A stretch of DNA of 64,000 nucleotides, taken from Salegentibacter mishustinae. GTDB lineage: Bacteria; Bacteroidota; Bacteroidia; Flavobacteriales; Flavobacteriaceae. The stretch is from NCBI RefSeq assembly GCF_002900095.1, contig NZ_LLKN01000001.1:310001-374000 (forward strand), in the 5' to 3' direction. How positions within the stretch are numbered: the first letter of the stretch is position 1; the number at the start of each line of letters is the position of its first letter. The notes beneath the pieces were generated by a model, which saw only the letters and a program-made list of their open reading frames with translations, searched no databases and was not told where the DNA came from. The translations under genes and the position numbers were made by a program. Positions 1 through 64,000 of this stretch are shown piece by piece.

Positions 1-44
1 CTCTTTATTAACAAGTGATTGCGCTTAATATCTGTAGTTGTATT

Positions 45-63
45 GTGACCTTGCCAGGATTCA
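45..63. repeat. Left attachment site (att), direct repeat of tRNA-Arg 3' end
   Basis: Nineteen bases identical to 15893-15911. Only the tRNA 3' tail is present here (acceptor and part of the T arm), so this is the displaced copy left by integration. Bases 1-44 would then be host DNA that originally flanked the tRNA; no gene is visible there. Confidence 0.8.
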
Positions 64-106
64 CCGATTTCTCAAACAGCCTATAAATACTGATAACTTA
101 TTTTCT

Positions 107-120
107 ATGTTGACGATTTG
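107..120. promoter_or_regulatory. Candidate integrase arm-type binding site, left end
   Basis: ATGTTGACGATTTG here matches 15771-15784 exactly, in the same orientation, 43 bp inside the left att copy. The same motif near both ends of an integrated element suggests an integrase-binding site. Confidence 0.5.
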
Positions 121-510
121 TGAACCTAAATTTTGATGCCATTTATATCGTCTTTGCACAAATCTACTAATATTCAGTTGATTACCCATTAAAGTAAAAG
201 AAAAATTGCAGAATTCAGAGTATAATTTGTGAGATGAATTTTCAGAAGAATAAGGCCCCTAATAGCGGTAATACTAGAAAAAGAAACAGTAAAATAGAAA
301 AATCCAAAATTCACAAACTTGCCTGAAAGCTTTATTGAAATAATAAGGCTTACACAAGGACTTTTACAGACGAGGTAAAAGTAAGAAACTAGTACTAATC
401 GCTATATGCTACAAGTTGTTTAAACCAGCAGTCGTAGTGGCAAGGTTAGGTTTGCAGCACCATGAAAATTTTGTATCAAAAGTGGAGTAGTTTGTTCGCG
501 ATGAATCATG

Positions 511-681
511 CTATCTGCTGGTTTTTTCTACCTCATTTATAAAACTTTGAGACCATATATCTACTCCGGTTTTATCCCAATAAAGATATAAAACTTCAAT
601 TCCGTTTTCCTTTGCATAACTTTTAATATTGCCTTCCAAAAATTTATTATCAAGTATTCGAGGATTAATTATGGTCATCAT
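511..681 (-). CDS. Small hypothetical ORF, possible gene remnant
   Basis: A 56-codon frame starts with two consecutive ATGs and reads MMTIINPRILDNK at its N-terminus, with IEVLYLYWDKTGVDIWS in the middle. The composition is protein-like and soluble, but no family is recognised and nothing nearby supports it. It could be a fragment of a larger decayed gene of the island's left end. Confidence 0.3.
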   Translation of the reverse strand: MMTIINPRILDNKFLEGNIKSYAKENGIEVLYLYWDKTGVDIWSQSFINEVEKTSR

Positions 682-719
682 CAATCAATTCTGCCCTTGC
701 AGATCAAAAAACGAACATT

Positions 720-860
720 ATGAAAAAAAACAATTTATTCATCAATCTTATTGTCTCTGCTTCTTATCCGCTCTTCGCACAAATTGGCGGCATTGAAGAT
801 TCAGTTGCAGACATAGCCGATACTCTTGGGGCTTACTTCATGGGAATTAATATCAGGTAA
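720..860 (+). CDS. Short secreted-like ORF, possible remnant
   Basis: A 46-aa frame starts MKKNNLFINLIVSAS, with a hydrophobic stretch and an Ala-Gln junction resembling a Bacteroidota signal peptide, then a short acidic segment and a stop. About 160 bp further on (roughly 1020-1139) another open stretch encodes a hydrophobic segment (NYLFLIIVICGILFF). These may be pieces of one or two decayed membrane or exported proteins; no family is recognised. Confidence 0.3.
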   Translation: MKKNNLFINLIVSASYPLFAQIGGIEDSVADIADTLGAYFMGINIR

Positions 861-1256
861 ATAGATTACTTAAAATTATCCTCAGAACTTTTTAATTAAG
901 TTAAAAGTAGTGGATTTATCAGGAAAAGGGTATGCCAGAAAAACGACCTATGTGTGCGGTATACTAAGTATAAATCTTAAAGATCATGCAGCCAGTGAGC
1001 ATCCCGCAATTTGGGTGGATTTGAGCTGGCAGGATTAGGAGTGCATAACTTATTAAACTCAGAAAATTATCTATTTCTAATTATAGTTATCTGTGGAATT
1101 CTATTTTTTAATATTACAATCCTGGTTGGTAAGCTGTGAAAGCAATAAATGGAATTATTGAATTAAAATAAATATCTTTAAATTCACGTGAATTAGCTAT
1201 ACAATTAAAGTATAAATTAATTCATTAGGAATCCGAAACATTACAATATTCGCGCA

Positions 1257-3536
1257 ATGGTAAAAAGTTTGACATTTCTTATCTTACTTTTTTGGAGTAG
1301 TTACTCCATTTATTCTCAAGATTCCATAAAGTTTCCGGAAGATCAATTCGCACGCTATTACGAATTACCTAGACCGCTGGTTCATCTGCATTTAAATAAA
1401 TCAAAATTTTCTTCCCCTGATAAAATTTGGTTTACAGCCTACCTATTTGATCAAACTCAGGGAATACCCTTTGAGTGGGAAAGAACGCTTTATTGCGGAC
1501 TTTATGATGAGAATGGGAAGCAGATTACCGAGTTTTCTTTTTTATTAGAAAATGGTATAGCTTCTGGAAATATACCTATTATGCAGAATTTGACTCCAGG
1601 TATTTACTTCGTTAAAGCGTATACCAATTGGATGAAAAACTTCAAGGAAAGTGTTCCGTTTTCACAAGAAATCGTAGTAGGCTCTCCATCGTTGTCAAAG
1701 AAGACTAAAGATCTTGACAGTATAGTAATTACTAGCGAGGCTCAAAATTTAGTTTTAAATACCTCAAATACAATTGGTTTTAAAATAGAAGGATTTAATT
1801 CTAAAAGTCACTCGATAAAAGAAGTAAGGCTTGTAGATAAAAATGATAAGGAAACAGAAAGTCCTGTGCTAACTAATGATTATGGTGAGGGTAAATTCAC
1901 CCTGTTCTATCAGGATAATCAAACTTATACCCTTGAGATTCGTATGGAAAACGGGGATCTTCTTAAGAAAGAACTACCGGCAGCAAATTCTAAAGGAATA
2001 ACTATGAGAACAAATAACTTTTTAAGGGATAAAGTTGTAATTAATCTTACCACCAATAAAAACTCAATATCGGACAATGAATATTTTTTAGCACTGCATA
2101 AAAATGGAGCACTTCACTGGAAGGGATTTAGTATTAGCCAGGAAAATACTTTAATTTCATTTCCCAGGAAAAACCTTAGTCCCGGAATCAATGTAATTAC
2201 GCTAATGGATAAAGAATTAAATCCGATTGCAGAACGAATGATTTTCAATGAACCTTTAAACCAAACGCCGGAAATGGAATTTGAAAAAATAGAATCGAAA
2301 AGCGATAGCATATTTGTAAGTGCTCGCTTTACTAATCTTCCTGTCAATGATTCTGTAAAGTTTAGCATATCCATCGATCCTTCAGACGAGCCCAAGCACG
2401 ATTTGTCTAATTCTATTATCTCTTCATTCCTTTTTAAACCCTATTCCAAAAGAGAATTACCAAAAGATCCTGATTTTAATTTACAACCTGGACAATTAGA
2501 CATCACTTTATTTAATAAAGGTTGGAGTACTTTTAGATGGAGTGAGATTCTGAATAATCCTCCAGAAGTGAATTACAAGCTGCAAAACGGAATCAGATTT
2601 CAAGGTGAGGTTTTACTTGATAATGAACCTCAGGCGTATAAGGACATTATATTTTTCAAAGATAATATTATGGATTTTTTTATAGTTCAGACTGATTCCC
2701 TAGGCAAGTTCAATTCTGAAGAAATTCTATTTAATGATGAAGTATTTAAAGTTTCCATTTTAGAAGAAGACGAAACTTTAATTAAACCCGACTTGTTTAT
2801 AGCCTTTAATCCATTTGCCCAGAATTCCAATGATTCTTTTCCAACTTTAGATAGTATTTCCAATACAGGTTATCCAGAAAATATTGGTCAAATTCTAAAG
2901 GATACGACTACCGAAGAATTAGAGGAAGTATTAATAACAGCTCGGAAGAGCGAAGAAAATCGAATAGCTACCGGAGCGGCGTATGAAAAATTTAAAGTCA
3001 CTCCTGAATTAGTAAAGCATAATCCTTTAGTAACCGATTTAATTAGAAAAGCGGGATTTAAAGTGCGGAGAAATGGTTATAGTCTCCATATAGGTCCTAA
3101 ATCTCCATCAAATTCTCCCTATGGTACGCCACCAAAAGTTTATCTTAACGACTTTGAAATATTTGACAATAGTGAACTTATTAATATGCCTTTGAGTAGC
3201 ATTGATGAAATATACTATGAACATTTAGGGGTAGAAGGTAATAAAGGTGGATCCATCCATATATTTGAAAAAGTTGCAAATAAGGAGAAAGGTGAAAAAA
3301 ATTTTAAACAAATAGTAGTGACTAATGCTTATAAAAACTCGAAGGATTATCAACAAAAATCCCAGGCTAAGTCAAAATCCAATGCTAATTTTTGGATTCC
3401 TCAACTCCTAAGCAATCACGGGGTATTTACTTTTAGTTTTCCTCAACAAGAGGCTAATAGTTACCATCTAAATATTCAAGGCTTTTCAAAAAATGGTCGA
3501 TTAATATCAATAAAGAAGGAACTTAGAGTAAATTAA
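1257..3536 (+). CDS. Surface protein with MG2-like and TonB-plug-like regions
   Basis: This is a 759-aa exported protein. The first ~20 residues form a signal peptide ending YSQ. Residues ~35-140 (PRPLVHLHLNKSKFSSPDKIWF, then ...GIYFVKAYTNWM) resemble the macroglobulin-like domain common at the start of Bacteroidota TonB-plug proteins of unknown ligand. Around residues 555-690 the pattern ELEEVLITARK, a PKVYLND segment and a final GSIHIFEK strand look like a TonB receptor plug, but there is no beta-barrel after it. It is therefore not a complete transporter. It is probably an envelope protein; its role is unknown. It is island cargo and its 3' end faces a decayed DoxX-like gene. Confidence 0.6.
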   Translation: MVKSLTFLILLFWSSYSIYSQDSIKFPEDQFARYYELPRPLVHLHLNKSKFSSPDKIWFTAYLFDQTQGIPFEWERTLYCGLYDENGKQITEFSFLLENGIASGNIPIMQNLTPGIYFVKAYTNWMKNFKESVPFSQEIVVGSPSLSKKTKDLDSIVITSEAQNLVLNTSNTIGFKIEGFNSKSHSIKEVRLVDKNDKETESPVLTNDYGEGKFTLFYQDNQTYTLEIRMENGDLLKKELPAANSKGITMRTNNFLRDKVVINLTTNKNSISDNEYFLALHKNGALHWKGFSISQENTLISFPRKNLSPGINVITLMDKELNPIAERMIFNEPLNQTPEMEFEKIESKSDSIFVSARFTNLPVNDSVKFSISIDPSDEPKHDLSNSIISSFLFKPYSKRELPKDPDFNLQPGQLDITLFNKGWSTFRWSEILNNPPEVNYKLQNGIRFQGEVLLDNEPQAYKDIIFFKDNIMDFFIVQTDSLGKFNSEEILFNDEVFKVSILEEDETLIKPDLFIAFNPFAQNSNDSFPTLDSISNTGYPENIGQILKDTTTEELEEVLITARKSEENRIATGAAYEKFKVTPELVKHNPLVTDLIRKAGFKVRRNGYSLHIGPKSPSNSPYGTPPKVYLNDFEIFDNSELINMPLSSIDEIYYEHLGVEGNKGGSIHIFEKVANKEKGEKNFKQIVVTNAYKNSKDYQQKSQAKSKSNANFWIPQLLSNHGVFTFSFPQQEANSYHLNIQGFSKNGRLISIKKELRVN

Positions 3537-3539
3537 GCT

Positions 3540-3811
3540 TAAGTCGATAATTAAGTCTGGTCCTTTTAGTTAAAATAAGTATTCTACCAAACACTTCGAA
3601 TAGGCCAAGCGTAGGGTTATTGCAAAAAATTTTAGAATATTCATAAAAAGCCCACATCAATTCCATTCAACTCGGCTAAAGCTTTATCAATTTCTGTGGC
3701 TCCAACAAATTGAAATAGTTTACCAAATCCATAGATAAACATTGCTACTACAAGAATCCAACTTTTAGTATTTTCAATTATTTCTAATTGATCTTTTTTA
3801 CTAAAATTCAT
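3540..3811 (-). pseudogene. DoxX-like small membrane protein, frameshifted remnant
   Basis: The frame from 3811 reads MNFSKKDQLEIIENTK, then a membrane segment (WILVVAMFIYGFGK), and stops after 56 codons. The reading continues in another frame as MWAFYEYSKIF, then LGLFEVFGRILILTKRTRL after a further slip. Together these resemble the small DoxX-like membrane proteins of Flavobacteria, which run on as a four-helix protein. At least two frameshifts and a lost C-terminus make it non-functional. It is the last member of the same-strand cassette-like run to its right. Confidence 0.6.
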
Positions 3812-3841
3812 TAATACAGAATTTTTTCTCTAGGTTTTAAC

Positions 3842-3898
3842 TAACGGTTATGATTAGCGCAAGTTGCTGGAGTAAGAATGCGGACTTGTCGGTTTAAC
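3842..3898. repeat. Cassette-like intergenic repeat, copy 1
   Basis: A ~55-bp element beginning TAACGG, with CAAGT (3860-3864) facing ACTTG (3884-3888), and ending CTTGTCGGTTTAA. It is clearly related to copies at 5119-5171 and 6371-6425. Each copy lies between same-strand genes. Confidence 0.65.
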
Positions 3899-3994
3899 CA
3901 TTTTCTTTCCTGGTTTTCTAAATCACAATTTTGACTAAGCCCCCTAGTTGCTATAATCGACTTGTTGTACACTATTTTGTATACTATTAATTAT

Positions 3995-5094
3995 TTAGTT
4001 CTCTATATCTTTTCCTGCTAACAATTCTTTAAAGAATTCAGATACCATTGCTTTTCCTGAGTCCATACTCGAATCTACGTTTGATAAAATCGTTATTGTA
4101 TAATCCGATTCAGGTAAGTAGATTATTTCCCCACTGATTCCATACCATCCTCCGCTATGACCTAAAATAATTTCATCATACCTTTGATCTACATCTATTC
4201 CATAACCTAAATGCGTGTTATAACCTTTCAACCTTGGTTCGATCATTAAATCCAAGGTTTTTTTGCCTATTAACTCGTATTTGAAAAGTGCTTTATTAAA
4301 ATTGAATAAATCTTCGACAGTGGAATAATGGAAACCTCCAGGAGAAGCTTTTGATAAATAGAAAATATTATTCTTTAAGGCTTGGGTTGTATCTCCGGCA
4401 AAGGTATAGCCATTGGCTTTATTTTTTATTATTGCTTCAACATCAAAAGCTGAAGTATTTGGCATCTTAGCTTTTTGAAATACATTTTCTTCTAAGTAAT
4501 CATAATAATTAGAGCTCGTAATCTCTTCAATAATTAATCCCAGTAATACATAACCAGCTGCATCATAATTATATTCCGTACCCGGTTCGGAAAGTAGGGA
4601 GTCGTTTACAAATAATGTTACAAAATCCTCTACCTCTTCGAATTCAAATTTACATTTGTCTAAGAAGTTAGTGACATAAAAGTTGGGCAATCCGGCGGTA
4701 TGAGTTAATAATTGAGATATGTTTACAGAATTTCTAACTTTCTCGTTCGGATAGTCCTTTAAATATTCTCCTATCGGTGTTTCTAAATCAATTTTTCCTT
4801 CTTCATACAGTTGAAGAATTGCAACTGCAGTAAATGCTTTTGTTATTGAAGCTATATTAAACTTTGTATCAAATTTATTTTTTACATCTAGTTCTTTACT
4901 AGCTAACCCATAAGCTCGTTTCTGGATAATACTATCTCCTTTTGCAACCAATATTGTCCCTGAAAATTCTTCTCCAGTTAAATTGCTTAAAAATGTATCT
5001 ATTCTTTTATCGACAAAACGATTTTCTTGAGAATAGAAATTTTGAGTTATAACTCAACTAATAGAATAAGAATTGAGAATTTATGATTTTTCAT
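3995..5094 (-). pseudogene. Serine hydrolase (beta-lactamase family), frameshifted in the signal peptide
   Basis: The main frame (from 4951) encodes a class C beta-lactamase/DD-peptidase-like domain with the SxxK motif in NIASITKAF, a YNYDAAGY-type Tyr motif and a C-terminal HSGGWYG. Upstream, an ATG at 5094 opens a signal peptide (MKNHKFSILILLV) that hits a stop at 5047-5049; the mature N-terminus (ITQNFYSQENRF) continues in another frame. One missing base near 5047-5058 explains this. The intact paralogue at 5252-6340 has the expected continuous signal peptide. Without the leader the product would not be exported, unless translation restarts at the weak internal TTG at 4951. A sequencing error is the alternative. 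Confidence 0.7.
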
Positions 5095-5118
5095 AGTTGA
5101 TTTTGTATTAATTTGGTA

Positions 5119-5171
5119 TAACGGTTAAGATTGGCAAGTTCCGTGAGTAGGGAGGCGAACTTGTCGGCTTA
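5119..5171. repeat. Cassette-like intergenic repeat, copy 2
   Basis: Starts TAACGGTTA and ends CTTGTCGGCTTA. It contains a perfect CAAGTT (5135-5140) / AACTTG (5158-5163) inverted pair. It separates the two serine hydrolase genes. Confidence 0.65.
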
Positions 5172-5251
5172 GTTTATTTGTTCTTGATGTCTAAAATATT
5201 CTATACTTTTCAAATTACCCGTTATTTGCGATGAACCGATTCTGTGCCTAG

Positions 5252-6340
5252 TTATTTTACCTCTAATTTTCTTGAAATCTTGGTTTTGAAAAAATCAGAA
5301 ACTTCTTGCTGGCCATTGTTGTCGAAATTAGATAAAATGATTACGGTATAATTTGAATCTGAGAAATCCATCCATTCACATCTTATACCATACCAACCTC
5401 CGCTATGTCCTATTATTGTTTCTTCATATCTTTTATCGATATCAATTCCATATCCCAGATGCGTATTATAACATTTAACTTTAGGTTTTAGCATTAGTTC
5501 TGTAGTTCCTTTATTCAGGAGTCCGTAATTTCTTAAAGTTTTGGAGAACTTAAATAAATCTTCAGCTGTCGAGTAATATCCTGATGCCCCTGAAGCTTTT
5601 GATATTAAATAATCATTTTTAGCCAAAGACTTATCTTCACGTAAATAAATAGAATAGCCATCGGCAGTATTATAATTTACACCATCAATTTCTAGGGCTT
5701 TTGTTTGATCCATACCTATAGGATCAAAAATACTCTTTTGTAGGTAGTCATAATAATTTTCTCCAGTTACGTTTTGGATGATCAATCCTAATAAAACGAA
5801 ACCCCCGCCATTGTATTCGTATTTACTTCCTGGCTGAAAGTTTAATGAGTCATTAGCAAATAAAGGTAAGTAATCTTCAAGTTCTCGATATCTATCCTTA
5901 TTTGATTTTTGGTAATCTTCTCCATAGATGGCCTTTGTTCCAGCAGTATGAGTAAGTAACTGGTGTATAGTAACCGAATCTAAAACTCTTTGGTTTGGAT
6001 AGTTTTCTATATAATTTCCAATTGGTTTATTTAAATCAACTTTTCCCTGCTCATATAGTTTAAGAATACCAACAGCAGTAAATGATTTTGTAATTGAGGC
6101 TATATGGAACTTAGTGCTTTTATCAATTTTGATCTTATTTTCAATATTGGAATATCCGTATGTTCTTTCTTCGAGAATACTGTCATTCTTTCCTACTAAA
6201 ATTATTCCTGAAAATGTTTCTGGTTTTAATGTATCTAAAAATGATGCAATTTCTGAATCTAGTTTTTTATTATTCTGGGAATATAGGTTATTAGTAATGA
6301 TGATAGTTATGGAAAATAGGAATAAGATGAAATTACGCAT
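5252..6340 (-). CDS. Serine hydrolase, beta-lactamase/penicillin-binding family
   Basis: This 362-aa exported protein has a signal peptide ending NLYSQ at about residue 22. The catalytic SxxK lies in HIASITKSF, the Tyr motif in YEYNGGGF, and the third motif is HSGGWYG, as in class C beta-lactamase-like esterases and DD-peptidases. The substrate is not evident; many such proteins are peptidases or esterases rather than resistance enzymes. It is a close paralogue of the frameshifted gene to its left, on the same strand and separated by the intergenic repeat, so the two probably arose by duplication or serial capture. Confidence 0.8.
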   Translation of the reverse strand: MRNFILFLFSITIIITNNLYSQNNKKLDSEIASFLDTLKPETFSGIILVGKNDSILEERTYGYSNIENKIKIDKSTKFHIASITKSFTAVGILKLYEQGKVDLNKPIGNYIENYPNQRVLDSVTIHQLLTHTAGTKAIYGEDYQKSNKDRYRELEDYLPLFANDSLNFQPGSKYEYNGGGFVLLGLIIQNVTGENYYDYLQKSIFDPIGMDQTKALEIDGVNYNTADGYSIYLREDKSLAKNDYLISKASGASGYYSTAEDLFKFSKTLRNYGLLNKGTTELMLKPKVKCYNTHLGYGIDIDKRYEETIIGHSGGWYGIRCEWMDFSDSNYTVIILSNFDNNGQQEVSDFFKTKISRKLEVK

Positions 6341-6370
6341 AATTAGAATTTATTATGAAACAATTTGGTT

Positions 6371-6425
6371 CAACGGCCTCCTATCGCAAGTTGGCGGGAT
6401 AGGGAACGCGGCATTGTCGGTTTAG
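6371..6425. repeat. Cassette-like intergenic repeat, copy 3
   Basis: Begins CAACGG, contains CGCAAGTT and ends GCATTGTCGGTTTAG. It aligns with the copies at 3842-3898 and 5119-5171 but is more diverged, and its inner stem is weaker. Confidence 0.55.
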
Positions 6426-6490
6426 ACCTGGTTTGTTGGTCAAGATAATTATTTTTTTCTAACGGTGCCGCCTATTTGAGTTATTCGCTG

Positions 6491-7021
6491 TTAGGTGCTG
6501 GCGATTTTAGTTACAAATTCGTTCCAACCTAAAATATCTAATTTGAAACCTTGTTCGTCATCTAATTCTATAAAAATCTTTTTATCACAAAGTAAATTTC
6601 TTCCTCTCCAAAATCCTTCATTAATTCTCATTTCATCAACATCTGACCAATATTCATCTTTTGCATTACACAGGTTTGCAATTTGATTAACCACATATTT
6701 CATTTCGGATGCTGGAATTAAATTGTCTTTTCTATAAAAACTTACAGATCCAATTTTAATTTTATTTGTTTCTGTTTTTAAAAACTCATCATTTTCTTTT
6801 CCAACTTTAAATAGAACAGTATCAAATGCTTTGAGGAAATTTTCTTCTAATGGACTTTCCATATGATATAAATCTATTTCTCCCATTTCTTGAATACCTA
6901 CTACTTCAGATTTTTCTAAATAATAATCGGTGTTGAAATTTTTAAGTTCCGATTTAATACCTTCACTATTAGTTGAAGATGAATTTGTTTTTTTACTGCC
7001 AAATAAATTAAATAGTCCCAT
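6491..7021 (-). CDS. Hypothetical protein
   Basis: A 176-aa soluble protein starting MGLFNLFGSKK, followed by a Ser/Asn-rich linker (residues ~12-25) and a mixed alpha/beta body with many acidic residues. There is no signal peptide or membrane segment. The family is not recognised; the N-terminal GLFxxFGxKK style is seen in many small cytosolic Bacteroidota proteins. It is the first gene of the same-strand cassette-like run, with repeat copy 3 downstream. It is intact, with no sign of frameshift. Confidence 0.6.
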   Translation of the reverse strand: MGLFNLFGSKKTNSSSTNSEGIKSELKNFNTDYYLEKSEVVGIQEMGEIDLYHMESPLEENFLKAFDTVLFKVGKENDEFLKTETNKIKIGSVSFYRKDNLIPASEMKYVVNQIANLCNAKDEYWSDVDEMRINEGFWRGRNLLCDKKIFIELDDEQGFKLDILGWNEFVTKIAST

Positions 7022-7197
7022 ATTATTGATTTTTGGTTGTGAATCGCTTGCACCTTACTCGTTATATCTCGATAAATTTACTCCTTTAAGTACAAATATC
7101 TCGGGATAAACGCCGGTTTCGCTAAATATAAAATTTTTAAAAAAGGGTATTACGGAAAACCGTTACTTAATGACAATCTTTATTCTAATTAAGGTAA

Positions 7198-7464
7198 CTA
7201 TTTTTCCATTTCTGAATAAATAACTTTGGTAATCATCTCAGGTTCTATATTTAGCAAATTGGCAAGCCTTACTATCTCACCAAGCGTGAATCTATCGGGG
7301 TGACTAAGTTTAACCATATATCTACCATAATTTATACCAAGTGATTTAGCTATTTTGGTTGGATATAATTCCGAAAGCGTATACATCTTCTTAATCCTGC
7401 CAGTTTCAAACATCGATCCTATGGAAAGTAATGTTGGGTCTTTATGTTGGTCGTCTTTTGCCAT
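7198..7464 (-). CDS. Small XRE-like helix-turn-helix protein
   Basis: An 88-aa protein. Residues ~35-78 (KIAKSLGINYGRYMVKLSHP, then FTLGEIVRLANLLNIEP) have the helix spacing of an XRE/Cro-type DNA-binding domain, in which the final helix chooses regulators by 'age of residence'. It is divergent from the sigma-factor gene at 7609, with a 144-bp AT-rich gap between the starts, so it may repress itself and the sigma/dCas12f operon. That role is inferred from position only. Confidence 0.6.
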   Translation of the reverse strand: MAKDDQHKDPTLLSIGSMFETGRIKKMYTLSELYPTKIAKSLGINYGRYMVKLSHPDRFTLGEIVRLANLLNIEPEMITKVIYSEMEK

Positions 7465-7608
7465 GGGGTTATTTATTTACCCTAAAATGACAACTAATTC
7501 ATTTATGGTATTGATTAATATACTTATTATAAATTATAATTTGTTTTTTAAATATATTTATTTACTTTTAGTAAGTATTTAAGTACTAATTGTAATTTAT
7601 AAACTTTT

Positions 7609-8388
7609 ATGTTACAGCGTATTTTTGAATTATTACAACAAGGACATCCAGATGCTATGGAGTTTATCTATGCCAGGTACCATAAGAGTCTCTTTTGGGT
7701 TGGAAAAAAAAGGATTGAAGATGAATTTGTTATAGAAACCATCCTGCAGGATACTTTTTTAAAATTATGGGAGAAAAGGGATACGATAGAAAGACCCGAA
7801 CATATTTATTTTTTCTTACGCTATGTAATGAAGATGCAGTGTACCTATTACTATTGCCGGCCTAAAAATAAGTTTGACAAGAACACCAAGAGATTAGATT
7901 TATACGAAAATTATCAGGAATATATGCACGGTTATGATCCAGAAGAGGTGGATTACCATCTGGTAGACCAGGATGCAGACCAAAACGCCTTCGACCGTTT
8001 TAAAAGCATCTTCCCATTGCTTAGCGCCCAGAGAAGGCACCTGATAGAACTTTGTTTAAAATATGGCTTTAAGTATAAATTGATTGCCCAGGTAATGGGT
8101 ACAGGCATCACTCAAACTAGTAACGAGGTTAAAAGAGCTATTGATGATATTAAAAAAATCATCCACAAGGGCAGTACCCTGGAAACAAAACCTAAACCGC
8201 ATTTAGCTATCAAAATACAAGGAAAAATGACCGAGGAGCAGGAAAAAGTTTTACAGTTACGTACGGAAAAACAGTATTCTTTCGCGGCCATTGCAAATGA
8301 ACTTAAGCTTTCCCAAAAGGAAGTCCACAAAGAATTTATGGCCGCCTATAAACTGATGCAGCTTAAACACGAACAACAATCAGCTTAG
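7609..8388 (+). CDS. ECF-type sigma factor with extra C-terminal HTH, partner of dead Cas12f
   Basis: This is a 259-aa protein. Residues ~1-85 form sigma region 2 (AMEFIYARYHKSLFW; VIETILQDTFLKLWEKRD), which binds core RNA polymerase and melts the -10 region. Residues ~128-187 form region 4 (FPLLSAQRRHLIELCLKYGF, then a second helix pair). Unlike ordinary ECF factors (~170-200 aa) it continues with residues ~205-259, another HTH (LRTEKQYSFAAIANELKLS). There is no anti-sigma gene beside it; instead a dead Cas12f-like gene starts 2 bp downstream. The pairing fits the Bacteroidota sigmaE-dCas12f systems, where the guide RNA complex brings the sigma factor to DNA. Fold call is firm; function is by analogy. 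Confidence 0.85.
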   Translation: MLQRIFELLQQGHPDAMEFIYARYHKSLFWVGKKRIEDEFVIETILQDTFLKLWEKRDTIERPEHIYFFLRYVMKMQCTYYYCRPKNKFDKNTKRLDLYENYQEYMHGYDPEEVDYHLVDQDADQNAFDRFKSIFPLLSAQRRHLIELCLKYGFKYKLIAQVMGTGITQTSNEVKRAIDDIKKIIHKGSTLETKPKPHLAIKIQGKMTEEQEKVLQLRTEKQYSFAAIANELKLSQKEVHKEFMAAYKLMQLKHEQQSA

Positions 8389-8390
8389 TG

Positions 8391-9488
8391 ATGGAAAAAG
8401 AGACGATAAAGCTAACACGAAAAATCCAGCTGTTGGTCGATTTGCCGACCTCAAAAGAGCGAAAGGAAGCCGAGAATAAATTATACCAATGGCAAAATCG
8501 TTGTTATAGAGCAGCTAACCTAATTGTTTCGCATCTATATGTACAGGAAATGATTAAAGATTTTTTTTATTTATCTGAGGGAATAAAATATAAACTTGAA
8601 GACGAAAAAAAAGATGAGGATGGCATCCTAAATCGTTCCCGGATGAATACAACCTACCGTGTAGTTTCTGATCGCTTTAAAGGAGAAATCCCTACCAATA
8701 TTTTGAACAGCTTGAACAAAATTTTGTTCAATAAATTCAATAATCAAAAACAGAATTACTGGAAGGGAAAATGTTCACTATTGAATTTTAAAAGGGATAT
8801 GGCTTTTCCCTTTGATGCCCTAGGGATTCAGAGGTTATCCTTTAATGAAGAAAAAAAAGCATTTTGCTTTCGTTTATTTTCCGTTCCCTTGAAAACCTAT
8901 TTAGGAGGGGATTATACCGATAAACGACGCTTACTTGAGCGGGTAATAGCGGGAGAAATCAAGCTTTGCGCTTCAAAAGTTCAATTGAAAAATAGGAAAA
9001 TTTATTTGTTAGCCGTATTTGAAATTGAAAAGGAGAAGCATAACCTGAGACCGGAAGTAATTGCAGAAGCTTCTTTATCGCTGGAATATCCAATTGTGGT
9101 GAAATCCGGAAAGGCAAAATTCACTATTGGTACTAAAGAAGAATTTCTATATCGTAGACTGGCCATACAAGCTGCTCGAAAAAGAGCACAGGTAAGTGCC
9201 ACCTATGCTAAATCAGGTAAAGGGCGTAAAAGAAAAACAAAAGCAGTAGAGAGGTTTCGCGAGAAGGAACGAAATTATGTAAGTAATCGCTTGCATGTAT
9301 ACACCAGAAAATTAATTGACTTTTGTATTAAACACCAGGCGGGTACGCTTATTCTACTGAACCAGGAAGACAAAATCGGAATTGCTAAAGAAGAAGGTTT
9401 TGTGCTGAGAAACTGGAGCTATTACGAATTAATGACCAAAATAAAATACAAGGCCGAGAAAAGCGGTATTGAACTTATAACAGATTGA
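8391..9488 (+). CDS. Nuclease-dead Cas12f/TnpB-like RNA-guided DNA-binding protein
   Basis: Its 365 residues start at the ATG 2 bp after the sigma gene; an overlapping GTG at 8388 is an alternative. The C-terminal half has the Cas12f/TnpB RuvC layout: a beta strand (residues 224-238), the arginine/lysine-rich helical insert (R255-K293, with SGKGRKRKTK and EKERNYVSNRLH), the RuvC-II strand (GTLILLNQED, 318-327) and FVLRNWSYYELMTKIKYKAE. The catalytic Asp of RuvC-I appears as Ser228 and the RuvC-II Glu as Leu323/Asn324. The protein ends at residue 365, before the zinc finger and RuvC-III Asp. So it should bind guide RNA and DNA without cutting. The sigma neighbour and downstream hairpins support RNA-guided transcription. 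Alternative: a decaying TnpB, but no frame lesions are seen. Confidence 0.85.
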   Translation: MEKETIKLTRKIQLLVDLPTSKERKEAENKLYQWQNRCYRAANLIVSHLYVQEMIKDFFYLSEGIKYKLEDEKKDEDGILNRSRMNTTYRVVSDRFKGEIPTNILNSLNKILFNKFNNQKQNYWKGKCSLLNFKRDMAFPFDALGIQRLSFNEEKKAFCFRLFSVPLKTYLGGDYTDKRRLLERVIAGEIKLCASKVQLKNRKIYLLAVFEIEKEKHNLRPEVIAEASLSLEYPIVVKSGKAKFTIGTKEEFLYRRLAIQAARKRAQVSATYAKSGKGRKRKTKAVERFREKERNYVSNRLHVYTRKLIDFCIKHQAGTLILLNQEDKIGIAKEEGFVLRNWSYYELMTKIKYKAEKSGIELITD

Positions 9489-9497
9489 AAATTTAAA

Positions 9498-9600
9498 TTA
9501 CGAGGGGGCTTGTAAACCCGTAAGGTGAGGTCGAAAATCACACTCACTAAATGCACTTAGCATATACAACTTTGTGCCCTATTATTTTGTATGAAATTAA
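9498..9600 (+). ncRNA. Candidate guide RNA (scaffold hairpins plus guide) of the dCas12f system
   Basis: Ten bases after the dCas12f stop, three hairpins follow in a row: TTACG-bulge-GG/CC-CGTAA (9498-9523), GTGAG/CTCAC (9525-9547) and ATGC/GCAT (9551-9563). The scaffold-like part ends ATACAAC at 9570, as Cas12f repeats often end in CAAC. If the guide begins at 9571 it reads TTTGTGCCCTATTATTTTGT. Only one repeat-like unit is seen, so this would be a single-guide gene and not a CRISPR array. Boundaries and transcription are inferred. Confidence 0.6.
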
Positions 9601-10715
9601 TTTGATACATGGTAGGTGTTCGCTTAACTTTAAATAAAATTTAGATAACTGAAAATTATCATTGTATTCGCATGATAACATTCAGCAATATATTTCCATA
9701 CCCGTTCAGCCCATTCCCCTGCATTTCGCAAAAGCTTCATTCCGGGAAAAGCGCTTCTCTATTAAGGTCTTGGACACCATCGAATAAATTGCGACTTCCA
9801 TTACGCTAACCCGATGAAAGATCGGATCGCTCCATTCCATTCGAAATTTTTCGATGAAGTCCGCCCGGTTGAGGTCCAAATCATAGTTTTTCTTTCCCAA
9901 CAAAATAGTGGTGTTTCCTGTTCCATATTCAAAATCATCCTTACGCCCCTCCCCTTTTTAAGATGCAAAAAACAACATCCTTTCCTGGACAGCGGCATAA
10001 AGCCGATTCGGCTTTGCCTACTCTTTTTATACGCTTTACCACGCCAGGATGTTGTAAAATAAACGCATCGAAAAAAGGTAATGGGAAGGCACTATAGGAA
10101 GTAAATCTACAAGGAAGCGATAGACTCAGCTGAAAACCTTAAAAAGCTTTGATCGAGTCTGTTATTAAAATTCAAAAAAAGGAAAATGCTCGGGATATAA
10201 TAAGTAAATCTATTTAAAATGTCAATTCAATAAATGGGTGATGTAATCCAAAATTAGATAAGATTTTATTGAAGTCAACAGTGGAAATTTTTGAATGGTT
10301 TTTAATCTACGTATTCAAAAATCTGCGTTTTGAAAATTCTTGAATTGAAGCAAATCGGAATTTTTACCTCAAATTAAATCAAAATACATCAAATCAAACG
10401 AAAATTTCATTTTCAAAAACAACCCGGAAATAGTATTTTAAAGTGTTGATTTTCTGATTAATATCAAGACAGGAATTCTTCGGTTTTGACTTTCGCTAAA
10501 TAATAAAATGCTTCGAAAAGGAATAGGATTTTTCTTGATTCCTTTTTTAAAAAGCAGTTGGTGCAAACCAACATGTATGAAAAATTTTGTCCCGCCTGCG
10601 GGACGAAATCGAATAGCAAGAGGGTAACACGCTACGCGATGTTAAGCACTCCTTTTCATTTTTAATCAACTGTAAATCAGTTGTTTAAAATTAATTTAAA
10701 TTCCTGATTTTAAGC
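9601..10715. other. Non-coding region between guide RNA locus and bfmA
   Basis: No convincing gene. It contains a 10-bp inverted repeat (ACAACATCCT at 9972-9981, AGGATGTTGT at 10046-10055) enclosing an AAGCCGA/TCGGCTT hairpin, a GTCCCGC/GCGGGAC hairpin near 10590-10605, and AT-rich DNA with repeated AAATCAAA around 10370-10410. Position just upstream of a mobilization gene makes an oriT or replication-like region possible. A 65-codon frame on the minus strand (9706-9903) has no ATG and no recognised family. Confidence 0.4.
9972..10055. repeat. Inverted repeat enclosing a hairpin
   Basis: ACAACATCCT (9972-9981) is matched by AGGATGTTGT (10046-10055), 64 bp apart. Inside lies AAGCCGATTCGGCTT, a hairpin with perfect 7-bp arms. 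It could be a terminator-like, origin or transfer-origin structure. Confidence 0.5.
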
Positions 10716-10771
10716 AATTTGCGACAAATGCCCAGCCAGGGCCCATTTTTAGGGAAGAATTTGCGACAAAT
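10716..10771. promoter_or_regulatory. Two 14-bp direct repeats upstream of bfmA
   Basis: AATTTGCGACAAAT occurs exactly at 10716-10729 and again at 10758-10771, 42 bp apart (about four helical turns), the second ending 9 bp before the bfmA ATG. This is the expected form of an operator for a self-regulating DNA-binding protein or of binding sites in a transfer origin. Confidence 0.6.
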
Positions 10772-10780
10772 CGGCGAATT

Positions 10781-11176
10781 ATGGACTCATTTATCGGCAT
10801 CAGGTTCAAAAAAGAAACAGCAAAACGTTTTCAGGAATTTTCAAGAACACACTTCAAATCACACACCGAAGCTCTGGAAACAATGCTCGACTTTTTCTTC
10901 TATAATGAGATTTCTCCCCACGAAAGATTGGGCCCGACCGGGAGGACTATTGAAGCTTCTTTTAAGAAACGTATCAATGCGGTTATTGCCATTATGCGTG
11001 ATATGGAAAAAACCCAAACCAAACCTACAGCGGCGATGATCGCCTCCCTTTTCCAAAGCGAAGCACCACCTCCAAAGAAACCACTCATCCGGGAAAAGAA
11101 AATCTTCCGAGAGAAAAAGGAAGATATTTCTAACTTGGAAGAAGATGGTTTCCGCCATAGCAAAAATCCAACATAA
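10781..11176 (+). CDS. BfmA/BtgA-like mobilization protein
   Basis: A 131-aa basic protein. The N-terminal ~40 residues (IGIRFKKETAKRFQEFSR, TEALETMLDFF) look like a ribbon-helix-helix-type DNA-binding domain, followed by GRTIEASFKKRINAVIAIMR, typical of the BfmA/BtgA family from Bacteroides mobilizable elements. These proteins bind the transfer origin and assist a relaxase. No relaxase (BfmB/BtgB-like) follows; the next gene overlaps by 1 bp (TAATG). The element may therefore depend on a helper or have lost transfer. Recognition is from motif memory. Confidence 0.7.
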   Translation: MDSFIGIRFKKETAKRFQEFSRTHFKSHTEALETMLDFFFYNEISPHERLGPTGRTIEASFKKRINAVIAIMRDMEKTQTKPTAAMIASLFQSEAPPPKKPLIREKKIFREKKEDISNLEEDGFRHSKNPT

Positions 11177-11856
11177 TGAAAGAAGTCAATTACATTAGTC
11201 ACCTAAACGGGGTATTTCGAAGATTTTCCGATGACAATAAAATTTCATCCTCACACCGCAGCTTATACCTGGCTTTTTTTGAATTATGGAACCAAAAGCG
11301 TTATCCTATAACCATTATTCTTAACAGTAAACAGGTGATGGCACTAGCCAAAATACGTTCCAGAACGACCTACCACAAATTACTTCTGGATCTAACAAAT
11401 TGGGGATATCTTCAATACCATCCCTCCACTAGTCCACAAATAGGATCCCTCGTGGAGATGTCCAGATTTGATACACACCCTGATCAAAAAATGGCCAGGA
11501 CTTATCCAGTTTCTGAACAGGTACCTGTCCAAAAATTGGTATCTTTTAATAAACATAAGAGTAAACATATAATAAACTCTTTTATAAACACTTGTCCAAA
11601 AAATGAACAAGAGGTTATTGAGTTTTTCAGAGAAGAAAAAAGAAGTTCCTTGGAAGCTAAAAAATTCTATAATTTTTATGAATCCATAGTTTGGAAATTA
11701 AATGGTAAAAATCCAATCACAAATTGGCATGCTTGTGCACGAAGCTGGATATTAAAAGCTGACGAAATAAAAAAAGGTCTAAAGTCTAATTCACCGTCCC
11801 ATTATCGGGATAACTTGTATACTAGTAAGAATAAAACTATGGAGAGCCGTTATTGA
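11176..11856 (+). CDS. Element-associated HTH protein, replication-initiator-like
   Basis: This 226-aa protein overlaps the bfmA stop by 1 bp, so the two are cotranscribed. Residues ~1-85 look like a winged helix (HRSLYLAFFELWNQKRYP; KQVMALAKIRSRTTYHKLLLDLTNWGYLQY), as found in replication initiators and DnaD-like proteins of mobile elements. The C-terminal part (EVIEFFREEKRSSLEAKKFYNFYESIVW, NWHACARSWI) is the DnaD/helicase-loader-like segment common in Bacteroidota transposon ORFs. Role: probably replication or maintenance of the excised element. The exact family is not certain. Confidence 0.55.
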   Translation: MKEVNYISHLNGVFRRFSDDNKISSSHRSLYLAFFELWNQKRYPITIILNSKQVMALAKIRSRTTYHKLLLDLTNWGYLQYHPSTSPQIGSLVEMSRFDTHPDQKMARTYPVSEQVPVQKLVSFNKHKSKHIINSFINTCPKNEQEVIEFFREEKRSSLEAKKFYNFYESIVWKLNGKNPITNWHACARSWILKADEIKKGLKSNSPSHYRDNLYTSKNKTMESRY

Positions 11857-11956
11857 TTTAAAATTGAATTAAATTCAAAATTTAATCCAATTTATTTTTA
11901 CGTTTATCCTCTTTTTTATTTTACTTAGTTAACGAAAACAACTTGGGTACAGTTTT

Positions 11957-11982
11957 AACTGCAATACTGCTTTCGCGCAGTT
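11957..11982. repeat. Small hairpin upstream of hypothetical gene
   Basis: AACTGC (11957-11962) and GCAGTT (11977-11982) form 6-bp arms in the 169-bp gap before the gene at 12026. The surrounding text (TTAACG, ACAACTTG) recalls the cassette-like repeats further left but is not a clear copy. Confidence 0.35.
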
Positions 11983-12025
11983 ATATAATGCTAGTAAAGG
12001 TGAACAGTACTAATTAAAATTAATT

Positions 12026-12388
12026 ATGAGTTTAGATGTTCAATTAATTAGAAAAGTATATTTAAGTTACGATGAAGGTAAAACGTATATTGAGAAAGAA
12101 GAAGAATTGTATTGGTCCAATATCACTCACAACTTAAATAAAATGGCAGCGAAAGCTGACATTTATCAAGCATTATGGCGACCTGAAGAAATTAATTCGA
12201 CCAAAGCAAAAAATATTATGAAATTACTTGAAAAAGGATTGAAGAATCTAAAATCAAGACCTGAATATTTTGAGCAATTCAACTCGAGTAACGGATGGGG
12301 TTTATATGAGAACTTTGTGCCATTCGTTGAAAATTATCTGAAAGCATGTAAAGAATTTCCCAACGCTGATATTTATGTTTGTAGGTAA
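12026..12388 (+). CDS. Hypothetical protein
   Basis: A 120-aa soluble, mostly helical protein starting MSLDVQLIRKVYLSYDEGK. Notable features are EEELYWSNITHNLNKMAAKA near residue 30, YQALWRPEEI near residue 50, and NGWGLYENFVPFVENYLKAC near residue 90. No signal peptide or catalytic motif stands out. I have the impression of a widespread small phage or accessory-gene family of unknown function. It stands alone between the bfmA operon and hairpins, and looks intact. Confidence 0.6.
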   Translation: MSLDVQLIRKVYLSYDEGKTYIEKEEELYWSNITHNLNKMAAKADIYQALWRPEEINSTKAKNIMKLLEKGLKNLKSRPEYFEQFNSSNGWGLYENFVPFVENYLKACKEFPNADIYVCR

Positions 12389-12423
12389 TCTTGCTTCAAT
12401 CAAAAAGTAAAAAACAACAAATT

Positions 12424-12477
12424 GCTTTCTTAAAGAAAGCACAAAACAAGTATAATTGCTTTTTACAGAAAGCAATT
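12424..12477. repeat. Two adjacent hairpins
   Basis: GCTTTCTT/AAGAAAGC (12424-12440) is followed by AATTGCTTT/AAAGCAATT (12454-12477), 9-bp arms with a 6-nt loop. They share GCTTT cores. They lie 36 bp past the stop of the gene at 12026 and may act as terminators between it and the convergent hsdR remnant, though neither has a strong U tract. Confidence 0.5.
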
Positions 12478-12549
12478 ATGGAAAATTTACTATTAGAATT
12501 TCAGTCAAAAATTGCAAAGATACCCTTAGCAATACAGCGTTATCTTAGA

Positions 12550-12825
12550 TCAAATCGATTTAGACAACATTCTCACTGCACCGGAATAGAGTTCTTTACC
12601 CTCACTGTCAAAGGACAAAATGTTTGGAACAAATAATTGAGGTACTGCTTTTTCATAAAATTATGAACTTCATGAGCGCCATCTAACCAACTTATAGAAG
12701 GTCTTATTGGCGTTTTAGCTTCCCCAATTACTACCGGAACCTGCAGCCTCGTCTTTATTCAGATTCACACCACTTAGTTGATGGACTATATAATATTCTA
12801 CGCTATTAAACTCGTTAAATGCCAT
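12550..12825 (-). pseudogene. hsdR: Type I restriction subunit R (HsdR), deleted and frameshifted remnant
   Basis: Three pieces in different frames give an HsdR N-terminal region: MAFNEFNSVEYYIVHQLSGV from 12825; then GEAKTPIRPSISWLDGAHEV; then AVPQLFVPNILSFDSEGKEL and YSGAVRM, ending at 12550. In an intact HsdR more than 100 residues separate the first two pieces, so an internal deletion plus at least one frameshift has occurred, and the translocase part is missing. The ATG overlaps the last codons of the AbiEii-like gene by 11 bp, so hsdR was once translationally coupled to it. Recognition of the pieces is from family memory. Confidence 0.75.
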
Positions 12826-13510
12826 TGGTTAGTTCTTTTATTTCTTCCATAATTCGATCGAAGCGAATTTGTTGATCTTCATGATATAGGTTTGCGATGA
12901 TTGCTTCCTGCATATTTGCCTTTTCCTGTATAGCAGCAAACTGTTCCTTCAAGTACTCTTGAACCTCCGGATCGGAAGCCGAAATTTGTTTTTTAAAATT
13001 AGAAGTGTAGTTTAGGAGATAAACAATATCTTCAAAATCATGACTCATTCGAGGATCATTTCCTCCTCGACCTTCAAAAGCTGCAAACTTAGTTGCTAAA
13101 AAATAAGGCAATGTAAGAATCCTGATTGGCACCTTTTCGACTTCTATAGTTATTGAGTTTTCAAATCCCGATTCAAACCAGGGATTTGCCGGAGCCCACC
13201 CCACCTCGGTAGTAGACATTACGTCCACTTTAATTTCTTTTAACCTGAATCTACAAATAACGTCGTCCTCTGCAGATTGTACAAAACCTTTATTTTCAAG
13301 TGCCACACGTAGTTTTTCGAGCTCTCCAACATTTGCAATCTCTAAAGTAATATCAATGTCTTTTGTTGGCCTTACATCCTCAGCTGCCGTATCGTCTATA
13401 TATAGACTTACCATGGCACCACCTACATAAACTACATCTTTATTCAGTTCTCCTAGCGCGACTGCAACCTTACTGGTGGCTTTGCGATTTATTATAGTAT
13501 TTTTTAGCAT
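12815..13510 (-). CDS. AbiEii-like nucleotidyltransferase (toxin-like)
   Basis: A 231-aa protein with the nucleotidyltransferase core: VYVGGAMVSLY (residues ~27-37) then RPTKDIDITLE (~47-57) carrying the two metal-binding Asp residues, and a later Asp strand (KVDVM). This is the AbiEii/type IV toxin layout, in which the enzyme transfers nucleotides to RNA such as tRNA. Its start overlaps the preceding HTH gene by 7 bp, as in AbiE operons, and its stop overlaps the hsdR remnant, suggesting the pair once sat inside a type I restriction locus. Confidence 0.75.
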   Translation of the reverse strand: MLKNTIINRKATSKVAVALGELNKDVVYVGGAMVSLYIDDTAAEDVRPTKDIDITLEIANVGELEKLRVALENKGFVQSAEDDVICRFRLKEIKVDVMSTTEVGWAPANPWFESGFENSITIEVEKVPIRILTLPYFLATKFAAFEGRGGNDPRMSHDFEDIVYLLNYTSNFKKQISASDPEVQEYLKEQFAAIQEKANMQEAIIANLYHEDQQIRFDRIMEEIKELTNGI

Positions 13511-14016
13511 AGACCGTTTTCCAATTCTACAATAGCGAGATTTTTTTCACGGGCTCTTCCAACTCTTAGTACATCGCAAAGAGACATTAGCTCATAAAAC
13601 TTCTTGTCTTTTAAACAAGCTTCGGGAACGTTAGGGTGTAATGGCTCAATTGATTGCCCTCTTAAGTCACCTTTACCATATGGCCATACATAAGCCTCCT
13701 GACTTTCAATAACTTCATTTAATGGTGGTGCCGAATGTGCCGTTGCTACTCCTCGTACCAATGCCCCAGGTTGTTGAGGATAAACATGTGGTAATCCATA
13801 TTGAAGAAAATCCAGAATAGCCGTTTTCATTAATCGTTTTTTGTCCGGAAAAATTAAGCCCGCAATTACCGATCTATTAATACTTTCACTAATTTCACTT
13901 CCACTTATACCAAGCTCATATGAGAGATCTTTCATATACCAACTTCTATCCTGCTTTGCTGCTATTTTAAGAAGTATCACTATATCGTGCGGTCTCATTC
14001 CGCTATGTTTCTTCAT
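13504..14016 (-). CDS. AbiEi-like winged-helix antitoxin/regulator
   Basis: A 170-aa protein. Residues ~8-65 (MRPHDIVILLKIAA; WYMKDLSYELGISGSEISESINRSVIAGLI) form a winged-helix domain of MarR/AbiEi type. The remainder (LPHVYPQQPGALVRGVATAHSAPPL; YVWPYGKGDLRGQSIEPLHP) has no recognised enzyme motif. It precedes and overlaps the nucleotidyltransferase gene, matching the antitoxin-first order of AbiE systems. A 26-bp perfect palindrome 44 bp upstream of the start is the likely operator it binds. Confidence 0.7.
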   Translation of the reverse strand: MKKHSGMRPHDIVILLKIAAKQDRSWYMKDLSYELGISGSEISESINRSVIAGLIFPDKKRLMKTAILDFLQYGLPHVYPQQPGALVRGVATAHSAPPLNEVIESQEAYVWPYGKGDLRGQSIEPLHPNVPEACLKDKKFYELMSLCDVLRVGRAREKNLAIVELENGLC

Positions 14017-14059
14017 GGCCCTGCTATTTAATTATTACCAAAAATAGCAATTATTTCTC

Positions 14060-14085
14060 AATTCGCGATTCGCGAATCGCGAATT
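14060..14085. promoter_or_regulatory. 26-bp perfect palindrome, likely operator of the AbiE-like operon
   Basis: The sequence is its own reverse complement over all 26 bases and contains three overlapping TCGCGA units. It starts 44 bp upstream of the first gene of the minus-strand antitoxin/toxin pair, the expected place for autoregulation by the winged-helix protein. Confidence 0.7.
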
Positions 14086-14101
14086 ACGGTATGTTATTCA
14101 T

Positions 14102-14173
14102 TTAATTCACAGTAAGAGTGGTGTCATTTACCATTCCTGGTGTACGGATATCATCGAGAAATAGTTTTTTCAT
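14102..14173 (-). pseudogene. Receiver-like protein, N-terminal fragment
   Basis: A 23-codon frame reading MKKLFLDDIRTPGMVNDTTL before a stop. The start KLFLDDIR-P is characteristic of small receiver-like proteins (cyclic-phosphate processing receiver type). The rest is missing. This sits in the non-coding 14086-14424 stretch, which also contains a C-terminal-looking fragment (YIENWDNESGGVLKILGID) on the same strand near 14290-14370, perhaps from another lost gene. Confidence 0.4.
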
Positions 14174-14237
14174 ATATTCTGATTTATAGCATTTTAAAGG
14201 AATTAAAAAACGGATAGACAAAGACATCAAAAACAAA

Positions 14238-14271
14238 AAAGCCTTGAAAATAAATCGATTAACAAGGCTTT
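14238..14271. terminator. Bidirectional terminator downstream of integrase
   Basis: AAAGCCTTG (14238-14246) and CAAGGCTTT (14263-14271) form 9-bp arms with A/T runs on both sides. It lies 150 bp after the integrase stop and upstream of the AbiE-like operon, isolating the two. Confidence 0.75.
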
Positions 14272-14424
14272 AAACACTTGACCTTGAACTAGTCACTTAA
14301 AATAATATCTATTCCGAGGATTTTAAGAACACCACCACTTTCATTATCCCAATTTTCGATGTAGGAAAAGCCTTAAGAACAGAATTGGTCAAATGCCTAC
14401 TATCAGATTTTATTTAATCTCTAA

Positions 14425-15663
14425 TTAAATATTAGGCTTCCAATTTCTAAGCTTCCGACTAAGTTCAGACATATCCTGACTTAATTTATCTTCAAGGACT
14501 CGCGCATATATTTGGGTTGTTGCTATTTTCGTATGCCCCAAAAGCTTAGAGACAGTTTCTATAGGTACTCCATTGGAAAGCGTAACAGTAGTAGCAAAAG
14601 TATGTCTGGCCATATGGAAGGTTAAATTCTTCTTGATATCACAGAGATCAGCGACTTCTTTTAAATAAAGATTAACCTTAACATTGGTTATAACTGGCAA
14701 AAGACTTTGGCTTATTTCTGTCATTGGATGATCCTCATACTTTTCGAGTATCTCTAGAGCTTTATCCAGTAAAGGTATCTTAACTTTGGCTTTAGTCTTA
14801 TTTCTTGAAGTGAAAAGCCACTTCTGGCCGTCCAGACCATTCCTAACATGGTCCTTGGTTAAATCATTCATATCTGTAAAACTAATTCCTGTATAACAGC
14901 TAAAAACAAATAAATCCCTCACCCTATCCAAACGGTCATTATGAAAATTAAAATCCTCGATTTGTATTAACTCACTAAGATTTAAAAAGTCTCGTTCCTT
15001 TTTTTGAAAAGTAGGTTTCCAGCGTATAAACGGATCCTTTTCAACCCATTCCAAATGAAAAGCAAGAGTTACTATTTTACGAAGTCTCTGTAAATGCTTC
15101 ATTACCGTGTTATGACTCATGGCATTCACATGGCCCTTTGGCCAGTAGTTAAAAAGGAAATTCGCAAAGTCATTGATAAACTTATAATTAAGTTCGTTTA
15201 GATAAATAGTGGTCGTCTTAAGTTCTTCGTTTAAGAATTTACTTACATATTTCTCTGTAACACCGAAATTACGGATGGTTCCTTTGGTAAGCGTTTTCTC
15301 AATCTTTTGCTTGTGATACTCTAAAATATCTAACAAGGTTTTATCTCTAGGCCCTTCCCCTAAAAAATTTGATTTAAGAAGGTCTGCGGTTACTTTTTTA
15401 TTCTGAAACCTTAAGTCCTGGTAATGCTGGAAAATCTTTGTTCTGGTCTCCGAAATGAGGTTATTAGCCTCCCTAGCTTGTTTAGAATTACCATCGACAC
15501 GTTGTGTCGAAGGATCCCAAAGATCGAATGGAACTTTAGATTTTAAACTAATGTTTACTCTACGGCTATCTAGAGAAATTCGAACGTAGAGATTTGCTTG
15601 ATTGTTTTTCACTCTGGAAGCATACACCCAGAATAAGATGGAAAATGTTTTAGAAGTACGCAT
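14425..15663 (-). CDS. int: Tyrosine recombinase / integrase of the island (IntDOT-like)
   Basis: This 412-aa protein (IntDOT of Bacteroides CTnDOT is 411 aa) has three parts: an arm-binding N-terminal domain (residues ~1-95), a SAM-like core-binding domain (~105-210) and a catalytic domain (~225-412). Catalytic motifs are HMARHTFAT (His and Arg), LLGHTKIATTQIYARV (second His; Tyr nucleophile ~386) and a beta-hairpin Lys in SRNKTKAKVKI. In SCYTGISFTDM, the place of the usual first Arg is Ser, as known for IntDOT. It lies 230 bp from the tRNA-Arg att site, so it should catalyse integration and excision of the 45-15911 island. Confidence 0.92.
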   Translation of the reverse strand: MRTSKTFSILFWVYASRVKNNQANLYVRISLDSRRVNISLKSKVPFDLWDPSTQRVDGNSKQAREANNLISETRTKIFQHYQDLRFQNKKVTADLLKSNFLGEGPRDKTLLDILEYHKQKIEKTLTKGTIRNFGVTEKYVSKFLNEELKTTTIYLNELNYKFINDFANFLFNYWPKGHVNAMSHNTVMKHLQRLRKIVTLAFHLEWVEKDPFIRWKPTFQKKERDFLNLSELIQIEDFNFHNDRLDRVRDLFVFSCYTGISFTDMNDLTKDHVRNGLDGQKWLFTSRNKTKAKVKIPLLDKALEILEKYEDHPMTEISQSLLPVITNVKVNLYLKEVADLCDIKKNLTFHMARHTFATTVTLSNGVPIETVSKLLGHTKIATTQIYARVLEDKLSQDMSELSRKLRNWKPNI

Positions 15664-15743
15664 AGGTATCGTCTTTAAATTAATATTCAGTTAAAAGACG
15701 AAAGTAAAATCCACAAAAAATTTAAGCTACTGGTAATCAAACT

Positions 15744-15778
15744 GTCAACATGTTGACTGGGTAATTTTTTATGTTGAC
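15744..15778. promoter_or_regulatory. Candidate integrase arm-type binding sites, right end
   Basis: GTCAACATGTTGAC (15744-15757) is a perfect 14-bp palindrome with two GTTGAC cores; a third GTTGAC follows at 15773-15778 within ATGTTGACGATTTGT. The latter motif recurs near the left att site at 107-120. They lie between the integrase start and the att site, where arm sites and the int promoter are expected. Confidence 0.5.
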
Positions 15779-15835
15779 GATTTGTTAGATAATAAATATA
15801 ATAAAAGTCATTCTAACAAAAGCTCTAAAAAACAT

Positions 15836-15869
15836 AAAACCCTGTAAATCATAGAATTTACAGGGTTTT
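15836..15869. terminator. Strong bidirectional terminator inside island right end
   Basis: AAAACCCTGTAAAT (15836-15849) and ATTTACAGGGTTTT (15856-15869) form 14-bp perfect arms around a 6-nt loop. It lies between the tRNA and the integrase start, and could end tRNA transcripts before they enter the island. Confidence 0.8.
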
Positions 15870-15892
15870 GATATCATTTGAATTCTCTAAAA

Positions 15893-15911
15893 GTGACCTT
15901 GCCAGGATTCA
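15893..15911. repeat. Right attachment site (att), within tRNA-Arg 3' end
   Basis: Identical to 45-63. It overlaps the 3' end of the intact tRNA-Arg gene, so integration here keeps the tRNA functional. Confidence 0.8.
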
Positions 15912-15967
15912 AACCTGGAACCTCCTGAGCCGTAATCAGGTGCGCTATTCAGTTGCGCCACAAGGCC
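15894..15967 (-). tRNA. tRNA-Arg (anticodon ACG)
   Basis: It folds as a 74-nt cloverleaf. The 7-bp acceptor stem pairs GGCCTTG with CAAGGTC (one G-U); the anticodon loop TTACGGC between CCTGA and TCAGG gives anticodon ACG; the T loop is TTTGAATC. CCA is not encoded. Its 3' end is the island attachment site. Confidence 0.95.
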
Positions 15968-16108
15968 ATTAATTCATTGCTTTTCCTAAGCGGTTAAGCG
16001 GCTGCAAATATATTACTATTTTTATAATTTGAAAAATAATTACACTTTTTTATATAAAAAAAGACCTCTTTATCAGAGGTCCTCCATCAGTTCAGAAATT
16101 ATTAGTTG

Positions 16109-16963
16109 TTAATAAAGGTAATCCAGAGCTACTACATCATTTTCACCAAATTCACCATCTTCATTAGCGCTGAAACAAGAAAGCATAATAGAATCTGGAT
16201 CTAATCTAAAGGGTGTACCAGGAATGTGTACTGCCCCACTAGGATTAGCTAGCTCACCAAAACTTGGTCTTCCACAGCTTTGTCTGGTAAACCAATCGGT
16301 ATGGCGCAGTCCTAAAGTATGCCCAATTTCGTGAGCCATTACGTGAGTATTGGTTCCGAGGCTAAACTGTTCCATCCCTGAAAAGATTTGAACAAATCCG
16401 TAAGGATTACCTCGAGATGGAAATCCTGCCACCCCTCCTGCGTTACCATTCGGATTTTGGAATACTAAGATATCAGCTGCAGCTTGATTAGTACTAAATT
16501 CCAGGGTAAAAGTAAGTCCTATATTTAATTCGTTATAGTTATCTACGGCAGCTTGCAAAGCATCTCTTTGCTTCTGTGTAAGATTCTGTCCAAAGCCTGT
16601 GCCTGTCCACCCAACAATATTAATAGTTCTAGGTGCGCTTACCAAGTTATAGGTTCTATACTGCTTACTTGTAATATTTCCGGGTTGCATTGCATCAAGT
16701 TGCTCAGCATCAATAGCGATATCTCCCTCAATAATAAAAGTTTGCTTTTTGGTACCATCAGGAAGTAAAAATTCAGAAATTTCTACGTTCTCGGTATTAA
16801 GATTTAGAGCTTCTAATTTAGCAAGAACTGCTTTGGAAACTTTATCCTGACTTATGGCTTCTGCCTCTGCGTCTGGAGTGGTGGTTTCTACATCCTCTTG
16901 TTGACAGGAAACACTCACAAGACTTACAGTAAAAATAGCTAGTAATAGTTTTTTAAATTTCAT
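16109..16963 (-). CDS. M57-family zinc metalloprotease lipoprotein
   Basis: A 284-aa lipoprotein: the signal sequence ends with lipobox VSVSC (Cys ~20). At about residue 210 is the zinc site MAHEIGHTLGLRH, i.e. HExxHxxGxxH, and the surrounding DILVFQNPNG and GFPSRGNPYG segments are typical of the Bacteroidota 'dual-action HEIGH' M57 peptidases. Conserved Cys near the C-terminus (RQSCGRPS, IMLSCFS) may form a disulfide. It probably degrades or processes proteins at the cell surface. It is monocistronic and lies just outside the island. Confidence 0.85.
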   Translation of the reverse strand: MKFKKLLLAIFTVSLVSVSCQQEDVETTTPDAEAEAISQDKVSKAVLAKLEALNLNTENVEISEFLLPDGTKKQTFIIEGDIAIDAEQLDAMQPGNITSKQYRTYNLVSAPRTINIVGWTGTGFGQNLTQKQRDALQAAVDNYNELNIGLTFTLEFSTNQAAADILVFQNPNGNAGGVAGFPSRGNPYGFVQIFSGMEQFSLGTNTHVMAHEIGHTLGLRHTDWFTRQSCGRPSFGELANPSGAVHIPGTPFRLDPDSIMLSCFSANEDGEFGENDVVALDYLY

Positions 16964-17091
16964 AATTTATAGTTTAAGTTTAATCTGAACTGATTTACTA
17001 CTTAAACTTAATTATATTATGAATACCATTAACAATACCTTAATTAAAAAATTAAATATTTAATATAAATGTAATATTTTTCTTATCGTGC

Positions 17092-17367
17092 TTAAACTAT
17101 CTCTGCACTTAATCCTTCTTCTAATAATTTTGAACATCTGGGCTTTAATTCATCAAAAGAACCGGTTTTAACCGTGCACTTTCCTTTATAATGCACCAGA
17201 ATAGCACATTGTTCTGCCTGCACAGAAGTATGCTCGCAGGCATAGATTAAAGTTTCTATTACGTGATCAAACGTATTGTAATCGTCATTATAAAGTACGA
17301 TCTCATTCTCCTTCTGCGTGGTGGTCTTCACCTCTTCTAATACTTCTTCTTTAGTACTCATCTTCAT
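17092..17367 (-). CDS. clpS: ATP-dependent Clp protease adaptor ClpS
   Basis: A 91-aa protein with an acidic, Lys/Glu-rich N-terminal tail and the ClpS core: ENEIVLYNDDYNTFDHVIETLI (NDDxxTxxxV motif that binds the N-degron) and VHYKGKCTVKTGS. ClpS binds ClpA/ClpC and delivers proteins with destabilising N-terminal residues to ClpP. It is of normal length for Bacteroidota and lies just downstream of prmA and tpiA on the same strand. Confidence 0.9.
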   Translation of the reverse strand: MKMSTKEEVLEEVKTTTQKENEIVLYNDDYNTFDHVIETLIYACEHTSVQAEQCAILVHYKGKCTVKTGSFDELKPRCSKLLEEGLSAEIV

Positions 17368-17411
17368 TTACAATTTTAAAACCTCAAAGATACAAATTAT
17401 CTATAAAATGC

Positions 17412-18245
17412 TTATGCTGAAAACTTTACAGCCACCCAATTACTTCTTTCAAAGTGCTCTATATAAGTTAGGCCAAGTTTTGTACAGGCTTCTTTAATTA
17501 CCGGAATATCTTCCTCATAAAATCCGCTTAAAAAAAGATCTCCGCCCTTATTAAGACAGTCTAAATAAATAGGGAGATCTCTAAGCAAAATGTTCCTGTT
17601 AATATTAGCAAGAATCATATCATACTTTTTATCCTGCAATAATTCGGCTCCACCCTCTTCTACATTAATATTATCGCAATCATTTCTGCCTACATTTTCC
17701 AAGGTATTTTGGTAACACCAATTATCAATATCAATGGCGTCAACAAACTTCGCCCCTTTTAAACTTGCCAGGATGGCTAAAACACCGGTGCCGCAACCCA
17801 TATCAAGTACAGCTTTATCGTTCCAGTCATTTTTCAAAATATGCTGAATCATCATGTGAGTGGTGGCGTGATGCCCGGTACCAAAGGACATTTTTGGTTC
17901 GATTACGATATCATATTCTACATCGGGCTCGGGATGAAATGGCGCTCGCACACTGCAAATATCGTCTACCATAATGGGACTGAAATTCTTTTCCCATTCT
18001 TCATTCCAATTCACCTGCTCTATTTCTCCTTTGGAATAGGTGATTTCAAAATCTTCTGATTGTAAAATATGAACCCCTGCCAGGAGATCATCTTCGTATT
18101 CCTCGGCAGGGATATAGGCTGTAATGCCATCTTCTTCTTCCACAAAACTCTCAAACCCTAAATAGCCCAGCTCTGCTACAAGAATTTCCGAGGCAGGCTG
18201 CAGCGGTTCTATTTTAAATTTGAATTCGAGATAGTTTGAAGACAT
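17412..18245 (-). CDS. prmA: Ribosomal protein L11 methyltransferase PrmA
   Basis: This 277-aa protein has the PrmA N-terminal substrate domain (residues ~1-95, with LAELGYLGFESFVEEEDG-like start) and a Rossmann methyltransferase domain: KMSFGTGHHATTHMM (the PrmA signature) followed by LDMGCGTGVLAI (SAM motif I) and ILANINRNILL (NPPY-like ANI motif). It methylates L11 (RplK). It starts only 2 bp after the tpiA stop, so the two are cotranscribed, with clpS next. Confidence 0.93.
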   Translation of the reverse strand: MSSNYLEFKFKIEPLQPASEILVAELGYLGFESFVEEEDGITAYIPAEEYEDDLLAGVHILQSEDFEITYSKGEIEQVNWNEEWEKNFSPIMVDDICSVRAPFHPEPDVEYDIVIEPKMSFGTGHHATTHMMIQHILKNDWNDKAVLDMGCGTGVLAILASLKGAKFVDAIDIDNWCYQNTLENVGRNDCDNINVEEGGAELLQDKKYDMILANINRNILLRDLPIYLDCLNKGGDLFLSGFYEEDIPVIKEACTKLGLTYIEHFERSNWVAVKFSA

Positions 18246-18247
18246 AA

Positions 18248-19000
18248 TTAAAAGGCATTTATAATTTCAACAAAATCTACCGCTTTAAGACTGGCTCCAC
18301 CAATAAGGCCGCCGTCTACATCTTCTTTAGCAAAGATCTCTTTAGCGTTCGCTGGCTTTACACTTCCTCCATAAAGGATAGAAACATTTTGTGCAATTTC
18401 ATCATTAAATTTTTCTGAAATATTCCTTCTAATAAAAGCGTGCATTTCCTGCGCTTGCTCTGGCGAGGCAGTTTCCCCGGTTCCAATTGCCCAAACCGGC
18501 TCGTATGCTAAGATCACATTTTTCCAGTCAGCTTCTGAAATTTGATACAAACTCTCCTCCAGTTGTTTCGCAACAAGGTCAAAATGCTTATCACTTTTTC
18601 TATCGGCTAGTTCTTCTCCAAAGCAGAAAATAATTTTCATCTCGCTTTTTAGCGCTGAATTTACTTTTTCGGCAAGAATCTCGTTGGTTTCTCCAAAATG
18701 AGCACGACGTTCACTATGTCCTAGAATAACCGTATCTACACCTATACTTTTAAGCATTTTTGCTGAAACTTCTCCAGTATAAGCTCCATTCTCTGCCTGA
18801 TGCATATTTTGCGCCACCACCTGTACAGGAGTATCTTTTAAACCTTGAAAAGCTGAGTATAGATTAGTAAAAGCCGGCGCCACCATAACTTCGGCTTCAG
18901 GCTCTTTTACCAATTGCATTTTTAAATGTGAAAGCAACTCCTGCGTTTCAGCAAGATCGTTGTTCATTTTCCAGTTTCCGGCTACTATCTTTTTTCTCAT
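18248..19000 (-). CDS. tpiA: Triosephosphate isomerase
   Basis: A 250-aa TIM barrel interconverting dihydroxyacetone phosphate and glyceraldehyde-3-phosphate in glycolysis. Catalytic residues are visible: Lys11 (NWKMN), His95 (GHSERR) and Glu167 (AYEPVWAIGTG), with the phosphate loop GGSVKP near the end. Length is standard. It heads a probable tpiA-prmA-clpS transcript; a TATATTTG -7 box lies 52-59 bp upstream. Confidence 0.97.
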   Translation of the reverse strand: MRKKIVAGNWKMNNDLAETQELLSHLKMQLVKEPEAEVMVAPAFTNLYSAFQGLKDTPVQVVAQNMHQAENGAYTGEVSAKMLKSIGVDTVILGHSERRAHFGETNEILAEKVNSALKSEMKIIFCFGEELADRKSDKHFDLVAKQLEESLYQISEADWKNVILAYEPVWAIGTGETASPEQAQEMHAFIRRNISEKFNDEIAQNVSILYGGSVKPANAKEIFAKEDVDGGLIGGASLKAVDFVEIINAF

Positions 19001-19051
19001 AATTTCTTAGTTGATTTTAATTATTTCCGCGGAAAAAAATCCGCTCTCCTA

Positions 19052-19059
19052 CAAATATA
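19052..19059 (-). promoter_or_regulatory. Putative tpiA promoter -7 box
   Basis: On the minus strand the bases read TATATTTG, matching the Bacteroidota TAnnTTTG -7 consensus, 52 bp upstream of the tpiA start. No clear -33 TTG was found. Confidence 0.4.
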
Positions 19060-19140
19060 TCGATAAGAATAAACATAGCTGCGCCCAAGCCTACTGAAGA
19101 TTGGCTTTTTACCAATATTTTAAAAAATCTTAAGAATGAT

Positions 19141-20235
19141 TTACAATTTTATATCACTTGCATCAAACCAATGCTTTTTCTGGGTAATTGTGGCATTTTT
19201 TAAGACCAGAAGTCCCGGATTAGATCTCACTATTGTTTGTAAGGTCTTTTTATCTACCAGGTAAAACTTGAAATCCAAGTTGAATTTTTCAAGTATTTTC
19301 TGCTGGTCTTTATCATTTGAAGCTGTAAGACCAACCACATCATAACCCTTTTCTTTTGCTTGACGGGCAAGTTCCTGTATGGCTTTAAAACCTTCCTGTT
19401 CAGTATGCGGTAAATCGTAAGCTACGACCATAAAAAGCTTTTCGGCATTAAGAATTTCATCGGTAATATTCTCGCCATCCACTTCTATCTGAAAATCCTG
19501 AATTGGCGGTACATAACCTTCCTCGATCATGGTAGTTTCCACACCAACAAATTCACCTTCCTGGTTAGGATAAGTACCATCTGTAGTTACTTTTACTTCT
19601 TCGCCGTTTTGGTTAAAAGTCCACTCATATTCATAGACTGCTTTTTGATCGTCTTCAGGCACCTGCATTAATTCTTCAATATTATTTCCAATTTTATAAG
19701 CCCTAAAATCAAAAACCGGCAAATGCATCAATACGTGGTAGCAAAACCAAAAACAAAGCATAAAGGATAAAAAGATGATCCAACGATGTGAAATAGGATT
19801 AAAAACGGGAGTGATCAATTTTCGGTTGAAAAAGAGTATCAATATAAAAATTAGCAGAATAACGTCCTTAATAAACGACTGCCAGGGCGTTAACGGAATC
19901 GCATCACCAAAGCATCCGCAATCTGTAACCTTGTTGAAATAAGCCGAATAAAAGGTAAGAAACGTGAAGAAAACGATCATTAAAAGTAAGCTCCAAACCG
20001 TGAATTTAGGCAGGTAACCAATTAGAAGCATAATTCCCACCACCAGTTCAAACACCACTAAAACTATAGCGATTACCAGTGAAAATGGAATCAGAACATC
20101 AAGCCCTAAAACCTCCGGACTAAAATATTCCTGTAGTTTATAAGAAAATCCCAGTGGATCGTTGAGTTTTATAAATCCTGAAAAAATAAATAATACTCCA
20201 ACCAGTATCCTGGAAATTCCTACTAATAATTTCAT
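19141..20235 (-). CDS. BT_3928-like DoxX-type membrane protein
   Basis: This 364-aa protein has about five membrane segments in residues ~1-165: a DoxX/MauE-like four-helix unit starting GISRILVGVLFIFSGFIKLNDP with CGCFGD around residue 107. A periplasmic C-terminal region (~190-364) includes a thioredoxin-like fold segment (LFMVVAYDLPHTEQEGF; GYDVVGLTASN). The GCFGD cysteines suggest redox function, as in MauE/vitamin-K reductase relatives. This architecture is conserved in Bacteroidota, often beside tpiA and DUF1599, as here. Exact function is not known. Confidence 0.8.
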   Translation of the reverse strand: MKLLVGISRILVGVLFIFSGFIKLNDPLGFSYKLQEYFSPEVLGLDVLIPFSLVIAIVLVVFELVVGIMLLIGYLPKFTVWSLLLMIVFFTFLTFYSAYFNKVTDCGCFGDAIPLTPWQSFIKDVILLIFILILFFNRKLITPVFNPISHRWIIFLSFMLCFWFCYHVLMHLPVFDFRAYKIGNNIEELMQVPEDDQKAVYEYEWTFNQNGEEVKVTTDGTYPNQEGEFVGVETTMIEEGYVPPIQDFQIEVDGENITDEILNAEKLFMVVAYDLPHTEQEGFKAIQELARQAKEKGYDVVGLTASNDKDQQKILEKFNLDFKFYLVDKKTLQTIVRSNPGLLVLKNATITQKKHWFDASDIKL

Positions 20236-20273
20236 GCTCCTATAATTATAAAATGCTTTTGTTTTTTGAAAAG

Positions 20274-20819
20274 TTATGCTTCTTCTTCACTCATTAGAAT
20301 CATTGCGAAAATGGAATAATTTATCATATCCTGGTAATTCGCATCAATCCCTTCGCTCACTAAGGTTTGCCCTTTATTATCTTCAATTTGCTTAACGCGT
20401 AATAATTTTTGAATTATAAGATCGGTCAAAGAACTTACCCGCATATCTCGCCAGGCCTCGCCATAATCGTGATTTTTATTCATCATTAAGGCTTTGGTTT
20501 CTGCAATGTTTTCATCATAAAGCTCTGCAGCTTCTTCCACCCCAAGATCGGGCTGGTCAACAACGCCTTTCTTTAACTGAATTAAAGCCATGATCGAGTA
20601 ATTGATAATTCCTATAAATTCAGATTTCTCGTCCTCATCTACCTTTCTCACTCCATTTTCCTGAAGTTTTCTTATGCGCTGGGCTTTTATAAAAATTTGA
20701 TCGGTAAGTGACGGAAGCCTAAGAATTCTCCAGGCACTTCCGTAATCTTTCATCTTGTTAATAAACAGGCTGCGGCAGGTAGCCACCACCGCGTCATACT
20801 GTTTTGAGGTATTCTGCAT
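20274..20819 (-). CDS. DUF1599 domain protein
   Basis: A 181-aa protein consisting of an internal duplication: KMKDYGSAWRILRLPSLTDQ (residues ~18-37) and KNHDYGEAWRDMRVSSLTDL (~115-134), each followed by a helix with K(A/L)xRxKQ(L/I). This DYGxAWR..R..SLTD repeat defines DUF1599, a Bacteroidota family whose members are also linked to nucleotide modification. It is divergent from folP, with a 118-bp gap. Confidence 0.85.
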   Translation of the reverse strand: MQNTSKQYDAVVATCRSLFINKMKDYGSAWRILRLPSLTDQIFIKAQRIRKLQENGVRKVDEDEKSEFIGIINYSIMALIQLKKGVVDQPDLGVEEAAELYDENIAETKALMMNKNHDYGEAWRDMRVSSLTDLIIQKLLRVKQIEDNKGQTLVSEGIDANYQDMINYSIFAMILMSEEEA

Positions 20820-20937
20820 AAAAGAGATCTAATTTGCGTAAATTTCGTGCAAATATTTCAGATACTAAAACCGCATTTTATAATTTCTGAAAATCGATGT
20901 TTTTGACTTTTGAATATTCAATTAAAATACCGCTAAA

Positions 20938-21762
20938 ATGACCATAAATTGCAAAGGCAAACTTATAGATCTTAATAGCCCTAAAGTGATGGGGATAATT
21001 AATACCACTCCCAATTCTTTTTATGCTGAAAGCCGAAAAACTTCAGAAAAAGACATTCTTAAGCAGGTAGAAAAAATGCTGAAAGATGGCGTCGATTTTA
21101 TTGATGTTGGCGGTTACAGCACTCCGCCGGGAGCACCCAAAGTTGAGGAAACCGAAGAGTTGAAACGCGTACTTCCCGCAATAGAAAATATTCTAAAACA
21201 ATTTCCCGACACATTAATTTCTATAGATACCTTTCGCGCAAACGTAGCCAAAAAAAGTATTGAAGCTGGCGCAGCAATAATTAACGATATTTCGGCCGGC
21301 AGTTTAGACCCTGAAATGATGAAAACCGTGGCGAACCACCAAGTGCCTTATATTATGATGCATATGCGCGGCACACCACAAACTATGAAAGGTCTCAACC
21401 AATATGATGATCTTTTACAGGATATTTTATTCTATTTTTCAGAAAAGATAAATGCAGCAAGAGCTTTAGGAATAAATGACCTTATTGTAGATCCGGGCTT
21501 TGGTTTTGCTAAGAATATTGATCAGAATTTTGAATTGCTTTCAAAAATGCAGCTCTTTAAAACTTTGGAATTGCCTTTATTGGCCGGACTTTCAAGAAAA
21601 TCACTGATCTATAAAACTTTAAAAACATCGGCAGCAGAAGCTTTAAACGGAACGACTTTCTTAAATACTATAGCCTTAACTAAAGGCGCCTCTATTTTGA
21701 GAGTTCATGATGTGAAAGAAGCGGTAGAATGCACTAAATTATTTGCAGAACTTAATAAGTAG
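20938..21762 (+). CDS. folP: Dihydropteroate synthase
   Basis: This 274-aa TIM barrel joins p-aminobenzoate to the pterin diphosphate in folate synthesis. Motifs: GIINTTPNSFY (start of the substrate loop), GGYSTPPGA, a DTFRANVAKKSIEAGAAIINDISAG segment, DPGFGFAKN and GLSRKS (phosphate/pABA site). Length is normal. The cdaA gene follows immediately, giving a folP-cdaA pair conserved in many Bacteroidota. Confidence 0.95.
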   Translation: MTINCKGKLIDLNSPKVMGIINTTPNSFYAESRKTSEKDILKQVEKMLKDGVDFIDVGGYSTPPGAPKVEETEELKRVLPAIENILKQFPDTLISIDTFRANVAKKSIEAGAAIINDISAGSLDPEMMKTVANHQVPYIMMHMRGTPQTMKGLNQYDDLLQDILFYFSEKINAARALGINDLIVDPGFGFAKNIDQNFELLSKMQLFKTLELPLLAGLSRKSLIYKTLKTSAAEALNGTTFLNTIALTKGASILRVHDVKEAVECTKLFAELNK

Positions 21763-21799
21763 CCGCATATTTTCTATTTTTACAAAAAACCCCACTAAT

Positions 21800-22573
21800 T
21801 TGGATATAATCAATCTTCGCTTTCTCGATGTGCTGGATATTGTATTTGTCGCATTCCTACTGTATTATCTATATAAATTAGTAAAAGGAACAGTTGCGGT
21901 AAATATCTTTATAGGAATCGTGATTATTTACCTGATGGGTAGCCTTACCGAATTACTCCAAATGGAGCTTCTTAGCAGCGTTCTGGGTGAATTTATAGGA
22001 GTAGGAATGTTTGCTCTAATTGTAGTTTTTCAACAGGAAATAAGAAAATTTCTCTTAATGATTGGGTCAACAAATTTCACGCAAAAGGGAAAATTTTTTA
22101 CCCAGCTTAGGTTTTTAAAAGGTGACCTGGAAACCAGCACCAATGTAGAAGACATTATTTCGGCTTGTGAAGCCATGGGCCAAAGTTATACCGGTGCGTT
22201 AATTATTATTCAGAAAAACACGAACCTGGATTTTGTAAAAAATTCTGGAGACGATATGAATATTGAACTCAACCAACCTATTATAGAATCTATTTTCTAC
22301 AAGAACTCACCACTTCATGATGGTGCGATGGTAATAGAAGATAATAAGATTACCGCAACCCGGGTAATTCTACCGGTTTCTAATGACAGGTCTATTCCGC
22401 TTAGATTTGGATTACGCCACCGCGCAGCTGTTGGAATTACAGAAAAAACCGATGCGCTTGCCCTGGTAGTAAGTGAAGAAACCGGCCAAATTTCATATGT
22501 AAGAGATGGGGAATTTGTAATGTTTGAAAGCAACGACGAACTTATAGATCGAATAAAAGAAGATCTTCTATAA
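21800..22573 (+). CDS. cdaA: Diadenylate cyclase CdaA
   Basis: It makes the second messenger c-di-AMP from two ATP. The N-terminus has three membrane helices (residues ~10-75), followed by the DAC domain with SPLHDGAMVI (DGA motif) and FGLRHRAAVG (RHR motif). I place the start at TTG 21800, because the first residues then read LDIINLRFLDVLDIVFVAFL as in homologues; the frame stays open upstream to another TTG at 21743 overlapping folP. Length from 21800 is 257 aa. Confidence 0.93.
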   Translation: MDIINLRFLDVLDIVFVAFLLYYLYKLVKGTVAVNIFIGIVIIYLMGSLTELLQMELLSSVLGEFIGVGMFALIVVFQQEIRKFLLMIGSTNFTQKGKFFTQLRFLKGDLETSTNVEDIISACEAMGQSYTGALIIIQKNTNLDFVKNSGDDMNIELNQPIIESIFYKNSPLHDGAMVIEDNKITATRVILPVSNDRSIPLRFGLRHRAAVGITEKTDALALVVSEETGQISYVRDGEFVMFESNDELIDRIKEDLL

Positions 22574-22671
22574 TCGCTCATAGAAGGTTTGATTCCGAAA
22601 GGCTTACTCTCGAAATTCTCTAACAATTTTCCTGATTACTTCTTATTGATTTTCCTTAGATTTCCTCGAAC

Positions 22672-24438
22672 TTATAAGCTTTCTTCTGCCATAAACTGAA
22701 CCTCGTAAAGATTTTTGTAGTATCCATCTTTCTTCTGAAGCAATTCGGAATGCGTTCCGATCTCCACGATTTCACCGGCATCCATTACCATAATTTTGTC
22801 GGCTTTTTTAATAGTAGCAAGTCTATGGGCAATTACAATTGAGGTTCTGCCTTTGGTGATCTTATCGGTAGCTTCCTGGATGAGCAATTCGCTGTAAGTA
22901 TCTACCGATGAAGTAGCTTCATCTAAAATCAAAATGCTGGGATTACTCATATATGCCCGTAAAAAAGAAATAAGCTGGCGTTGCCCGGAAGATAACATGG
23001 CCCCGCGTTCTTTTACATTATAATGATAAGCATTAGGTAAGGTATTGATGAAATCGTGAATACCTATTTGCTTGGCTGCATTAATCACGTCTTCCTCAGA
23101 AATATCTGGATTACTTAAATTAATATTAGCCAGAATAGTATCGGCAAAAAGGAAAACGTTTTGCAGCACCACGGCAATTTCAGAGCGTAAAGATTCCAGG
23201 GTAATATCTTTAATATCAATGCCATCTACAAGAATTTGCCCGCTATCTATTTCATAAAAACGATTAAGCAAATTGATTACCGTAGATTTCCCTGCGCCGG
23301 TAGCACCAACAATAGCAATAGTTTCGCCGGCATTTGCTTTAAATGAAACGCCTTTTAAAACTTCCTCATCATCGGTATAACTAAAGCGAACATTTTTAAA
23401 TTCTATCTCACCTTTTAGGTCTTTCACTTCAATTTTACCTACGTTACTAATGGAAGAATCGGTATCTAAAATTCCAAAAACACGATTTGCAGCCACCATT
23501 CCCATTTGCAGGGTATTAAATTTGTCGGCAATTTGACGCAAGGGTCTAAAAAGTAGCTGAGAAAGTTCAATAAAAGCAATTATTACACCCAGTGTAATTC
23601 CGTCGTCAGCCACTGCACGCAACCCACCAAACCATACAATTAAACCAATGGTAATAGAAGTCGCCATTTCAGCAATTGGAAAGAAAATAGAGTTATACCA
23701 AACGGTTTTTACCCATGCATTCCGGTGTTTGTCATTGATTTCTTTAAAATTCTTGTATTCTTCTTTTTCGCGGGTAAAGAGTTGAACGATCTTCATACCT
23801 GTAATGCGCTCCTGCACAAAAGTATTGAGGTTGGCAACTTGTGTTCTTACTTCTTCAAAAGCGACTTTCATTTTCTTCTGAAAAACACGCGTAGCGTACA
23901 TAATTAACGGAAGAACCGTCAACACCAATAAGGTTAACTGCCAGCTTTGGTAGAACATAAAGCCTATTACTACCAGCATTTTTAGAATATCACTGATAAT
24001 CATAAAAAGTCCCTGGCTAAAAATACTGGCAATTGTTTCAATATCGCTTACCGCACGGGTTACCAAACGCCCAACTGCCGACTTATCAAAATAAGTCATT
24101 TTAAAGTTGAGCATATGCTTAAAAAGGTTTACACGCAGGTCTCTCACTACTTCCTGACCTAACCAGTTGGCGAAATAAACAAACAGAAACTGAAAAATAA
24201 CTTCCAGCACTAAAACCCCGGCCATTAAGCCTACATAAAAAACAAGGTTATCATAATTCTGTGGCGTAATAGCATCATCTACGGTAACCTTCAGTAAATA
24301 AGGCCTTAAAACAGCAAAGAATGAAAGCAAAATAGCAGCAACCGCCACAAAATAAAAAGTTACTTTGTAGGGATTAGTGTATTTAAGCAGACGCTTAAAT
24401 AAATCAAAATCGAATGCGTTACCTGTTTTAGATGCCAT
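22672..24438 (-). CDS. ABC exporter, fused permease and ATPase (MsbA-like)
   Basis: A 588-aa half-transporter: six membrane helices in residues ~20-310 and an ATPase domain (~345-580) with Walker A GATGAGKST, signature LSSGQRQ, Walker B ILILDEATS and the His switch IAHRLAT. It dimerises to export a lipid, drug or peptide; the substrate cannot be read from sequence. It starts directly after the truA stop with no gap, so it is probably translated from the same transcript as truA. Confidence 0.93.
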   Translation of the reverse strand: MASKTGNAFDFDLFKRLLKYTNPYKVTFYFVAVAAILLSFFAVLRPYLLKVTVDDAITPQNYDNLVFYVGLMAGVLVLEVIFQFLFVYFANWLGQEVVRDLRVNLFKHMLNFKMTYFDKSAVGRLVTRAVSDIETIASIFSQGLFMIISDILKMLVVIGFMFYQSWQLTLLVLTVLPLIMYATRVFQKKMKVAFEEVRTQVANLNTFVQERITGMKIVQLFTREKEEYKNFKEINDKHRNAWVKTVWYNSIFFPIAEMATSITIGLIVWFGGLRAVADDGITLGVIIAFIELSQLLFRPLRQIADKFNTLQMGMVAANRVFGILDTDSSISNVGKIEVKDLKGEIEFKNVRFSYTDDEEVLKGVSFKANAGETIAIVGATGAGKSTVINLLNRFYEIDSGQILVDGIDIKDITLESLRSEIAVVLQNVFLFADTILANINLSNPDISEEDVINAAKQIGIHDFINTLPNAYHYNVKERGAMLSSGQRQLISFLRAYMSNPSILILDEATSSVDTYSELLIQEATDKITKGRTSIVIAHRLATIKKADKIMVMDAGEIVEIGTHSELLQKKDGYYKNLYEVQFMAEESL

Positions 24439-25182
24439 TTATTTTATTGCTATTTCCGGATAAGTAACCCTTGTAAGGTATAATGCTTTTGCAGGCACCG
24501 AAGTTCCTGCCTTACTCCTGTCTTTACTTTTTATAACCTCGTGCATATTTTCGATAGGTTGCTTCCCAAAACCAATTTCCAGTAAAGTTCCTACAATTGC
24601 ACGCACCATATTTCTTAAAAATCTGTCGGCTGAAATATGAAAAACCAACACACCATTTTCAATTTTCCAAACCGCCTCAGTAATCTTGCAATTATAAGTT
24701 TTTACATCGGTTTTAGACTTTGAAAAACACTTAAAATTAGTATAATCCTTTAAGATTTCTGCAGCCTTATTCATTTTTTCAACATCCAGCTTATTTTTCA
24801 AAAAATAACTTCTATCTTCTAAAAAAGGATCTTTATGCTGAACGATATGATACTCATAACTTCGGCTTAAAGCATCAAAACGTGCATGTGCATCAGGTTT
24901 TACTTTAAAGAAATCCCGTAAGGCTATGTCTGCCGGAAGCAGAGAATTCATTTTAAACTGAAAAACTTCCTTTTCAAGATTGTTATCGGTATCAAAATGC
25001 GCAAAGATTTGTTTAGCATGCACGCCGGCATCTGTTCTTCCTGCGCCAATAATAGCTGTTTTTTGTTGAAAAACAACCGAAAGTGCTCGTTCTATTTCTT
25101 CCTGAACCGAAATCGCGTTTGGCTGATTTTGCCATCCGTGATAAGCCTTCCCAAAGTATGCCAGTTCTAAAAAATACCTCAA
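24439..25182 (-). CDS. truA: tRNA pseudouridine synthase A
   Basis: A 247-aa enzyme that isomerises uridines 38-40 in the anticodon stem-loop. The catalytic Asp51 is in GAGRTDAGVHA; further signatures are YFGKAYHGWQNQP at the N-terminus and FLRNMVRAIVGTLLEIG near residue 205. Length is standard. A TATCTTTG -7 box 32-39 bp upstream is the likely promoter, shared with the ABC exporter gene. Confidence 0.95.
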   Translation of the reverse strand: MRYFLELAYFGKAYHGWQNQPNAISVQEEIERALSVVFQQKTAIIGAGRTDAGVHAKQIFAHFDTDNNLEKEVFQFKMNSLLPADIALRDFFKVKPDAHARFDALSRSYEYHIVQHKDPFLEDRSYFLKNKLDVEKMNKAAEILKDYTNFKCFSKSKTDVKTYNCKITEAVWKIENGVLVFHISADRFLRNMVRAIVGTLLEIGFGKQPIENMHEVIKSKDRSKAGTSVPAKALYLTRVTYPEIAIK

Positions 25183-25213
25183 CCGAGTTCTTTATTTTTA
25201 TATTTGCGAACTG

Positions 25214-25221
25214 CAAAGATA
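25214..25221 (-). promoter_or_regulatory. Putative truA promoter -7 box
   Basis: The minus strand reads TATCTTTG, a perfect match to TAnnTTTG, 32 bp upstream of the truA start codon. Confidence 0.5.
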
Positions 25222-25296
25222 AGGCATTTATTAGAAGCTTAAATCCTTTGAAGGCATAGGTTTCAAAATGATTCTATAAACAAAAACAATCCCGAT

Positions 25297-25791
25297 TTGA
25301 AAAAAATATTGCTGTTAAGCGACACCCACAGTCATATTGACGATAGAATTCTACATTACGCCGCCGAAGCCGATGAAATATGGCACGCCGGCGATATTGG
25401 CATAACCGATATTACCGATGAATTAAAAAAAGTAAAACCCTTAAGGGCCGTTTATGGCAATATAGATGATGCAGAAATAAGAAAGGAATTCCCACTTCAC
25501 CAACGCTTTAATTGTGAAGGCGTGGATGTTTGGATTACCCATATTGGCGGTTACCCGGGCAAATATTCGCCCGCGATTAGGGAAGAAATTAAAAGAAATC
25601 CGCCAAAACTATTTATTAGCGGTCATTCTCACATTTTAAAAGTAATGAACGATAAAAGCCTGGGATTACTTCATATGAATCCGGGCGCAGCAGGAAAGCA
25701 GGGATTTCATAAGAAACGTACGATGCTTAGATTTAAAATTGATGCTGGAGAAATTAAAGATTTAGAGGTCATAGAATTGAAAAGTAAGTAG
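25297..25791 (+). CDS. YfcE/MJ0936-type metallophosphoesterase
   Basis: A 164-aa calcineurin-like phosphodiesterase. Metal-binding motifs appear in order: LLSDTHSH (residues ~6-13), WHAGDIG (~29), VYGNIDD (~53), THIGG (~80), SGHSH (~106) and MNPGAAG. Size and motifs match the single-domain YfcE family, which hydrolyses phosphodiesters; the natural substrate is uncertain. The start is TTG. It is divergent from truA. Confidence 0.9.
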   Translation: MKKILLLSDTHSHIDDRILHYAAEADEIWHAGDIGITDITDELKKVKPLRAVYGNIDDAEIRKEFPLHQRFNCEGVDVWITHIGGYPGKYSPAIREEIKRNPPKLFISGHSHILKVMNDKSLGLLHMNPGAAGKQGFHKKRTMLRFKIDAGEIKDLEVIELKSK

Positions 25792-25833
25792 GCAGTTTAG
25801 AGTCTGCGGTTTCAGTAGACAGTTAAAATTGCT

Positions 25834-25968
25834 CGTTATTGCAATGGAGGCACAACTGAAGTAATCTTTCGATTAACTCACGAACTATCAAAAAAGGAAA
25901 GCTATACTTAAACAACAGATTGCCTCGTCATAATTCTCCCAGATTCAAATTTTTTCTCGCAATGACGA
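25834..25968. repeat. Degenerate inverted-repeat element, copy A
   Basis: The left part CGTTATTGCAATGGAGG...AAGTAATCT (25834-25867) is mirrored by AGATTGCCTCGTCA...CTCGCAATGACG (25918-25968). The ends recall the widespread ATTGCGA...GAAGCAATCT intergenic repeat of Bacteroidota. The arms have diverged. Confidence 0.5.
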
Positions 25969-26017
25969 AACGACAATTACACTAAAAACATTCCTGAATA
26001 AGTCACGAGTGTGTTTT

Positions 26018-26120
26018 TTAGCCTCATTGCGATCCCGATTTTTATCGGGCGAAGCAATCTGTTCAGTTATTTCCATATCTAAAGTTTACCACACTCCTAT
26101 TTGGCTCGTAATGAGGCTAA
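26018..26120. repeat. Inverted-repeat element, copy B
   Basis: TTAGCCTCATTGCGA (26018-26032) pairs with TCGTAATGAGGCTAA (26106-26120), 15-bp arms with one mismatch. Inside is GAAGCAATCTG and a CCCGAT/ATCGGG hairpin. It is related to copy A at 25834-25968; the 450-bp gap between genes holds nothing else. Confidence 0.6.
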
Positions 26121-26183
26121 GAATCAAAGATCCGTGAATTCGTAGCGATGTAATAATGATTCAACTATACTTATAAAAACTAA

Positions 26184-26211
26184 AAAACCCGAAGCTTTCA
26201 CTTCGGGTTTT
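26184..26211. terminator. Bidirectional terminator
   Basis: AAAACCCGAAG (26184-26194) and CTTCGGGTTTT (26201-26211) form 11-bp arms with A/T tails. It lies between the metallophosphoesterase and the DUF4293 gene and serves the latter. Confidence 0.85.
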
Positions 26212-26240
26212 CACGCACTAATACTACTAAGATGATAGGC

Positions 26241-26651
26241 TTATCGTAATCGGTCCACAGATTTTACGAGATCTTCGTCCTTTTTAATGGCCTTATTGGC
26301 CAAAACAAGAAAAACGATAGAAATGATTGGAAGAAACATCCCAATACCCTTCTCTGAAATATCCATTTCTCCAGGTAAACTTAGCGACCAATAAACAAAC
26401 ACTCCTAGTAAAAAAAAGTTTAATAAGATATTTAGACGCCCCAATACAAATTGAAGCTTTCTATTTTTGAACATAAAAATACTCACCAAAGATAATAAAG
26501 CTGAAGCTAGAAATGCAATAAAAACCATAAGATAATCTTGCGCATACATAGCAACTCCTTCTGCATTTTCCCAAAGAGAGAAAGCAAAGATCAGCCCGCC
26601 ACTAGCAATAACGGCGATAAGTAAATATATAGTTTGGATTCTTTGTAGCAT
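26241..26651 (-). CDS. DUF4293 membrane protein
   Basis: This 136-aa protein has four hydrophobic segments (LLIAVIASGGLIFAF; YLMVFIAFLASALL; LNILLNFFLLGVFVYW; FLPIISIVFLVLA) and a conserved start MLQRIQTIY and RKLQFVLGRLNI loop, as in DUF4293, a Bacteroidota inner-membrane family of unknown function. I chose the ATG at 26651 because the family begins there; the frame is open for 36 more codons upstream. It is divergent from rho. A TATTTTTG box lies at 26674-26681. Confidence 0.85.
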   Translation of the reverse strand: MLQRIQTIYLLIAVIASGGLIFAFSLWENAEGVAMYAQDYLMVFIAFLASALLSLVSIFMFKNRKLQFVLGRLNILLNFFLLGVFVYWSLSLPGEMDISEKGIGMFLPIISIVFLVLANKAIKKDEDLVKSVDRLR

Positions 26652-26673
26652 ATCTTCTGGTGAAATTCGCGAA

Positions 26674-26681
26674 CAAAAATA
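26674..26681 (-). promoter_or_regulatory. Putative DUF4293 promoter -7 box
   Basis: The minus strand reads TATTTTTG (TAnnTTTG), 23 bp upstream of the chosen ATG at 26651, which also supports that start over the longer frame. Confidence 0.45.
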
Positions 26682-26848
26682 AAGATTCTTTTTAGAATTG
26701 CTATTCAAAATATTAAAATAAAGTTGTATACTTGCAGGAACATTTCGTAACCAATTCAAAACAGGTTACTTAAGTCTCCAAATTTTTTTCGATTCTTCCT
26801 CGCGAAGTTTAACAATCAACCCAAACACAAATTTATTTTTAATTATCC

Positions 26849-28501
26849 ATGTTTGAAATTTCAGAATTAAAAGCTAAAAAGCTTCCTGAGTTGCAGGATA
26901 TCGCTAAATCTTTAAATGTCCCAAAATTCAGGACCTTAAAAAAATTAGATCTGGTATATCAAATCCTGGACTATCAGGCTGCCAACCCCAAAAAGGCAAA
27001 AGAAGCACTTACAGACGACACAAAAAAGGAGGAGTCTCCAAAAAGTGAGGCGACTGCTAAAACTTCAGAAAAACCACAGGCTAAAAAAGGTGGGAAAATA
27101 GGAAGTAACAAAAAACCACCAAGGGCTGCTGCAACGGCGGAGACCAAAGATTCGCGCCCGGCAAAAAAGGAAAGTAATTCTCCTAAAAAAGAAGAAGCAT
27201 CTTCAAAGTCAGGGGAAAATAAAAAGCCGGAGCAAAAGCAAAGGGACACAAGAGATGATAATTCTTCTAAAAATCAGAAGAACAATCCTCGTGAGCACAA
27301 AAAAGATACGCGCAATAAAAATAACGGAGGCCGCGATAGCGGAAACCGTGATAGCCGCAATCGCTACCGCGAACCAGATTACGAGTTTGATGCGATTATT
27401 GAAAGTGAAGGTGTACTGGACATTATGCAGGACAACTACGGTTTCCTAAGATCTTCAGATTACAATTACCTTACTTCTCCAGATGATATTTATGTTTCCC
27501 AGTCGCAAATTCGTTTATTCGGTTTAAAAACCGGAGACACCGTATTAGGGCAAATAAGACCACCAAAAGAAGGTGAGAAATATTTCCCATTAATCAAGAT
27601 CAATAAAATTAACGGATTAGACCCACAGGTAGTGAGAGACCGTGTTTCTTTTGAGCACTTAACTCCACTTTTCCCAAAGGAAAAATTCAATATAGCCGAA
27701 AAACAAAGCAGTTTATCTACCCGTATCATGGATCTCTTTTCCCCTATTGGAAAAGGCCAGCGTGGTATGATTGTTTCCCAGCCTAAAACTGGTAAAACAA
27801 TGTTGCTTAAAGATATTGCCAACGCAATTGCAGCAAACCATCCCGAGGTTTATCAAATAGTTCTCCTTATTGATGAACGTCCTGAAGAGGTTACCGATAT
27901 GCAACGTAATGTACGCGGGGAAGTAGTAGCTTCTACTTTTGATAAAGAAGCACACGAACACGTACGAGTTGCGAATATCGTTTTAGAAAAAGCAAAGCGT
28001 TTGGTAGAATGTGGTCACGATGTTGTGATTCTTTTAGATTCTATTACTCGTTTGGCTCGTGCATACAACACCGTACAACCTGCAAGTGGTAAAGTATTAA
28101 GTGGTGGTGTAGACGCTAATGCACTACACAAACCAAAACGTTTCTTTGGTGCCGCCCGTAATATTGAGAACGGAGGTTCTTTATCAATAATCGCTACCGC
28201 CCTTACCGATACCGGCTCTAAAATGGACGAAGTGATCTTTGAAGAATTTAAGGGGACAGGAAATATGGAACTGCAATTGGATAGAAAAATTGCAAACCGT
28301 AGAATTTTCCCTGCGATTGATCTTACTTCTTCAAGTACACGTCGTGACGACTTATTACTTGATGAAAACACGATACAAAGAATGTGGGTGTTGCGTAAAT
28401 ATCTTGCCGATATGAATCCTATAGAAGCTATGGAATTTATTAACGACAGGATTAAACAAACCAAAAATAATGAAGAGTTTTTAATCTCTATGAACGGGTA
28501 A
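26849..28501 (+). CDS. rho: Transcription termination factor Rho
   Basis: This 550-aa hexameric RNA helicase ends transcripts. Residues 1-50 are the Rho N-terminal helical domain ([20 protein letters not shown]). Residues ~55-180 are a Lys/Glu/Asn/Arg-rich disordered insert, typical of Bacteroidota Rho and absent from E. coli Rho (419 aa). The RNA-binding cold-shock fold follows ([13 protein letters not shown], ~190-260), then the ATPase core with Walker [21 protein letters not shown] and [12 protein letters not shown] strong terminator follows at 28524. Confidence 0.97.
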
Positions 28502-28523
28502 AAACTTCTTTAGTTATAAATTG

Positions 28524-28558
28524 AAAAAATCCGGAAGCTTTAAGTTTCCGGATTTTTT
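28524..28558 (+). terminator. Terminator of rho
   Basis: AAAAAATCCGGAA (28524-28536) and TTCCGGATTTTTT (28546-28558) form 13-bp arms with a U tract, 23 bp after the rho stop. Confidence 0.85.
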
Positions 28559-28615
28559 TTATGATTCATTTTAATAGATAAGGACTCTGCTCCTATTCAT
28601 TTCCAATCAGAAAAA

Positions 28616-28893
28616 GCTTCTCACCCGGCGAATTTTCATCGTTTTTTGGTATAAAAAAGATTTAAGGTAAAAAGTTCCTAAAATCGTCATGCTGAATTTA
28701 TTTCAGAGGTTAAAAAGTCGATAATCAGAACGAGTTAGAAGCTGAAACAAGTTCAGCTTGACAAAAGTATACTTGTGAGACAACTCCACTTCTTAGAGCG
28801 GGAGACCGGGTTTCCCGATATTACGCCCTATCGGGCTTCAATCGGGACAGGCTTCTCACCCGGCGAATTTTCAACGTTTTTTGGCATAAAAAA
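28616..28893. repeat. Duplicated segment with a tRNA-Gly 3' fragment
   Basis: A 43-bp stretch (GCTTCTCACCCGGCG...) occurs at 28616-28658 and again at 28851-28893 with two differences. Between them, 28796-28812 (GAGCGGGAGACCGGGTT) copies the 3' end of the tRNA-Gly gene found at 28927. This looks like a decayed local duplication of the tRNA region. No gene is visible in 28562-28926. Confidence 0.6.
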
Positions 28894-28920
28894 ACCCCAA
28901 CGTTTTGTTGAGGCTTTTTT
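28891..28920 (-). terminator. Terminator of tRNA-Gly
   Basis: On the minus strand GCCTCAAC and GTTGGGG form a stem followed by TTTTTTT, immediately after the tRNA-Gly 3' end. Confidence 0.7.
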
Positions 28921-28926
28921 TCTTTG

Positions 28927-28999
28927 AGCGGGAGACCGGGTTCGAACCGGCGACATTCAGCTTGGAAGGCTGACGCTCTACCAACTGAGCTACTCCCGC
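28927..28999 (-). tRNA. tRNA-Gly (anticodon TCC)
   Basis: It folds as a 73-nt cloverleaf: acceptor GCGGGAG/CTCCCGC, D loop AGCTCAGTTGGTAGAGC, anticodon loop CTTCCAA giving TCC, T loop GTTCGAACC. Discriminator T; CCA not encoded. Confidence 0.97.
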
Positions 29000-29207
29000 A
29001 TTTGTTCTGCAAATATAAAGTTTAAACCCTTCAATTTCCAAAGGAAAATTAAACTTTTTAGACTCTGCGATCCTATTTGCTTAATATTCAGACCAAAAAT
29101 AAAATGAAGCGATAAAATCTTGTTAAATGGGTAATTAAAAAACAAGTGTTCCGACAAATAAATCTTATTTTTAATGCCTAACAGAATACATCTTAAATCA
29201 ATTTCTT

Positions 29208-29759
29208 ATGAGTAATAAACCCGGTAAAACCCAGGACTTAATAGACGCAAAATTCCTTGAAGAACGCAAAGTATTCCTTTGGGGTGAAGTCAACGATAAA
29301 TCGGCCAAACACGTTATAGACAGACTTCTTTATCTTGATATGGAGGGAGATGAAGAAATCCAGTTTTTTATTAATAGTCCAGGTGGTTATGTAACCGATG
29401 GATTTGCGATTTACGATACTATGCAAAGCCTTAAAAGCCCTGTTTCAACCATTTGTAGTGGTCTGGCTGCTTCTATGGGTTCTATTTTACTTTCTGGCGG
29501 AACTAAAGGCAGGAGGTTTATTCAAACGCACGGAAAAGTTATGATCCACCAACCTATGGGTGGTGCCAGAGGCCAGGCTTCAAACATCGAAATCCAGGCC
29601 AACGAAATCTTAAAAACCCGGGAATTAAGCGCAAAGCTTCTTGCTGAAAATTGCGGGCAAACTATAGAAAAAGTACTTAAAGATTTTAATCGTGATTACT
29701 GGATGGATGCCCAGGAGTCTTTAGACTACGGAATTGTTGACGGTATTTTCAAGAAATAA
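29208..29759 (+). CDS. clpP: ClpP-family serine peptidase
   Basis: This 183-aa protein has the ClpP fold and triad: Ser89 in SGLAASMGS, His114 in MIHQPMGG and Asp178 in YGIVD. The oxyanion glycine loop is FINSPGG. It lacks the longer N-terminal propeptide of typical ClpP and may be a second ClpP paralogue in the genome; only one copy is in this window. It should assemble into tetradecamers with ClpX/ClpA. It is followed 3 bp later by a small GNAT gene. Confidence 0.9.
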   Translation: MSNKPGKTQDLIDAKFLEERKVFLWGEVNDKSAKHVIDRLLYLDMEGDEEIQFFINSPGGYVTDGFAIYDTMQSLKSPVSTICSGLAASMGSILLSGGTKGRRFIQTHGKVMIHQPMGGARGQASNIEIQANEILKTRELSAKLLAENCGQTIEKVLKDFNRDYWMDAQESLDYGIVDGIFKK

Positions 29760-29762
29760 TTT

Positions 29763-30044
29763 ATGGATATTAAACATCGCGAGAACGATAGCCGCGGAAT
29801 GTTCTTTGTGAGAGATGAAAAAGGCATTTACGCAGAGCTAACGTATCAAAAAAAGGCAGGAGACATTCTTGTTATAGATCACACAGAGGTTAGACCAGAA
29901 CTGGAAGGACAGGGAATTGCAACTAAGCTGCTGGCCCATAGCGTGGAATTTGCCCGTGAAAATAATTATAAGATAGAGCCCCTATGCCCTTTCGCTGAAG
30001 TGCAATTTGACAGAAACAAGTCTTACAGCGATGTAAGAGCTTAA
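29763..30044 (+). CDS. Small GNAT-like acetyltransferase (YjdJ/NATD1 type)
   Basis: A 93-aa single-domain protein with ILVIDHTEVRPELEGQGIATKLLAHSVEFA (acetyl-CoA motif A, residues ~39-65) and CPFAEVQFDRN at the end, characteristic of the short NATD1/YjdJ subfamily. Its substrate is unknown. It starts 3 bp after the clpP stop, so the two are cotranscribed. Confidence 0.88.
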   Translation: MDIKHRENDSRGMFFVRDEKGIYAELTYQKKAGDILVIDHTEVRPELEGQGIATKLLAHSVEFARENNYKIEPLCPFAEVQFDRNKSYSDVRA

Positions 30045-30070
30045 AAAACCTACTAACTTTTTCCTCTTTT

Positions 30071-31708
30071 ATGAAGTTCTCCCGTTTATTATTATTCCTT
30101 GGTTTAATGATTTTATTTTCTTGTGAAGAAGATCAAAAAAAGGGAATTGAAACTTCAAAAGAGGAAGAAGCAGTAGTTATTGAGAAATTAGCTTCAGCTG
30201 ATTTAATTGCCAAAAGATTCTCCAGGCTTTCCAATTCCGTTGGGAATATAGATCTGCAATATCCCGATTTACTTGATTCTATCTATTCAAAACGTGATTA
30301 TAAACCAATTTGGACAGATAGGGCCTTACGGGAAGATCTCTACCGCGGTATTGAAAGAACTAAAGAAGACGGCCTGGAACCTGAAGATTATCATTTAAGC
30401 TATCTAAAAAAGTCCCTTTCCAATTTATCGGAATTAGATGATGAGGAGCGTAGTTTAACCGAAATCATACTAACTGATGCTTTTTTCAGCCTTACTTCAG
30501 ATTATAATTCAGGGAAATTAGATCCTAAGGAAATTTATAGTATTTGGGGTGTAGAAAGCAATAAAATAGACCTTCCGGGACTCTTAGATCACGGTGTTCA
30601 GAAAAATAATATTCTGGCGGCTATAGATTCTGTAGTACCGCAACACGAGGTCTATAAAGGTTTAAAACGTAGTTTAAAAGAATACAGGGAACTGGCAGAA
30701 AACGAAAAAGACCCCATTTTTATTTCCGAAGAAGGAGAGAGTATTAAAGCGGATGAAAAAGATGAGCGGATACCAAATATAAAAAGGCGCTTAAAAGAAT
30801 TAGGCTACTGGGATAAAGAAATTGCAGATAGTCTTATTATCTACGATGAACCTCTACAGAAAGCAGTTAAGGAATTCCAGGAAAAGTATGGTATTGAAAC
30901 CGATGGCGTGATTGGCGGCGGCACAATTAAAACCCTTAACAAAACCTACCAGGAGAGGCTGGAACAAATTTTAGTGAACCTGGAACGCTGGCGCTGGTAT
31001 CCCAAAAATTTAGGCGAACAATACATCATTGTAAATATTGCAAATTACCGCTTACATCTGGTTAAAGGCGAAGATACTCTTGCTACGCATCGCACGATGG
31101 TGGGTACTGAAGCCAGGAAAACCCCTGTTTTCTCAGATAAGGTAGAACATATTGTTTATAACCCAACGTGGACTATTCCGCCTACGATTAAGAGTAAAGA
31201 TGTTATCCCTTCAGCTTCCAAAGATCCCGATTATATAAACAGGAAGAATTTTAGCATTTTTAACCGAAGTGGTGAAAAAATGAACCCTCAGGATGTAGAC
31301 TGGTCTTCTTCTAAAGTTAAAGGCTATACTTTTAGGCAGGAAGCGGGGCCGGCAAATCCGCTTGGATTGGTTAAGATCATCTACCCTAACGAATATATGA
31401 TTTATTTACACGACACGCCTTCAAAATCGCTTTTCAACAAAAATTTAAGGGCGCAAAGCTCTGGTTGCGTAAGAGTACAGGGAGTATTGGATCTCGCCAA
31501 AATGCTGTTAAACGATCAGCCTAAATATGACGATGATAAAATTGCAGAAATTCTAAAATCGGGAAAAACCACAACCATAAAAGTTACTCAGAATGTAAAT
31601 GTACACCATCTTTACTGGACTGCCTGGAACGAAAATGGCAGCACCCGTTTTGCAGAAGATGTCTACAAAAGAGATGCTGCCATTTATAATTTGCTTACTA
31701 AAAACTAA
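30071..31708 (+). CDS. L,D-transpeptidase, YcbB-like lipoprotein
   Basis: This 545-aa cell-wall enzyme forms 3-3 crosslinks or attaches proteins to peptidoglycan. The leader ends at lipobox LFSC (Cys ~18). Residues ~40-200 are the helical scaffold domain of YcbB relatives; ~230-290 is a peptidoglycan-binding domain (PNIKRRLKELGYW, AVKEFQEKYGIETDGVIGGGT). The YkuD catalytic domain spans ~320-510, with His ~447 (YLHDTPSK) and the SSGCVRV motif at ~463-469 (Cys465). It is convergent with a second L,D-transpeptidase gene, overlapping by 4 bp. Confidence 0.92.
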   Translation: MKFSRLLLFLGLMILFSCEEDQKKGIETSKEEEAVVIEKLASADLIAKRFSRLSNSVGNIDLQYPDLLDSIYSKRDYKPIWTDRALREDLYRGIERTKEDGLEPEDYHLSYLKKSLSNLSELDDEERSLTEIILTDAFFSLTSDYNSGKLDPKEIYSIWGVESNKIDLPGLLDHGVQKNNILAAIDSVVPQHEVYKGLKRSLKEYRELAENEKDPIFISEEGESIKADEKDERIPNIKRRLKELGYWDKEIADSLIIYDEPLQKAVKEFQEKYGIETDGVIGGGTIKTLNKTYQERLEQILVNLERWRWYPKNLGEQYIIVNIANYRLHLVKGEDTLATHRTMVGTEARKTPVFSDKVEHIVYNPTWTIPPTIKSKDVIPSASKDPDYINRKNFSIFNRSGEKMNPQDVDWSSSKVKGYTFRQEAGPANPLGLVKIIYPNEYMIYLHDTPSKSLFNKNLRAQSSGCVRVQGVLDLAKMLLNDQPKYDDDKIAEILKSGKTTTIKVTQNVNVHHLYWTAWNENGSTRFAEDVYKRDAAIYNLLTKN

Positions 31709-32451
31709 CTATTTAGTAGCGTAGATTTTTCGAGGTATTCTTTATTATTCTTGTGAATATACACAACAGATTCTTCTTTAATAGTATCTATCACTTCTTT
31801 AGCAATAGTATTTGGAACCGCAGGACAACCGTAACTTCTTCCTAATCTTCCAATTCTATCTATAAAGTTAGGTTCTGCATAATCTGCTCCGTGAATTACC
31901 ACATAACGTTTACGAGCATTGCTATTAAAGCCTTTCTCCATACCGTCTATAAACAACGACAATCCGTTCTTTCCGTAGTAAGTTTCAGCAGTAACGTAAA
32001 ATCCTAGTGAACTTTGCAGGGAATTTACAGTATTAGAAAACTTGTTAGCAAACTCACCACCGGTATTTTTTCCGTGGGAAACATAAGTATTGAATAATAC
32101 TTTTTTAGTTTGCATATTCATAATCCACATACGTTTTTTTGTAGAGGAAAGTCCAAAATCTATTACGGTAAGGATTTTTTTACCCACTTTACCAGTTTCG
32201 TCTAATTGCTCATATCCTTTCATGGCTTTTTCGAACACAGGCATCGCCGGGACACTAATATTTTTGGTAGAAAACTCGCTATAAAGAGTAGCGACTTTAT
32301 TTTCGAAATTTGATTTGGTATTTTCTTCAGGAATTGTAGAAGCAATCGCTTCTATTTTTGAAGTTTCAAGGTTGGTTTTTAAATCATCTGTTGTTGTAAA
32401 TGCGAAAGAGAAGGTTAATACGCCAAATACAGTCAGAAGTCTATAAATCAT
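31705..32451 (-). CDS. Murein L,D-transpeptidase, YkuD_2 family
   Basis: A 248-aa exported protein with signal peptide FGVLTFSFAF. The catalytic region has VIHGADYAEPNF, then GRLGRSYGCPAVP with the nucleophile Cys (~214) in the SxGCP motif that defines the YkuD_2 (L,D-transpeptidase catalytic) family. WIMNMQTKKVLFNTYVSHGKNTG matches the N-terminal part. It probably edits cell-wall crosslinks. It overlaps the YcbB-like gene tail to tail by 4 bp. Confidence 0.9.
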   Translation of the reverse strand: MIYRLLTVFGVLTFSFAFTTTDDLKTNLETSKIEAIASTIPEENTKSNFENKVATLYSEFSTKNISVPAMPVFEKAMKGYEQLDETGKVGKKILTVIDFGLSSTKKRMWIMNMQTKKVLFNTYVSHGKNTGGEFANKFSNTVNSLQSSLGFYVTAETYYGKNGLSLFIDGMEKGFNSNARKRYVVIHGADYAEPNFIDRIGRLGRSYGCPAVPNTIAKEVIDTIKEESVVYIHKNNKEYLEKSTLLNS

Positions 32452-32839
32452 ACACGTTGTTTTAAATTAATATTCTCTTAATTAATTCCAAATGTAATGC
32501 CAACATACAAAATAATCTTATTAATTGAATTTTTAACGCTTCAGATCGCAAATTTTAACATTTATAAGCTTATAAAGCTATAGTTCAAGATATTATACAT
32601 TCACATTGATAGCTTAAAAACGATTAAAAGAAGAAAAAAGTATTCCAATGTAAAATGTTTATTGTTAAAATTTTAAATCTTATCTTATAGAGAAATTCAA
32701 AATCCTTTACCTGAAATATTTTATAGTGAAAACGCTACGAAAATAATCTTCTGCATTTAGATTTAATAAAACATTAGCGAGCGTGGGTTTAGCATACCGG
32801 CAATTTGTTTTTATCTTTATGCCCAAATTAACTAATATT
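32452..32839. other. AT-rich intergenic region
   Basis: This 388-bp region separates the divergent L,D-transpeptidase gene and gpmI. No gene, hairpin or repeat stands out. A TATCTTTA sequence at ~32811 resembles a -7 box for gpmI but does not match fully. Confidence 0.5.
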
Positions 32840-34357
32840 ATGAATAAGAAAGTTCTACTAATGATTTTAGACGGCTGGGGAATTACGCAAAACCCAGACG
32901 TTTCAGCTATAGCCAAAGCAAAAACTCCATTTATGGATAGCATCCTGGAGAAATATCCTCACGCCGAACTGCGTACCGATGGGATGCAAGTTGGATTGCC
33001 GGAAGGACAAATGGGAAATAGCGAAGTAGGACACATGAACCTTGGAGCGGGACGCATTGTTTACCAGGATTTGGTAAAGATCAATATGGCGGTAGAAAAA
33101 AACACGTTAAAAGATGAGCCAGTACTGGAAGAAGCTTTTAATTATGCAATAAAACACAATAAACCCATTCACTTTATGGGACTTTTAAGTGACGGTGGGG
33201 TACATTCTCACATCAACCATTTAAAAGGATTACTTTCGGCTGCAGACGAATGTGGAGTAAAAGAAAAATATGTTCACGCCTTTACAGATGGACGTGATGT
33301 AGACCCACATTCAGGAAAAGGTTTTGTTGAAGAGATCGAAAAGCATCTAGAAAAAACTAACGGGAAATTAGCTTCGGTTATTGGGCGCTATTTTGCCATG
33401 GATCGTGATAAGCGCTGGGAAAGAGTAAAAAAAGCTTACGACCTTATTACTAAAGGCGAAGGTAAAAAAACCACCAACGCTGCTGAAGCCATTGCTGAAA
33501 GCTATGAAAACAATGTTAGCGATGAGTTTATAGAGCCTATCGTGATGACCAATGATGCCGGCGAGCCGGTAGCTACCTTAAAAGAAAAAGAAGTAGTAAT
33601 CTTCTTCAACTTTAGAACAGACCGTGGTAGACAACTTACCCAGGCATTAACTCAGGATGATTTTCCTGAGTACAATATGAAGAAAATGCCGTTATACTAT
33701 GTAACGGTGACAAAATATGACGATAGTTTCGAAGGCATAAATGTTGTTTTTAAAAAAGATAATATCAAGTCTACGCTGGGCGAAGTCCTGGAGTATATGG
33801 GCAAAAAGCAAATTAGAATTGCTGAGACCGAAAAGTACCCGCACGTTACCTTCTTCTTTAGCGGTGGGCGTGAAAAACCTTTTAAAGGAGAAAGACGTTT
33901 AATGTGTAATTCTCCAAAAGTAGCTACTTACGATCTTCAGCCAGAAATGAGTGCTTTTGAAATTAGGGACAAAATTGTTCCTGAACTAAAGGACGAATCG
34001 GCTGATTTTATCTGCCTGAATTTCGCGAACCCGGATATGGTTGGCCATACCGGTGTATTTGACGCTGCGGTTAAGGCTTGCGAAACTGTAGATTCTTGCG
34101 CTAAAGACGTAGCTGAAGCTGCACTGGAAAATGATTACTCAGTAATTGTAATTGCCGATCATGGGAACAGCGAGATTATGATCAACGAAGACGGGAGTCC
34201 AAATACGGCGCATACCACCAGCCCCGTACCTTTAATTTTATTAGATAAAGACATAAAATCTATTAAAAGCGGTAAGCTTGGAAATATTGCTCCGACTATC
34301 CTGAAGCTAATGGGAATTGAGCAGCCTGAATTAATGACTGAAGACCCTTTAATTTAA
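32840..34357 (+). CDS. gpmI: 2,3-bisphosphoglycerate-independent phosphoglycerate mutase
   Basis: A 505-aa metalloenzyme of glycolysis interconverting 3- and 2-phosphoglycerate. LMILDGWG (residues ~7-14) carries the first metal Asp; the phosphoserine nucleophile Ser61 is in MGNSEVGH; other metal residues lie in NPDMVGHTG and VIADHGNSE. The start at 32840 (MNKKVLLM) is chosen because the family begins there; the frame is open 19 codons further upstream. A thioredoxin-like gene follows after 6 bp. Confidence 0.96.
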   Translation: MNKKVLLMILDGWGITQNPDVSAIAKAKTPFMDSILEKYPHAELRTDGMQVGLPEGQMGNSEVGHMNLGAGRIVYQDLVKINMAVEKNTLKDEPVLEEAFNYAIKHNKPIHFMGLLSDGGVHSHINHLKGLLSAADECGVKEKYVHAFTDGRDVDPHSGKGFVEEIEKHLEKTNGKLASVIGRYFAMDRDKRWERVKKAYDLITKGEGKKTTNAAEAIAESYENNVSDEFIEPIVMTNDAGEPVATLKEKEVVIFFNFRTDRGRQLTQALTQDDFPEYNMKKMPLYYVTVTKYDDSFEGINVVFKKDNIKSTLGEVLEYMGKKQIRIAETEKYPHVTFFFSGGREKPFKGERRLMCNSPKVATYDLQPEMSAFEIRDKIVPELKDESADFICLNFANPDMVGHTGVFDAAVKACETVDSCAKDVAEAALENDYSVIVIADHGNSEIMINEDGSPNTAHTTSPVPLILLDKDIKSIKSGKLGNIAPTILKLMGIEQPELMTEDPLI

Positions 34358-34363
34358 AAATCA

Positions 34364-34897
34364 ATGATTAATAAGATATTGCTACTTTTTCTAGGAGTTT
34401 TTATAACTGCGGGAGAAGTTTCAGATGAAAAAGAGAAACTAGAAAATATAAATTCAGCAGAAATGCTTTTAGGAGAATTCACGCAAGCTGACTTGGAAAA
34501 ACCGCCTCATTTAAGATGGTTTACCCCCGGCTACGAGAATTACAATCCTAAAGAAGAAGCTGTAGGAACCATAAAGGAAAATATAGGAGATTATGAAATT
34601 CTTCTCTTTATGGGAACCTGGTGTGGTGATAGCCGTTACGAAGTTCCGAAGTTTTTTAAGCTATTAGATGTAGTAGATTTTGATAAAGAAAATCTTACAA
34701 GTATTGCCGTAAACTATGCTAAAAAAGCTCCGGGAGATCTAGACGAAAAGTATAATATCCATCGGGTACCCACTATTATCTTTATGAAAGATGGAGAAGA
34801 AATAGACCGTTTTGTGGAATACTCTATAGAAAGCCTGGAAGAAGATGTTGCGAAGATAGTTAAAGGCGAAGAATATACAGATCCTTACTCCAAATAA
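34364..34897 (+). CDS. Thioredoxin-like protein
   Basis: This 177-aa protein starts with a short hydrophobic leader (LLLFLGVFITAG), so it is probably periplasmic or membrane-anchored. The thioredoxin fold runs from ~residue 65: LLFMGTWCGDSRYEVPKF contains CGDS in place of the usual CxxC, and HRVPTIIF supplies the cis-Pro. With a single active-site Cys it would be unable to form the classical disulfide, so it may act as a glutaredoxin-like or binding protein. It is coupled to gpmI. Confidence 0.8.
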   Translation: MINKILLLFLGVFITAGEVSDEKEKLENINSAEMLLGEFTQADLEKPPHLRWFTPGYENYNPKEEAVGTIKENIGDYEILLFMGTWCGDSRYEVPKFFKLLDVVDFDKENLTSIAVNYAKKAPGDLDEKYNIHRVPTIIFMKDGEEIDRFVEYSIESLEEDVAKIVKGEEYTDPYSK

Positions 34898-34930
34898 CAG
34901 GAAACTAAGGAGATATTCGGTTAATCTTGC

Positions 34931-34938
34931 TAATTTTG
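34931..34938 (+). promoter_or_regulatory. Putative promoter -7 box for the HAD phosphatase gene
   Basis: TAATTTTG fits TAnnTTTG and lies 5 bp before the ATG at 34943, implying a leaderless or nearly leaderless transcript. Confidence 0.35.
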
Positions 34939-34942
34939 CCCT

Positions 34943-35350
34943 ATGCCCAACACGCTAACCATAGCAGTAGATTTTGACGGAACTATTGTAGAAAATAAAT
35001 TTCCTGAGATTGGAAAGCCAAAGCTTTTTGCTTTTGAAACACTAAAAAAGCTTCAGGAAGATGGTCACAGGCTTATTTTATGGACCTATAGAGCCGAAGA
35101 TAAATTAGAAGAAGCGGTAAAATTTTGTGAAAAGAGAGGCATTAAATTTTACGCTGTAAATAAAAGTTATCCCGAAGAGGTTTTTGACGATGATATAAGT
35201 CGGAAGATCCTTGCCGATATTTTTATAGACGATAGAAATATTGGTGGCATGTGGGGTTGGGGTGAAATATACCAAAGGTTAAAAGACCGATCTATAATTA
35301 GAGAACAGAAAAAAGAAAAGAAGAAATTCGGATTTTTAGGCCGATTTTAA
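34943..35350 (+). CDS. BT0820-like HAD phosphatase
   Basis: A 135-aa HAD-superfamily protein with motif I IAVDFDGTIVE (residues ~7-17; nucleophile and acid Asp), motif II ILWTYRAED and motif IV ADIFIDDRNIGG. Size and sequence resemble the crystallised Bacteroides BT0820-type phosphatases, whose substrates are unclear. It has a basic C-terminal tail (EQKKEKKKFGF). It precedes map by 9 bp. Confidence 0.88.
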   Translation: MPNTLTIAVDFDGTIVENKFPEIGKPKLFAFETLKKLQEDGHRLILWTYRAEDKLEEAVKFCEKRGIKFYAVNKSYPEEVFDDDISRKILADIFIDDRNIGGMWGWGEIYQRLKDRSIIREQKKEKKKFGFLGRF

Positions 35351-35359
35351 ATTACACAT

Positions 35360-36184
35360 ATGATAATTACCAAAAACCCTGAAGAAATTGAATTAATGCG
35401 TGAAAGCGCGCTAATTGTATCTAAAACCCTGGGAATGCTTGCGCCGCATATTAAACCCGGAGTAACTACTTTGGAGTTGGATAAAATGGCCGAAGAATTT
35501 ATTCGCGATCACGGCGCCGAACCTGGATTTTTAGGAATGTACGATTTCCCAAATTCACTTTGTATGAGTCCTAATGCGCAGGTAGTTCATGGAATTCCAA
35601 ACGACAAGCCTTTGCAGGAGGGTGATATTATCTCAATAGATTGTGGTGCTTTAAAAAATGGATTTTACGGAGATCACGCCTATACTTTTGAAGTTGGTGA
35701 AGTAAAACCAGAAGTAAAAGAACTTTTAAAAGTCACAAAAGAATCTCTTTACGAAGGAATAAGGGAATTTAAGCTCGGAAACCGGGTTGGAGATGTTGGC
35801 TATGCTATTCAAAAATACACCGAAGACAGAGGCTACGGTGTAGTAAGGGAATTGGTAGGTCACGGCCTTGGTGCTACTATGCATGAAGATCCTGAGATGC
35901 CTAATTATGGTAAACGCGGAAGAGGTAAAAAATTTATGGAAGGAATGGTGGTAGCCATTGAACCTATGATAAACCTTGGAACAAAACGAATAAAACAATT
36001 GCCTGATGGCTGGACCATTCTAACCGCAGACAATAAGCCCAGCGCACATTTTGAACACGATATTGCGCTAGTAGACGGTAAACCCCAACTTCTGTCTACC
36101 TTTGATTATATATATGAAGCTTTAGGAATTGAAAGTGATGAAGAAGATGAATTCAAAGCAAAAGTCTATGGTAAAGAGCTATAG
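35360..36184 (+). CDS. map: Type I methionine aminopeptidase
   Basis: This 274-aa enzyme removes the N-terminal Met. It has the pita-bread fold metal residues: Asp in IISIDCGALKNGF, Asp in YGDHAYTF, His in VGHGLGATMHEDP, Glu in VAIEPMINLG and Glu in AHFEHDIAL. The C-terminal extension (EALGIESDEEDEFKAKVYGKEL) is longer than in E. coli Map (264 aa). Its last 17 bases overlap the next gene. Confidence 0.96.
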   Translation: MIITKNPEEIELMRESALIVSKTLGMLAPHIKPGVTTLELDKMAEEFIRDHGAEPGFLGMYDFPNSLCMSPNAQVVHGIPNDKPLQEGDIISIDCGALKNGFYGDHAYTFEVGEVKPEVKELLKVTKESLYEGIREFKLGNRVGDVGYAIQKYTEDRGYGVVRELVGHGLGATMHEDPEMPNYGKRGRGKKFMEGMVVAIEPMINLGTKRIKQLPDGWTILTADNKPSAHFEHDIALVDGKPQLLSTFDYIYEALGIESDEEDEFKAKVYGKEL

Positions 36185-36731
36185 AGGCGAAGTATGGAAA
36201 AGACTTCATAAAGAGGAATGGCAGGATCGTTTTGTCTACGATGTTTCTAATTACGGAAGATTAATTAGTTATGTACAATATCCTGAAGGGGAATTGATAA
36301 ATGGTGGCCGTACCAACGGTTATACCAGTTTTTCTCCCAGGTTGCAAAATGGCAAGCATAAAGCCTATTATATGCACCGTATTGTTGCTGAATTATTTCT
36401 TGTAAAAAATGACGACGACAAATACGTGATCCATAAGAATTTTAAAAAAGATGATAATCGCGTAGAGAATTTGGCATGGACAACTAAAGATGAATGGGTA
36501 CAGCACCAGCATAATAGTCCTGGCGTTAAGGAGAACAAACGCAAAAGAAAACTAAGACGTGTAGTTACCTATTCTAAACTCACATACGCGCAAGCCGTAA
36601 TTCTTAAAAAGAAACTTTTAGACCCCAAGCGAAAAACAAGGATAAAAGTACTTGCCAAACAATTTGGTGTTTCAGAAATGCAACTTTACCGTATAAAATC
36701 TGGTGAAAACTGGGGCGATATTAAAGTCTAG
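36168..36731 (+). CDS. HNH/NUMOD4-like endonuclease-domain protein
   Basis: About 187 aa, read from the ATG at 36168 (an upstream in-frame ATG at 36147 is possible). An N-terminal NUMOD4-type region (EEWQDRFVYDVSNYGRL) is followed by a degenerate HNH_3-like region (HRIVAELFL, VIHKNFKKDDNRVENLAW), then a basic linker and a C-terminal HTH (AKQFGVSEMQLYRIKSGENW). These are domains of phage and intron homing endonucleases; in HNH position 2 Asn is Ile, so cleavage is doubtful. It overlaps the map gene, an arrangement that looks fixed, suggesting domestication. Confidence 0.75.
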   Translation: MVKSYRGEVWKRLHKEEWQDRFVYDVSNYGRLISYVQYPEGELINGGRTNGYTSFSPRLQNGKHKAYYMHRIVAELFLVKNDDDKYVIHKNFKKDDNRVENLAWTTKDEWVQHQHNSPGVKENKRKRKLRRVVTYSKLTYAQAVILKKKLLDPKRKTRIKVLAKQFGVSEMQLYRIKSGENWGDIKV

Positions 36732-36746
36732 CAAGAGCAATTCTTA

Positions 36747-37514
36747 ATGAAAAAGCTTTTTAAAGTAGTTTTAAATACCGTCCCCCGCCCCTTGCTCATA
36801 AAAGTAAGTTATTGGGTTAAACCTTTCTTTAAATATGCGCTTCGCGGAAGTAAATACACCGATCCGATAGACGGGAAAAGCTTTTCTAAATTTCTTCCCT
36901 ACGGATATATTAACCAGCGGGAAAATGTGCTCTCCCCTTCTACGCTTTCCCTGGAAAGGCATCGCTTACTTTGGTTATACTTAAAAAATGAAACCGATTT
37001 CTTTAGCAAGAACCTAAAAGTACTGCACTTTGCACCCGAGCAGGCTTTTTATAAACGCTTTAGAAAGCTTAAAAACTTGGATTACACCACTACCGACCTG
37101 AACTCACCTTTAGCTGATGTAAAGGCTGATATTTGCAATTTGCCTTTTAAAGAAAATGAATTCGACTTTATTCTTTGCAATCATGTTTTAGAACATATTC
37201 CAAATGATACTAAAGCGATGCAGGAGATTTATCGAATTCTAAAACCCGGCGGTACAGCGATTCTGCAAATTCCGCAGGATTTAAAGAGGAAAAATACTTT
37301 TGAGGATGATTCGATTACCGATAGAAAAGAACGGGAACGTATTTTTGGCCAGTACGACCACGTAAGAATATACGGTAAGGATTATTTTGACAAATTAAGA
37401 AGTATAGGTTTTAAGGTTAAAGAAGTTGATTATACCAATCAATTATCTACTGAAGAAATTGATAAATACCGTCTTGCAAAAGGGGAAGTTATTCCGGTTT
37501 GTTATAAGAATTAA
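36747..37514 (+). CDS. SAM-dependent methyltransferase
   Basis: This 255-aa class I methyltransferase has KVLHFAPEQAF (motif I variant), DYTTTDLNSPLADVKADI (motif II region) and FDFILCNHVLEHIPND (motif IV), then RILKPGGTAILQIP (motif VI). The substrate is unknown. It lies 15 bp after the HNH-like gene, and its 3' end overlaps apbE tail to tail by 4 bp. Confidence 0.85.
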   Translation: MKKLFKVVLNTVPRPLLIKVSYWVKPFFKYALRGSKYTDPIDGKSFSKFLPYGYINQRENVLSPSTLSLERHRLLWLYLKNETDFFSKNLKVLHFAPEQAFYKRFRKLKNLDYTTTDLNSPLADVKADICNLPFKENEFDFILCNHVLEHIPNDTKAMQEIYRILKPGGTAILQIPQDLKRKNTFEDDSITDRKERERIFGQYDHVRIYGKDYFDKLRSIGFKVKEVDYTNQLSTEEIDKYRLAKGEVIPVCYKN

Positions 37515-38524
37515 TCTTCTACTAAAGCTTCCTCAAATCCGTTAGAAGTAAAAATTCGAATACTTTCGGCCTCATCTACGTAAATAAAATAAACATCTAC
37601 ATTCTCTAATTCTTCCAGCATTTCTAAGGATCTTTCGTAGCCTAAAGCCATAAAAGCGGTGGCGTAACCATCAGCCAGCGTACAATTTTCAGCAAGTACA
37701 GATGCGCTGAGCAAATTGCTTTTTTCGGCTTTCCCGTTTAATGGATTTATAGTGTGTACATAGCGATTCCCCGTAATACTGTCAATTCTGAATTTTCGGT
37801 AATTTCCGGAAGTTGCCATCGCCCGGTTCTTCAATGCAAGAACAGTTTGCAAAGTACGTTCAGCATCGGTTTGCTGCGGATTATCTATTGCTACCATCCA
37901 GGGAGATTCTCGTTCTAAATTCTGTCCTTTGGCTACTAATTCTCCCCCAAGTTCGATTAGATAATTTTCAACATTTTGCTTATCCAAATAGTCAGCGATA
38001 ACATCAATTGTGTATCCCTTTGCTATAGCATTAAAATCGAGGTAGATATTCGGGTTTTCCTTCTGAATAGTATTATCGGCGGTTAATTTAACTTTTTCAA
38101 ATCCCACAAGTTGTCTTATGGAATCTAAAACAGCTTCGTCTGGTTCATTTAAAGGCTTATCAGGGCCAAAGCCGTAGGCGTTTACCAAACTACCTACTGT
38201 TGGGTCAAAATAGCCGTTACTTTCCCTAAAAATCTGATTAGAATATCTAAATACATTTTGAAAATGTACATCTACTTCTACCTCTTCAGCACCAGAGTTT
38301 ATTCGGGAAATATCAGAATTATCCTGATAGGTGCTCATGGAAGTATTGATCACGTAAAAAATAGAATCTAAAGCTTTTTCAGTATTAAAATTTTCCGAAG
38401 AAAAATATTTCACCTGGTAGGTTGTTCCTAGAGCATTCCCGGTATATGTATTTGCCTGCGGCCCATCATTTTTACAGGAAACACTTAGTAAAACAAGAAA
38501 GAATAATGCAGTAATTTTTTTCAT
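37511..38524 (-). CDS. apbE: FAD:protein FMN transferase ApbE
   Basis: A 337-aa exported lipoprotein (lipobox LSVSC, Cys ~17) that covalently attaches FMN to Thr residues. Motifs include ALGTTYQVKYF, DPTVGSLVNAYGFGP, DFNAIAKGYTIDVIADYL and the Mg-binding AIDNP region. Its targets are the flavinylation sites of NqrB and NqrC encoded upstream on the same strand, matching the neighbouring nqr operon. Confidence 0.93.
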   Translation of the reverse strand: MKKITALFFLVLLSVSCKNDGPQANTYTGNALGTTYQVKYFSSENFNTEKALDSIFYVINTSMSTYQDNSDISRINSGAEEVEVDVHFQNVFRYSNQIFRESNGYFDPTVGSLVNAYGFGPDKPLNEPDEAVLDSIRQLVGFEKVKLTADNTIQKENPNIYLDFNAIAKGYTIDVIADYLDKQNVENYLIELGGELVAKGQNLERESPWMVAIDNPQQTDAERTLQTVLALKNRAMATSGNYRKFRIDSITGNRYVHTINPLNGKAEKSNLLSASVLAENCTLADGYATAFMALGYERSLEMLEELENVDVYFIYVDEAESIRIFTSNGFEEALVED

Positions 38525-38551
38525 CTAATTATAAATATTTTATTCAGCAGA

Positions 38552-38908
38552 TTAAATTTCCTGCCAGCCTTCATAATTCACTACATATTCTTCGCCATGC
38601 ATCACCGGTTTTTCATAATCGGAAGAATTTGCAAGACCTACTCCCGCGTAAAAGGTACGAGCCTTGAATTTGACAGCATGGTCTTTAATAGATTGCAGGA
38701 ATGCCATATCATATTCTTTGGGATTATATGGATATTCTATAGCGCGCACTATTACAAAGTGAAGTTTTTTGTCTTTTAAAGCAACGAACTGCGGATCCTT
38801 TTTTATCTCACTATTTACCCCAAGAAATTCGTAACCCTGTTCCTCCAGCTCTTTTCCTACAATATTCATTGCAAGGTTATGCAGTTCCTGATCATTTAAT
38901 TTTGCCAT
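38552..38908 (-). CDS. NQR-linked small protein
   Basis: A 118-aa cytosolic protein (MAKLNDQELHNLAMNIVGKELEEQGY..., VRAIEYPYNP, MHGEEYVVNYEGWQEI). No motif for an enzyme is visible. I know relatives placed between nqrF and apbE in Flavobacteria, sometimes misnamed as NqrF; a role in NQR assembly is inferred from position. A terminator and a TATTTTTG box separate it from nqrF, so it can be expressed on its own. Confidence 0.65.
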   Translation of the reverse strand: MAKLNDQELHNLAMNIVGKELEEQGYEFLGVNSEIKKDPQFVALKDKKLHFVIVRAIEYPYNPKEYDMAFLQSIKDHAVKFKARTFYAGVGLANSSDYEKPVMHGEEYVVNYEGWQEI

Positions 38909-38912
38909 AGTG

Positions 38913-38920
38913 CAAAAATA
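38913..38920 (-). promoter_or_regulatory. Putative promoter -7 box for the NQR-linked gene
   Basis: The minus strand reads TATTTTTG, ending 4 bp before the ATG at 38908, which would make the transcript leaderless. It overlaps the tail of the nqrF terminator. Confidence 0.4.
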
Positions 38921-38924
38921 AAAA

Positions 38925-38946
38925 ATCCCGCTTTAAAAAGCGGGAT
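38925..38946 (-). terminator. Terminator of the nqr operon
   Basis: ATCCCGCTTT (38925-38934) and AAAGCGGGAT (38937-38946) form 10-bp perfect arms with a U run on the minus strand, just after nqrF. Confidence 0.85.
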
Positions 38947-38956
38947 ACTGTTTTTA

Positions 38957-40243
38957 TTAACCTCCAAAATCATCAAACCTGATGTTTTCTGGTGGCATTC
39001 CGAAGTCTTCACCCATTTTCTGAACGGCTTTGTTCATTAACGGCGGTCCACAGAAATACAATTCAATATCTTCCGGTTCTTCGTGATGACTTAAATAGTT
39101 ATCTATTACAACCTGGTGAATAAAGCCAACAAATCCGTCGCCATCATCATCAAGACTTTTCTTCACTTTCCAATTATCTTCTTCCATTGGCTCAGAAAGT
39201 GCAAGGTAGAATTTAAAGTTAGGGAAATCTCTTTCCAAAGCTCTAAAGTGTTCTATATAGAACAATTCTCTTTTTGAACGTCCACCATACCAGTAAGTAA
39301 CTTTTCTACCGGTTTTAAGCGTACGGAACAAATGGTAAAGGTGAGAACGCATTGGCGCCATTCCTGCACCACCACCAACATAAAGCATTTCTGCCTCACT
39401 ATGGTTAATAAAGAATTCACCATAAGGCCCTGAAATAATTACTTTGTCTCCTTTTTTCCTTGAGAAAATATAAGAAGAAGCAATACCAGGATTTACAGCC
39501 ATCCAGGTATCTTTTGATCTATCCCATGGTGGAGTAGCTACACGTACGTTAAGCATAATCTCACGTCCTTCAGCTGGATAAGAAGCCATAGAGTAAGCAC
39601 GCTCTACGGTTTCAGGGTTTTTCATTACCAGTGGGCGAAGTTTAAACTTGTCCCATTCTTCTTCAAACATATCTGGAGTATCGTGTTCTTCAGGGTGAGC
39701 TGTGATATCCATATCACTAAATTTCACTTCACACTTAGGAATTTCGATCTGGATATAACCTCCAGCCTTGTAATCCATATCTTCAGGAATTTCAACTACA
39801 AATTCCTTAATAAAGGATGCTACGTTGTAATTTCTTACCACTGTAGCTTCCCATTTCTTAATTCCGAAAACTTCTTCCGGAATAGTGATCTTCATATCTT
39901 CTTTCACCTTCACCTGGCAACCTAATCGCCATCCCTGTGCGATCTCTTTACGAGTAAAGTGTGGTTCCTCGGTAGGAAGAATGGCACCGCCACCTTCTTT
40001 TACGATACATTTACACTGCACGCAAGTTCCACCACCACCACAGGCAGAAGGTAAGAATAATTTATTGTCTCCCAGAGTTGAAAGCAAAGTTCCTCCAGAA
40101 CCAACTTCCATATCTCTTTCCCCATTTACGTTTATGGTAACCGGACCAGAAGGCGCTAATTTTGCCTTTGCCCCAAGCAACACAGAAACCAATATGAGTA
40201 TTAATGCTAAAAATACTACTACACTTGCTATAATAACTGTCAT
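38957..40243 (-). CDS. nqrF: Na+-NQR subunit F (NADH dehydrogenase, FAD and 2Fe-2S)
   Basis: This 428-aa entry subunit has an N-terminal membrane helix (residues ~3-25), a ferredoxin domain with [12 protein letters not shown] (~68-79), an FAD site RAYSMASYP (~233) and NADH-site motifs [12 protein letters not shown] (~300). It ends in the conserved acidic aromatic tail FDDFGG. It is the last gene of nqrABCDEF. Confidence 0.97.
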
Positions 40244-40259
40244 AATCTTTCTTTTGCGA

Positions 40260-40874
40260 TTATAATTTAATTCCCATAAAACTCATAAATCCTAACGCCA
40301 TAAGCCCGGTGATAATAAATGTTATCCCCAAACCTTTTAATGGAGCAGGCACATTAGAGTATGCTATTTTTTCACGAATAGCTGCGATACCAAGAATTGC
40401 CAGGAACCATCCAATTCCACTACCAAACCCATAGGTTAAGGCTTCAGTTATAGCTCCAAAATCCTTCTGTTGCATAAAAAGTGATCCTCCAAGGATAGCA
40501 CAGTTTACAGCAATAAGCGGTAAGAAAATACCAAGCGCACCGTATAGTGCAGGGGCAAATTTCTCCACGACCATCTCTACTAATTGTACCATAGATGCAA
40601 TTACCGCAATAAACATAATAAAGCTTAGGAAGCTAAGGTCTACATTGGCATATTCTGCACCGAGCCATTGCAAAGCTCCCGGTCTTAAAAGGTAGTTATC
40701 CAGCAAGTAGTTAATTGGTACGGTAATAGTAAGTACAAAAATTACCGCAGCACCTAACCCAACAGCTGTTTTCACGGTTTTTGACACTGCTAAATAGGAA
40801 CACATTCCTAAGAAGTAGGCAAAAATCATATTTTCTATGAAAATACTTCTAACAAATAAATTTATTAATTCCAT
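40260..40874 (-). CDS. nqrE: Na+-NQR subunit E
   Basis: A 204-aa integral membrane subunit with six helices and the family signature [19 protein letters not shown] at the start. NqrE and NqrD are related inverted-topology proteins whose Cys residues hold the intramembrane iron centre; here Cys26 (GMCSYL) and Cys ~119 (NCAILGG) are retained. Cotranscribed with nqrD. Confidence 0.95.
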
Positions 40875-40903
40875 AATTTAATTTTATTTAAGCTGTTGTG
40901 CTT

Positions 40904-41650
40904 TTAGTTCTCTTCTATCAGTTTACGGTTTCTGGCACGTTGTACCCAAATAAGCAAACCAACAACAATTAAGGCCATTGGGGAAAGCAACATTAAACCG
41001 TTGTTTTCATATCCAAAAGCATATAATCCTGTAGAGTCGGCCAAAGTGGCTCCTTTATGTCCTAAAACTTCAAATCCGAATAATTTTCCAGAACCTAGAA
41101 GTTCACGGAAAAATGCCACGATTACAAGTATTAATCCATATCCTGCGGCATTACCAACACCATCAAGGAAAGATTTGTAAACCCCGTTTCCTAAAGCAAA
41201 AGCTTCCAAACGTCCCATTACAATACAATTGGTAATAATAAGACCAATAAATACCGAAAGCTGCTTACTTACATCATAAGCATAAGCTTTAAGCACCTGG
41301 TCTACTAAAACTACCAGGGAGGCTACTACTACCAGCTGTACAATAATCCTAATTCTACTTGGAATCATATTTCGCAGCATAGAAACGATCATGTTACTAA
41401 AAGCCATAACCGCAACCACCGCGATAGCCATAACCACTGCAGGTTCTAATTGTACCGTAATTGCCAGTGCTGAACAAATACCTAATACCTGAACGGTAAT
41501 AGGGTTGTTATCGTCCAACGGATCTGACAATAATTTTCTATTGCCTTTAGAAAGGAAGTGCTCTTTTTCTTCTGAATTAGATAGAAAAAGGATCATTTCC
41601 TTCTTTTTGGCTTCTTTCTCTTCTGAAATATTTTTTTTCTCTGTAGCCAT
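40904..41650 (-). CDS. nqrD: Na+-NQR subunit D
   Basis: A 248-aa membrane subunit: a charged N-terminal extension (residues ~1-45) and then six helices, with [12 protein letters not shown] and [13 protein letters not shown] carrying the two Cys of the NqrD/E iron centre. The extension is longer than in Vibrio NqrD (210 aa). Cotranscribed with nqrC and nqrE. Confidence 0.95.
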
Positions 41651-41652
41651 AA

Positions 41653-42396
41653 TTACTTAGTTGCAACTTTAATTTCTGTTTGCTGTTTGAAGTAAGGCAG
41701 ATAACGCTGAAGCCTTTCTGAAATCATATCAGATACTCCGTCTCCGGTAATTGTAGCTCCAGAAATAGCGTCTACCTTATTATCGCCTTTATCTGAAGGA
41801 TCTATATCACCTTTTACCACAGATACACCAATTAGATTACCATTACTATCAAAGATCTTTTCGTTTTCAAAACTTTTTCTAAACCATTCTTTGGTGATTT
41901 CTGCACCAAGACCCGGAGTTTCCCCAAGGTGGTCAAAAGTGGCACCTTTAATAGTATTTACATCATCCTTTAAAGAAATGTAACCAAAGATCGCGTTCCA
42001 AAGCCCATTACCTCTTAAAGGAACTATATAATATTTAGAACCTTCGTAGTTAGCAATATATAAAGGATAGTTTTGATCTATAGGCTCTTTCTTAAGCTCC
42101 TTGGCCAAATCTACCGTAAAAGCATCTACATCCTCTTTTACATTACCCTTTTGATTTAGGGTAACTGCCTCAGTGATATATTGATTATAAAGCTCTTCTG
42201 CTCCTGCTCTATCGGTTTCAACACCTATAGTAGCCAGAATACTCTGCATCTTTTCCTGACGTACGTTTTCTCTCTGAATAGGCTGAAGCGAGGTTGCTGT
42301 AAAAGCCAAGACAGAGGCTACAACCAACACCATAATCACCGCAAAAAGAAACGTATAACCGTTACTGTTTGTTTTATTTACTGATTTTTCTTCCAT
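41653..42396 (-). CDS. nqrC: Na+-NQR subunit C, FMN-binding
   Basis: A 247-aa protein with one N-terminal membrane helix ([19 protein letters not shown]) and a periplasmic FMN-binding domain. The Thr that receives FMN lies in [15 protein letters not shown] (SGAT motif), the target of ApbE. A second typical segment is [15 protein letters not shown]. Two bases separate it from nqrB. Confidence 0.95.
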
Positions 42397-42398
42397 AA

Positions 42399-43595
42399 CT
42401 AAACTGCTGTTTTTACCTGTGCGGTAGCCGATTTAATTCTTTTCTTTCTACGTTTGATATTCGACTGAATAACGTAGTGATCTATCGTTGGTGCAAATAC
42501 ATTCATAAGTAAGATACCAAGCATTACCCCTTCAGGATATGCCGGGTTAAACACCCTAATCATTACTGAAAGGAAACCAATTAAAAATCCGTAGATCCAT
42601 TTTCCTTTCATAGTTTGGGCGGCAGATACCGGATCTGTAGCCATAAATACAATACCAAAAGCAAGTCCACCAATAATAAGGTGACCGTACCACGGGAAGT
42701 TTGTAAGTTGATTACCGGTAAGACCCATTGAAGGCAATGCGTTGAAAATAAGCCCCATTACTGCAGCACCTATAAACGCACTTAAAATAATTCTCCAGCT
42801 TCCTACTTTCGTTAAGATTAAAAGCAAGGCTCCTAAAAGAATAAAAAGCGTTGAAGTCTCAGCGACAGAACCCGGAATAAAGCCAAAGAACATATCCATC
42901 ATACTGTAACTGGCATTCTCTCCAGCTGCCAAAGAACCAAGAATAGTTTCTCCGGAAATGGCATCTACGCTGCTTGCTTCGCTAACCCAAACCTGGTTAC
43001 CAGACATATAAGTAGGGTATGCAAAGAAGGCAAATGCTCTTGCGGTAAGTGCAGGGTTAAGAATATTCATTCCGGTTCCTCCAAATGCTTCTTTACCCAC
43101 AAGTACTGCGAATACTACCGATAATGCCAACATCCAAAGTGGGAAATCTATAGGCATAATCATCGGTATTAACAATCCTGTTACCAAATATCCTTCGTTT
43201 ACTTCGTGCCCTCTAAAGATGGCGAAAGCAAACTCAATTCCTAAACCAACCGCATAAGAAACAACGATCATAGGAACAATCTTTAATGCACCGTGACCAA
43301 TCGCTTCCCAAAAGGTAAATGCTTCAATGGTACCAGCATCTACAAGTTGAGTAAAATGTTGGTAGCCTGCATTCCACATTCCGAAAATAAGCGCCGGAAT
43401 AAGGGCAAGTACAACCGTGATCATAGTACGCTTTAAATCTACTGCATCACGAATATGAGCTCCTTTTTGCGTAGTATGATTTGGGGTAAATAAGAAGGTA
43501 TCGATTGCATTAACTGCAGGCGCATACTTTTCATATTTTTTCCCAGGTGCAAAAGGCTCCTTTATTTTATCTAATCTTTGTCTAATCCATTCCAT
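42399..43595 (-). CDS. nqrB: Na+-NQR subunit B
   Basis: This 398-aa multi-helix subunit forms the main Na+ path and carries FMN; the ApbE-type site is VDAISGETILG (~residue 215). Recognisable segments are RDAVDLKRTMITVVLALIPA near the N-terminus, EVNEGYLVTGLLIPMIMP and GGTGMNILNPALTARAFAFFAYP. Length matches the family. Confidence 0.96.
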   Translation of the reverse strand: MEWIRQRLDKIKEPFAPGKKYEKYAPAVNAIDTFLFTPNHTTQKGAHIRDAVDLKRTMITVVLALIPALIFGMWNAGYQHFTQLVDAGTIEAFTFWEAIGHGALKIVPMIVVSYAVGLGIEFAFAIFRGHEVNEGYLVTGLLIPMIMPIDFPLWMLALSVVFAVLVGKEAFGGTGMNILNPALTARAFAFFAYPTYMSGNQVWVSEASSVDAISGETILGSLAAGENASYSMMDMFFGFIPGSVAETSTLFILLGALLLILTKVGSWRIILSAFIGAAVMGLIFNALPSMGLTGNQLTNFPWYGHLIIGGLAFGIVFMATDPVSAAQTMKGKWIYGFLIGFLSVMIRVFNPAYPEGVMLGILLMNVFAPTIDHYVIQSNIKRRKKRIKSATAQVKTAV

Positions 43596-43609
43596 AATTA
43601 TACTGCTTT

Positions 43610-44953
43610 TTAACCTACTTCAGTAATCATTAAATCTAAACCAAGACGAATTACATCCTGAATCTCGATCTTGGACGTATTCACATATTCTACCAAAGCA
43701 AAATCTTCTGGAGCTACCTCATAGATCCCTAGATTTTCCATCTTTTCAATATCACCGGCCATACAAGCTTTAATAAGCTGCATTGGGTAAACATCCATAG
43801 GTAAAACCTCTTCCATTTCGCCGGTTACCACAAGCGCTCTTTCCTCACCATTTAAATTGGTAGTAGGTTTAAATTTCCTATTTGGAAACAACCAGGATAA
43901 AGAAGTTCTTGAGTTTGAATGAATATTGTTATATGTAAATGGCAACCAACCAAAAGCTCTGTAATTATTCCCTTCCGGAAGAAGTGTTACTTCGTTAGAA
44001 AAGAAACTCACGTGTTGATCGTAAGCTAATTTTAAACCGGTAAGCACATTTCCTGAAACGATACGAACATCTTCATCAACCTTTTGGATAAGATCTGAAA
44101 CCTCAGCTCCAATTTTTGTTGAAAAATATTTACGGTTAGTAGCTTCGCTACCTGTTACTGCAACGGTTTTATCGGCGATATAATTTCCTGTAAGGAAAAG
44201 ATTCCCAATAATCGTTACATCTTCAGGATTCACAGTCCAAACTCTATCACCCTGATTAATAGGATCTATTTTATGAATTTGAACTCCAACATTTCCTGCA
44301 GGGTGTGGCCCTTTTACAGTATGAAGTTCCACTCCTTTAATATCCTTTAAATATTGTGCTGACCTAGCATCTACACCAAGGTGTACTTTACCTGGAGTAA
44401 GTTTTTTTAGCGCGTTTATTCCTTCCTGAAAAGCAGCTAGCTTATCTTTCAAAATAAAACCCCAATCTGGGGCTAGTGGCGCCGTACTTACTGCAGAAAT
44501 AAAGATAGCTTTTGGCGTATCTTTAGGATCGGCAATAATATCGTAAGGTCGTTGATTAATAAATGCACCACAACCACTTTCTAAAATGCGTTGTTTTACA
44601 GCTTCAGCATCAGAAGAAGCAGCGTCCATTTTTCCAAAATCTCTGTAAGTGTCTTCAGGATCGGCCTCTATAATCACTTCCATGATCTTACGCTTTTCAC
44701 CACGCTTAATATACTTAAGCACCCCACTTACAGGGCTGGTAAAACGTATTTCATCAGTGTATTTTGAAAAGAAAAGTTCATCGCCGGCAAGGACTTTAGC
44801 CCCTTCTTTTAAAACCATTTTAGGTACCAAAGCGTGAAAATCTGGCGGTTTGATTGCGTAGGTCTTAGACCTCGGAGCTTTTACAAGCTCTTTTTCCGCC
44901 TCCCCTTCTAATTTTAGAGATAATCCTCTTTTAATTCGAATGTCTTTTGACAT
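43610..44953 (-). CDS. nqrA: Na+-NQR subunit A
   Basis: A 447-aa peripheral subunit and the first gene of the operon. It begins IRIKRGLSLKLEGEAEKEL, followed by the biotinyl-like fold region (ALVPKMVLKEGAKVLAGDELFFSK) and GRNA... the family landmarks GWLPFTYNNIHSNSRTSLSWLF. There is no cofactor. A 171-bp gap separates it from the divergent T9SS plug-family gene. Confidence 0.95.
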   Translation of the reverse strand: MSKDIRIKRGLSLKLEGEAEKELVKAPRSKTYAIKPPDFHALVPKMVLKEGAKVLAGDELFFSKYTDEIRFTSPVSGVLKYIKRGEKRKIMEVIIEADPEDTYRDFGKMDAASSDAEAVKQRILESGCGAFINQRPYDIIADPKDTPKAIFISAVSTAPLAPDWGFILKDKLAAFQEGINALKKLTPGKVHLGVDARSAQYLKDIKGVELHTVKGPHPAGNVGVQIHKIDPINQGDRVWTVNPEDVTIIGNLFLTGNYIADKTVAVTGSEATNRKYFSTKIGAEVSDLIQKVDEDVRIVSGNVLTGLKLAYDQHVSFFSNEVTLLPEGNNYRAFGWLPFTYNNIHSNSRTSLSWLFPNRKFKPTTNLNGEERALVVTGEMEEVLPMDVYPMQLIKACMAGDIEKMENLGIYEVAPEDFALVEYVNTSKIEIQDVIRLGLDLMITEVG

Positions 44954-45099
44954 AGGATGGAGTGTATGTTAAAAATTTTTTGTTTTGAGTCGTGCAAATT
45001 TAGGAATTTTAAGCACACTTTTCCCAAGAAACCAAAGATTTTTAAGCATTTAAAACTGTTAAAATGAAATGTTAAAAATTATGGAATAAGAATTGTAAT

Positions 45100-45107
45100 T
45101 ACATTTG
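45100..45107 (+). promoter_or_regulatory. Putative promoter -7 box for DUF5103 gene
   Basis: TACATTTG matches TAnnTTTG, 17 bp before the ATG at 45125. Confidence 0.45.
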
Positions 45108-45124
45108 TCTAGATTCTATTTACA

Positions 45125-46378
45125 ATGAAAAAACTTTTCATCCTTTTACTCTTTTCTATTTCATCGCTCGTATTGACCGCCCAGGTTGCAAAAGAAACAC
45201 TCGCGCCAAATTATATAAGAAGTATTCAGCTCTCGGGAAATACAGAAAACAACTATGGAAATCCTGTTTTACAATTGGGAGAACCATTAATATTAAAGTT
45301 TGATGACATCATTGGAGACGAAGCCGATTATTATTACACCATAGAACATTATAATTACGATTGGACACCGACACAGTTGGCTAAAACTGAATATTTAATT
45401 GGTTTTGACGATATTAGGATCTTTAATTATTTAAATTCTTACAATACGCTTCAACCTTTTTCTCACTACGAGCTTAAAATACCTAACGAAGATACCGGCG
45501 GCTTTAGAGTAAGCGGAAATTATATGATCAATATTTTTAATGCCGAGAAAGAATTGGTTTTTTCCCGAAAATTTATGGTTTATGAAAATATTGCCCAGGC
45601 CAGAATTAACCTAAGACGCTCCAGAGACCTTAATTTTATAGATGAAAAACAAGTTGTTAATTTCACGATTGAATCTCCTAATTTAATATTGAAAAATCCC
45701 GAAAACAACGTTAAGGTGCTAATCACCAAAAATCACAACCTAAAAACGGGTATAAAAAATATTAAACCACAATATAATATTGGCAACGACCTGGTTTATC
45801 GCTATGATACCAAAACAGCATTTTGGGGCGGTAACGAATATCTTCAGTTTGACAATAAGGAACTAAGAGCCTCTACTGCCGATATTAGTTCGGTGGCCTT
45901 AAAGGATCTATATCATCATTATTTATTTACAGATCGCACCCGCGCCAATGAACCATACACTTATAATCCCGATATAAACGGGCAATTTCTTATAAGAAGT
46001 TTACCTGCAGAAAACCCATCTATAGAAGCCGAGTATGTTTGGGTTCATTTTCAACTTCAGAATTATTCAGAGCTAAATGGTGGAGAAGTTCATATTTATG
46101 GAGCTTTCAATAATTTTAATTTAGATGAAAGCACCCGTCTTAGTTACAATGAAAATTCCGATCTTTATGAAGGTGCACGGCTATTTAAACAGGGATTTTA
46201 TAATTATAAATATGTATTAAAACGCACCGACGGAACTATAGATGAAGGTTTTTTTAGCGGGAATTTCGATGAAACCGAAAATTCCTACCAGGTTTTAATT
46301 TATTACCGAAATCCGGGGGCCAGATATGACCGATTAATTGGAATAGGTACCGGGAATTCAACGAATATCAGCAACTAA
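45125..46378 (+). CDS. T9SS plug-family protein (DUF5103)
   Basis: This 417-aa exported protein (signal peptide ending LTAQVA) has an all-beta body with the DUF5103 landmarks YYTIEHYNYDWTPTQLAKTEYL (~residues 75-100), NYMINIFNAEKELVFSRKFMVYE (~135-155) and GGEVHIYGAFNNFNLDESTRLSY near the C-terminus. DUF5103 is the 'plug' partner of the T9SS translocon Sov. Its presence fits the T9SS-exported giant protein at 50700. A DUF3667 gene follows after 29 bp. Confidence 0.85.
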   Translation: MKKLFILLLFSISSLVLTAQVAKETLAPNYIRSIQLSGNTENNYGNPVLQLGEPLILKFDDIIGDEADYYYTIEHYNYDWTPTQLAKTEYLIGFDDIRIFNYLNSYNTLQPFSHYELKIPNEDTGGFRVSGNYMINIFNAEKELVFSRKFMVYENIAQARINLRRSRDLNFIDEKQVVNFTIESPNLILKNPENNVKVLITKNHNLKTGIKNIKPQYNIGNDLVYRYDTKTAFWGGNEYLQFDNKELRASTADISSVALKDLYHHYLFTDRTRANEPYTYNPDINGQFLIRSLPAENPSIEAEYVWVHFQLQNYSELNGGEVHIYGAFNNFNLDESTRLSYNENSDLYEGARLFKQGFYNYKYVLKRTDGTIDEGFFSGNFDETENSYQVLIYYRNPGARYDRLIGIGTGNSTNISN

Positions 46379-46407
46379 TTAAGAACCTAACCAACTCCTT
46401 CTAAAAA

Positions 46408-47490
46408 ATGGCAAGCAATAGATTTGATCTAAAATATAGGGGTACTAAATGTCTAAATTGTGATTTTCCGCTAGATAAAAGTGATAAATATTGCCCTACC
46501 TGCGGACAATTAAATAGTACCAAAAAATTAAAATTCGACGATTTTTTCTCTGAATTCTTTTCAGGCCTATTTGCTTACGATTCGCGTTTTCAAAGAACTC
46601 TAAGGGTTTTGTTATTTTCTCCCGGTAGAATTTCAAAAGATTATATTAATGGAAAGCGCATGTGCTATGCCAATCCGTTTAGATTTTACCTAAGCGCTTC
46701 CATTATTTTCTTTTTAATCTGGAGTTTTACTAATTCCTTCGATAATATTCAACCGATTTCAGACAATACAGAAATCGCTGAACAATTGCAGCAAGACAGT
46801 TTAAACACTGGAACTCCTAACATAGTCCATACTCCTGTTGGTGGCATGAACCTGGATTCAATTATTAAGGCCCAAAATGAAAATAAGGCAAAATCGTATA
46901 AAGAATTTTATGTCCCGCCACAGGAGTTGGACACTATGACTTACCTGGATGCAGGAACAAAAAAGCTCAATATCTATTCAAGATTTTATAAGGAAACCAC
47001 TATTAGGAATGCGGAAACCGCAATGGATAGCCTTGCTTACCCGCAAACCTCCTACAACCATTGGCTTTACAAAAAGGCGGTAGATTGGAATACCGTAAAA
47101 GATAACCCGGGACTATTCTTTAATTATTTTGTAAATAAACTTCCATTTATCATCTTCTTTTATTTACCGGTGTTTGCCCTTTTTATTTGGCTGTTATACT
47201 TAAGAAGGCCGTTTAACTATATGGAGCATTTAATCTTTGCCTTTCATGTACAAACCACTTTCTTTATCGTTTACGCTCTGGCATTGCTAGTAGATTACCT
47301 TTTAAAAGATTGGGCATTTACCATTGCCAATACCGTTTTTATCTTTTATTTATATAAGGCCATGCGTAATTTTTACGGCCAGGGACGTGTTAAAACCATT
47401 GTAAAGTTCATTCTCTTAAACTTTATATTTTTTATTTTAGCAGGAATTGCAGCAATAATATCAATTTTAGCATCTTTTGCTATTTACTAA
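46408..47490 (+). CDS. DUF3667 membrane protein
   Basis: A 360-aa protein with an N-terminal zinc-ribbon (KCLNCDFPLDKSDKYCPTCGQ, residues ~15-35), the DUF3667 segment (FSGLFAYDSRFQRTLRVLLF; PGRISKDYINGKRMCYANPFRFYLSA), and four to five membrane helices (residues ~95-115 and ~245-360). Function is unknown; the family is common in Bacteroidota. ApaG follows after 3 bp. Confidence 0.85.
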   Translation: MASNRFDLKYRGTKCLNCDFPLDKSDKYCPTCGQLNSTKKLKFDDFFSEFFSGLFAYDSRFQRTLRVLLFSPGRISKDYINGKRMCYANPFRFYLSASIIFFLIWSFTNSFDNIQPISDNTEIAEQLQQDSLNTGTPNIVHTPVGGMNLDSIIKAQNENKAKSYKEFYVPPQELDTMTYLDAGTKKLNIYSRFYKETTIRNAETAMDSLAYPQTSYNHWLYKKAVDWNTVKDNPGLFFNYFVNKLPFIIFFYLPVFALFIWLLYLRRPFNYMEHLIFAFHVQTTFFIVYALALLVDYLLKDWAFTIANTVFIFYLYKAMRNFYGQGRVKTIVKFILLNFIFFILAGIAAIISILASFAIY

Positions 47491-47493
47491 TAT

Positions 47494-47880
47494 ATGGTTC
47501 AACAAGTTACAAGAGGCATAAGGATTTCTGTTAACACCAGTTTTGAAGGTACTTTACTCAAGAACTTGGGCTCCCGTTTTGCCTTTTCTTACCATATTAC
47601 CATAGAAAATCAAAGTAATGATTCGGTGCAGTTAACCTCTCGTTTCTGGAAGATCAAAGACGCTTTAAATCATACTGAAATTGTTCAGGGGGAAGGCGTA
47701 ATTGGTCAGAAACCTGTTTTAAAGCCTGGTGAATCGCACACTTATCAGAGTGGCTGCCTGTTAAATTCTCCATTTGGATCTATGAGCGGTTATTATAATA
47801 TGGTGAGCTTTACTTCTACCAGGAAATTTAGGGTTAAGATCCCTACTTTTAAACTAAGCGCTCCCTTTGCCGTAAATTAA
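47494..47880 (+). CDS. apaG: ApaG protein
   Basis: A 128-aa immunoglobulin-like beta-sandwich protein; GVIGQKPVLKPGESHTYQSG, a hallmark of ApaG, occupies residues ~68-90, and FGSMSGYYNMV follows. ApaG is linked to Co2+/Mg2+ resistance and polar nucleotide metabolism in enterobacteria; the exact role here is not known. Its end overlaps the NRDE gene by 4 bp, tail to tail. Confidence 0.93.
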   Translation: MVQQVTRGIRISVNTSFEGTLLKNLGSRFAFSYHITIENQSNDSVQLTSRFWKIKDALNHTEIVQGEGVIGQKPVLKPGESHTYQSGCLLNSPFGSMSGYYNMVSFTSTRKFRVKIPTFKLSAPFAVN

Positions 47881-48593
47881 AGTCCCGGAAATTCCTTTCT
47901 GGTAATCTTTCCTTTTTCAAGGTCTTCATACTTAAAAATCAACTTCCCTGGCAAGAATTCTATCTGCGAGATACTTTTTGTTTTTAGAAATCCACGATCA
48001 ATAATTAAATCAATCTCTTTATCACCTTTTCCTGCGGAATGATGAAATTCCCATAAATTTTCAGCTGAAAGATCTTTTTCCTTTTGAAAAGTTGAAAACC
48101 AATCTTCCCGAAGCATTTTCATTTCTGAAGTATATAAAGGAGAAGAAGACCAAATTTGCGGCTGGAATGGCAGCTTTTTAAAATATTTCTCTTTTCCATC
48201 CCAAACAAATTCAGCAAAAAATAACCCTGAAGACCAATCGGCTATCACTACTGTGAATGGCTCTATGTCTTTTAGGGTATAGTTTTCAATTTCGGATTCA
48301 ATATTATGGGCAACAAGCCAGTCTTTTAAAACCAATCCCCTACTCTTTCGGTAAGAATCTTCACGCTTATGCGAAACAAAACCACCATTCATTAAGCATA
48401 AAACTCTTTTTACTTCGCTTACCCCAATCCAGCTTCCACCGGCCACGGCATCTTGAGGGAAAAGCAATTTTGTATCGTTTTCAGCTTTAAAATCGGGCGG
48501 AAAGGTTTCTCTTTCGCTCGCTTCATCCCTGTTAGATGTTAAGATAAATCCATTGGGATTTTGAAGATGAGGCGTGAGGCTTATGGTGCACAT
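47877..48593 (-). CDS. NRDE/TANGO2-family protein
   Basis: A 238-aa protein starting MCTISLTPH with the family motif FILTSNRDEASERET (NRDE) and GGSWIGVSEVKRVLCLMNGG. The N-terminal Cys is conserved, as in Ntn-type amidohydrolases. In animals TANGO2 is linked to heme handling; in bacteria the role is open. A TATTTTTG box lies 31 bp upstream. Confidence 0.9.
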   Translation of the reverse strand: MCTISLTPHLQNPNGFILTSNRDEASERETFPPDFKAENDTKLLFPQDAVAGGSWIGVSEVKRVLCLMNGGFVSHKREDSYRKSRGLVLKDWLVAHNIESEIENYTLKDIEPFTVVIADWSSGLFFAEFVWDGKEKYFKKLPFQPQIWSSSPLYTSEMKMLREDWFSTFQKEKDLSAENLWEFHHSAGKGDKEIDLIIDRGFLKTKSISQIEFLPGKLIFKYEDLEKGKITRKEFPGL

Positions 48594-48623
48594 AAAATTT
48601 TCTTAATAAAAGTCTTGAATTTA

Positions 48624-48631
48624 CAAAAATA
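48624..48631 (-). promoter_or_regulatory. Putative NRDE gene promoter -7 box
   Basis: The minus strand reads TATTTTTG (TAnnTTTG), 31 bp upstream of the ATG at 48593. No clear -33 element. Confidence 0.4.
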
Positions 48632-48733
48632 GTTAAGCTTTAGTGAATGCTCCTTCAGAAGGATTAAAAATCACGTAATTTTTTTACCTTTATAGGTACA
48701 ATATTTAAAAACCAAAAAAAACACAAAATAACT

Positions 48734-50377
48734 ATGGGAAAAGGATTTTTTCACGTTCCAAAGGCGGTTAACGAGCCAGTAAAATCTTATGCGCCGGGAA
48801 CCCCGGAAAGGGAAGAAGTTTTACTCACTTACAAAGATCTATATAACTCCAATATGGAAGTTCCACTTTACATTGGATCTGAAGCGATAAAAACCGGAGA
48901 TACGGCAGATATTCGCCCTCCACACGACCACAAACATAAAGTAGGAACTTATCACCTTGCTAAGAAAAAGCACGTTGAACAGGCTATAGACGAAGCTTTA
49001 AAAGCAAGAGAAAAATGGGCTAAATTAGAATGGGAACAGCGCGCAGCCGTTTTCCTTAAAGCAGCCGATCTTATTGCTGGACCATACCGTTCTAGAATTA
49101 ACGCTGCGACAATGATTGGGCAATCAAAAAATATTTACCAGGCAGAGATCGATTCAGCTTGTGAACTATGTGACTTTTTACGTTTCAACGTAGAATATAT
49201 GTCAGATATGTATAACGAGCAACCAAACTCTTCTGACGGAAACTGGAACCGCGTAGAATATAGACCTTTAGAAGGTTTTGTTTATGCTATTACTCCTTTC
49301 AACTTTACCGCTATTTCTGGAAACCTTCCATCAAGTGCGGCTCTTATGGGGAACGTTGCAGTTTGGAAGCCTAGTGATAGTCAGATTTTTTCTGCACAGG
49401 TAATAATGGAAGTATTTAAGGAAGCTGGTTTGCCAGATGGTGTAATTAATATGGTAATGGGAGATCCAGAAATGATCACCAACACCGTACTCGACAGCCC
49501 TGATTTCGCCGGAATTCACTTTACAGGAAGTACAAATGTATTTAAAGGAATTTGGGGTAAAATTGGTAATAACATCCAGAAGTACAAAACCTACCCAAGA
49601 ATTGTAGGAGAAACAGGAGGAAAAGACTTTATTGTAGCTCACCCAACCTCTAAACCAAAACAAGTTGCAACTGCTATTTCTCGTGGTGCATTTGAGTACC
49701 AGGGACAAAAATGTAGTGCAGCTTCAAGAGTTTATCTACCAAAAAGTCTATGGCCAGAGATCCAGGAATTTTTAAAAGAGGATATTGAATCTTTCAAAAT
49801 GGGATCTCCAGAAGATATGACCAACTTTATTAATGCTGTTATTCACGAAGGCGCATTCGATAAATTGGCCAGTTATATTGATAAAGCTAAGAAGGATAAA
49901 GATGCTGAAGTTGTAATTGGAGGAAATTATGATAAATCTGAAGGCTACTTTATAGAACCTACAGTAATCTTAACTTCAGATCCTCATTACACAACTATGG
50001 AAACTGAATTATTTGGTCCCGTAGTAACTATTTATGTGTATGACGATAAAAACTATAGTGAAGAGAAGTGGAAAGATCTGCTTAAAACCGTAGACAATAC
50101 AAGTATTTACGGACTTACAGGAGGAGTCTTCTCTGGAGATAGATATATGGCAGCAGTTGCCACAGATATGTTGCAAAACGCGGCAGGTAACTTCTATATA
50201 AATGACAAACCTACCGGAGCCGTAGTTGGACAACAACCATTTGGTGGCGCGAGATCCAGCGGTACCAACGATAAAGCCGGTTCTAAGATGAACTTGCTAC
50301 GATGGGCTTCTGTTAGACTAATCAAGGAAACCTTTGTACCTGCAGAAGATTACAGATACCCATTTATGGGAGAGTAA
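48734..50377 (+). CDS. pruA: 1-pyrroline-5-carboxylate dehydrogenase
   Basis: This 547-aa aldehyde dehydrogenase oxidises glutamate gamma-semialdehyde to glutamate in proline breakdown. NAD site FTGSTNVFKGIWG (~258-270), catalytic Glu in VGETGGKDF (~297) and Cys in GQKCSAASR (~331) are in place, and EYRPLEGFVYAITPFNF is typical of the mitochondrial-type P5CDH. A terminator follows. Confidence 0.96.
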   Translation: MGKGFFHVPKAVNEPVKSYAPGTPEREEVLLTYKDLYNSNMEVPLYIGSEAIKTGDTADIRPPHDHKHKVGTYHLAKKKHVEQAIDEALKAREKWAKLEWEQRAAVFLKAADLIAGPYRSRINAATMIGQSKNIYQAEIDSACELCDFLRFNVEYMSDMYNEQPNSSDGNWNRVEYRPLEGFVYAITPFNFTAISGNLPSSAALMGNVAVWKPSDSQIFSAQVIMEVFKEAGLPDGVINMVMGDPEMITNTVLDSPDFAGIHFTGSTNVFKGIWGKIGNNIQKYKTYPRIVGETGGKDFIVAHPTSKPKQVATAISRGAFEYQGQKCSAASRVYLPKSLWPEIQEFLKEDIESFKMGSPEDMTNFINAVIHEGAFDKLASYIDKAKKDKDAEVVIGGNYDKSEGYFIEPTVILTSDPHYTTMETELFGPVVTIYVYDDKNYSEEKWKDLLKTVDNTSIYGLTGGVFSGDRYMAAVATDMLQNAAGNFYINDKPTGAVVGQQPFGGARSSGTNDKAGSKMNLLRWASVRLIKETFVPAEDYRYPFMGE

Positions 50378-50398
50378 TTTGTAGGAAATATATCTCAC

Positions 50399-50430
50399 AA
50401 AAAGCCACAGTCTAAAAGCTGTGGCTTTTT
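50399..50430 (+). terminator. Terminator of pruA
   Basis: AAAAAGCCACAG and CTGTGGCTTTTTT pair around an 8-nt loop, 22 bp past the stop. Confidence 0.9.
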
Positions 50431-50699
50431 TGATTATTACTGTAGTCACCAAAAGCTGCAACCCCGCAGCACCCATTCGCTAACAAACGATTTATCGAAT
50501 TGATTATTAGAATTTTACTGTAAACTATAAAACAATTTCTTTTCTTTTAACGAATTAAACATCCCCTCAACGAATTAAAGCAGAAAAAGATAATTAATGT
50601 TGTACTTTCCACTGTTAATTGTCTTCGCCCCAGAAGGTTACACACCAAGACACTTAACATACCCCGCCTACGTAATTATTGCTCTAAAACATTACTATT
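50431..50699. other. Intergenic region before the giant adhesin gene
   Basis: No hairpin, repeat or convincing gene. Direct ORFs here overlap the following signal peptide in another frame. Confidence 0.5.
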
Positions 50700-53600
50700 G
50701 TGGGAAAAAAATTACTTCTTTATCTATTACTGGTATTTTCTATTGTTATAGTTTCAAAAAATGGATATTCCCAGGCCTGTCCTACCTCGGTTAGCATAAG
50801 TGCAGCTGAAGGCAGAACCATTTGTGAAAACACCCAGGTTAACTTTAGTGCTTCCACTAATGGCGGAACCGGTTTAAATTACCAATGGCAAATTAACAAT
50901 AACAATGTTGGTGATAATCAACCTAATTACGATACTTCAGCCTTACAAAATAATGATGAAATAAGAGTGATTATCACATCAAACGATGATACAAACTGTC
51001 AAAAAATTTCTCAGCCTATTAAGATGACGGTGAACAGCATTCGCCAGGGAAGTGTAGTAATTCAAGCGAGTGAAAATCCAGTATGCCCGGGGGAGAATAT
51101 AAATTTTAGCATTGCAAGTATTTCTGAAGCCGGTAATAATCCCGTGTATGACTGGAGAGTGAATAATACTAGTGTGGGAAGTAGCTCAACTCTAAACACC
51201 CCACTTAATTCAGGTGATCTGGTACAGCTTTTTATTACTTCAAGTAATCCCTGTACCGATGATTTTTCGAGTAATCAAATTACTATTTCTGAAAGACCGG
51301 CAGCTCCCGATACACCTTCTGGGATCAATGGAGCAACTCTTGTGTGTCCCGGGACTTCCGAAACTTACAGTATTAGCCAGGTTAATAACGCTATAGCTTA
51401 TCAATGGGAATTACCTGTTGGCTGGAGCGGTTCTAGCAATACCTCTTCCATAACACTTACCACTGGAACCAACAGTGGCGCTATAAAAGTAATTGCCATA
51501 GGCGAGTGTGGCAATAGCGAACAAAGTATTTACGTAAATGTACAACCCGGAGCTCCTGCTAAACCAGGGAATATTTCAGGCAATGAATCGGTTTGCCCTG
51601 GGGAAGAAGAAACCTACAGTATAAATTCCTTAGCAAAGGCCGAATCTTACGAATGGACGTTCCCTTCAGGATGGGGAAATGGAAATATCATAACAACGAG
51701 CATTCCAGAAACAACTATTATCACTGGAAATTCAGGAAACGGGCTAATTACTGTAAAAGCCCTAAATACTTGTGGCGAAAGTGCTAGCTCAAGTTTAGCT
51801 GTAAATGTAGAACCTGGTACTCCCGGAGTTCCCGGGACCATAACTGGAGCGACAGAAGTCTGCCCAGGCACTAATGAAACTTATTCAATAAATGCAGTAA
51901 ATAATTCGGAAGAATATGTATGGAATTTCCCTTCTTCCTGGGGAATTCCCGTGCAAATTACTACAATCCCACAGGTTAATATTCAAACCGGTACTTCGGG
52001 AAGTGGAAATATCACAGTGTCAGCAAGAAATTCATGTGGTACCAGTGCAGCTCAAAGCTTACCTGTCGAGATGCAGGATGGCGCTCCCACCAATACAGGC
52101 GCAATAAGTATAACATACAGTAATCTCAATGATGTAATTTGCCCGGGAGATCAAATAGAATTTTTTGTTCCGGGAGTGCCTGAAGCCGAAGAGTATTCCT
52201 GGATTATCCCACCAGGATGGGAGATTACAGGCTCTGAAACCGGAAATAGCATTATAGTAAATGCCGGAAATTATGGAGAAAATGGAGAAGTGAGTGTAGT
52301 GCCCAGTAATTTTTGTGGACAAGGTTCTACAAGTACATTGGCGGTTAGCGTAGATATGCCAGCCCCTGAAATTGGAACCACAGAAATAACCGGCCCGGCA
52401 GAGGTTTGTTCAAACGAAACACAATTGGAATATAGTATTCCGGTTATAAACTACGCTACTTCATATGAATGGTCATTACCTTCGGGCTGGGTAATCACTT
52501 CAGGAGAAAACACCAATAGTATAGAAGTAAGTGCTTCAGGTACTTCAGGAGATATAAAAGTTTTCGTAAGCAATAATTGTGGAGAAAGTGCAGTAGTTTC
52601 TAAAACCATAAATTCCATCACCGCTGTCCCTGCAAAACCTTTAGCTATATCTTCTAATTTGCCTAGCACAGCAATTTGCCCTCCATTAAATAATGTAAAA
52701 TTCTGGATAGCTGAAGTTCCGAACGCCGAAGAATATTTATGGAGCTTACCCAATGGATGGAATATTGTAAGCGGTGCAGGAACTACCAATATTACTGTAA
52801 ATATCACAGCAAATTCCAATTATAGTGCAAACGAAAGTGTTTCAGTACAAGCTGTAAACATTTGCGGGGAAAGTGAAATGCAAACAATTGGAGGAATAGC
52901 AATTGATGACTACGTAATTGCCGATCTTGGGGAAGATATGGTTTTGTGTAGCCTCACAAATACTGTTAACCTAAATGCCTACGTTGCTTTTGGTTCTAGA
53001 AATGCAAAACTAAAAATAGAAAGAATTGAGACCTCTTCGGGGACGCAAATTAACACACCGTCTGGAAAGGTAGACAATTTTGAATTTATTTATACTCCGA
53101 CTTTAGCAGATTTAAGCAATGGAGAAGTAACCTTTTACCTCACCACTGAAAAACCGGGTGGCGCTTGTAGTGCCGGGAAAGACGAAATGACTATATTTTT
53201 TCGAGAAGACCCTACAGCTACTTTTTTAACCGAGAATCAGGATATTTGTGAAAATTCAGCGACACAAATTAATATCCAGGGAACTCCTGAAACCCGAATC
53301 TTCTATACTGAAAATGGCGCCTCCAAATCTATAGATATGGATGAAAATGGAGAAGCCATTATAAATACAGGTAATTTAGCTTCTACTACTACTTTCGAAT
53401 TAACAAGTTCACAATACCTGGAAGAACCATTATGTGAAAATTCGATTTCAGGAACCCACGAGGTTATCGTTAATCCAGTGCCTTCAGCAGATCTCGTATA
53501 CGTCCAAACGGCGTTTTGTGAGGATGATACTGAGACCAAACAAGTAAGTCTTGAAAATACTGTTGGCGCAACAGCGAATGGAAGCTTCTCGGCAGCACCT

Positions 53601-56600
53601 TCAGATCTAAGCATCGATGAAACTTCAGGGGCTATTATTCCCGCGAATAGTAATCCGGGCGATTATATAGTAAGCTATATTATTCCGGCTGCAGTTGGTT
53701 GCGAAAGTGTTGAATTGAGCACTAGTGTAAGTATAACTGCAGCACCGGAGGTTAATTTAAGCTACAATGACACCTATTTCTGTTCTTCCGATGAAAATAT
53801 CCAATCAGTAACTCTAAATGGTAGCGGAAATTATGAAAATGGAACATTCTCTGCCGGTACTGGCTTGCAAATAAATTCTGAAACTGGGGAAATTAATCCA
53901 TCAACCAGTAATCCAGGCACTTATGAGGTAACTTATACTACTCCAGAAGGCGCTGGTTGTGGAACATATAATTTCATAACCGAAATCATAATAACCGAAG
54001 CGCCAAATCCTACGATTACATATCCGGCGACAGAAGTCTGCAATTCACAAACCACAGCATTCGAGGTTGAACTTACAGGGAATGAAAATATTCAGGGTGG
54101 TACTTATTCCGCAGAGGTAGGTTTAGAGATAAACGCAATAACTGGGGCTATTAATCCGGAAAACAGCTCAGCGGGAACCTATACGGTAACCTATACTACT
54201 CCAGAGATAAATGGATGCGAGCCGGTGAAAACTGAAACAAATGTAACAATCACAGAATTGCCATCGGCAGAGATAAGCTACAACACACTTATTTGCGCTT
54301 CCGAAACTGAGTTACAGCAAGTGACCTTTAGCAGTACCGTAGGCAATTATGAAGATGGAACATTTACAGCAAGTCCCGCCGGACTCTCTATTAATGAGGA
54401 AACGGGAGCTATTAACCCAGCCGAAAGTAATCCGGGAATTTACAGCATAGCATACACTATTCCGGGACAGGGAGGATGTGAAGCAGTAATCCTAAATACT
54501 TCAGCAACTATAACAGAAGTGCCATTTGCAACGCTAAGCTATGAAAATGCAGCCCTCTGTACTTCTGTAGAGCAAGATCAACCGGTAACTTTCATAGATA
54601 CTCCGGTTGAATATCAAAAAGGGACATTCTCGGGAAGTAACGGTCTTGCCATAAACGCAGATGGCAGCATAAATCCGGCAGCCAGTACCGGCGGACCACA
54701 TACGGTATTTTACAGTATTCCTGCTGAAAATTCCTGCGAAGAAGTAGTTATAAACCTGGCGATAGAAATTTTCAAAAAACCACAGATCACTTCTCAACCA
54801 TTTAATGTTGGAATTTGCTCTACGCAACCAAGCGAGTTAAGTGTTAGCGCCATTGGGGATAACCTCAATTACCAATGGTATAAAAATGGAAATACTGTAA
54901 ATGGTGCAACTTCTGCGACGCTTAGCTTTAGCAATACTACTTCTACCAATGCCGGGGATTATTATGTGGTGGTTACAGGAGCTCAATCCTGTACCGAAGT
55001 AATTTCTGATACTGTTAGCCTAAATGTCGATGAAGATATCATAATAGAGGAACCTCAATTTCCGGTCCCAATCTGCGGCGATGGTTTTTCGGAAATTACC
55101 ATGAAATTTATCGCACACGCAAATGGCGCTCCTCTAAATTTCACCTGGTACGAAGGAAATACGCCGGTAGATGATGCTGATGCAAATATTACTATTACCA
55201 CACTACCGGCAGACGAAAATGGCATATACGAAAGCACGCTAAAAATTGTAAATATTACTACCGCATACAACGGAGATTATTATGTAGAAATCGAGGGACC
55301 TTCTGAGTTTACTTGTGCTACAGCAGTCTCCAATCCTTTTCAATTACGTTTAAATGAAGTTCCGGAAAAACCAACAGTAGAAAATTTTGAATACTGCCAG
55401 TTCGAAGAAGTTCCAGCTTTAACTGTGATTAATGGCGAAAACCTTACCTGGTATGCCTCAGAAACAGGAGATGATGCTTTTTCTGAAACTCCGGTTCCAA
55501 ATACAGATGAACCAGGTGAAACTGTTTATTGGGTTACTCAAACCCCAGATGTTTGTGAAAGTGAACGTATAGCAGTTAGTGTAACTATAAAGGAAAAACC
55601 AGCATCACCGGCAACTACGACTCTTATAGAATACTGCGAAGGAGAAACAGCAAATGCTCTTGAAGCTGTCGCCGACGGTGAAGCCGGTTTAAATTGGTAT
55701 GATGAAGAGAAAAACCTTCTTTCTGCAGCTCCAATTCCAAATACTGAAAATCCAGGAACATATACCTACTATGTCTCCCAAAGTCTTGAGGCTTGTGAAA
55801 GTGACCATGTAGAAATTACGCTTATAATTCACGAGTTACCCATTGTAACCATTACCCCTTCAGAAACCCTGGTTTGCTCAGCATCTGCCGTTACTTTAAC
55901 TGCCGAAGGAGCTGACAGTTTTATTTGGTATAACGAGGCTGAAGAGGAAATTGGAGCAACCGCCTCTCTTGAAATAAATCCGGAAATCACAACTACCTAT
56001 AAAGTTATTGGAACCGGCACAGGAAATTGCACTGCTGAAGCCGAAATCACCATTCAGCTTGACCAACCCAGTGATGCCGGAACAATTACCGGAGAAACCA
56101 ATGTATGTATTGGAAACAATTCCGGACAAGTTTCCGTTGCTGATATAAACGGAGAAGTAATTCGCTGGGAATTCTCTGAAAATAAAGGAGTAACCTGGGA
56201 AACTGTCATACAGGAAGAATCCGAAATTTCCACCATTTATTCTTACGAAAATATTATTACCACCACTGGATTCAGGGCCGTAGTGCAAAATGGTGTTTGT
56301 GAAGAAACAATTTCAGAAGCAGTTTCTATACAGGTAGACGATTATCCTATTGGCGGAGAATTAAATTTCAAAGGTTTTGACCGGTTATTTACCACCTGTC
56401 AGGATCCAGAGTTCCTGGAAGATCTTGTTCTTTCCGAACATACGGGTCAGGTTTCCGCATGGAAATACAGAACTGCTCAGGGTACTTTTCAAACCATACC
56501 GGGGGAAACCGATACTACACTTCCTTCCTCAGTAATAGCAAATTTACTTGGTAATGAAAGCCTTATTTTTCAGGCAGAAATAAAAAATGGCGCTTGTAAT

Positions 56601-59600
56601 GTACCTGTTACAAGCAGAACCGCGATTTTAAGTGTGATTTCCTCAGATATTGAGCCTGCCCCGGTAAGTGTAAGTGAAGACCTAATTTGCCTGGGAGACG
56701 AAGTTACTTTAACTGCGGAAACCGGTTATGAATCTGGTGACGGAGTAAACGACCGGGGCGATTTTGACAATGCTGCTATAGATCAACACGGGTGGAGGAT
56801 TACCAATTCCGATGGGGAGGTAGAGAATTTTGAAACCAGCGCTAATAACACCAACCCAAATATTTGGAAAAGGGTAACGCCTCGTGAATTTATCACCGCA
56901 AATCTCTCTTCTCCCTACAACACCTCCATACAAAGATTCGATCACGGTTTGGATGATGGAAACAAAGGTTTCGCACTGGTTTCAGGGAATAATACTTCGA
57001 CTATGGAAACCAATGTTTTTGCACTCGATGGCATGGATTCGGGAATTTTAACTTTTGACCAGGCCTATAATCTTACCGATGGAGCCTCCATTGAAGTTTT
57101 AATTTCAACAAATGGCGGCAATACTTATACTTCATTATATACAAACAACAATGATCCTTCAAGTGGCAATTATGATGATTTTGCCTCTGGAACACCTTCT
57201 TCCCGACCAGAAAACAAAATTGAAATCGACCTCGGAAATTATATTGGACAAAATAACCTTAGAATAAAATTCAGTTTCGTTGGAGTAAGAAATGGTGATG
57301 TGTGGGCCCTGGATAATATTATTATGCCCGATGGCCCTCAAAATGTTGGAGTACTTTGGGAAGACACCACTGATCCTGAGGCGCCTAAAATTATTGGAAC
57401 CAATAATTCAGAGCTATGGACGCCCACCGAAATTGGCTGGAATGTTTCTATAATTACTACCACTTTAGAATACACTGGTGGCTCTTGCGCTACCGCCATC
57501 AATAACGAAGAAATCAGGGTTTTTGTTTATGATCAATATACTACAACCGTAGCTGCTCAAACCGGGAGCTGTGGTGTTTATTCTGCCCAATTGAGTGCCA
57601 CGGTAACCAGTGAAACTCAGGGTGAAATCACCTCCTACCCAACAAAAGATGGATACATCGGAAAATGGGTAGTAGAAGGGCCCGAAGATTATGAATTTTC
57701 AAATATCGACCCTGAAGATGAAGTTGAACCTTTAAACAATCCGAATGCAATTTTTACTTCAGAATCCCAAAGTCCGGAGAATTATACTATCACCTGGGTA
57801 TTGGAACCAACTGAAACCGATGAGGACGGAAATTTAATAGTAAATGAAGCTTGCACACCCAATTATGAAGCTTTAGATGTGGTCTTTGAAGGCTGTATTG
57901 CCCTGAATTTCGATGGTATAGATGATTACATAGACCTGGGCGAAACTTATACCGAAAACTATAGTTTAGAAGCCTGGATTCGCCCTGAAGCTTCAACAGG
58001 CACTCTTATTAGCGGACCTAATTTTGAAATCAATATGGAAAATTTACCGGGAGGCATAAATGCTAATTCCCGCTGGTATCATATCGCTGTTTCAGGCGGA
58101 AAAATATATGTGGATGGAATAGATATGGGGAATTTCAATAGTACCAACACAGGAACCAAAACCCTAATAGGTGCCAGATGGAATGCTGAAATAAAAGAGG
58201 CTGAAAATCACTTTTCGGGCTGGATAGAAGAAGTGCGAATCTGGGAAACTGCGATTTCAGTAGATCAAATTAGGTTTATGATGAACCAGCGACTTTATAA
58301 CAATGGAACACAAATGGGTGTAGAAATACCTATGCCTGTTCCCAACGGGCTAAGCTATACCAATCTCGCAGGATACTACCAACTACTTGCGGACCCAGCA
58401 TTAGTAGCAAACGGAACAACTCCCGATCTCGCTCTTACGACGAACCCTGGCAGATTGGTAAACATGGAAACTTTTCAGGAAAACACCGCTCCCCTGCCCT
58501 ATACTTCACGCATTGATGGTCAAAACTGGGCAACCGTTAACACCTGGACACACTTCGATGTTTGGGATGCACCAAACAGCAACGGTATAAATGGAGCTCC
58601 AATTGATTGGAATATTGTTAGAACTTCCCACAATATTAATTCAGGAAATAAGAATATTCGCCTTTTAGGATTAAAATCAGAAACGGGTAAACTGGACATA
58701 TTCAACCCATCTGGAACTCACAATGAAACTAATTCCGGACAATATGTAAGCATTAGTCATTATTTAAAATTAGATGGAAGTATAGATCTCACCGGGGAAT
58801 CTCAATTACTTCAGGATATTGGAAGTATTGTTGATGCCAGCAGCTCTGGATACCTGGAGCGAGATCAACAAGGAACAGCAAATAGCTATAATTATAATTA
58901 CTGGAGCTTCCCGGTTAGTGCAGGAGTCTCCAACACTGGTGGATCAATAAGAAGTATCTTGAAGGATGGAACTGATTCCAACAATCCCCGGGATATTTCA
59001 TTTGCTAATGACCATACCTATGCCGACAATTATAATTATAACACCGGTCCCAAACGTATAAGTGCTTACTGGCTTTTTAAATTTTTTGGTACTGCCAATG
59101 TTTATGCAGAATGGAAATGGATAGGCGAAAATGGCCAGCTTAATAGTGGCGATGGGTTTACCATGAAAGGGACTTCGGGGGATGTTGCGATTTCAACTCC
59201 ACAAAACTACGTTTTTAAGGGATTACCAAATAACGGGCCCGTCACTGGGGTTAGTATTGGCTCCAACCAAAACCGTTTAATAGGAAACCCATATCCATCG
59301 GCCATTGAAGCAAAACAATTTATATTAGATAATCTTGATAAAAATACAGTGGCTGGTGCTACTAATTCCCAAAACATTTTTAACGGAGCATTATATTTCT
59401 GGGATCATTTTGGGCCCGAAAACACACATATTTTGAGGGAATATATTGGAGGTTATGCAACTATAAACCTTTCTGGGGCGGTAAGATCTGCATCTTCTAT
59501 AGACGAACGTATTAATAACGATGGCTCCTCAGGAACTAAAAGACCGGGAGAATTCGTTCCGGTTGGTCAGGGATTTTTTATCAATACTGCTTTAGATACG

Positions 59601-60434
59601 GAAATTGGTAATGGCATTATCATACAAGGAGGCACTGTTAACTTCAATAATGGTCAACGAGCATTTGTTACCGAGGTAAATCCAAATGACTCACAATTTT
59701 TAAAGCCTATTTATCCTATTAAAAGCCAAAAAGCGGTAAGGACTGAAGATTCAAGATATAAAATAAGACTGAATTTCACCTCCCCGCTTGGTTTCCAAAG
59801 ACAGATTTTAGTAACTGCTGATGCTTATACCTCAAATGGTTTTGATTTAGGTTACGATGCTCTTTTAATTGATGATATTCCTGAAGACATGTTCTGGTTA
59901 ATTCAGGATAATGAGTTTGTAATTCAGGCGGTCTCCCACTTCAATTCCGATCAGGTGTTGCCATTGGGTATTAAAATTAAAGAAGAAGGTCAATTAAAAA
60001 TTGAAGCTGGGGAAATCGACAATTACCCAGAAACTTTACCCATTTACTTAAATGACAAATTAAACGATAGTATACATAATCTTAGATCGGAAGAATATTT
60101 AGCAGTTTCAGAGCCGGGAATTTTTAATGACAGGTTTGAAATAGTATTTAGCAACAAAGAAGCTCTCGAAAATCCTGACAAGCCACCACTTAGCACCTCA
60201 TTAGATTTTGGTTATAATCATAATACAAGGGAACTCATAATTGATAATCCAGATCTTATTGATATTTCGGAAGTGCTCCTTTTTGATTTAGGGGGAAGAC
60301 TCATTCAAACTTATACGAACATTCCTGCTCAAAAAGAATATCTTATCCATATTAGGCCTATGCATACCAGCGTTTATATCATAAAATTGATTACCGAAAA
60401 TGGAAATAAGGACAAGAAGTTTATCATGGACTAA
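50700..60434 (+). CDS. Giant secreted repeat protein, T9SS substrate (adhesin-like)
   Basis: A 3244-aa protein starting at GTG (50700) with a signal peptide (LLYLLLVFSIVIVSKNGYSQ). Residues ~200-770 are PKD/Ig-like units around 80 aa with VCPGxxETYSI and WxxPxGW. Residues ~930-1360 hold about six units with GTFSA..GLxINxETGxINP. A run of Ig-like units follows, and at ~2398 a LamG/concanavalin-like domain starts (ALNFDGIDDYIDLG ... YSLEAWIRPE). The end is a T9SS type A sorting domain (VLLFDLGGRLIQTY; TSVYIIKLITENG). It is probably surface-anchored or secreted, for adhesion, gliding or glycan binding. Confidence 0.9.
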   Translation: MGKKLLLYLLLVFSIVIVSKNGYSQACPTSVSISAAEGRTICENTQVNFSASTNGGTGLNYQWQINNNNVGDNQPNYDTSALQNNDEIRVIITSNDDTNCQKISQPIKMTVNSIRQGSVVIQASENPVCPGENINFSIASISEAGNNPVYDWRVNNTSVGSSSTLNTPLNSGDLVQLFITSSNPCTDDFSSNQITISERPAAPDTPSGINGATLVCPGTSETYSISQVNNAIAYQWELPVGWSGSSNTSSITLTTGTNSGAIKVIAIGECGNSEQSIYVNVQPGAPAKPGNISGNESVCPGEEETYSINSLAKAESYEWTFPSGWGNGNIITTSIPETTIITGNSGNGLITVKALNTCGESASSSLAVNVEPGTPGVPGTITGATEVCPGTNETYSINAVNNSEEYVWNFPSSWGIPVQITTIPQVNIQTGTSGSGNITVSARNSCGTSAAQSLPVEMQDGAPTNTGAISITYSNLNDVICPGDQIEFFVPGVPEAEEYSWIIPPGWEITGSETGNSIIVNAGNYGENGEVSVVPSNFCGQGSTSTLAVSVDMPAPEIGTTEITGPAEVCSNETQLEYSIPVINYATSYEWSLPSGWVITSGENTNSIEVSASGTSGDIKVFVSNNCGESAVVSKTINSITAVPAKPLAISSNLPSTAICPPLNNVKFWIAEVPNAEEYLWSLPNGWNIVSGAGTTNITVNITANSNYSANESVSVQAVNICGESEMQTIGGIAIDDYVIADLGEDMVLCSLTNTVNLNAYVAFGSRNAKLKIERIETSSGTQINTPSGKVDNFEFIYTPTLADLSNGEVTFYLTTEKPGGACSAGKDEMTIFFREDPTATFLTENQDICENSATQINIQGTPETRIFYTENGASKSIDMDENGEAIINTGNLASTTTFELTSSQYLEEPLCENSISGTHEVIVNPVPSADLVYVQTAFCEDDTETKQVSLENTVGATANGSFSAAPSDLSIDETSGAIIPANSNPGDYIVSYIIPAAVGCESVELSTSVSITAAPEVNLSYNDTYFCSSDENIQSVTLNGSGNYENGTFSAGTGLQINSETGEINPSTSNPGTYEVTYTTPEGAGCGTYNFITEIIITEAPNPTITYPATEVCNSQTTAFEVELTGNENIQGGTYSAEVGLEINAITGAINPENSSAGTYTVTYTTPEINGCEPVKTETNVTITELPSAEISYNTLICASETELQQVTFSSTVGNYEDGTFTASPAGLSINEETGAINPAESNPGIYSIAYTIPGQGGCEAVILNTSATITEVPFATLSYENAALCTSVEQDQPVTFIDTPVEYQKGTFSGSNGLAINADGSINPAASTGGPHTVFYSIPAENSCEEVVINLAIEIFKKPQITSQPFNVGICSTQPSELSVSAIGDNLNYQWYKNGNTVNGATSATLSFSNTTSTNAGDYYVVVTGAQSCTEVISDTVSLNVDEDIIIEEPQFPVPICGDGFSEITMKFIAHANGAPLNFTWYEGNTPVDDADANITITTLPADENGIYESTLKIVNITTAYNGDYYVEIEGPSEFTCATAVSNPFQLRLNEVPEKPTVENFEYCQFEEVPALTVINGENLTWYASETGDDAFSETPVPNTDEPGETVYWVTQTPDVCESERIAVSVTIKEKPASPATTTLIEYCEGETANALEAVADGEAGLNWYDEEKNLLSAAPIPNTENPGTYTYYVSQSLEACESDHVEITLIIHELPIVTITPSETLVCSASAVTLTAEGADSFIWYNEAEEEIGATASLEINPEITTTYKVIGTGTGNCTAEAEITIQLDQPSDAGTITGETNVCIGNNSGQVSVADINGEVIRWEFSENKGVTWETVIQEESEISTIYSYENIITTTGFRAVVQNGVCEETISEAVSIQVDDYPIGGELNFKGFDRLFTTCQDPEFLEDLVLSEHTGQVSAWKYRTAQGTFQTIPGETDTTLPSSVIANLLGNESLIFQAEIKNGACNVPVTSRTAILSVISSDIEPAPVSVSEDLICLGDEVTLTAETGYESGDGVNDRGDFDNAAIDQHGWRITNSDGEVENFETSANNTNPNIWKRVTPREFITANLSSPYNTSIQRFDHGLDDGNKGFALVSGNNTSTMETNVFALDGMDSGILTFDQAYNLTDGASIEVLISTNGGNTYTSLYTNNNDPSSGNYDDFASGTPSSRPENKIEIDLGNYIGQNNLRIKFSFVGVRNGDVWALDNIIMPDGPQNVGVLWEDTTDPEAPKIIGTNNSELWTPTEIGWNVSIITTTLEYTGGSCATAINNEEIRVFVYDQYTTTVAAQTGSCGVYSAQLSATVTSETQGEITSYPTKDGYIGKWVVEGPEDYEFSNIDPEDEVEPLNNPNAIFTSESQSPENYTITWVLEPTETDEDGNLIVNEACTPNYEALDVVFEGCIALNFDGIDDYIDLGETYTENYSLEAWIRPEASTGTLISGPNFEINMENLPGGINANSRWYHIAVSGGKIYVDGIDMGNFNSTNTGTKTLIGARWNAEIKEAENHFSGWIEEVRIWETAISVDQIRFMMNQRLYNNGTQMGVEIPMPVPNGLSYTNLAGYYQLLADPALVANGTTPDLALTTNPGRLVNMETFQENTAPLPYTSRIDGQNWATVNTWTHFDVWDAPNSNGINGAPIDWNIVRTSHNINSGNKNIRLLGLKSETGKLDIFNPSGTHNETNSGQYVSISHYLKLDGSIDLTGESQLLQDIGSIVDASSSGYLERDQQGTANSYNYNYWSFPVSAGVSNTGGSIRSILKDGTDSNNPRDISFANDHTYADNYNYNTGPKRISAYWLFKFFGTANVYAEWKWIGENGQLNSGDGFTMKGTSGDVAISTPQNYVFKGLPNNGPVTGVSIGSNQNRLIGNPYPSAIEAKQFILDNLDKNTVAGATNSQNIFNGALYFWDHFGPENTHILREYIGGYATINLSGAVRSASSIDERINNDGSSGTKRPGEFVPVGQGFFINTALDTEIGNGIIIQGGTVNFNNGQRAFVTEVNPNDSQFLKPIYPIKSQKAVRTEDSRYKIRLNFTSPLGFQRQILVTADAYTSNGFDLGYDALLIDDIPEDMFWLIQDNEFVIQAVSHFNSDQVLPLGIKIKEEGQLKIEAGEIDNYPETLPIYLNDKLNDSIHNLRSEEYLAVSEPGIFNDRFEIVFSNKEALENPDKPPLSTSLDFGYNHNTRELIIDNPDLIDISEVLLFDLGGRLIQTYTNIPAQKEYLIHIRPMHTSVYIIKLITENGNKDKKFIMD

Positions 60435-60583
60435 GAAAGAATTTTCTCACAAAAAAAATGCCGGCCTTAAAAAAACCGCCTTTTAACTGGTTTTTAGATA
60501 CTTAAATCCATATTTATATTTAAATTCTTGTTAAAAGAAATTTTTTATGTGTAATTTCCCCCACTAAAAGCAATTAGTTGCCT

Positions 60584-63500
60584 ATGGGTAAAATTACTCC
60601 CCGGATTTTCTTAGCGGTTTTTATTTTCGGATTGTACCTACTTTCCGAAAACACTGTTTTGGCTAATATCAAGTATGGCCCGGAAAAACCTATTGCCGAA
60701 AAGCAAATTCAAGATAAATCATTTTTCGTAGGTTTTCTACTTGAAGAAGCACCTACAATTAATTTAGTTGAAAATTCCCAGGCTAGTTGTAGCGATAAAA
60801 GCGATGGAGTACTGAAAGTAAGTGCATCAGGCGGTGTATCTCCTTATACCTATGCCTGGTCAGGACCTAATGGTTTTACATCGTCAGGGGAAGAAATTAA
60901 TAATCTTGCACCAGGAGCATATACTGTAACTGTAACCGATACAAATGGCGAAAAAAGTTCAGAAAGTTTTAATGTAGGCTTTGAAGATAATATAGACCCC
61001 GAAGTAATTACACAGAATATTACAGTTCAACTAGATTCTAACGGAAATGCTAATATAACCACGTCTGAAATTGATAATGGCTCTAGTGATGCCTGTGGAA
61101 TTCAGGATTTATCTCTGGATATAACCACCTTTGATTGCGGTAATGTGGGAACTAATACGGTTAGGTTAACCGCTACCGATGAAAATGGAAATACAGCTTC
61201 GGAAACTGCCACCGTTACCGTTGAAGATAATATTGCTCCTGAAGTAATCACCCAAAATATTACCGTACAGTTAGATACCGATGGAGAGACCAATATAACC
61301 ACTGCTCAGATTAACAATGGTTCGAACGATGCCTGTGGAATTCAAAATCTTAGTTTAGATAATAGCAGTTTTAATTGTTCCAATATTGGGAACAATACTG
61401 TTACCCTAACCGCTACCGACGAAAATGGAAATACAGCTTCGGAAACGGCTATCGTTACTGTGGAAGACAAAGTTGCTCCTGAAGTAATTACCCAAAACAT
61501 TACCGTACAGTTAGATGCCAACGGAAAGGCCAGTATAACCACTACTCAGATTGACAATGGTTCGAACGATGCCTGCGGAATCCAAAATCTTAGTTTAGAT
61601 AACAGCAGTTTTAATTGCTCCAATATTGGTAACAATACCGTTACCCTTACCGCTACTGATGAAAATGGAAACTCAACTTCAGAAACGGCTATCGTTACTG
61701 TGGAAGACAAAGTTGCTCCTGAAGTAATTACCCAAAACATTACCGTAGAGTTAGATGCCAACGGAAAGGCCAGTATAACCACTGCTCAGATTGACAATGG
61801 TTCGAACGATGCCTGTGGAATCCAAAATCTTAGTTTAGATACCAGCAGTTTCGATTGCTCCAATATTGGTAACAACACCGTTACCCTTACCGCTACCGAC
61901 GAGAATGGAAATTCAGCTTCAAAAACAGCTACCGTTACCGTAGATGATAATATAAATCCTGAAACGCCAACAATACCTGCCCTTGAATGGACGTGCGAAG
62001 ATGAAATCATCAATTTCCCGACTACTACCGATAATTGTAACGGAGAAATAACCGGAACTACCTCCGATCCATTAAGTTATGACACCTATGGAACTTTTAT
62101 TATTACCTGGAAATTTACCGATGATTCAGAAAATTCTGTTACAGCCACACAAGAAATTATAATTCCTGAACCCACAGTAGAAATTCCGGCCATAAATAAC
62201 AGCGCATTCTGTAATACAGAAATAGTTCCTGAAATTAATTTCTCAGGAGCAAATGCTACCTCGTATCAATGGTCTTACCAAAAAAATAGTAGCACAGATA
62301 TTGGCCTGCCTTCAAGCGGGACCGGTAATATCGCTGCTTTTACTGCTAAAAACAATAGTAGCGATCCGGTAGTTGTTGATTTTACAGTAGTCCCCTTTGG
62401 TGGAAACTGTCAGGGTAAAGAAAAAAAATTCCAAATAACTATTAATCCAACCCCAACTATTACTAAGCCTGAAAATATAGTAGTTTGCGCAGGAGAAACA
62501 ATAGACAAAATAAATTTTCCAGGAGCTTCAGTTTCAGGAACTAGTAGAGTTTGGATTAACGATAATACCAGCATAGGTCTTTCGGCTAGCGGACAAGGTA
62601 ATATTGAAAGCTTTACAGCTACTAATAGCACAACCCAAAGCATTACAGCGACTATAACCTTAACTCCCACCGCAAATAATTGCGAGGGGATTTCCGAAAC
62701 CTTTACTATTGAAGTAAAACCAAATCCAGAACTAGAAATCCTGGAGATACCTGAGCTTTGTAATGGGGTGCCAACTGAAGCAATTCCTATAAATGGAAAT
62801 TTTAACGGAATTACTTATGATATTTCTGGTGGTGCATCTATAGGTCTTTCCAATAAATCTGGTGTTGCTGAAATTCCGGTTTTTACTCCGATAAATAATA
62901 CAGAATCGCTTTTAAATGCCACTATAAAAATCACTCCTAAAGATAATGGTTGCATTGGGGAGACAGTAGAAGTTCCAATAACCGTAAAACCTAGTCCGGT
63001 GGTAAACACCTCCTATACCAAGCAAATTTGCTCTGAAGCACAAACTGACCTTTTAATATCCAGTCCGGTAGCGAACACGAGTTATACCTGGACAGTTGAT
63101 GCTCCAACAGCTATAACAGGCGCCGAAGATGGTAATTTCGAAATTGCTGATGAAAAATTGATTCAGCAACAATTAGTTAATAACTCTTCTACATCGCAGA
63201 TAGTTACTTATAATATCACCCCAGAAGCTGATGGTTGTACCGGAACTACTATTCCTGTTAAGATCACAGTTAATCCAACTCCCGAATTTGAAATAAACTT
63301 ACCTAATTGTCCTGAGTCTATAGACCTTACAGATCCAACAATTAAAAATAATTCTTCCCTTAACTATACTTACTGGGAAGATGAGGATGCTACAATAGAA
63401 ATAAATAACCCTACCGAGCTAAGCCTTGGAACTTATTATATAAAAGGACAAAGCGATGCAGGTTGCGCTCTTATAAAAGAGGTAATTGTTGATAAGATTA

Positions 63501-64000
63501 AGCCGCAACTAACAAGCCCCCTAACAGTTTCTGAAGTTTGCTCGGGAGGAGTTTTCGAATATGAATTCGAAAGTAACATCCCGATAGAAAAATATTATTG
63601 GAAACGTCCTGAAATTGAAGGTCTAACAGGCTCTTTAAGTGGTGAAGGAAACATACAGGAGTCTTTCACAAACACAACTGATGAAACGATCGATGTTCAA
63701 TTTGAAATAAAAATACAGGCAGTTAATGGGTGCATAGCAGGAGAAGAAGAAAAAATTATTATAACAACCCCTATTTTGCCGAAGCCACAATTAAAAGGAG
63801 ACAAGACTTATGAGAGGTGTAGTACGGCTCCTTTTACAGCCAATAACTACACGAATGTTTCAGGAGCTAATTTAATATGGGAGATAGTTCCCCAAGATGG
63901 TATATCAGCCAGTAAAACTTCAGGTTTAGGCAGCGTGCAAACTACACTTACTAACAATACCGCTAATCCTAAAGACGTAGAATTCATCTACACGATGAAT
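60584..64000 (+). CDS. Second giant surface protein, partial at the window end
   Basis: The frame is open from ATG 60584 to the last base, so at least 1139 aa. A leader (RIFLAVFIFGLYLLSENTVLA) is followed by a PKD-like unit (SCSDKSDGVLKVSASGG) and four 80-aa tandem repeats (residues ~141-460) of the pattern APEVITQNITVQLD...SNDACGIQNLSLD...LTATDENGN, an HYR/cadherin-like adhesion fold. Many Ig-like units with conserved Cys follow. The C-terminus is out of the window. It is the tandem partner of the 50700 gene, 149 bp downstream. Confidence 0.85.
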   Translation, partial: MGKITPRIFLAVFIFGLYLLSENTVLANIKYGPEKPIAEKQIQDKSFFVGFLLEEAPTINLVENSQASCSDKSDGVLKVSASGGVSPYTYAWSGPNGFTSSGEEINNLAPGAYTVTVTDTNGEKSSESFNVGFEDNIDPEVITQNITVQLDSNGNANITTSEIDNGSSDACGIQDLSLDITTFDCGNVGTNTVRLTATDENGNTASETATVTVEDNIAPEVITQNITVQLDTDGETNITTAQINNGSNDACGIQNLSLDNSSFNCSNIGNNTVTLTATDENGNTASETAIVTVEDKVAPEVITQNITVQLDANGKASITTTQIDNGSNDACGIQNLSLDNSSFNCSNIGNNTVTLTATDENGNSTSETAIVTVEDKVAPEVITQNITVELDANGKASITTAQIDNGSNDACGIQNLSLDTSSFDCSNIGNNTVTLTATDENGNSASKTATVTVDDNINPETPTIPALEWTCEDEIINFPTTTDNCNGEITGTTSDPLSYDTYGTFIITWKFTDDSENSVTATQEIIIPEPTVEIPAINNSAFCNTEIVPEINFSGANATSYQWSYQKNSSTDIGLPSSGTGNIAAFTAKNNSSDPVVVDFTVVPFGGNCQGKEKKFQITINPTPTITKPENIVVCAGETIDKINFPGASVSGTSRVWINDNTSIGLSASGQGNIESFTATNSTTQSITATITLTPTANNCEGISETFTIEVKPNPELEILEIPELCNGVPTEAIPINGNFNGITYDISGGASIGLSNKSGVAEIPVFTPINNTESLLNATIKITPKDNGCIGETVEVPITVKPSPVVNTSYTKQICSEAQTDLLISSPVANTSYTWTVDAPTAITGAEDGNFEIADEKLIQQQLVNNSSTSQIVTYNITPEADGCTGTTIPVKITVNPTPEFEINLPNCPESIDLTDPTIKNNSSLNYTYWEDEDATIEINNPTELSLGTYYIKGQSDAGCALIKEVIVDKIKPQLTSPLTVSEVCSGGVFEYEFESNIPIEKYYWKRPEIEGLTGSLSGEGNIQESFTNTTDETIDVQFEIKIQAVNGCIAGEEEKIIITTPILPKPQLKGDKTYERCSTAPFTANNYTNVSGANLIWEIVPQDGISASKTSGLGSVQTTLTNNTANPKDVEFIYTMN
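61006..61965 (+). repeat. Four 240-bp tandem repeats
   Basis: Each unit starts near CCTGAAGTAATTACCCA and has a period of 240 bp: roughly 61006, 61246, 61486 and 61726. Units 2-4 differ at only a few bases, so the array has expanded or been homogenised recently; unit 1 is more diverged. Confidence 0.85.

What the first reader, a model, noticed from the sequence alone, without database searches (positions are those of the whole stretch)
7609..9600. Sigma factor + nuclease-dead Cas12f + downstream hairpin RNA: a likely RNA-guided transcription system on a mobile island
Three elements lie in a row on the plus strand: an ECF-like sigma factor with an added HTH, a Cas12f/TnpB-like protein starting 2 bp later with its visible acidic RuvC positions replaced, and a run of three hairpins ending in ACAAC. 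A dead RNA-guided protein with a sigma partner matches the sigmaE-dCas12f systems reported in Bacteroidota, in which the guide brings the sigma factor and RNA polymerase to DNA and transcription starts at a fixed distance without promoter motifs. Here it is cargo of a tRNA-integrated island with an integrase and mobilization gene, which would make RNA-guided gene activation horizontally mobile. The link between the parts is inferred from order and sequence.
Basis: partly seen in the sequence, partly recalled or inferred. Interest (0 to 1): 0.95.

Follow-up and report, generated by a model that had tools for sequence, protein, structure and literature searches.

The report
Mobile RNA-guided sigma factor targeting SusCD
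A mobile DNA island in a bacterium that is probably a Salegentibacter carries a known kind of gene switch, in which a dead CRISPR-like protein and a short guide RNA probably bring a sigma factor to DNA, and its guide points to the start region of a nutrient-uptake operon elsewhere in the same genome.

Summary
A sigma gene (7609-8388), a RuvC-dead Cas12f (8391-9488) and a gRNA (9502-9590) lie in a row on a 15.9-kb island bounded by 19-bp repeats at tRNA-Arg. It is a new member of a known kind: the Cas12f is 74% identical to the solved dCas12f of Flagellimonas (Allomuricauda) taeanensis, and the sigma matches that structure's RpoE.

What this adds is a likely target. The guide's 11-nt seed occurs twice in the 3.82-Mb host genome: in the gRNA, and 253 nt upstream of a SusC gene on its sense strand, heading a SusC-SusD-M16 operon. 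A paralogous operon has a weaker site at -247. Guides of relatives match SusC leaders in sense far more often than in controls.

About half of those leaders (30 of 55) carry a structured RNA, "R2", without Rfam match. Covariation supports two competing folds, one terminator-like. Many relatives' guides copy that hairpin's 5' arm, and R2 also precedes dcas12f in 41 of 79 loci. RNA-guided initiation may bypass attenuation (inferred). Binding and transcription were not tested, and the 5'-G TAM is not cleanly met at the window's targets.

The parts
45..63 (.). left attachment repeat (19 bp, copy of the tRNA-Arg 3' end)
   Evidence: exact direct repeat of 15893-15911
7198..7464 (-). 88-aa ORF, divergent from the sigma gene, XRE-like by eye, no Pfam match
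   Evidence: homologs at the same place in 7 of 79 named loci; no Pfam family
7609..8388 (+). ECF-like sigma factor with extra C-terminal HTH (259 aa)
   Evidence: Pfam, NCBIfam sigma70-ECF, PDB 9n9q_C 'RpoE' E 2e-89
8391..9488 (+). nuclease-dead Cas12f (365 aa)
   Evidence: PDB 9n9c E 2.4e-183; 74% identity to 9n9m in the fold search; RuvC residues replaced
9502..9570 (+). gRNA scaffold, three hairpins, ends in ACAAC
   Evidence: 34-sequence alignment with covariation; model R1, of which it is one of the 34 sequences; hit in own genome E 2.3e-17
9571..9590 (+). guide TTTGTGCCCTATTATTTTGT (its 3' end is assumed)
   Evidence: follows the conserved scaffold end; 11-nt seed found only here and in the susC leader
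10781..11176 (+). BfmA/BtgA-family mobilization protein
   Evidence: NF041200, 88.5 bits, cut-off 24
14425..15663 (-). tyrosine integrase
   Evidence: Pfam Phage_integrase, SAM_5 and Arm domains
15893..15911 (.). right attachment repeat inside tRNA-Arg
15893..15967 (-). tRNA-Arg(acg), integration site
   Evidence: ARAGORN, Rfam RF00005

Best explanation
The window carries a close homolog of the sigmaE-dCas12f RNA-guided transcription system of Flagellimonas taeanensis as cargo of an integrative, mobilizable island. Shown here by sequence: the sigma-dCas12f-gRNA operon, replacement of RuvC catalytic residues, the conserved gRNA, the island ends, and a guide match 253 nt upstream of a SusC gene on its sense strand. 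Inferred: dCas12f loaded with the gRNA binds the susC leader, the sigma factor brings RNA polymerase, and transcription starts just downstream and reads into susC-susD-M16 peptidase. The susC1 leader opens with the R2 RNA, and the guided start would lie downstream of it, so that RNA-guided initiation would bypass the leader's terminator-like hairpin and turn on an outer-membrane importer that is otherwise held off. The island thus controls an operon that stays elsewhere in the host genome.
For: System identity. Sigma-length ORF upstream in 22 of 22 and 76 of 79 loci. gRNA covariation. Seed TTTGTGCCCTA: 2 places in 3.82 Mb, the gRNA and the susC1 leader; 15 of 16 nt at -253 of susC1 and 13 of 16 at -247 of susC2. 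Operons annotated SusC, SusD, M16. Family-wide: guide against same-genome susC leaders, at least 13 of 16 nt, sense 12 of 74 pairs (two of them the window's), antisense 0 of 74. Genus: at least 12 of 14 nt, sense 16 of 37 guides (the window's is one), antisense 0 of 37, shuffled 7 of 740. The guide of F. taeanensis, whose dCas12f is the solved one, has 12 of 14 nt with a perfect 10-nt seed next to a G, 261 nt before the first ATG of a SusC ORF behind an R2 RNA; Allomuricauda sp. NAT111 has 14 of 14 next to a G in front of a SusC. Islands.
Against: The base next to the window's target is T (G at -2), so the recalled 5'-G TAM fits only if the guide starts one base earlier with a mismatch. The number of 18-nt near-matches in the genome does not exceed the reversed-pattern control (21 against 20), and the contexts of 17 of the 20 non-self places were not looked at; the case rests on the unique seed, the position and the relatives. 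21 of 37 genus guides do not reach 12 of 14 on any same-genome leader found. The own genome's second guide has no good target. In the third Allomuricauda genome no SusC lay by the four near-matches that had loci (one of the four is the gRNA). The window's hairpin 1 has lost one conserved pair. No expression, binding or transcription data.
Confidence: 0.8

Rival explanations
1. The dCas12f-gRNA binds the leader but acts as a TldR-like repressor or roadblock, and the sigma partner serves other promoters.
For: A dead RNA-guided TnpB-family protein that silences is known (TldR; passages of PMC13418256). The target of many relatives lies inside the R2 element of the leader.
Against: Sigma-length ORF directly upstream in 76 of 79 loci; both proteins match chains deposited together in 9n9q; guide matches of at least 12 of 14 nt are on the sense strand, 16 of 37 against 0 of 37, as expected of a directional initiator.
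Confidence: 0.12
2. The window's copy is degenerating cargo: the susC match is residual and the system is inactive in this host.
For: TAM not cleanly met; hairpin-1 pair lost; no R2 in front of this sigma gene, unlike the own genome's second system.
Against: Both ORFs intact; scaffold otherwise conserved; 11-nt unique seed upstream of susC1.
Confidence: 0.15
3. Guides resembling the R2 hairpin arm act on the leader RNA (pairing with the hairpin's 3' arm) and not on DNA.
For: Such guides equal the switch strand and are complementary to the 3' arm.
Against: Guides at the mid site and near the susC start, the window's included, do not lie in that hairpin; the solved complexes include dCas12f-gRNA-DNA (title of 9n9m).
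Confidence: 0.05

Closest known systems
SigmaE-dCas12f system of Flagellimonas (Allomuricauda) taeanensis; PDB 9n9c, 9n9m, 9n9o, 9n9q
   Same: 74% identical dCas12f over full length, homologous RpoE partner, same gRNA scaffold, a guide match at about the corresponding place of a SusC leader, a relative of the window's integrase 1.7 kb from the dcas12f start
   Different: Different guide sequence; the base next to the target is T and not G; the window's sigma gene lacks the R2 element that precedes the F. taeanensis sigma gene
TldR (TnpB-derived RNA-guided repressors)
   Same: Dead TnpB-family protein with a guide RNA (recalled)
   Different: Silences the fliC promoter (passages of PMC13418256); absence of a sigma partner is recalled
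Active Cas12f nucleases (for example Al3Cas12f, 9nzr)
   Same: Fold, and alignment over residues 84-362
   Different: RuvC acids replaced and C-terminal part missing

Membership tests
SigmaE-dCas12f RNA-guided transcription system | Cas12f-family protein close to the solved dCas12f | tested here: met
   E 2.4e-183 to 9n9c; 74% identity to 9n9m
SigmaE-dCas12f RNA-guided transcription system | RuvC catalytic residues lost | tested here: met
   Asp to Ser228, Glu to Leu323 by alignment, C-terminal part absent; 22 of 22 without acids at these two columns, an acid at 326 common
SigmaE-dCas12f RNA-guided transcription system | ECF sigma encoded directly upstream | tested here: met
   Window: RpoE of 9n9q E 2e-89; relatives: ORF of more than 150 codons ending within 200 nt upstream in 76 of 79 (by length and place)
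SigmaE-dCas12f RNA-guided transcription system | gRNA with guide at its 3' end, next to dcas12f | tested here: met
   (sequence and covariation, no RNA data)
SigmaE-dCas12f RNA-guided transcription system | 5'-G TAM (recalled from the published abstract) | tested here: inconclusive
   Window targets: T at -1, G at -2; F. taeanensis site: G at -1
SigmaE-dCas12f RNA-guided transcription system | Target upstream of a gene, oriented towards it | tested here: met
   -253 of susC1 and -247 of susC2, sense
SigmaE-dCas12f RNA-guided transcription system | Guide-dependent RNA polymerase recruitment and start at a fixed distance without promoter motifs (recalled) | not testable with these tools
   needs ChIP-seq and start-site mapping
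Active Cas12f/TnpB nuclease | RuvC acidic residues | tested here: not met
TldR | RNA-guided repressor without sigma partner (recalled) | tested here: not met
   sigma gene adjacent
Any Rfam family (for the R2 element) | match to a curated model | tested here: not met
   L110 8500-9400: sub-threshold matches to 5 families, best E 0.002 outside R2; L136 8000-8900: none at E up to 1
Tyrosine-integrase mobilizable island | att repeats at a tRNA, integrase, mobilization gene | tested here: met

The most novel reading that the evidence does not exclude
SigmaE-dCas12f systems are RNA-guided attenuator-bypass switches. A widespread susC leader RNA without Rfam match (R2) folds either into an antiterminator-like form or into an intrinsic-terminator-like hairpin; many guides copy that hairpin's 5' arm or sites downstream of it, so that guided initiation makes a transcript that cannot form the hairpin. 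The same element in front of many sigma-dcas12f operons closes a positive feedback loop, and integrase islands spread the switch between species whose susCD operons it then takes over.
Probability: 0.4. Interest if true: 0.82.

Novelty: new member of a known kind. Interest (0 to 1): 0.62.

Why it matters
It gives a predicted native target, with a unique seed, for an RNA-guided sigma factor on a mobile element, and shows that guides of relatives tend to fall in SusC leaders on the sense strand. That makes the native role of these systems directly testable: one guide, one operon (and a weaker paralog), one host. The R2 RNA, if it is an attenuator, would be a further control layer for SusCD importers that exists without dCas12f too (52 of 378 family genomes without a dCas12f hit carry it).

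Tried and rejected
A single-sequence fold of the gRNA region gave no significant stability (z -1.0); the comparative alignment was needed. The genome-wide count of 18-nt near-matches to the guide is not above its reversed-pattern control; of its 20 non-self places, two lie by susC genes and one (C2:1316272, 1 mismatch in 16) lies inside a 437-aa ORF (murA-like by eye); the other 17 were not looked at. Two places with one mismatch to a 13-nt pattern (L114, L115) lie inside ORFs. For F. taeanensis and two relatives, 24 near-matches to a 14-nt guide pattern were found; 12 got loci, of which 3 are the gRNAs themselves and 2 lie by susC. The idea that the conserved guide GCGTGGGCTC.. targets only its own operon was dropped when the sequence was found in front of susC elsewhere. 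The own genome's second guide (GCGTGGGTATCTCT) has no second place at up to 1 mismatch. The AlphaFold model (mean pLDDT 72, pTM 0.51) is mediocre; its fold search agrees with the sequence result but adds little. The sigma-dCas12f paper could not be read: six paper searches did not list it and a look-up by a recalled DOI failed; passages of three other papers were seen. What is said about it (5'-G TAM, starts without promoter motifs) is recalled, and whether it already reports susCD targets or the R2 element is not known to me; one search for SusC leader attenuation listed three papers, none opened.

Full report
Observation. The sigma gene (7609-8388), the dCas12f gene (ATG 8391 to 9488) and the hairpin RNA lie as described. 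Pfam finds a region-2 stretch (below cut-off), a Myb-like HTH and a C-terminal region-4 stretch in the sigma protein; NCBIfam places it in sigma70-ECF and the Cas12f near the TnpB family, below that model's cut-off. Sequence search of solved structures gives 9n9c 'Nuclease-deactivated Cas12f' (E 2.4e-183, residues 1-363) and, for the sigma, 9n9q_C 'RpoE' (E 2e-89, residues 1-257). The dCas12f chain is 363/363 identical to the protein of Allomuricauda (Flagellimonas) taeanensis JCM 17757 (L048). Foldseek with the AlphaFold model gives 9n9m and 9n9c first, 74% and 70% identity. Aligned to the active Al3Cas12f, the RuvC Asp is Ser228, the Glu is Leu323, and the C-terminal part is missing. In the 22 aligned proteins (the window's included) column 228 is S (20), A (1) or R (1), and column 323 is never acidic; column 326 often is.

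Host.

Guide RNA. Downstream of dcas12f all 22 full-length loci carry the same scaffold, and each has an ORF of 254-269 codons ending 1-120 nt upstream of dcas12f. Thirty-four scaffolds give three hairpins with 16 pairs, six with changes on both sides; the window has lost one conserved pair in hairpin 1. A covariance model (R1, the window being one of its sequences) finds two gRNAs in the host genome, each behind a dcas12f, and 59 in 12 of 15 Salegentibacter genomes, up to 12 in one. Many loci hold tandem gRNAs.

Target in this genome. The 18-nt guide with up to 3 mismatches hits 21 places, itself included, against 20 for the reversed pattern, so the count alone proves nothing. But the perfect 11-nt seed TTTGTGCCCTA occurs only at the gRNA and at C2:1288383-1288393. 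That place is 253 nt upstream of a 996-aa SusC on its sense strand. SusC is followed by SusD and an M16 peptidase. A paralogous operon (SusC 74% identical) has a 13-of-16 match at the corresponding place, -247. Three other near matches that were looked at lie inside ORFs. The base before both susC sites is T, with G one further out; the 5'-G TAM that I recall from the published abstract is thus not cleanly met.

Relatives. Thirty-four guides of 19 genomes were held against the last 700 nt before same-genome SusC homologs (15 of the 19 genomes have one): 12 of 74 pairs reach 13 of 16 in sense, 0 of 74 in antisense (two of the 12 are the window's, and some guides are near-copies). In Salegentibacter, 42 distinct guides were read from the 30 loci held of the 59 gRNA hits. 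Five lie in genomes with no SusC homolog found and were set aside. Of the other 37, 16 reach 12 of 14 nt on a same-genome leader in sense, 0 in antisense, against 7 of 740 shuffled (one of 28 leaders, L244, starts at a partial match). At that level three kinds of site occur: the R2 hairpin (about -470 to -533), the mid-leader inverted repeat used by the window (about -250; also by G301), and a hairpin near -80. The guide of F. taeanensis matches a site next to a G, with a perfect 10-nt seed and 12 of 14 nt, 261 nt before the first ATG of a SusC ORF; that of Allomuricauda sp. NAT111 matches 14 of 14 next to a G in front of a SusC; in a third Allomuricauda genome none was seen among the four places with loci, one of them the gRNA itself. 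An alignment puts the F. taeanensis site at about the window's target position, and both leaders carry R2. In the genus, 10 genomes have gRNAs and the SusC, 2 have gRNAs only, 2 have neither (G407, 61% complete, was not searched for SusC).

The R2 element. Upstream of SusC in 30 of 55 SusC loci held, on the SusC strand in each (not before susC2), and upstream of dcas12f in 41 of 79 named loci, 34 of them within 1.2 kb, lies a structured RNA element of about 140 nt. A single member with flanks folds far better than shuffles (z -5.25). Rfam has no curated match. Twenty-three members support an antiterminator-like fold (37 pairs, 87.7% of cells paired, 87 double-change cells against 28.9 shuffled; the number of further pair types, 41 against 37.5, was reached by 57 of 500 shuffles) and a competing hairpin (23 pairs, 97% paired, 14 double-change cells against 3.6). 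Both structures were drawn from these same sequences, which favours them in the sliding control. The second hairpin is followed by a T-rich tract in 24 of the 25 loci whose 3' arm was recognised, of 30 examined; control 63 of 725. The switch strand shared by both folds, GCGTGGGCTCNCTTAT, is the guide sequence of many relatives. In the host's own R2 the minimum-energy fold is the antiterminator-like one, so when the hairpin would form is unknown. A model (R2) finds it in 70 of 397 family genomes, in 18 of the 19 with dCas12f hits. Of the 30 loci held from that search, 18 lead into susC, 7 into sigma-dcas12f and 5 into neither. The host genome has R2 before susC1 and before its second sigma-dcas12f operon, not in the window.

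Mobility. The island runs from 45 to 15911 between 19-bp repeats, one of them the tRNA-Arg 3' end. Four Salegentibacter loci have a stretch over the integrase gene 92-95% identical next to the same tRNA (L181, L182, L183, L186), and a fifth (L185) has it in two pieces of 90 and 94%. In four of these genomes no gRNA hit lies on that contig, in the fifth the nearest is 61 kb away, so the module looks like variable cargo, with the caveat that four are drafts. Relatives of the window's integrase (E up to 1e-4) lie in 30 of 79 named loci (up to 10 kb either side) and relaxase relatives in 12 of 79. In a tree of 80 dCas12f proteins (L098 dropped) the label Salegentibacter needs at least 8 changes on well-supported branches, and the family spans Flavobacteriaceae, Weeksellaceae and Cyclobacteriaceae, in keeping with transfer and paralogy.

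Mechanism. Shown: parts, order, replaced nuclease residues, conserved gRNA, target position and strand. Inferred: expression, loading, DNA binding, recruitment of RNA polymerase by sigma, and activation. The bypass idea follows from geometry: in the host's own R2 the hairpin target lies 66 nt before the T run and the other sites lie downstream of R2, so a guided start would omit part or all of the hairpin.

Novelty. The system is of a known kind. Its target, the guide-leader relation and the R2 RNA were not found in the papers I could search (listings), but the central publication was not readable here, so novelty of the targets is open.

Noticed in passing
L116 9031-10913 (G000:C2:341030-342912): A second sigma-dCas12f-gRNA system in the same genome (dCas12f 67% identical), with an R2 element upstream; its guide has no close match elsewhere in the genome.
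   Followed up: partly
L094, L045, L089, L025 downstream of dcas12f: Tandem gRNAs, three to five in a row, with different guides; up to 12 gRNAs per genome in Salegentibacter.
   Followed up: partly
L137, L138, L142, L144, L283 between R2 and susC: A conserved short peptide ending in FD(I/L)LF.KKPKNP(I/V) follows R2 (read by eye).
   Followed up: no
window 3995-4951 and 5252-6340; L136 11137-12213: Two beta-lactamase-fold (PF00144) genes on the island have a relative about 3 kb from the targeted susC.
   Followed up: no
window 12815-14016: AbiEii-like nucleotidyltransferase with an upstream partner ORF, a possible type IV toxin-antitoxin pair on the island.
   Followed up: no
window 16109-16963: An M57-like metallopeptidase gene next to the tRNA; in several relatives the flanks at about 16052 and 17092 adjoin without it.
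   Followed up: no
L136 8853-9100: A small XRE-like regulator gene lies divergent from R2 at several susC and sigma loci.
   Followed up: partly
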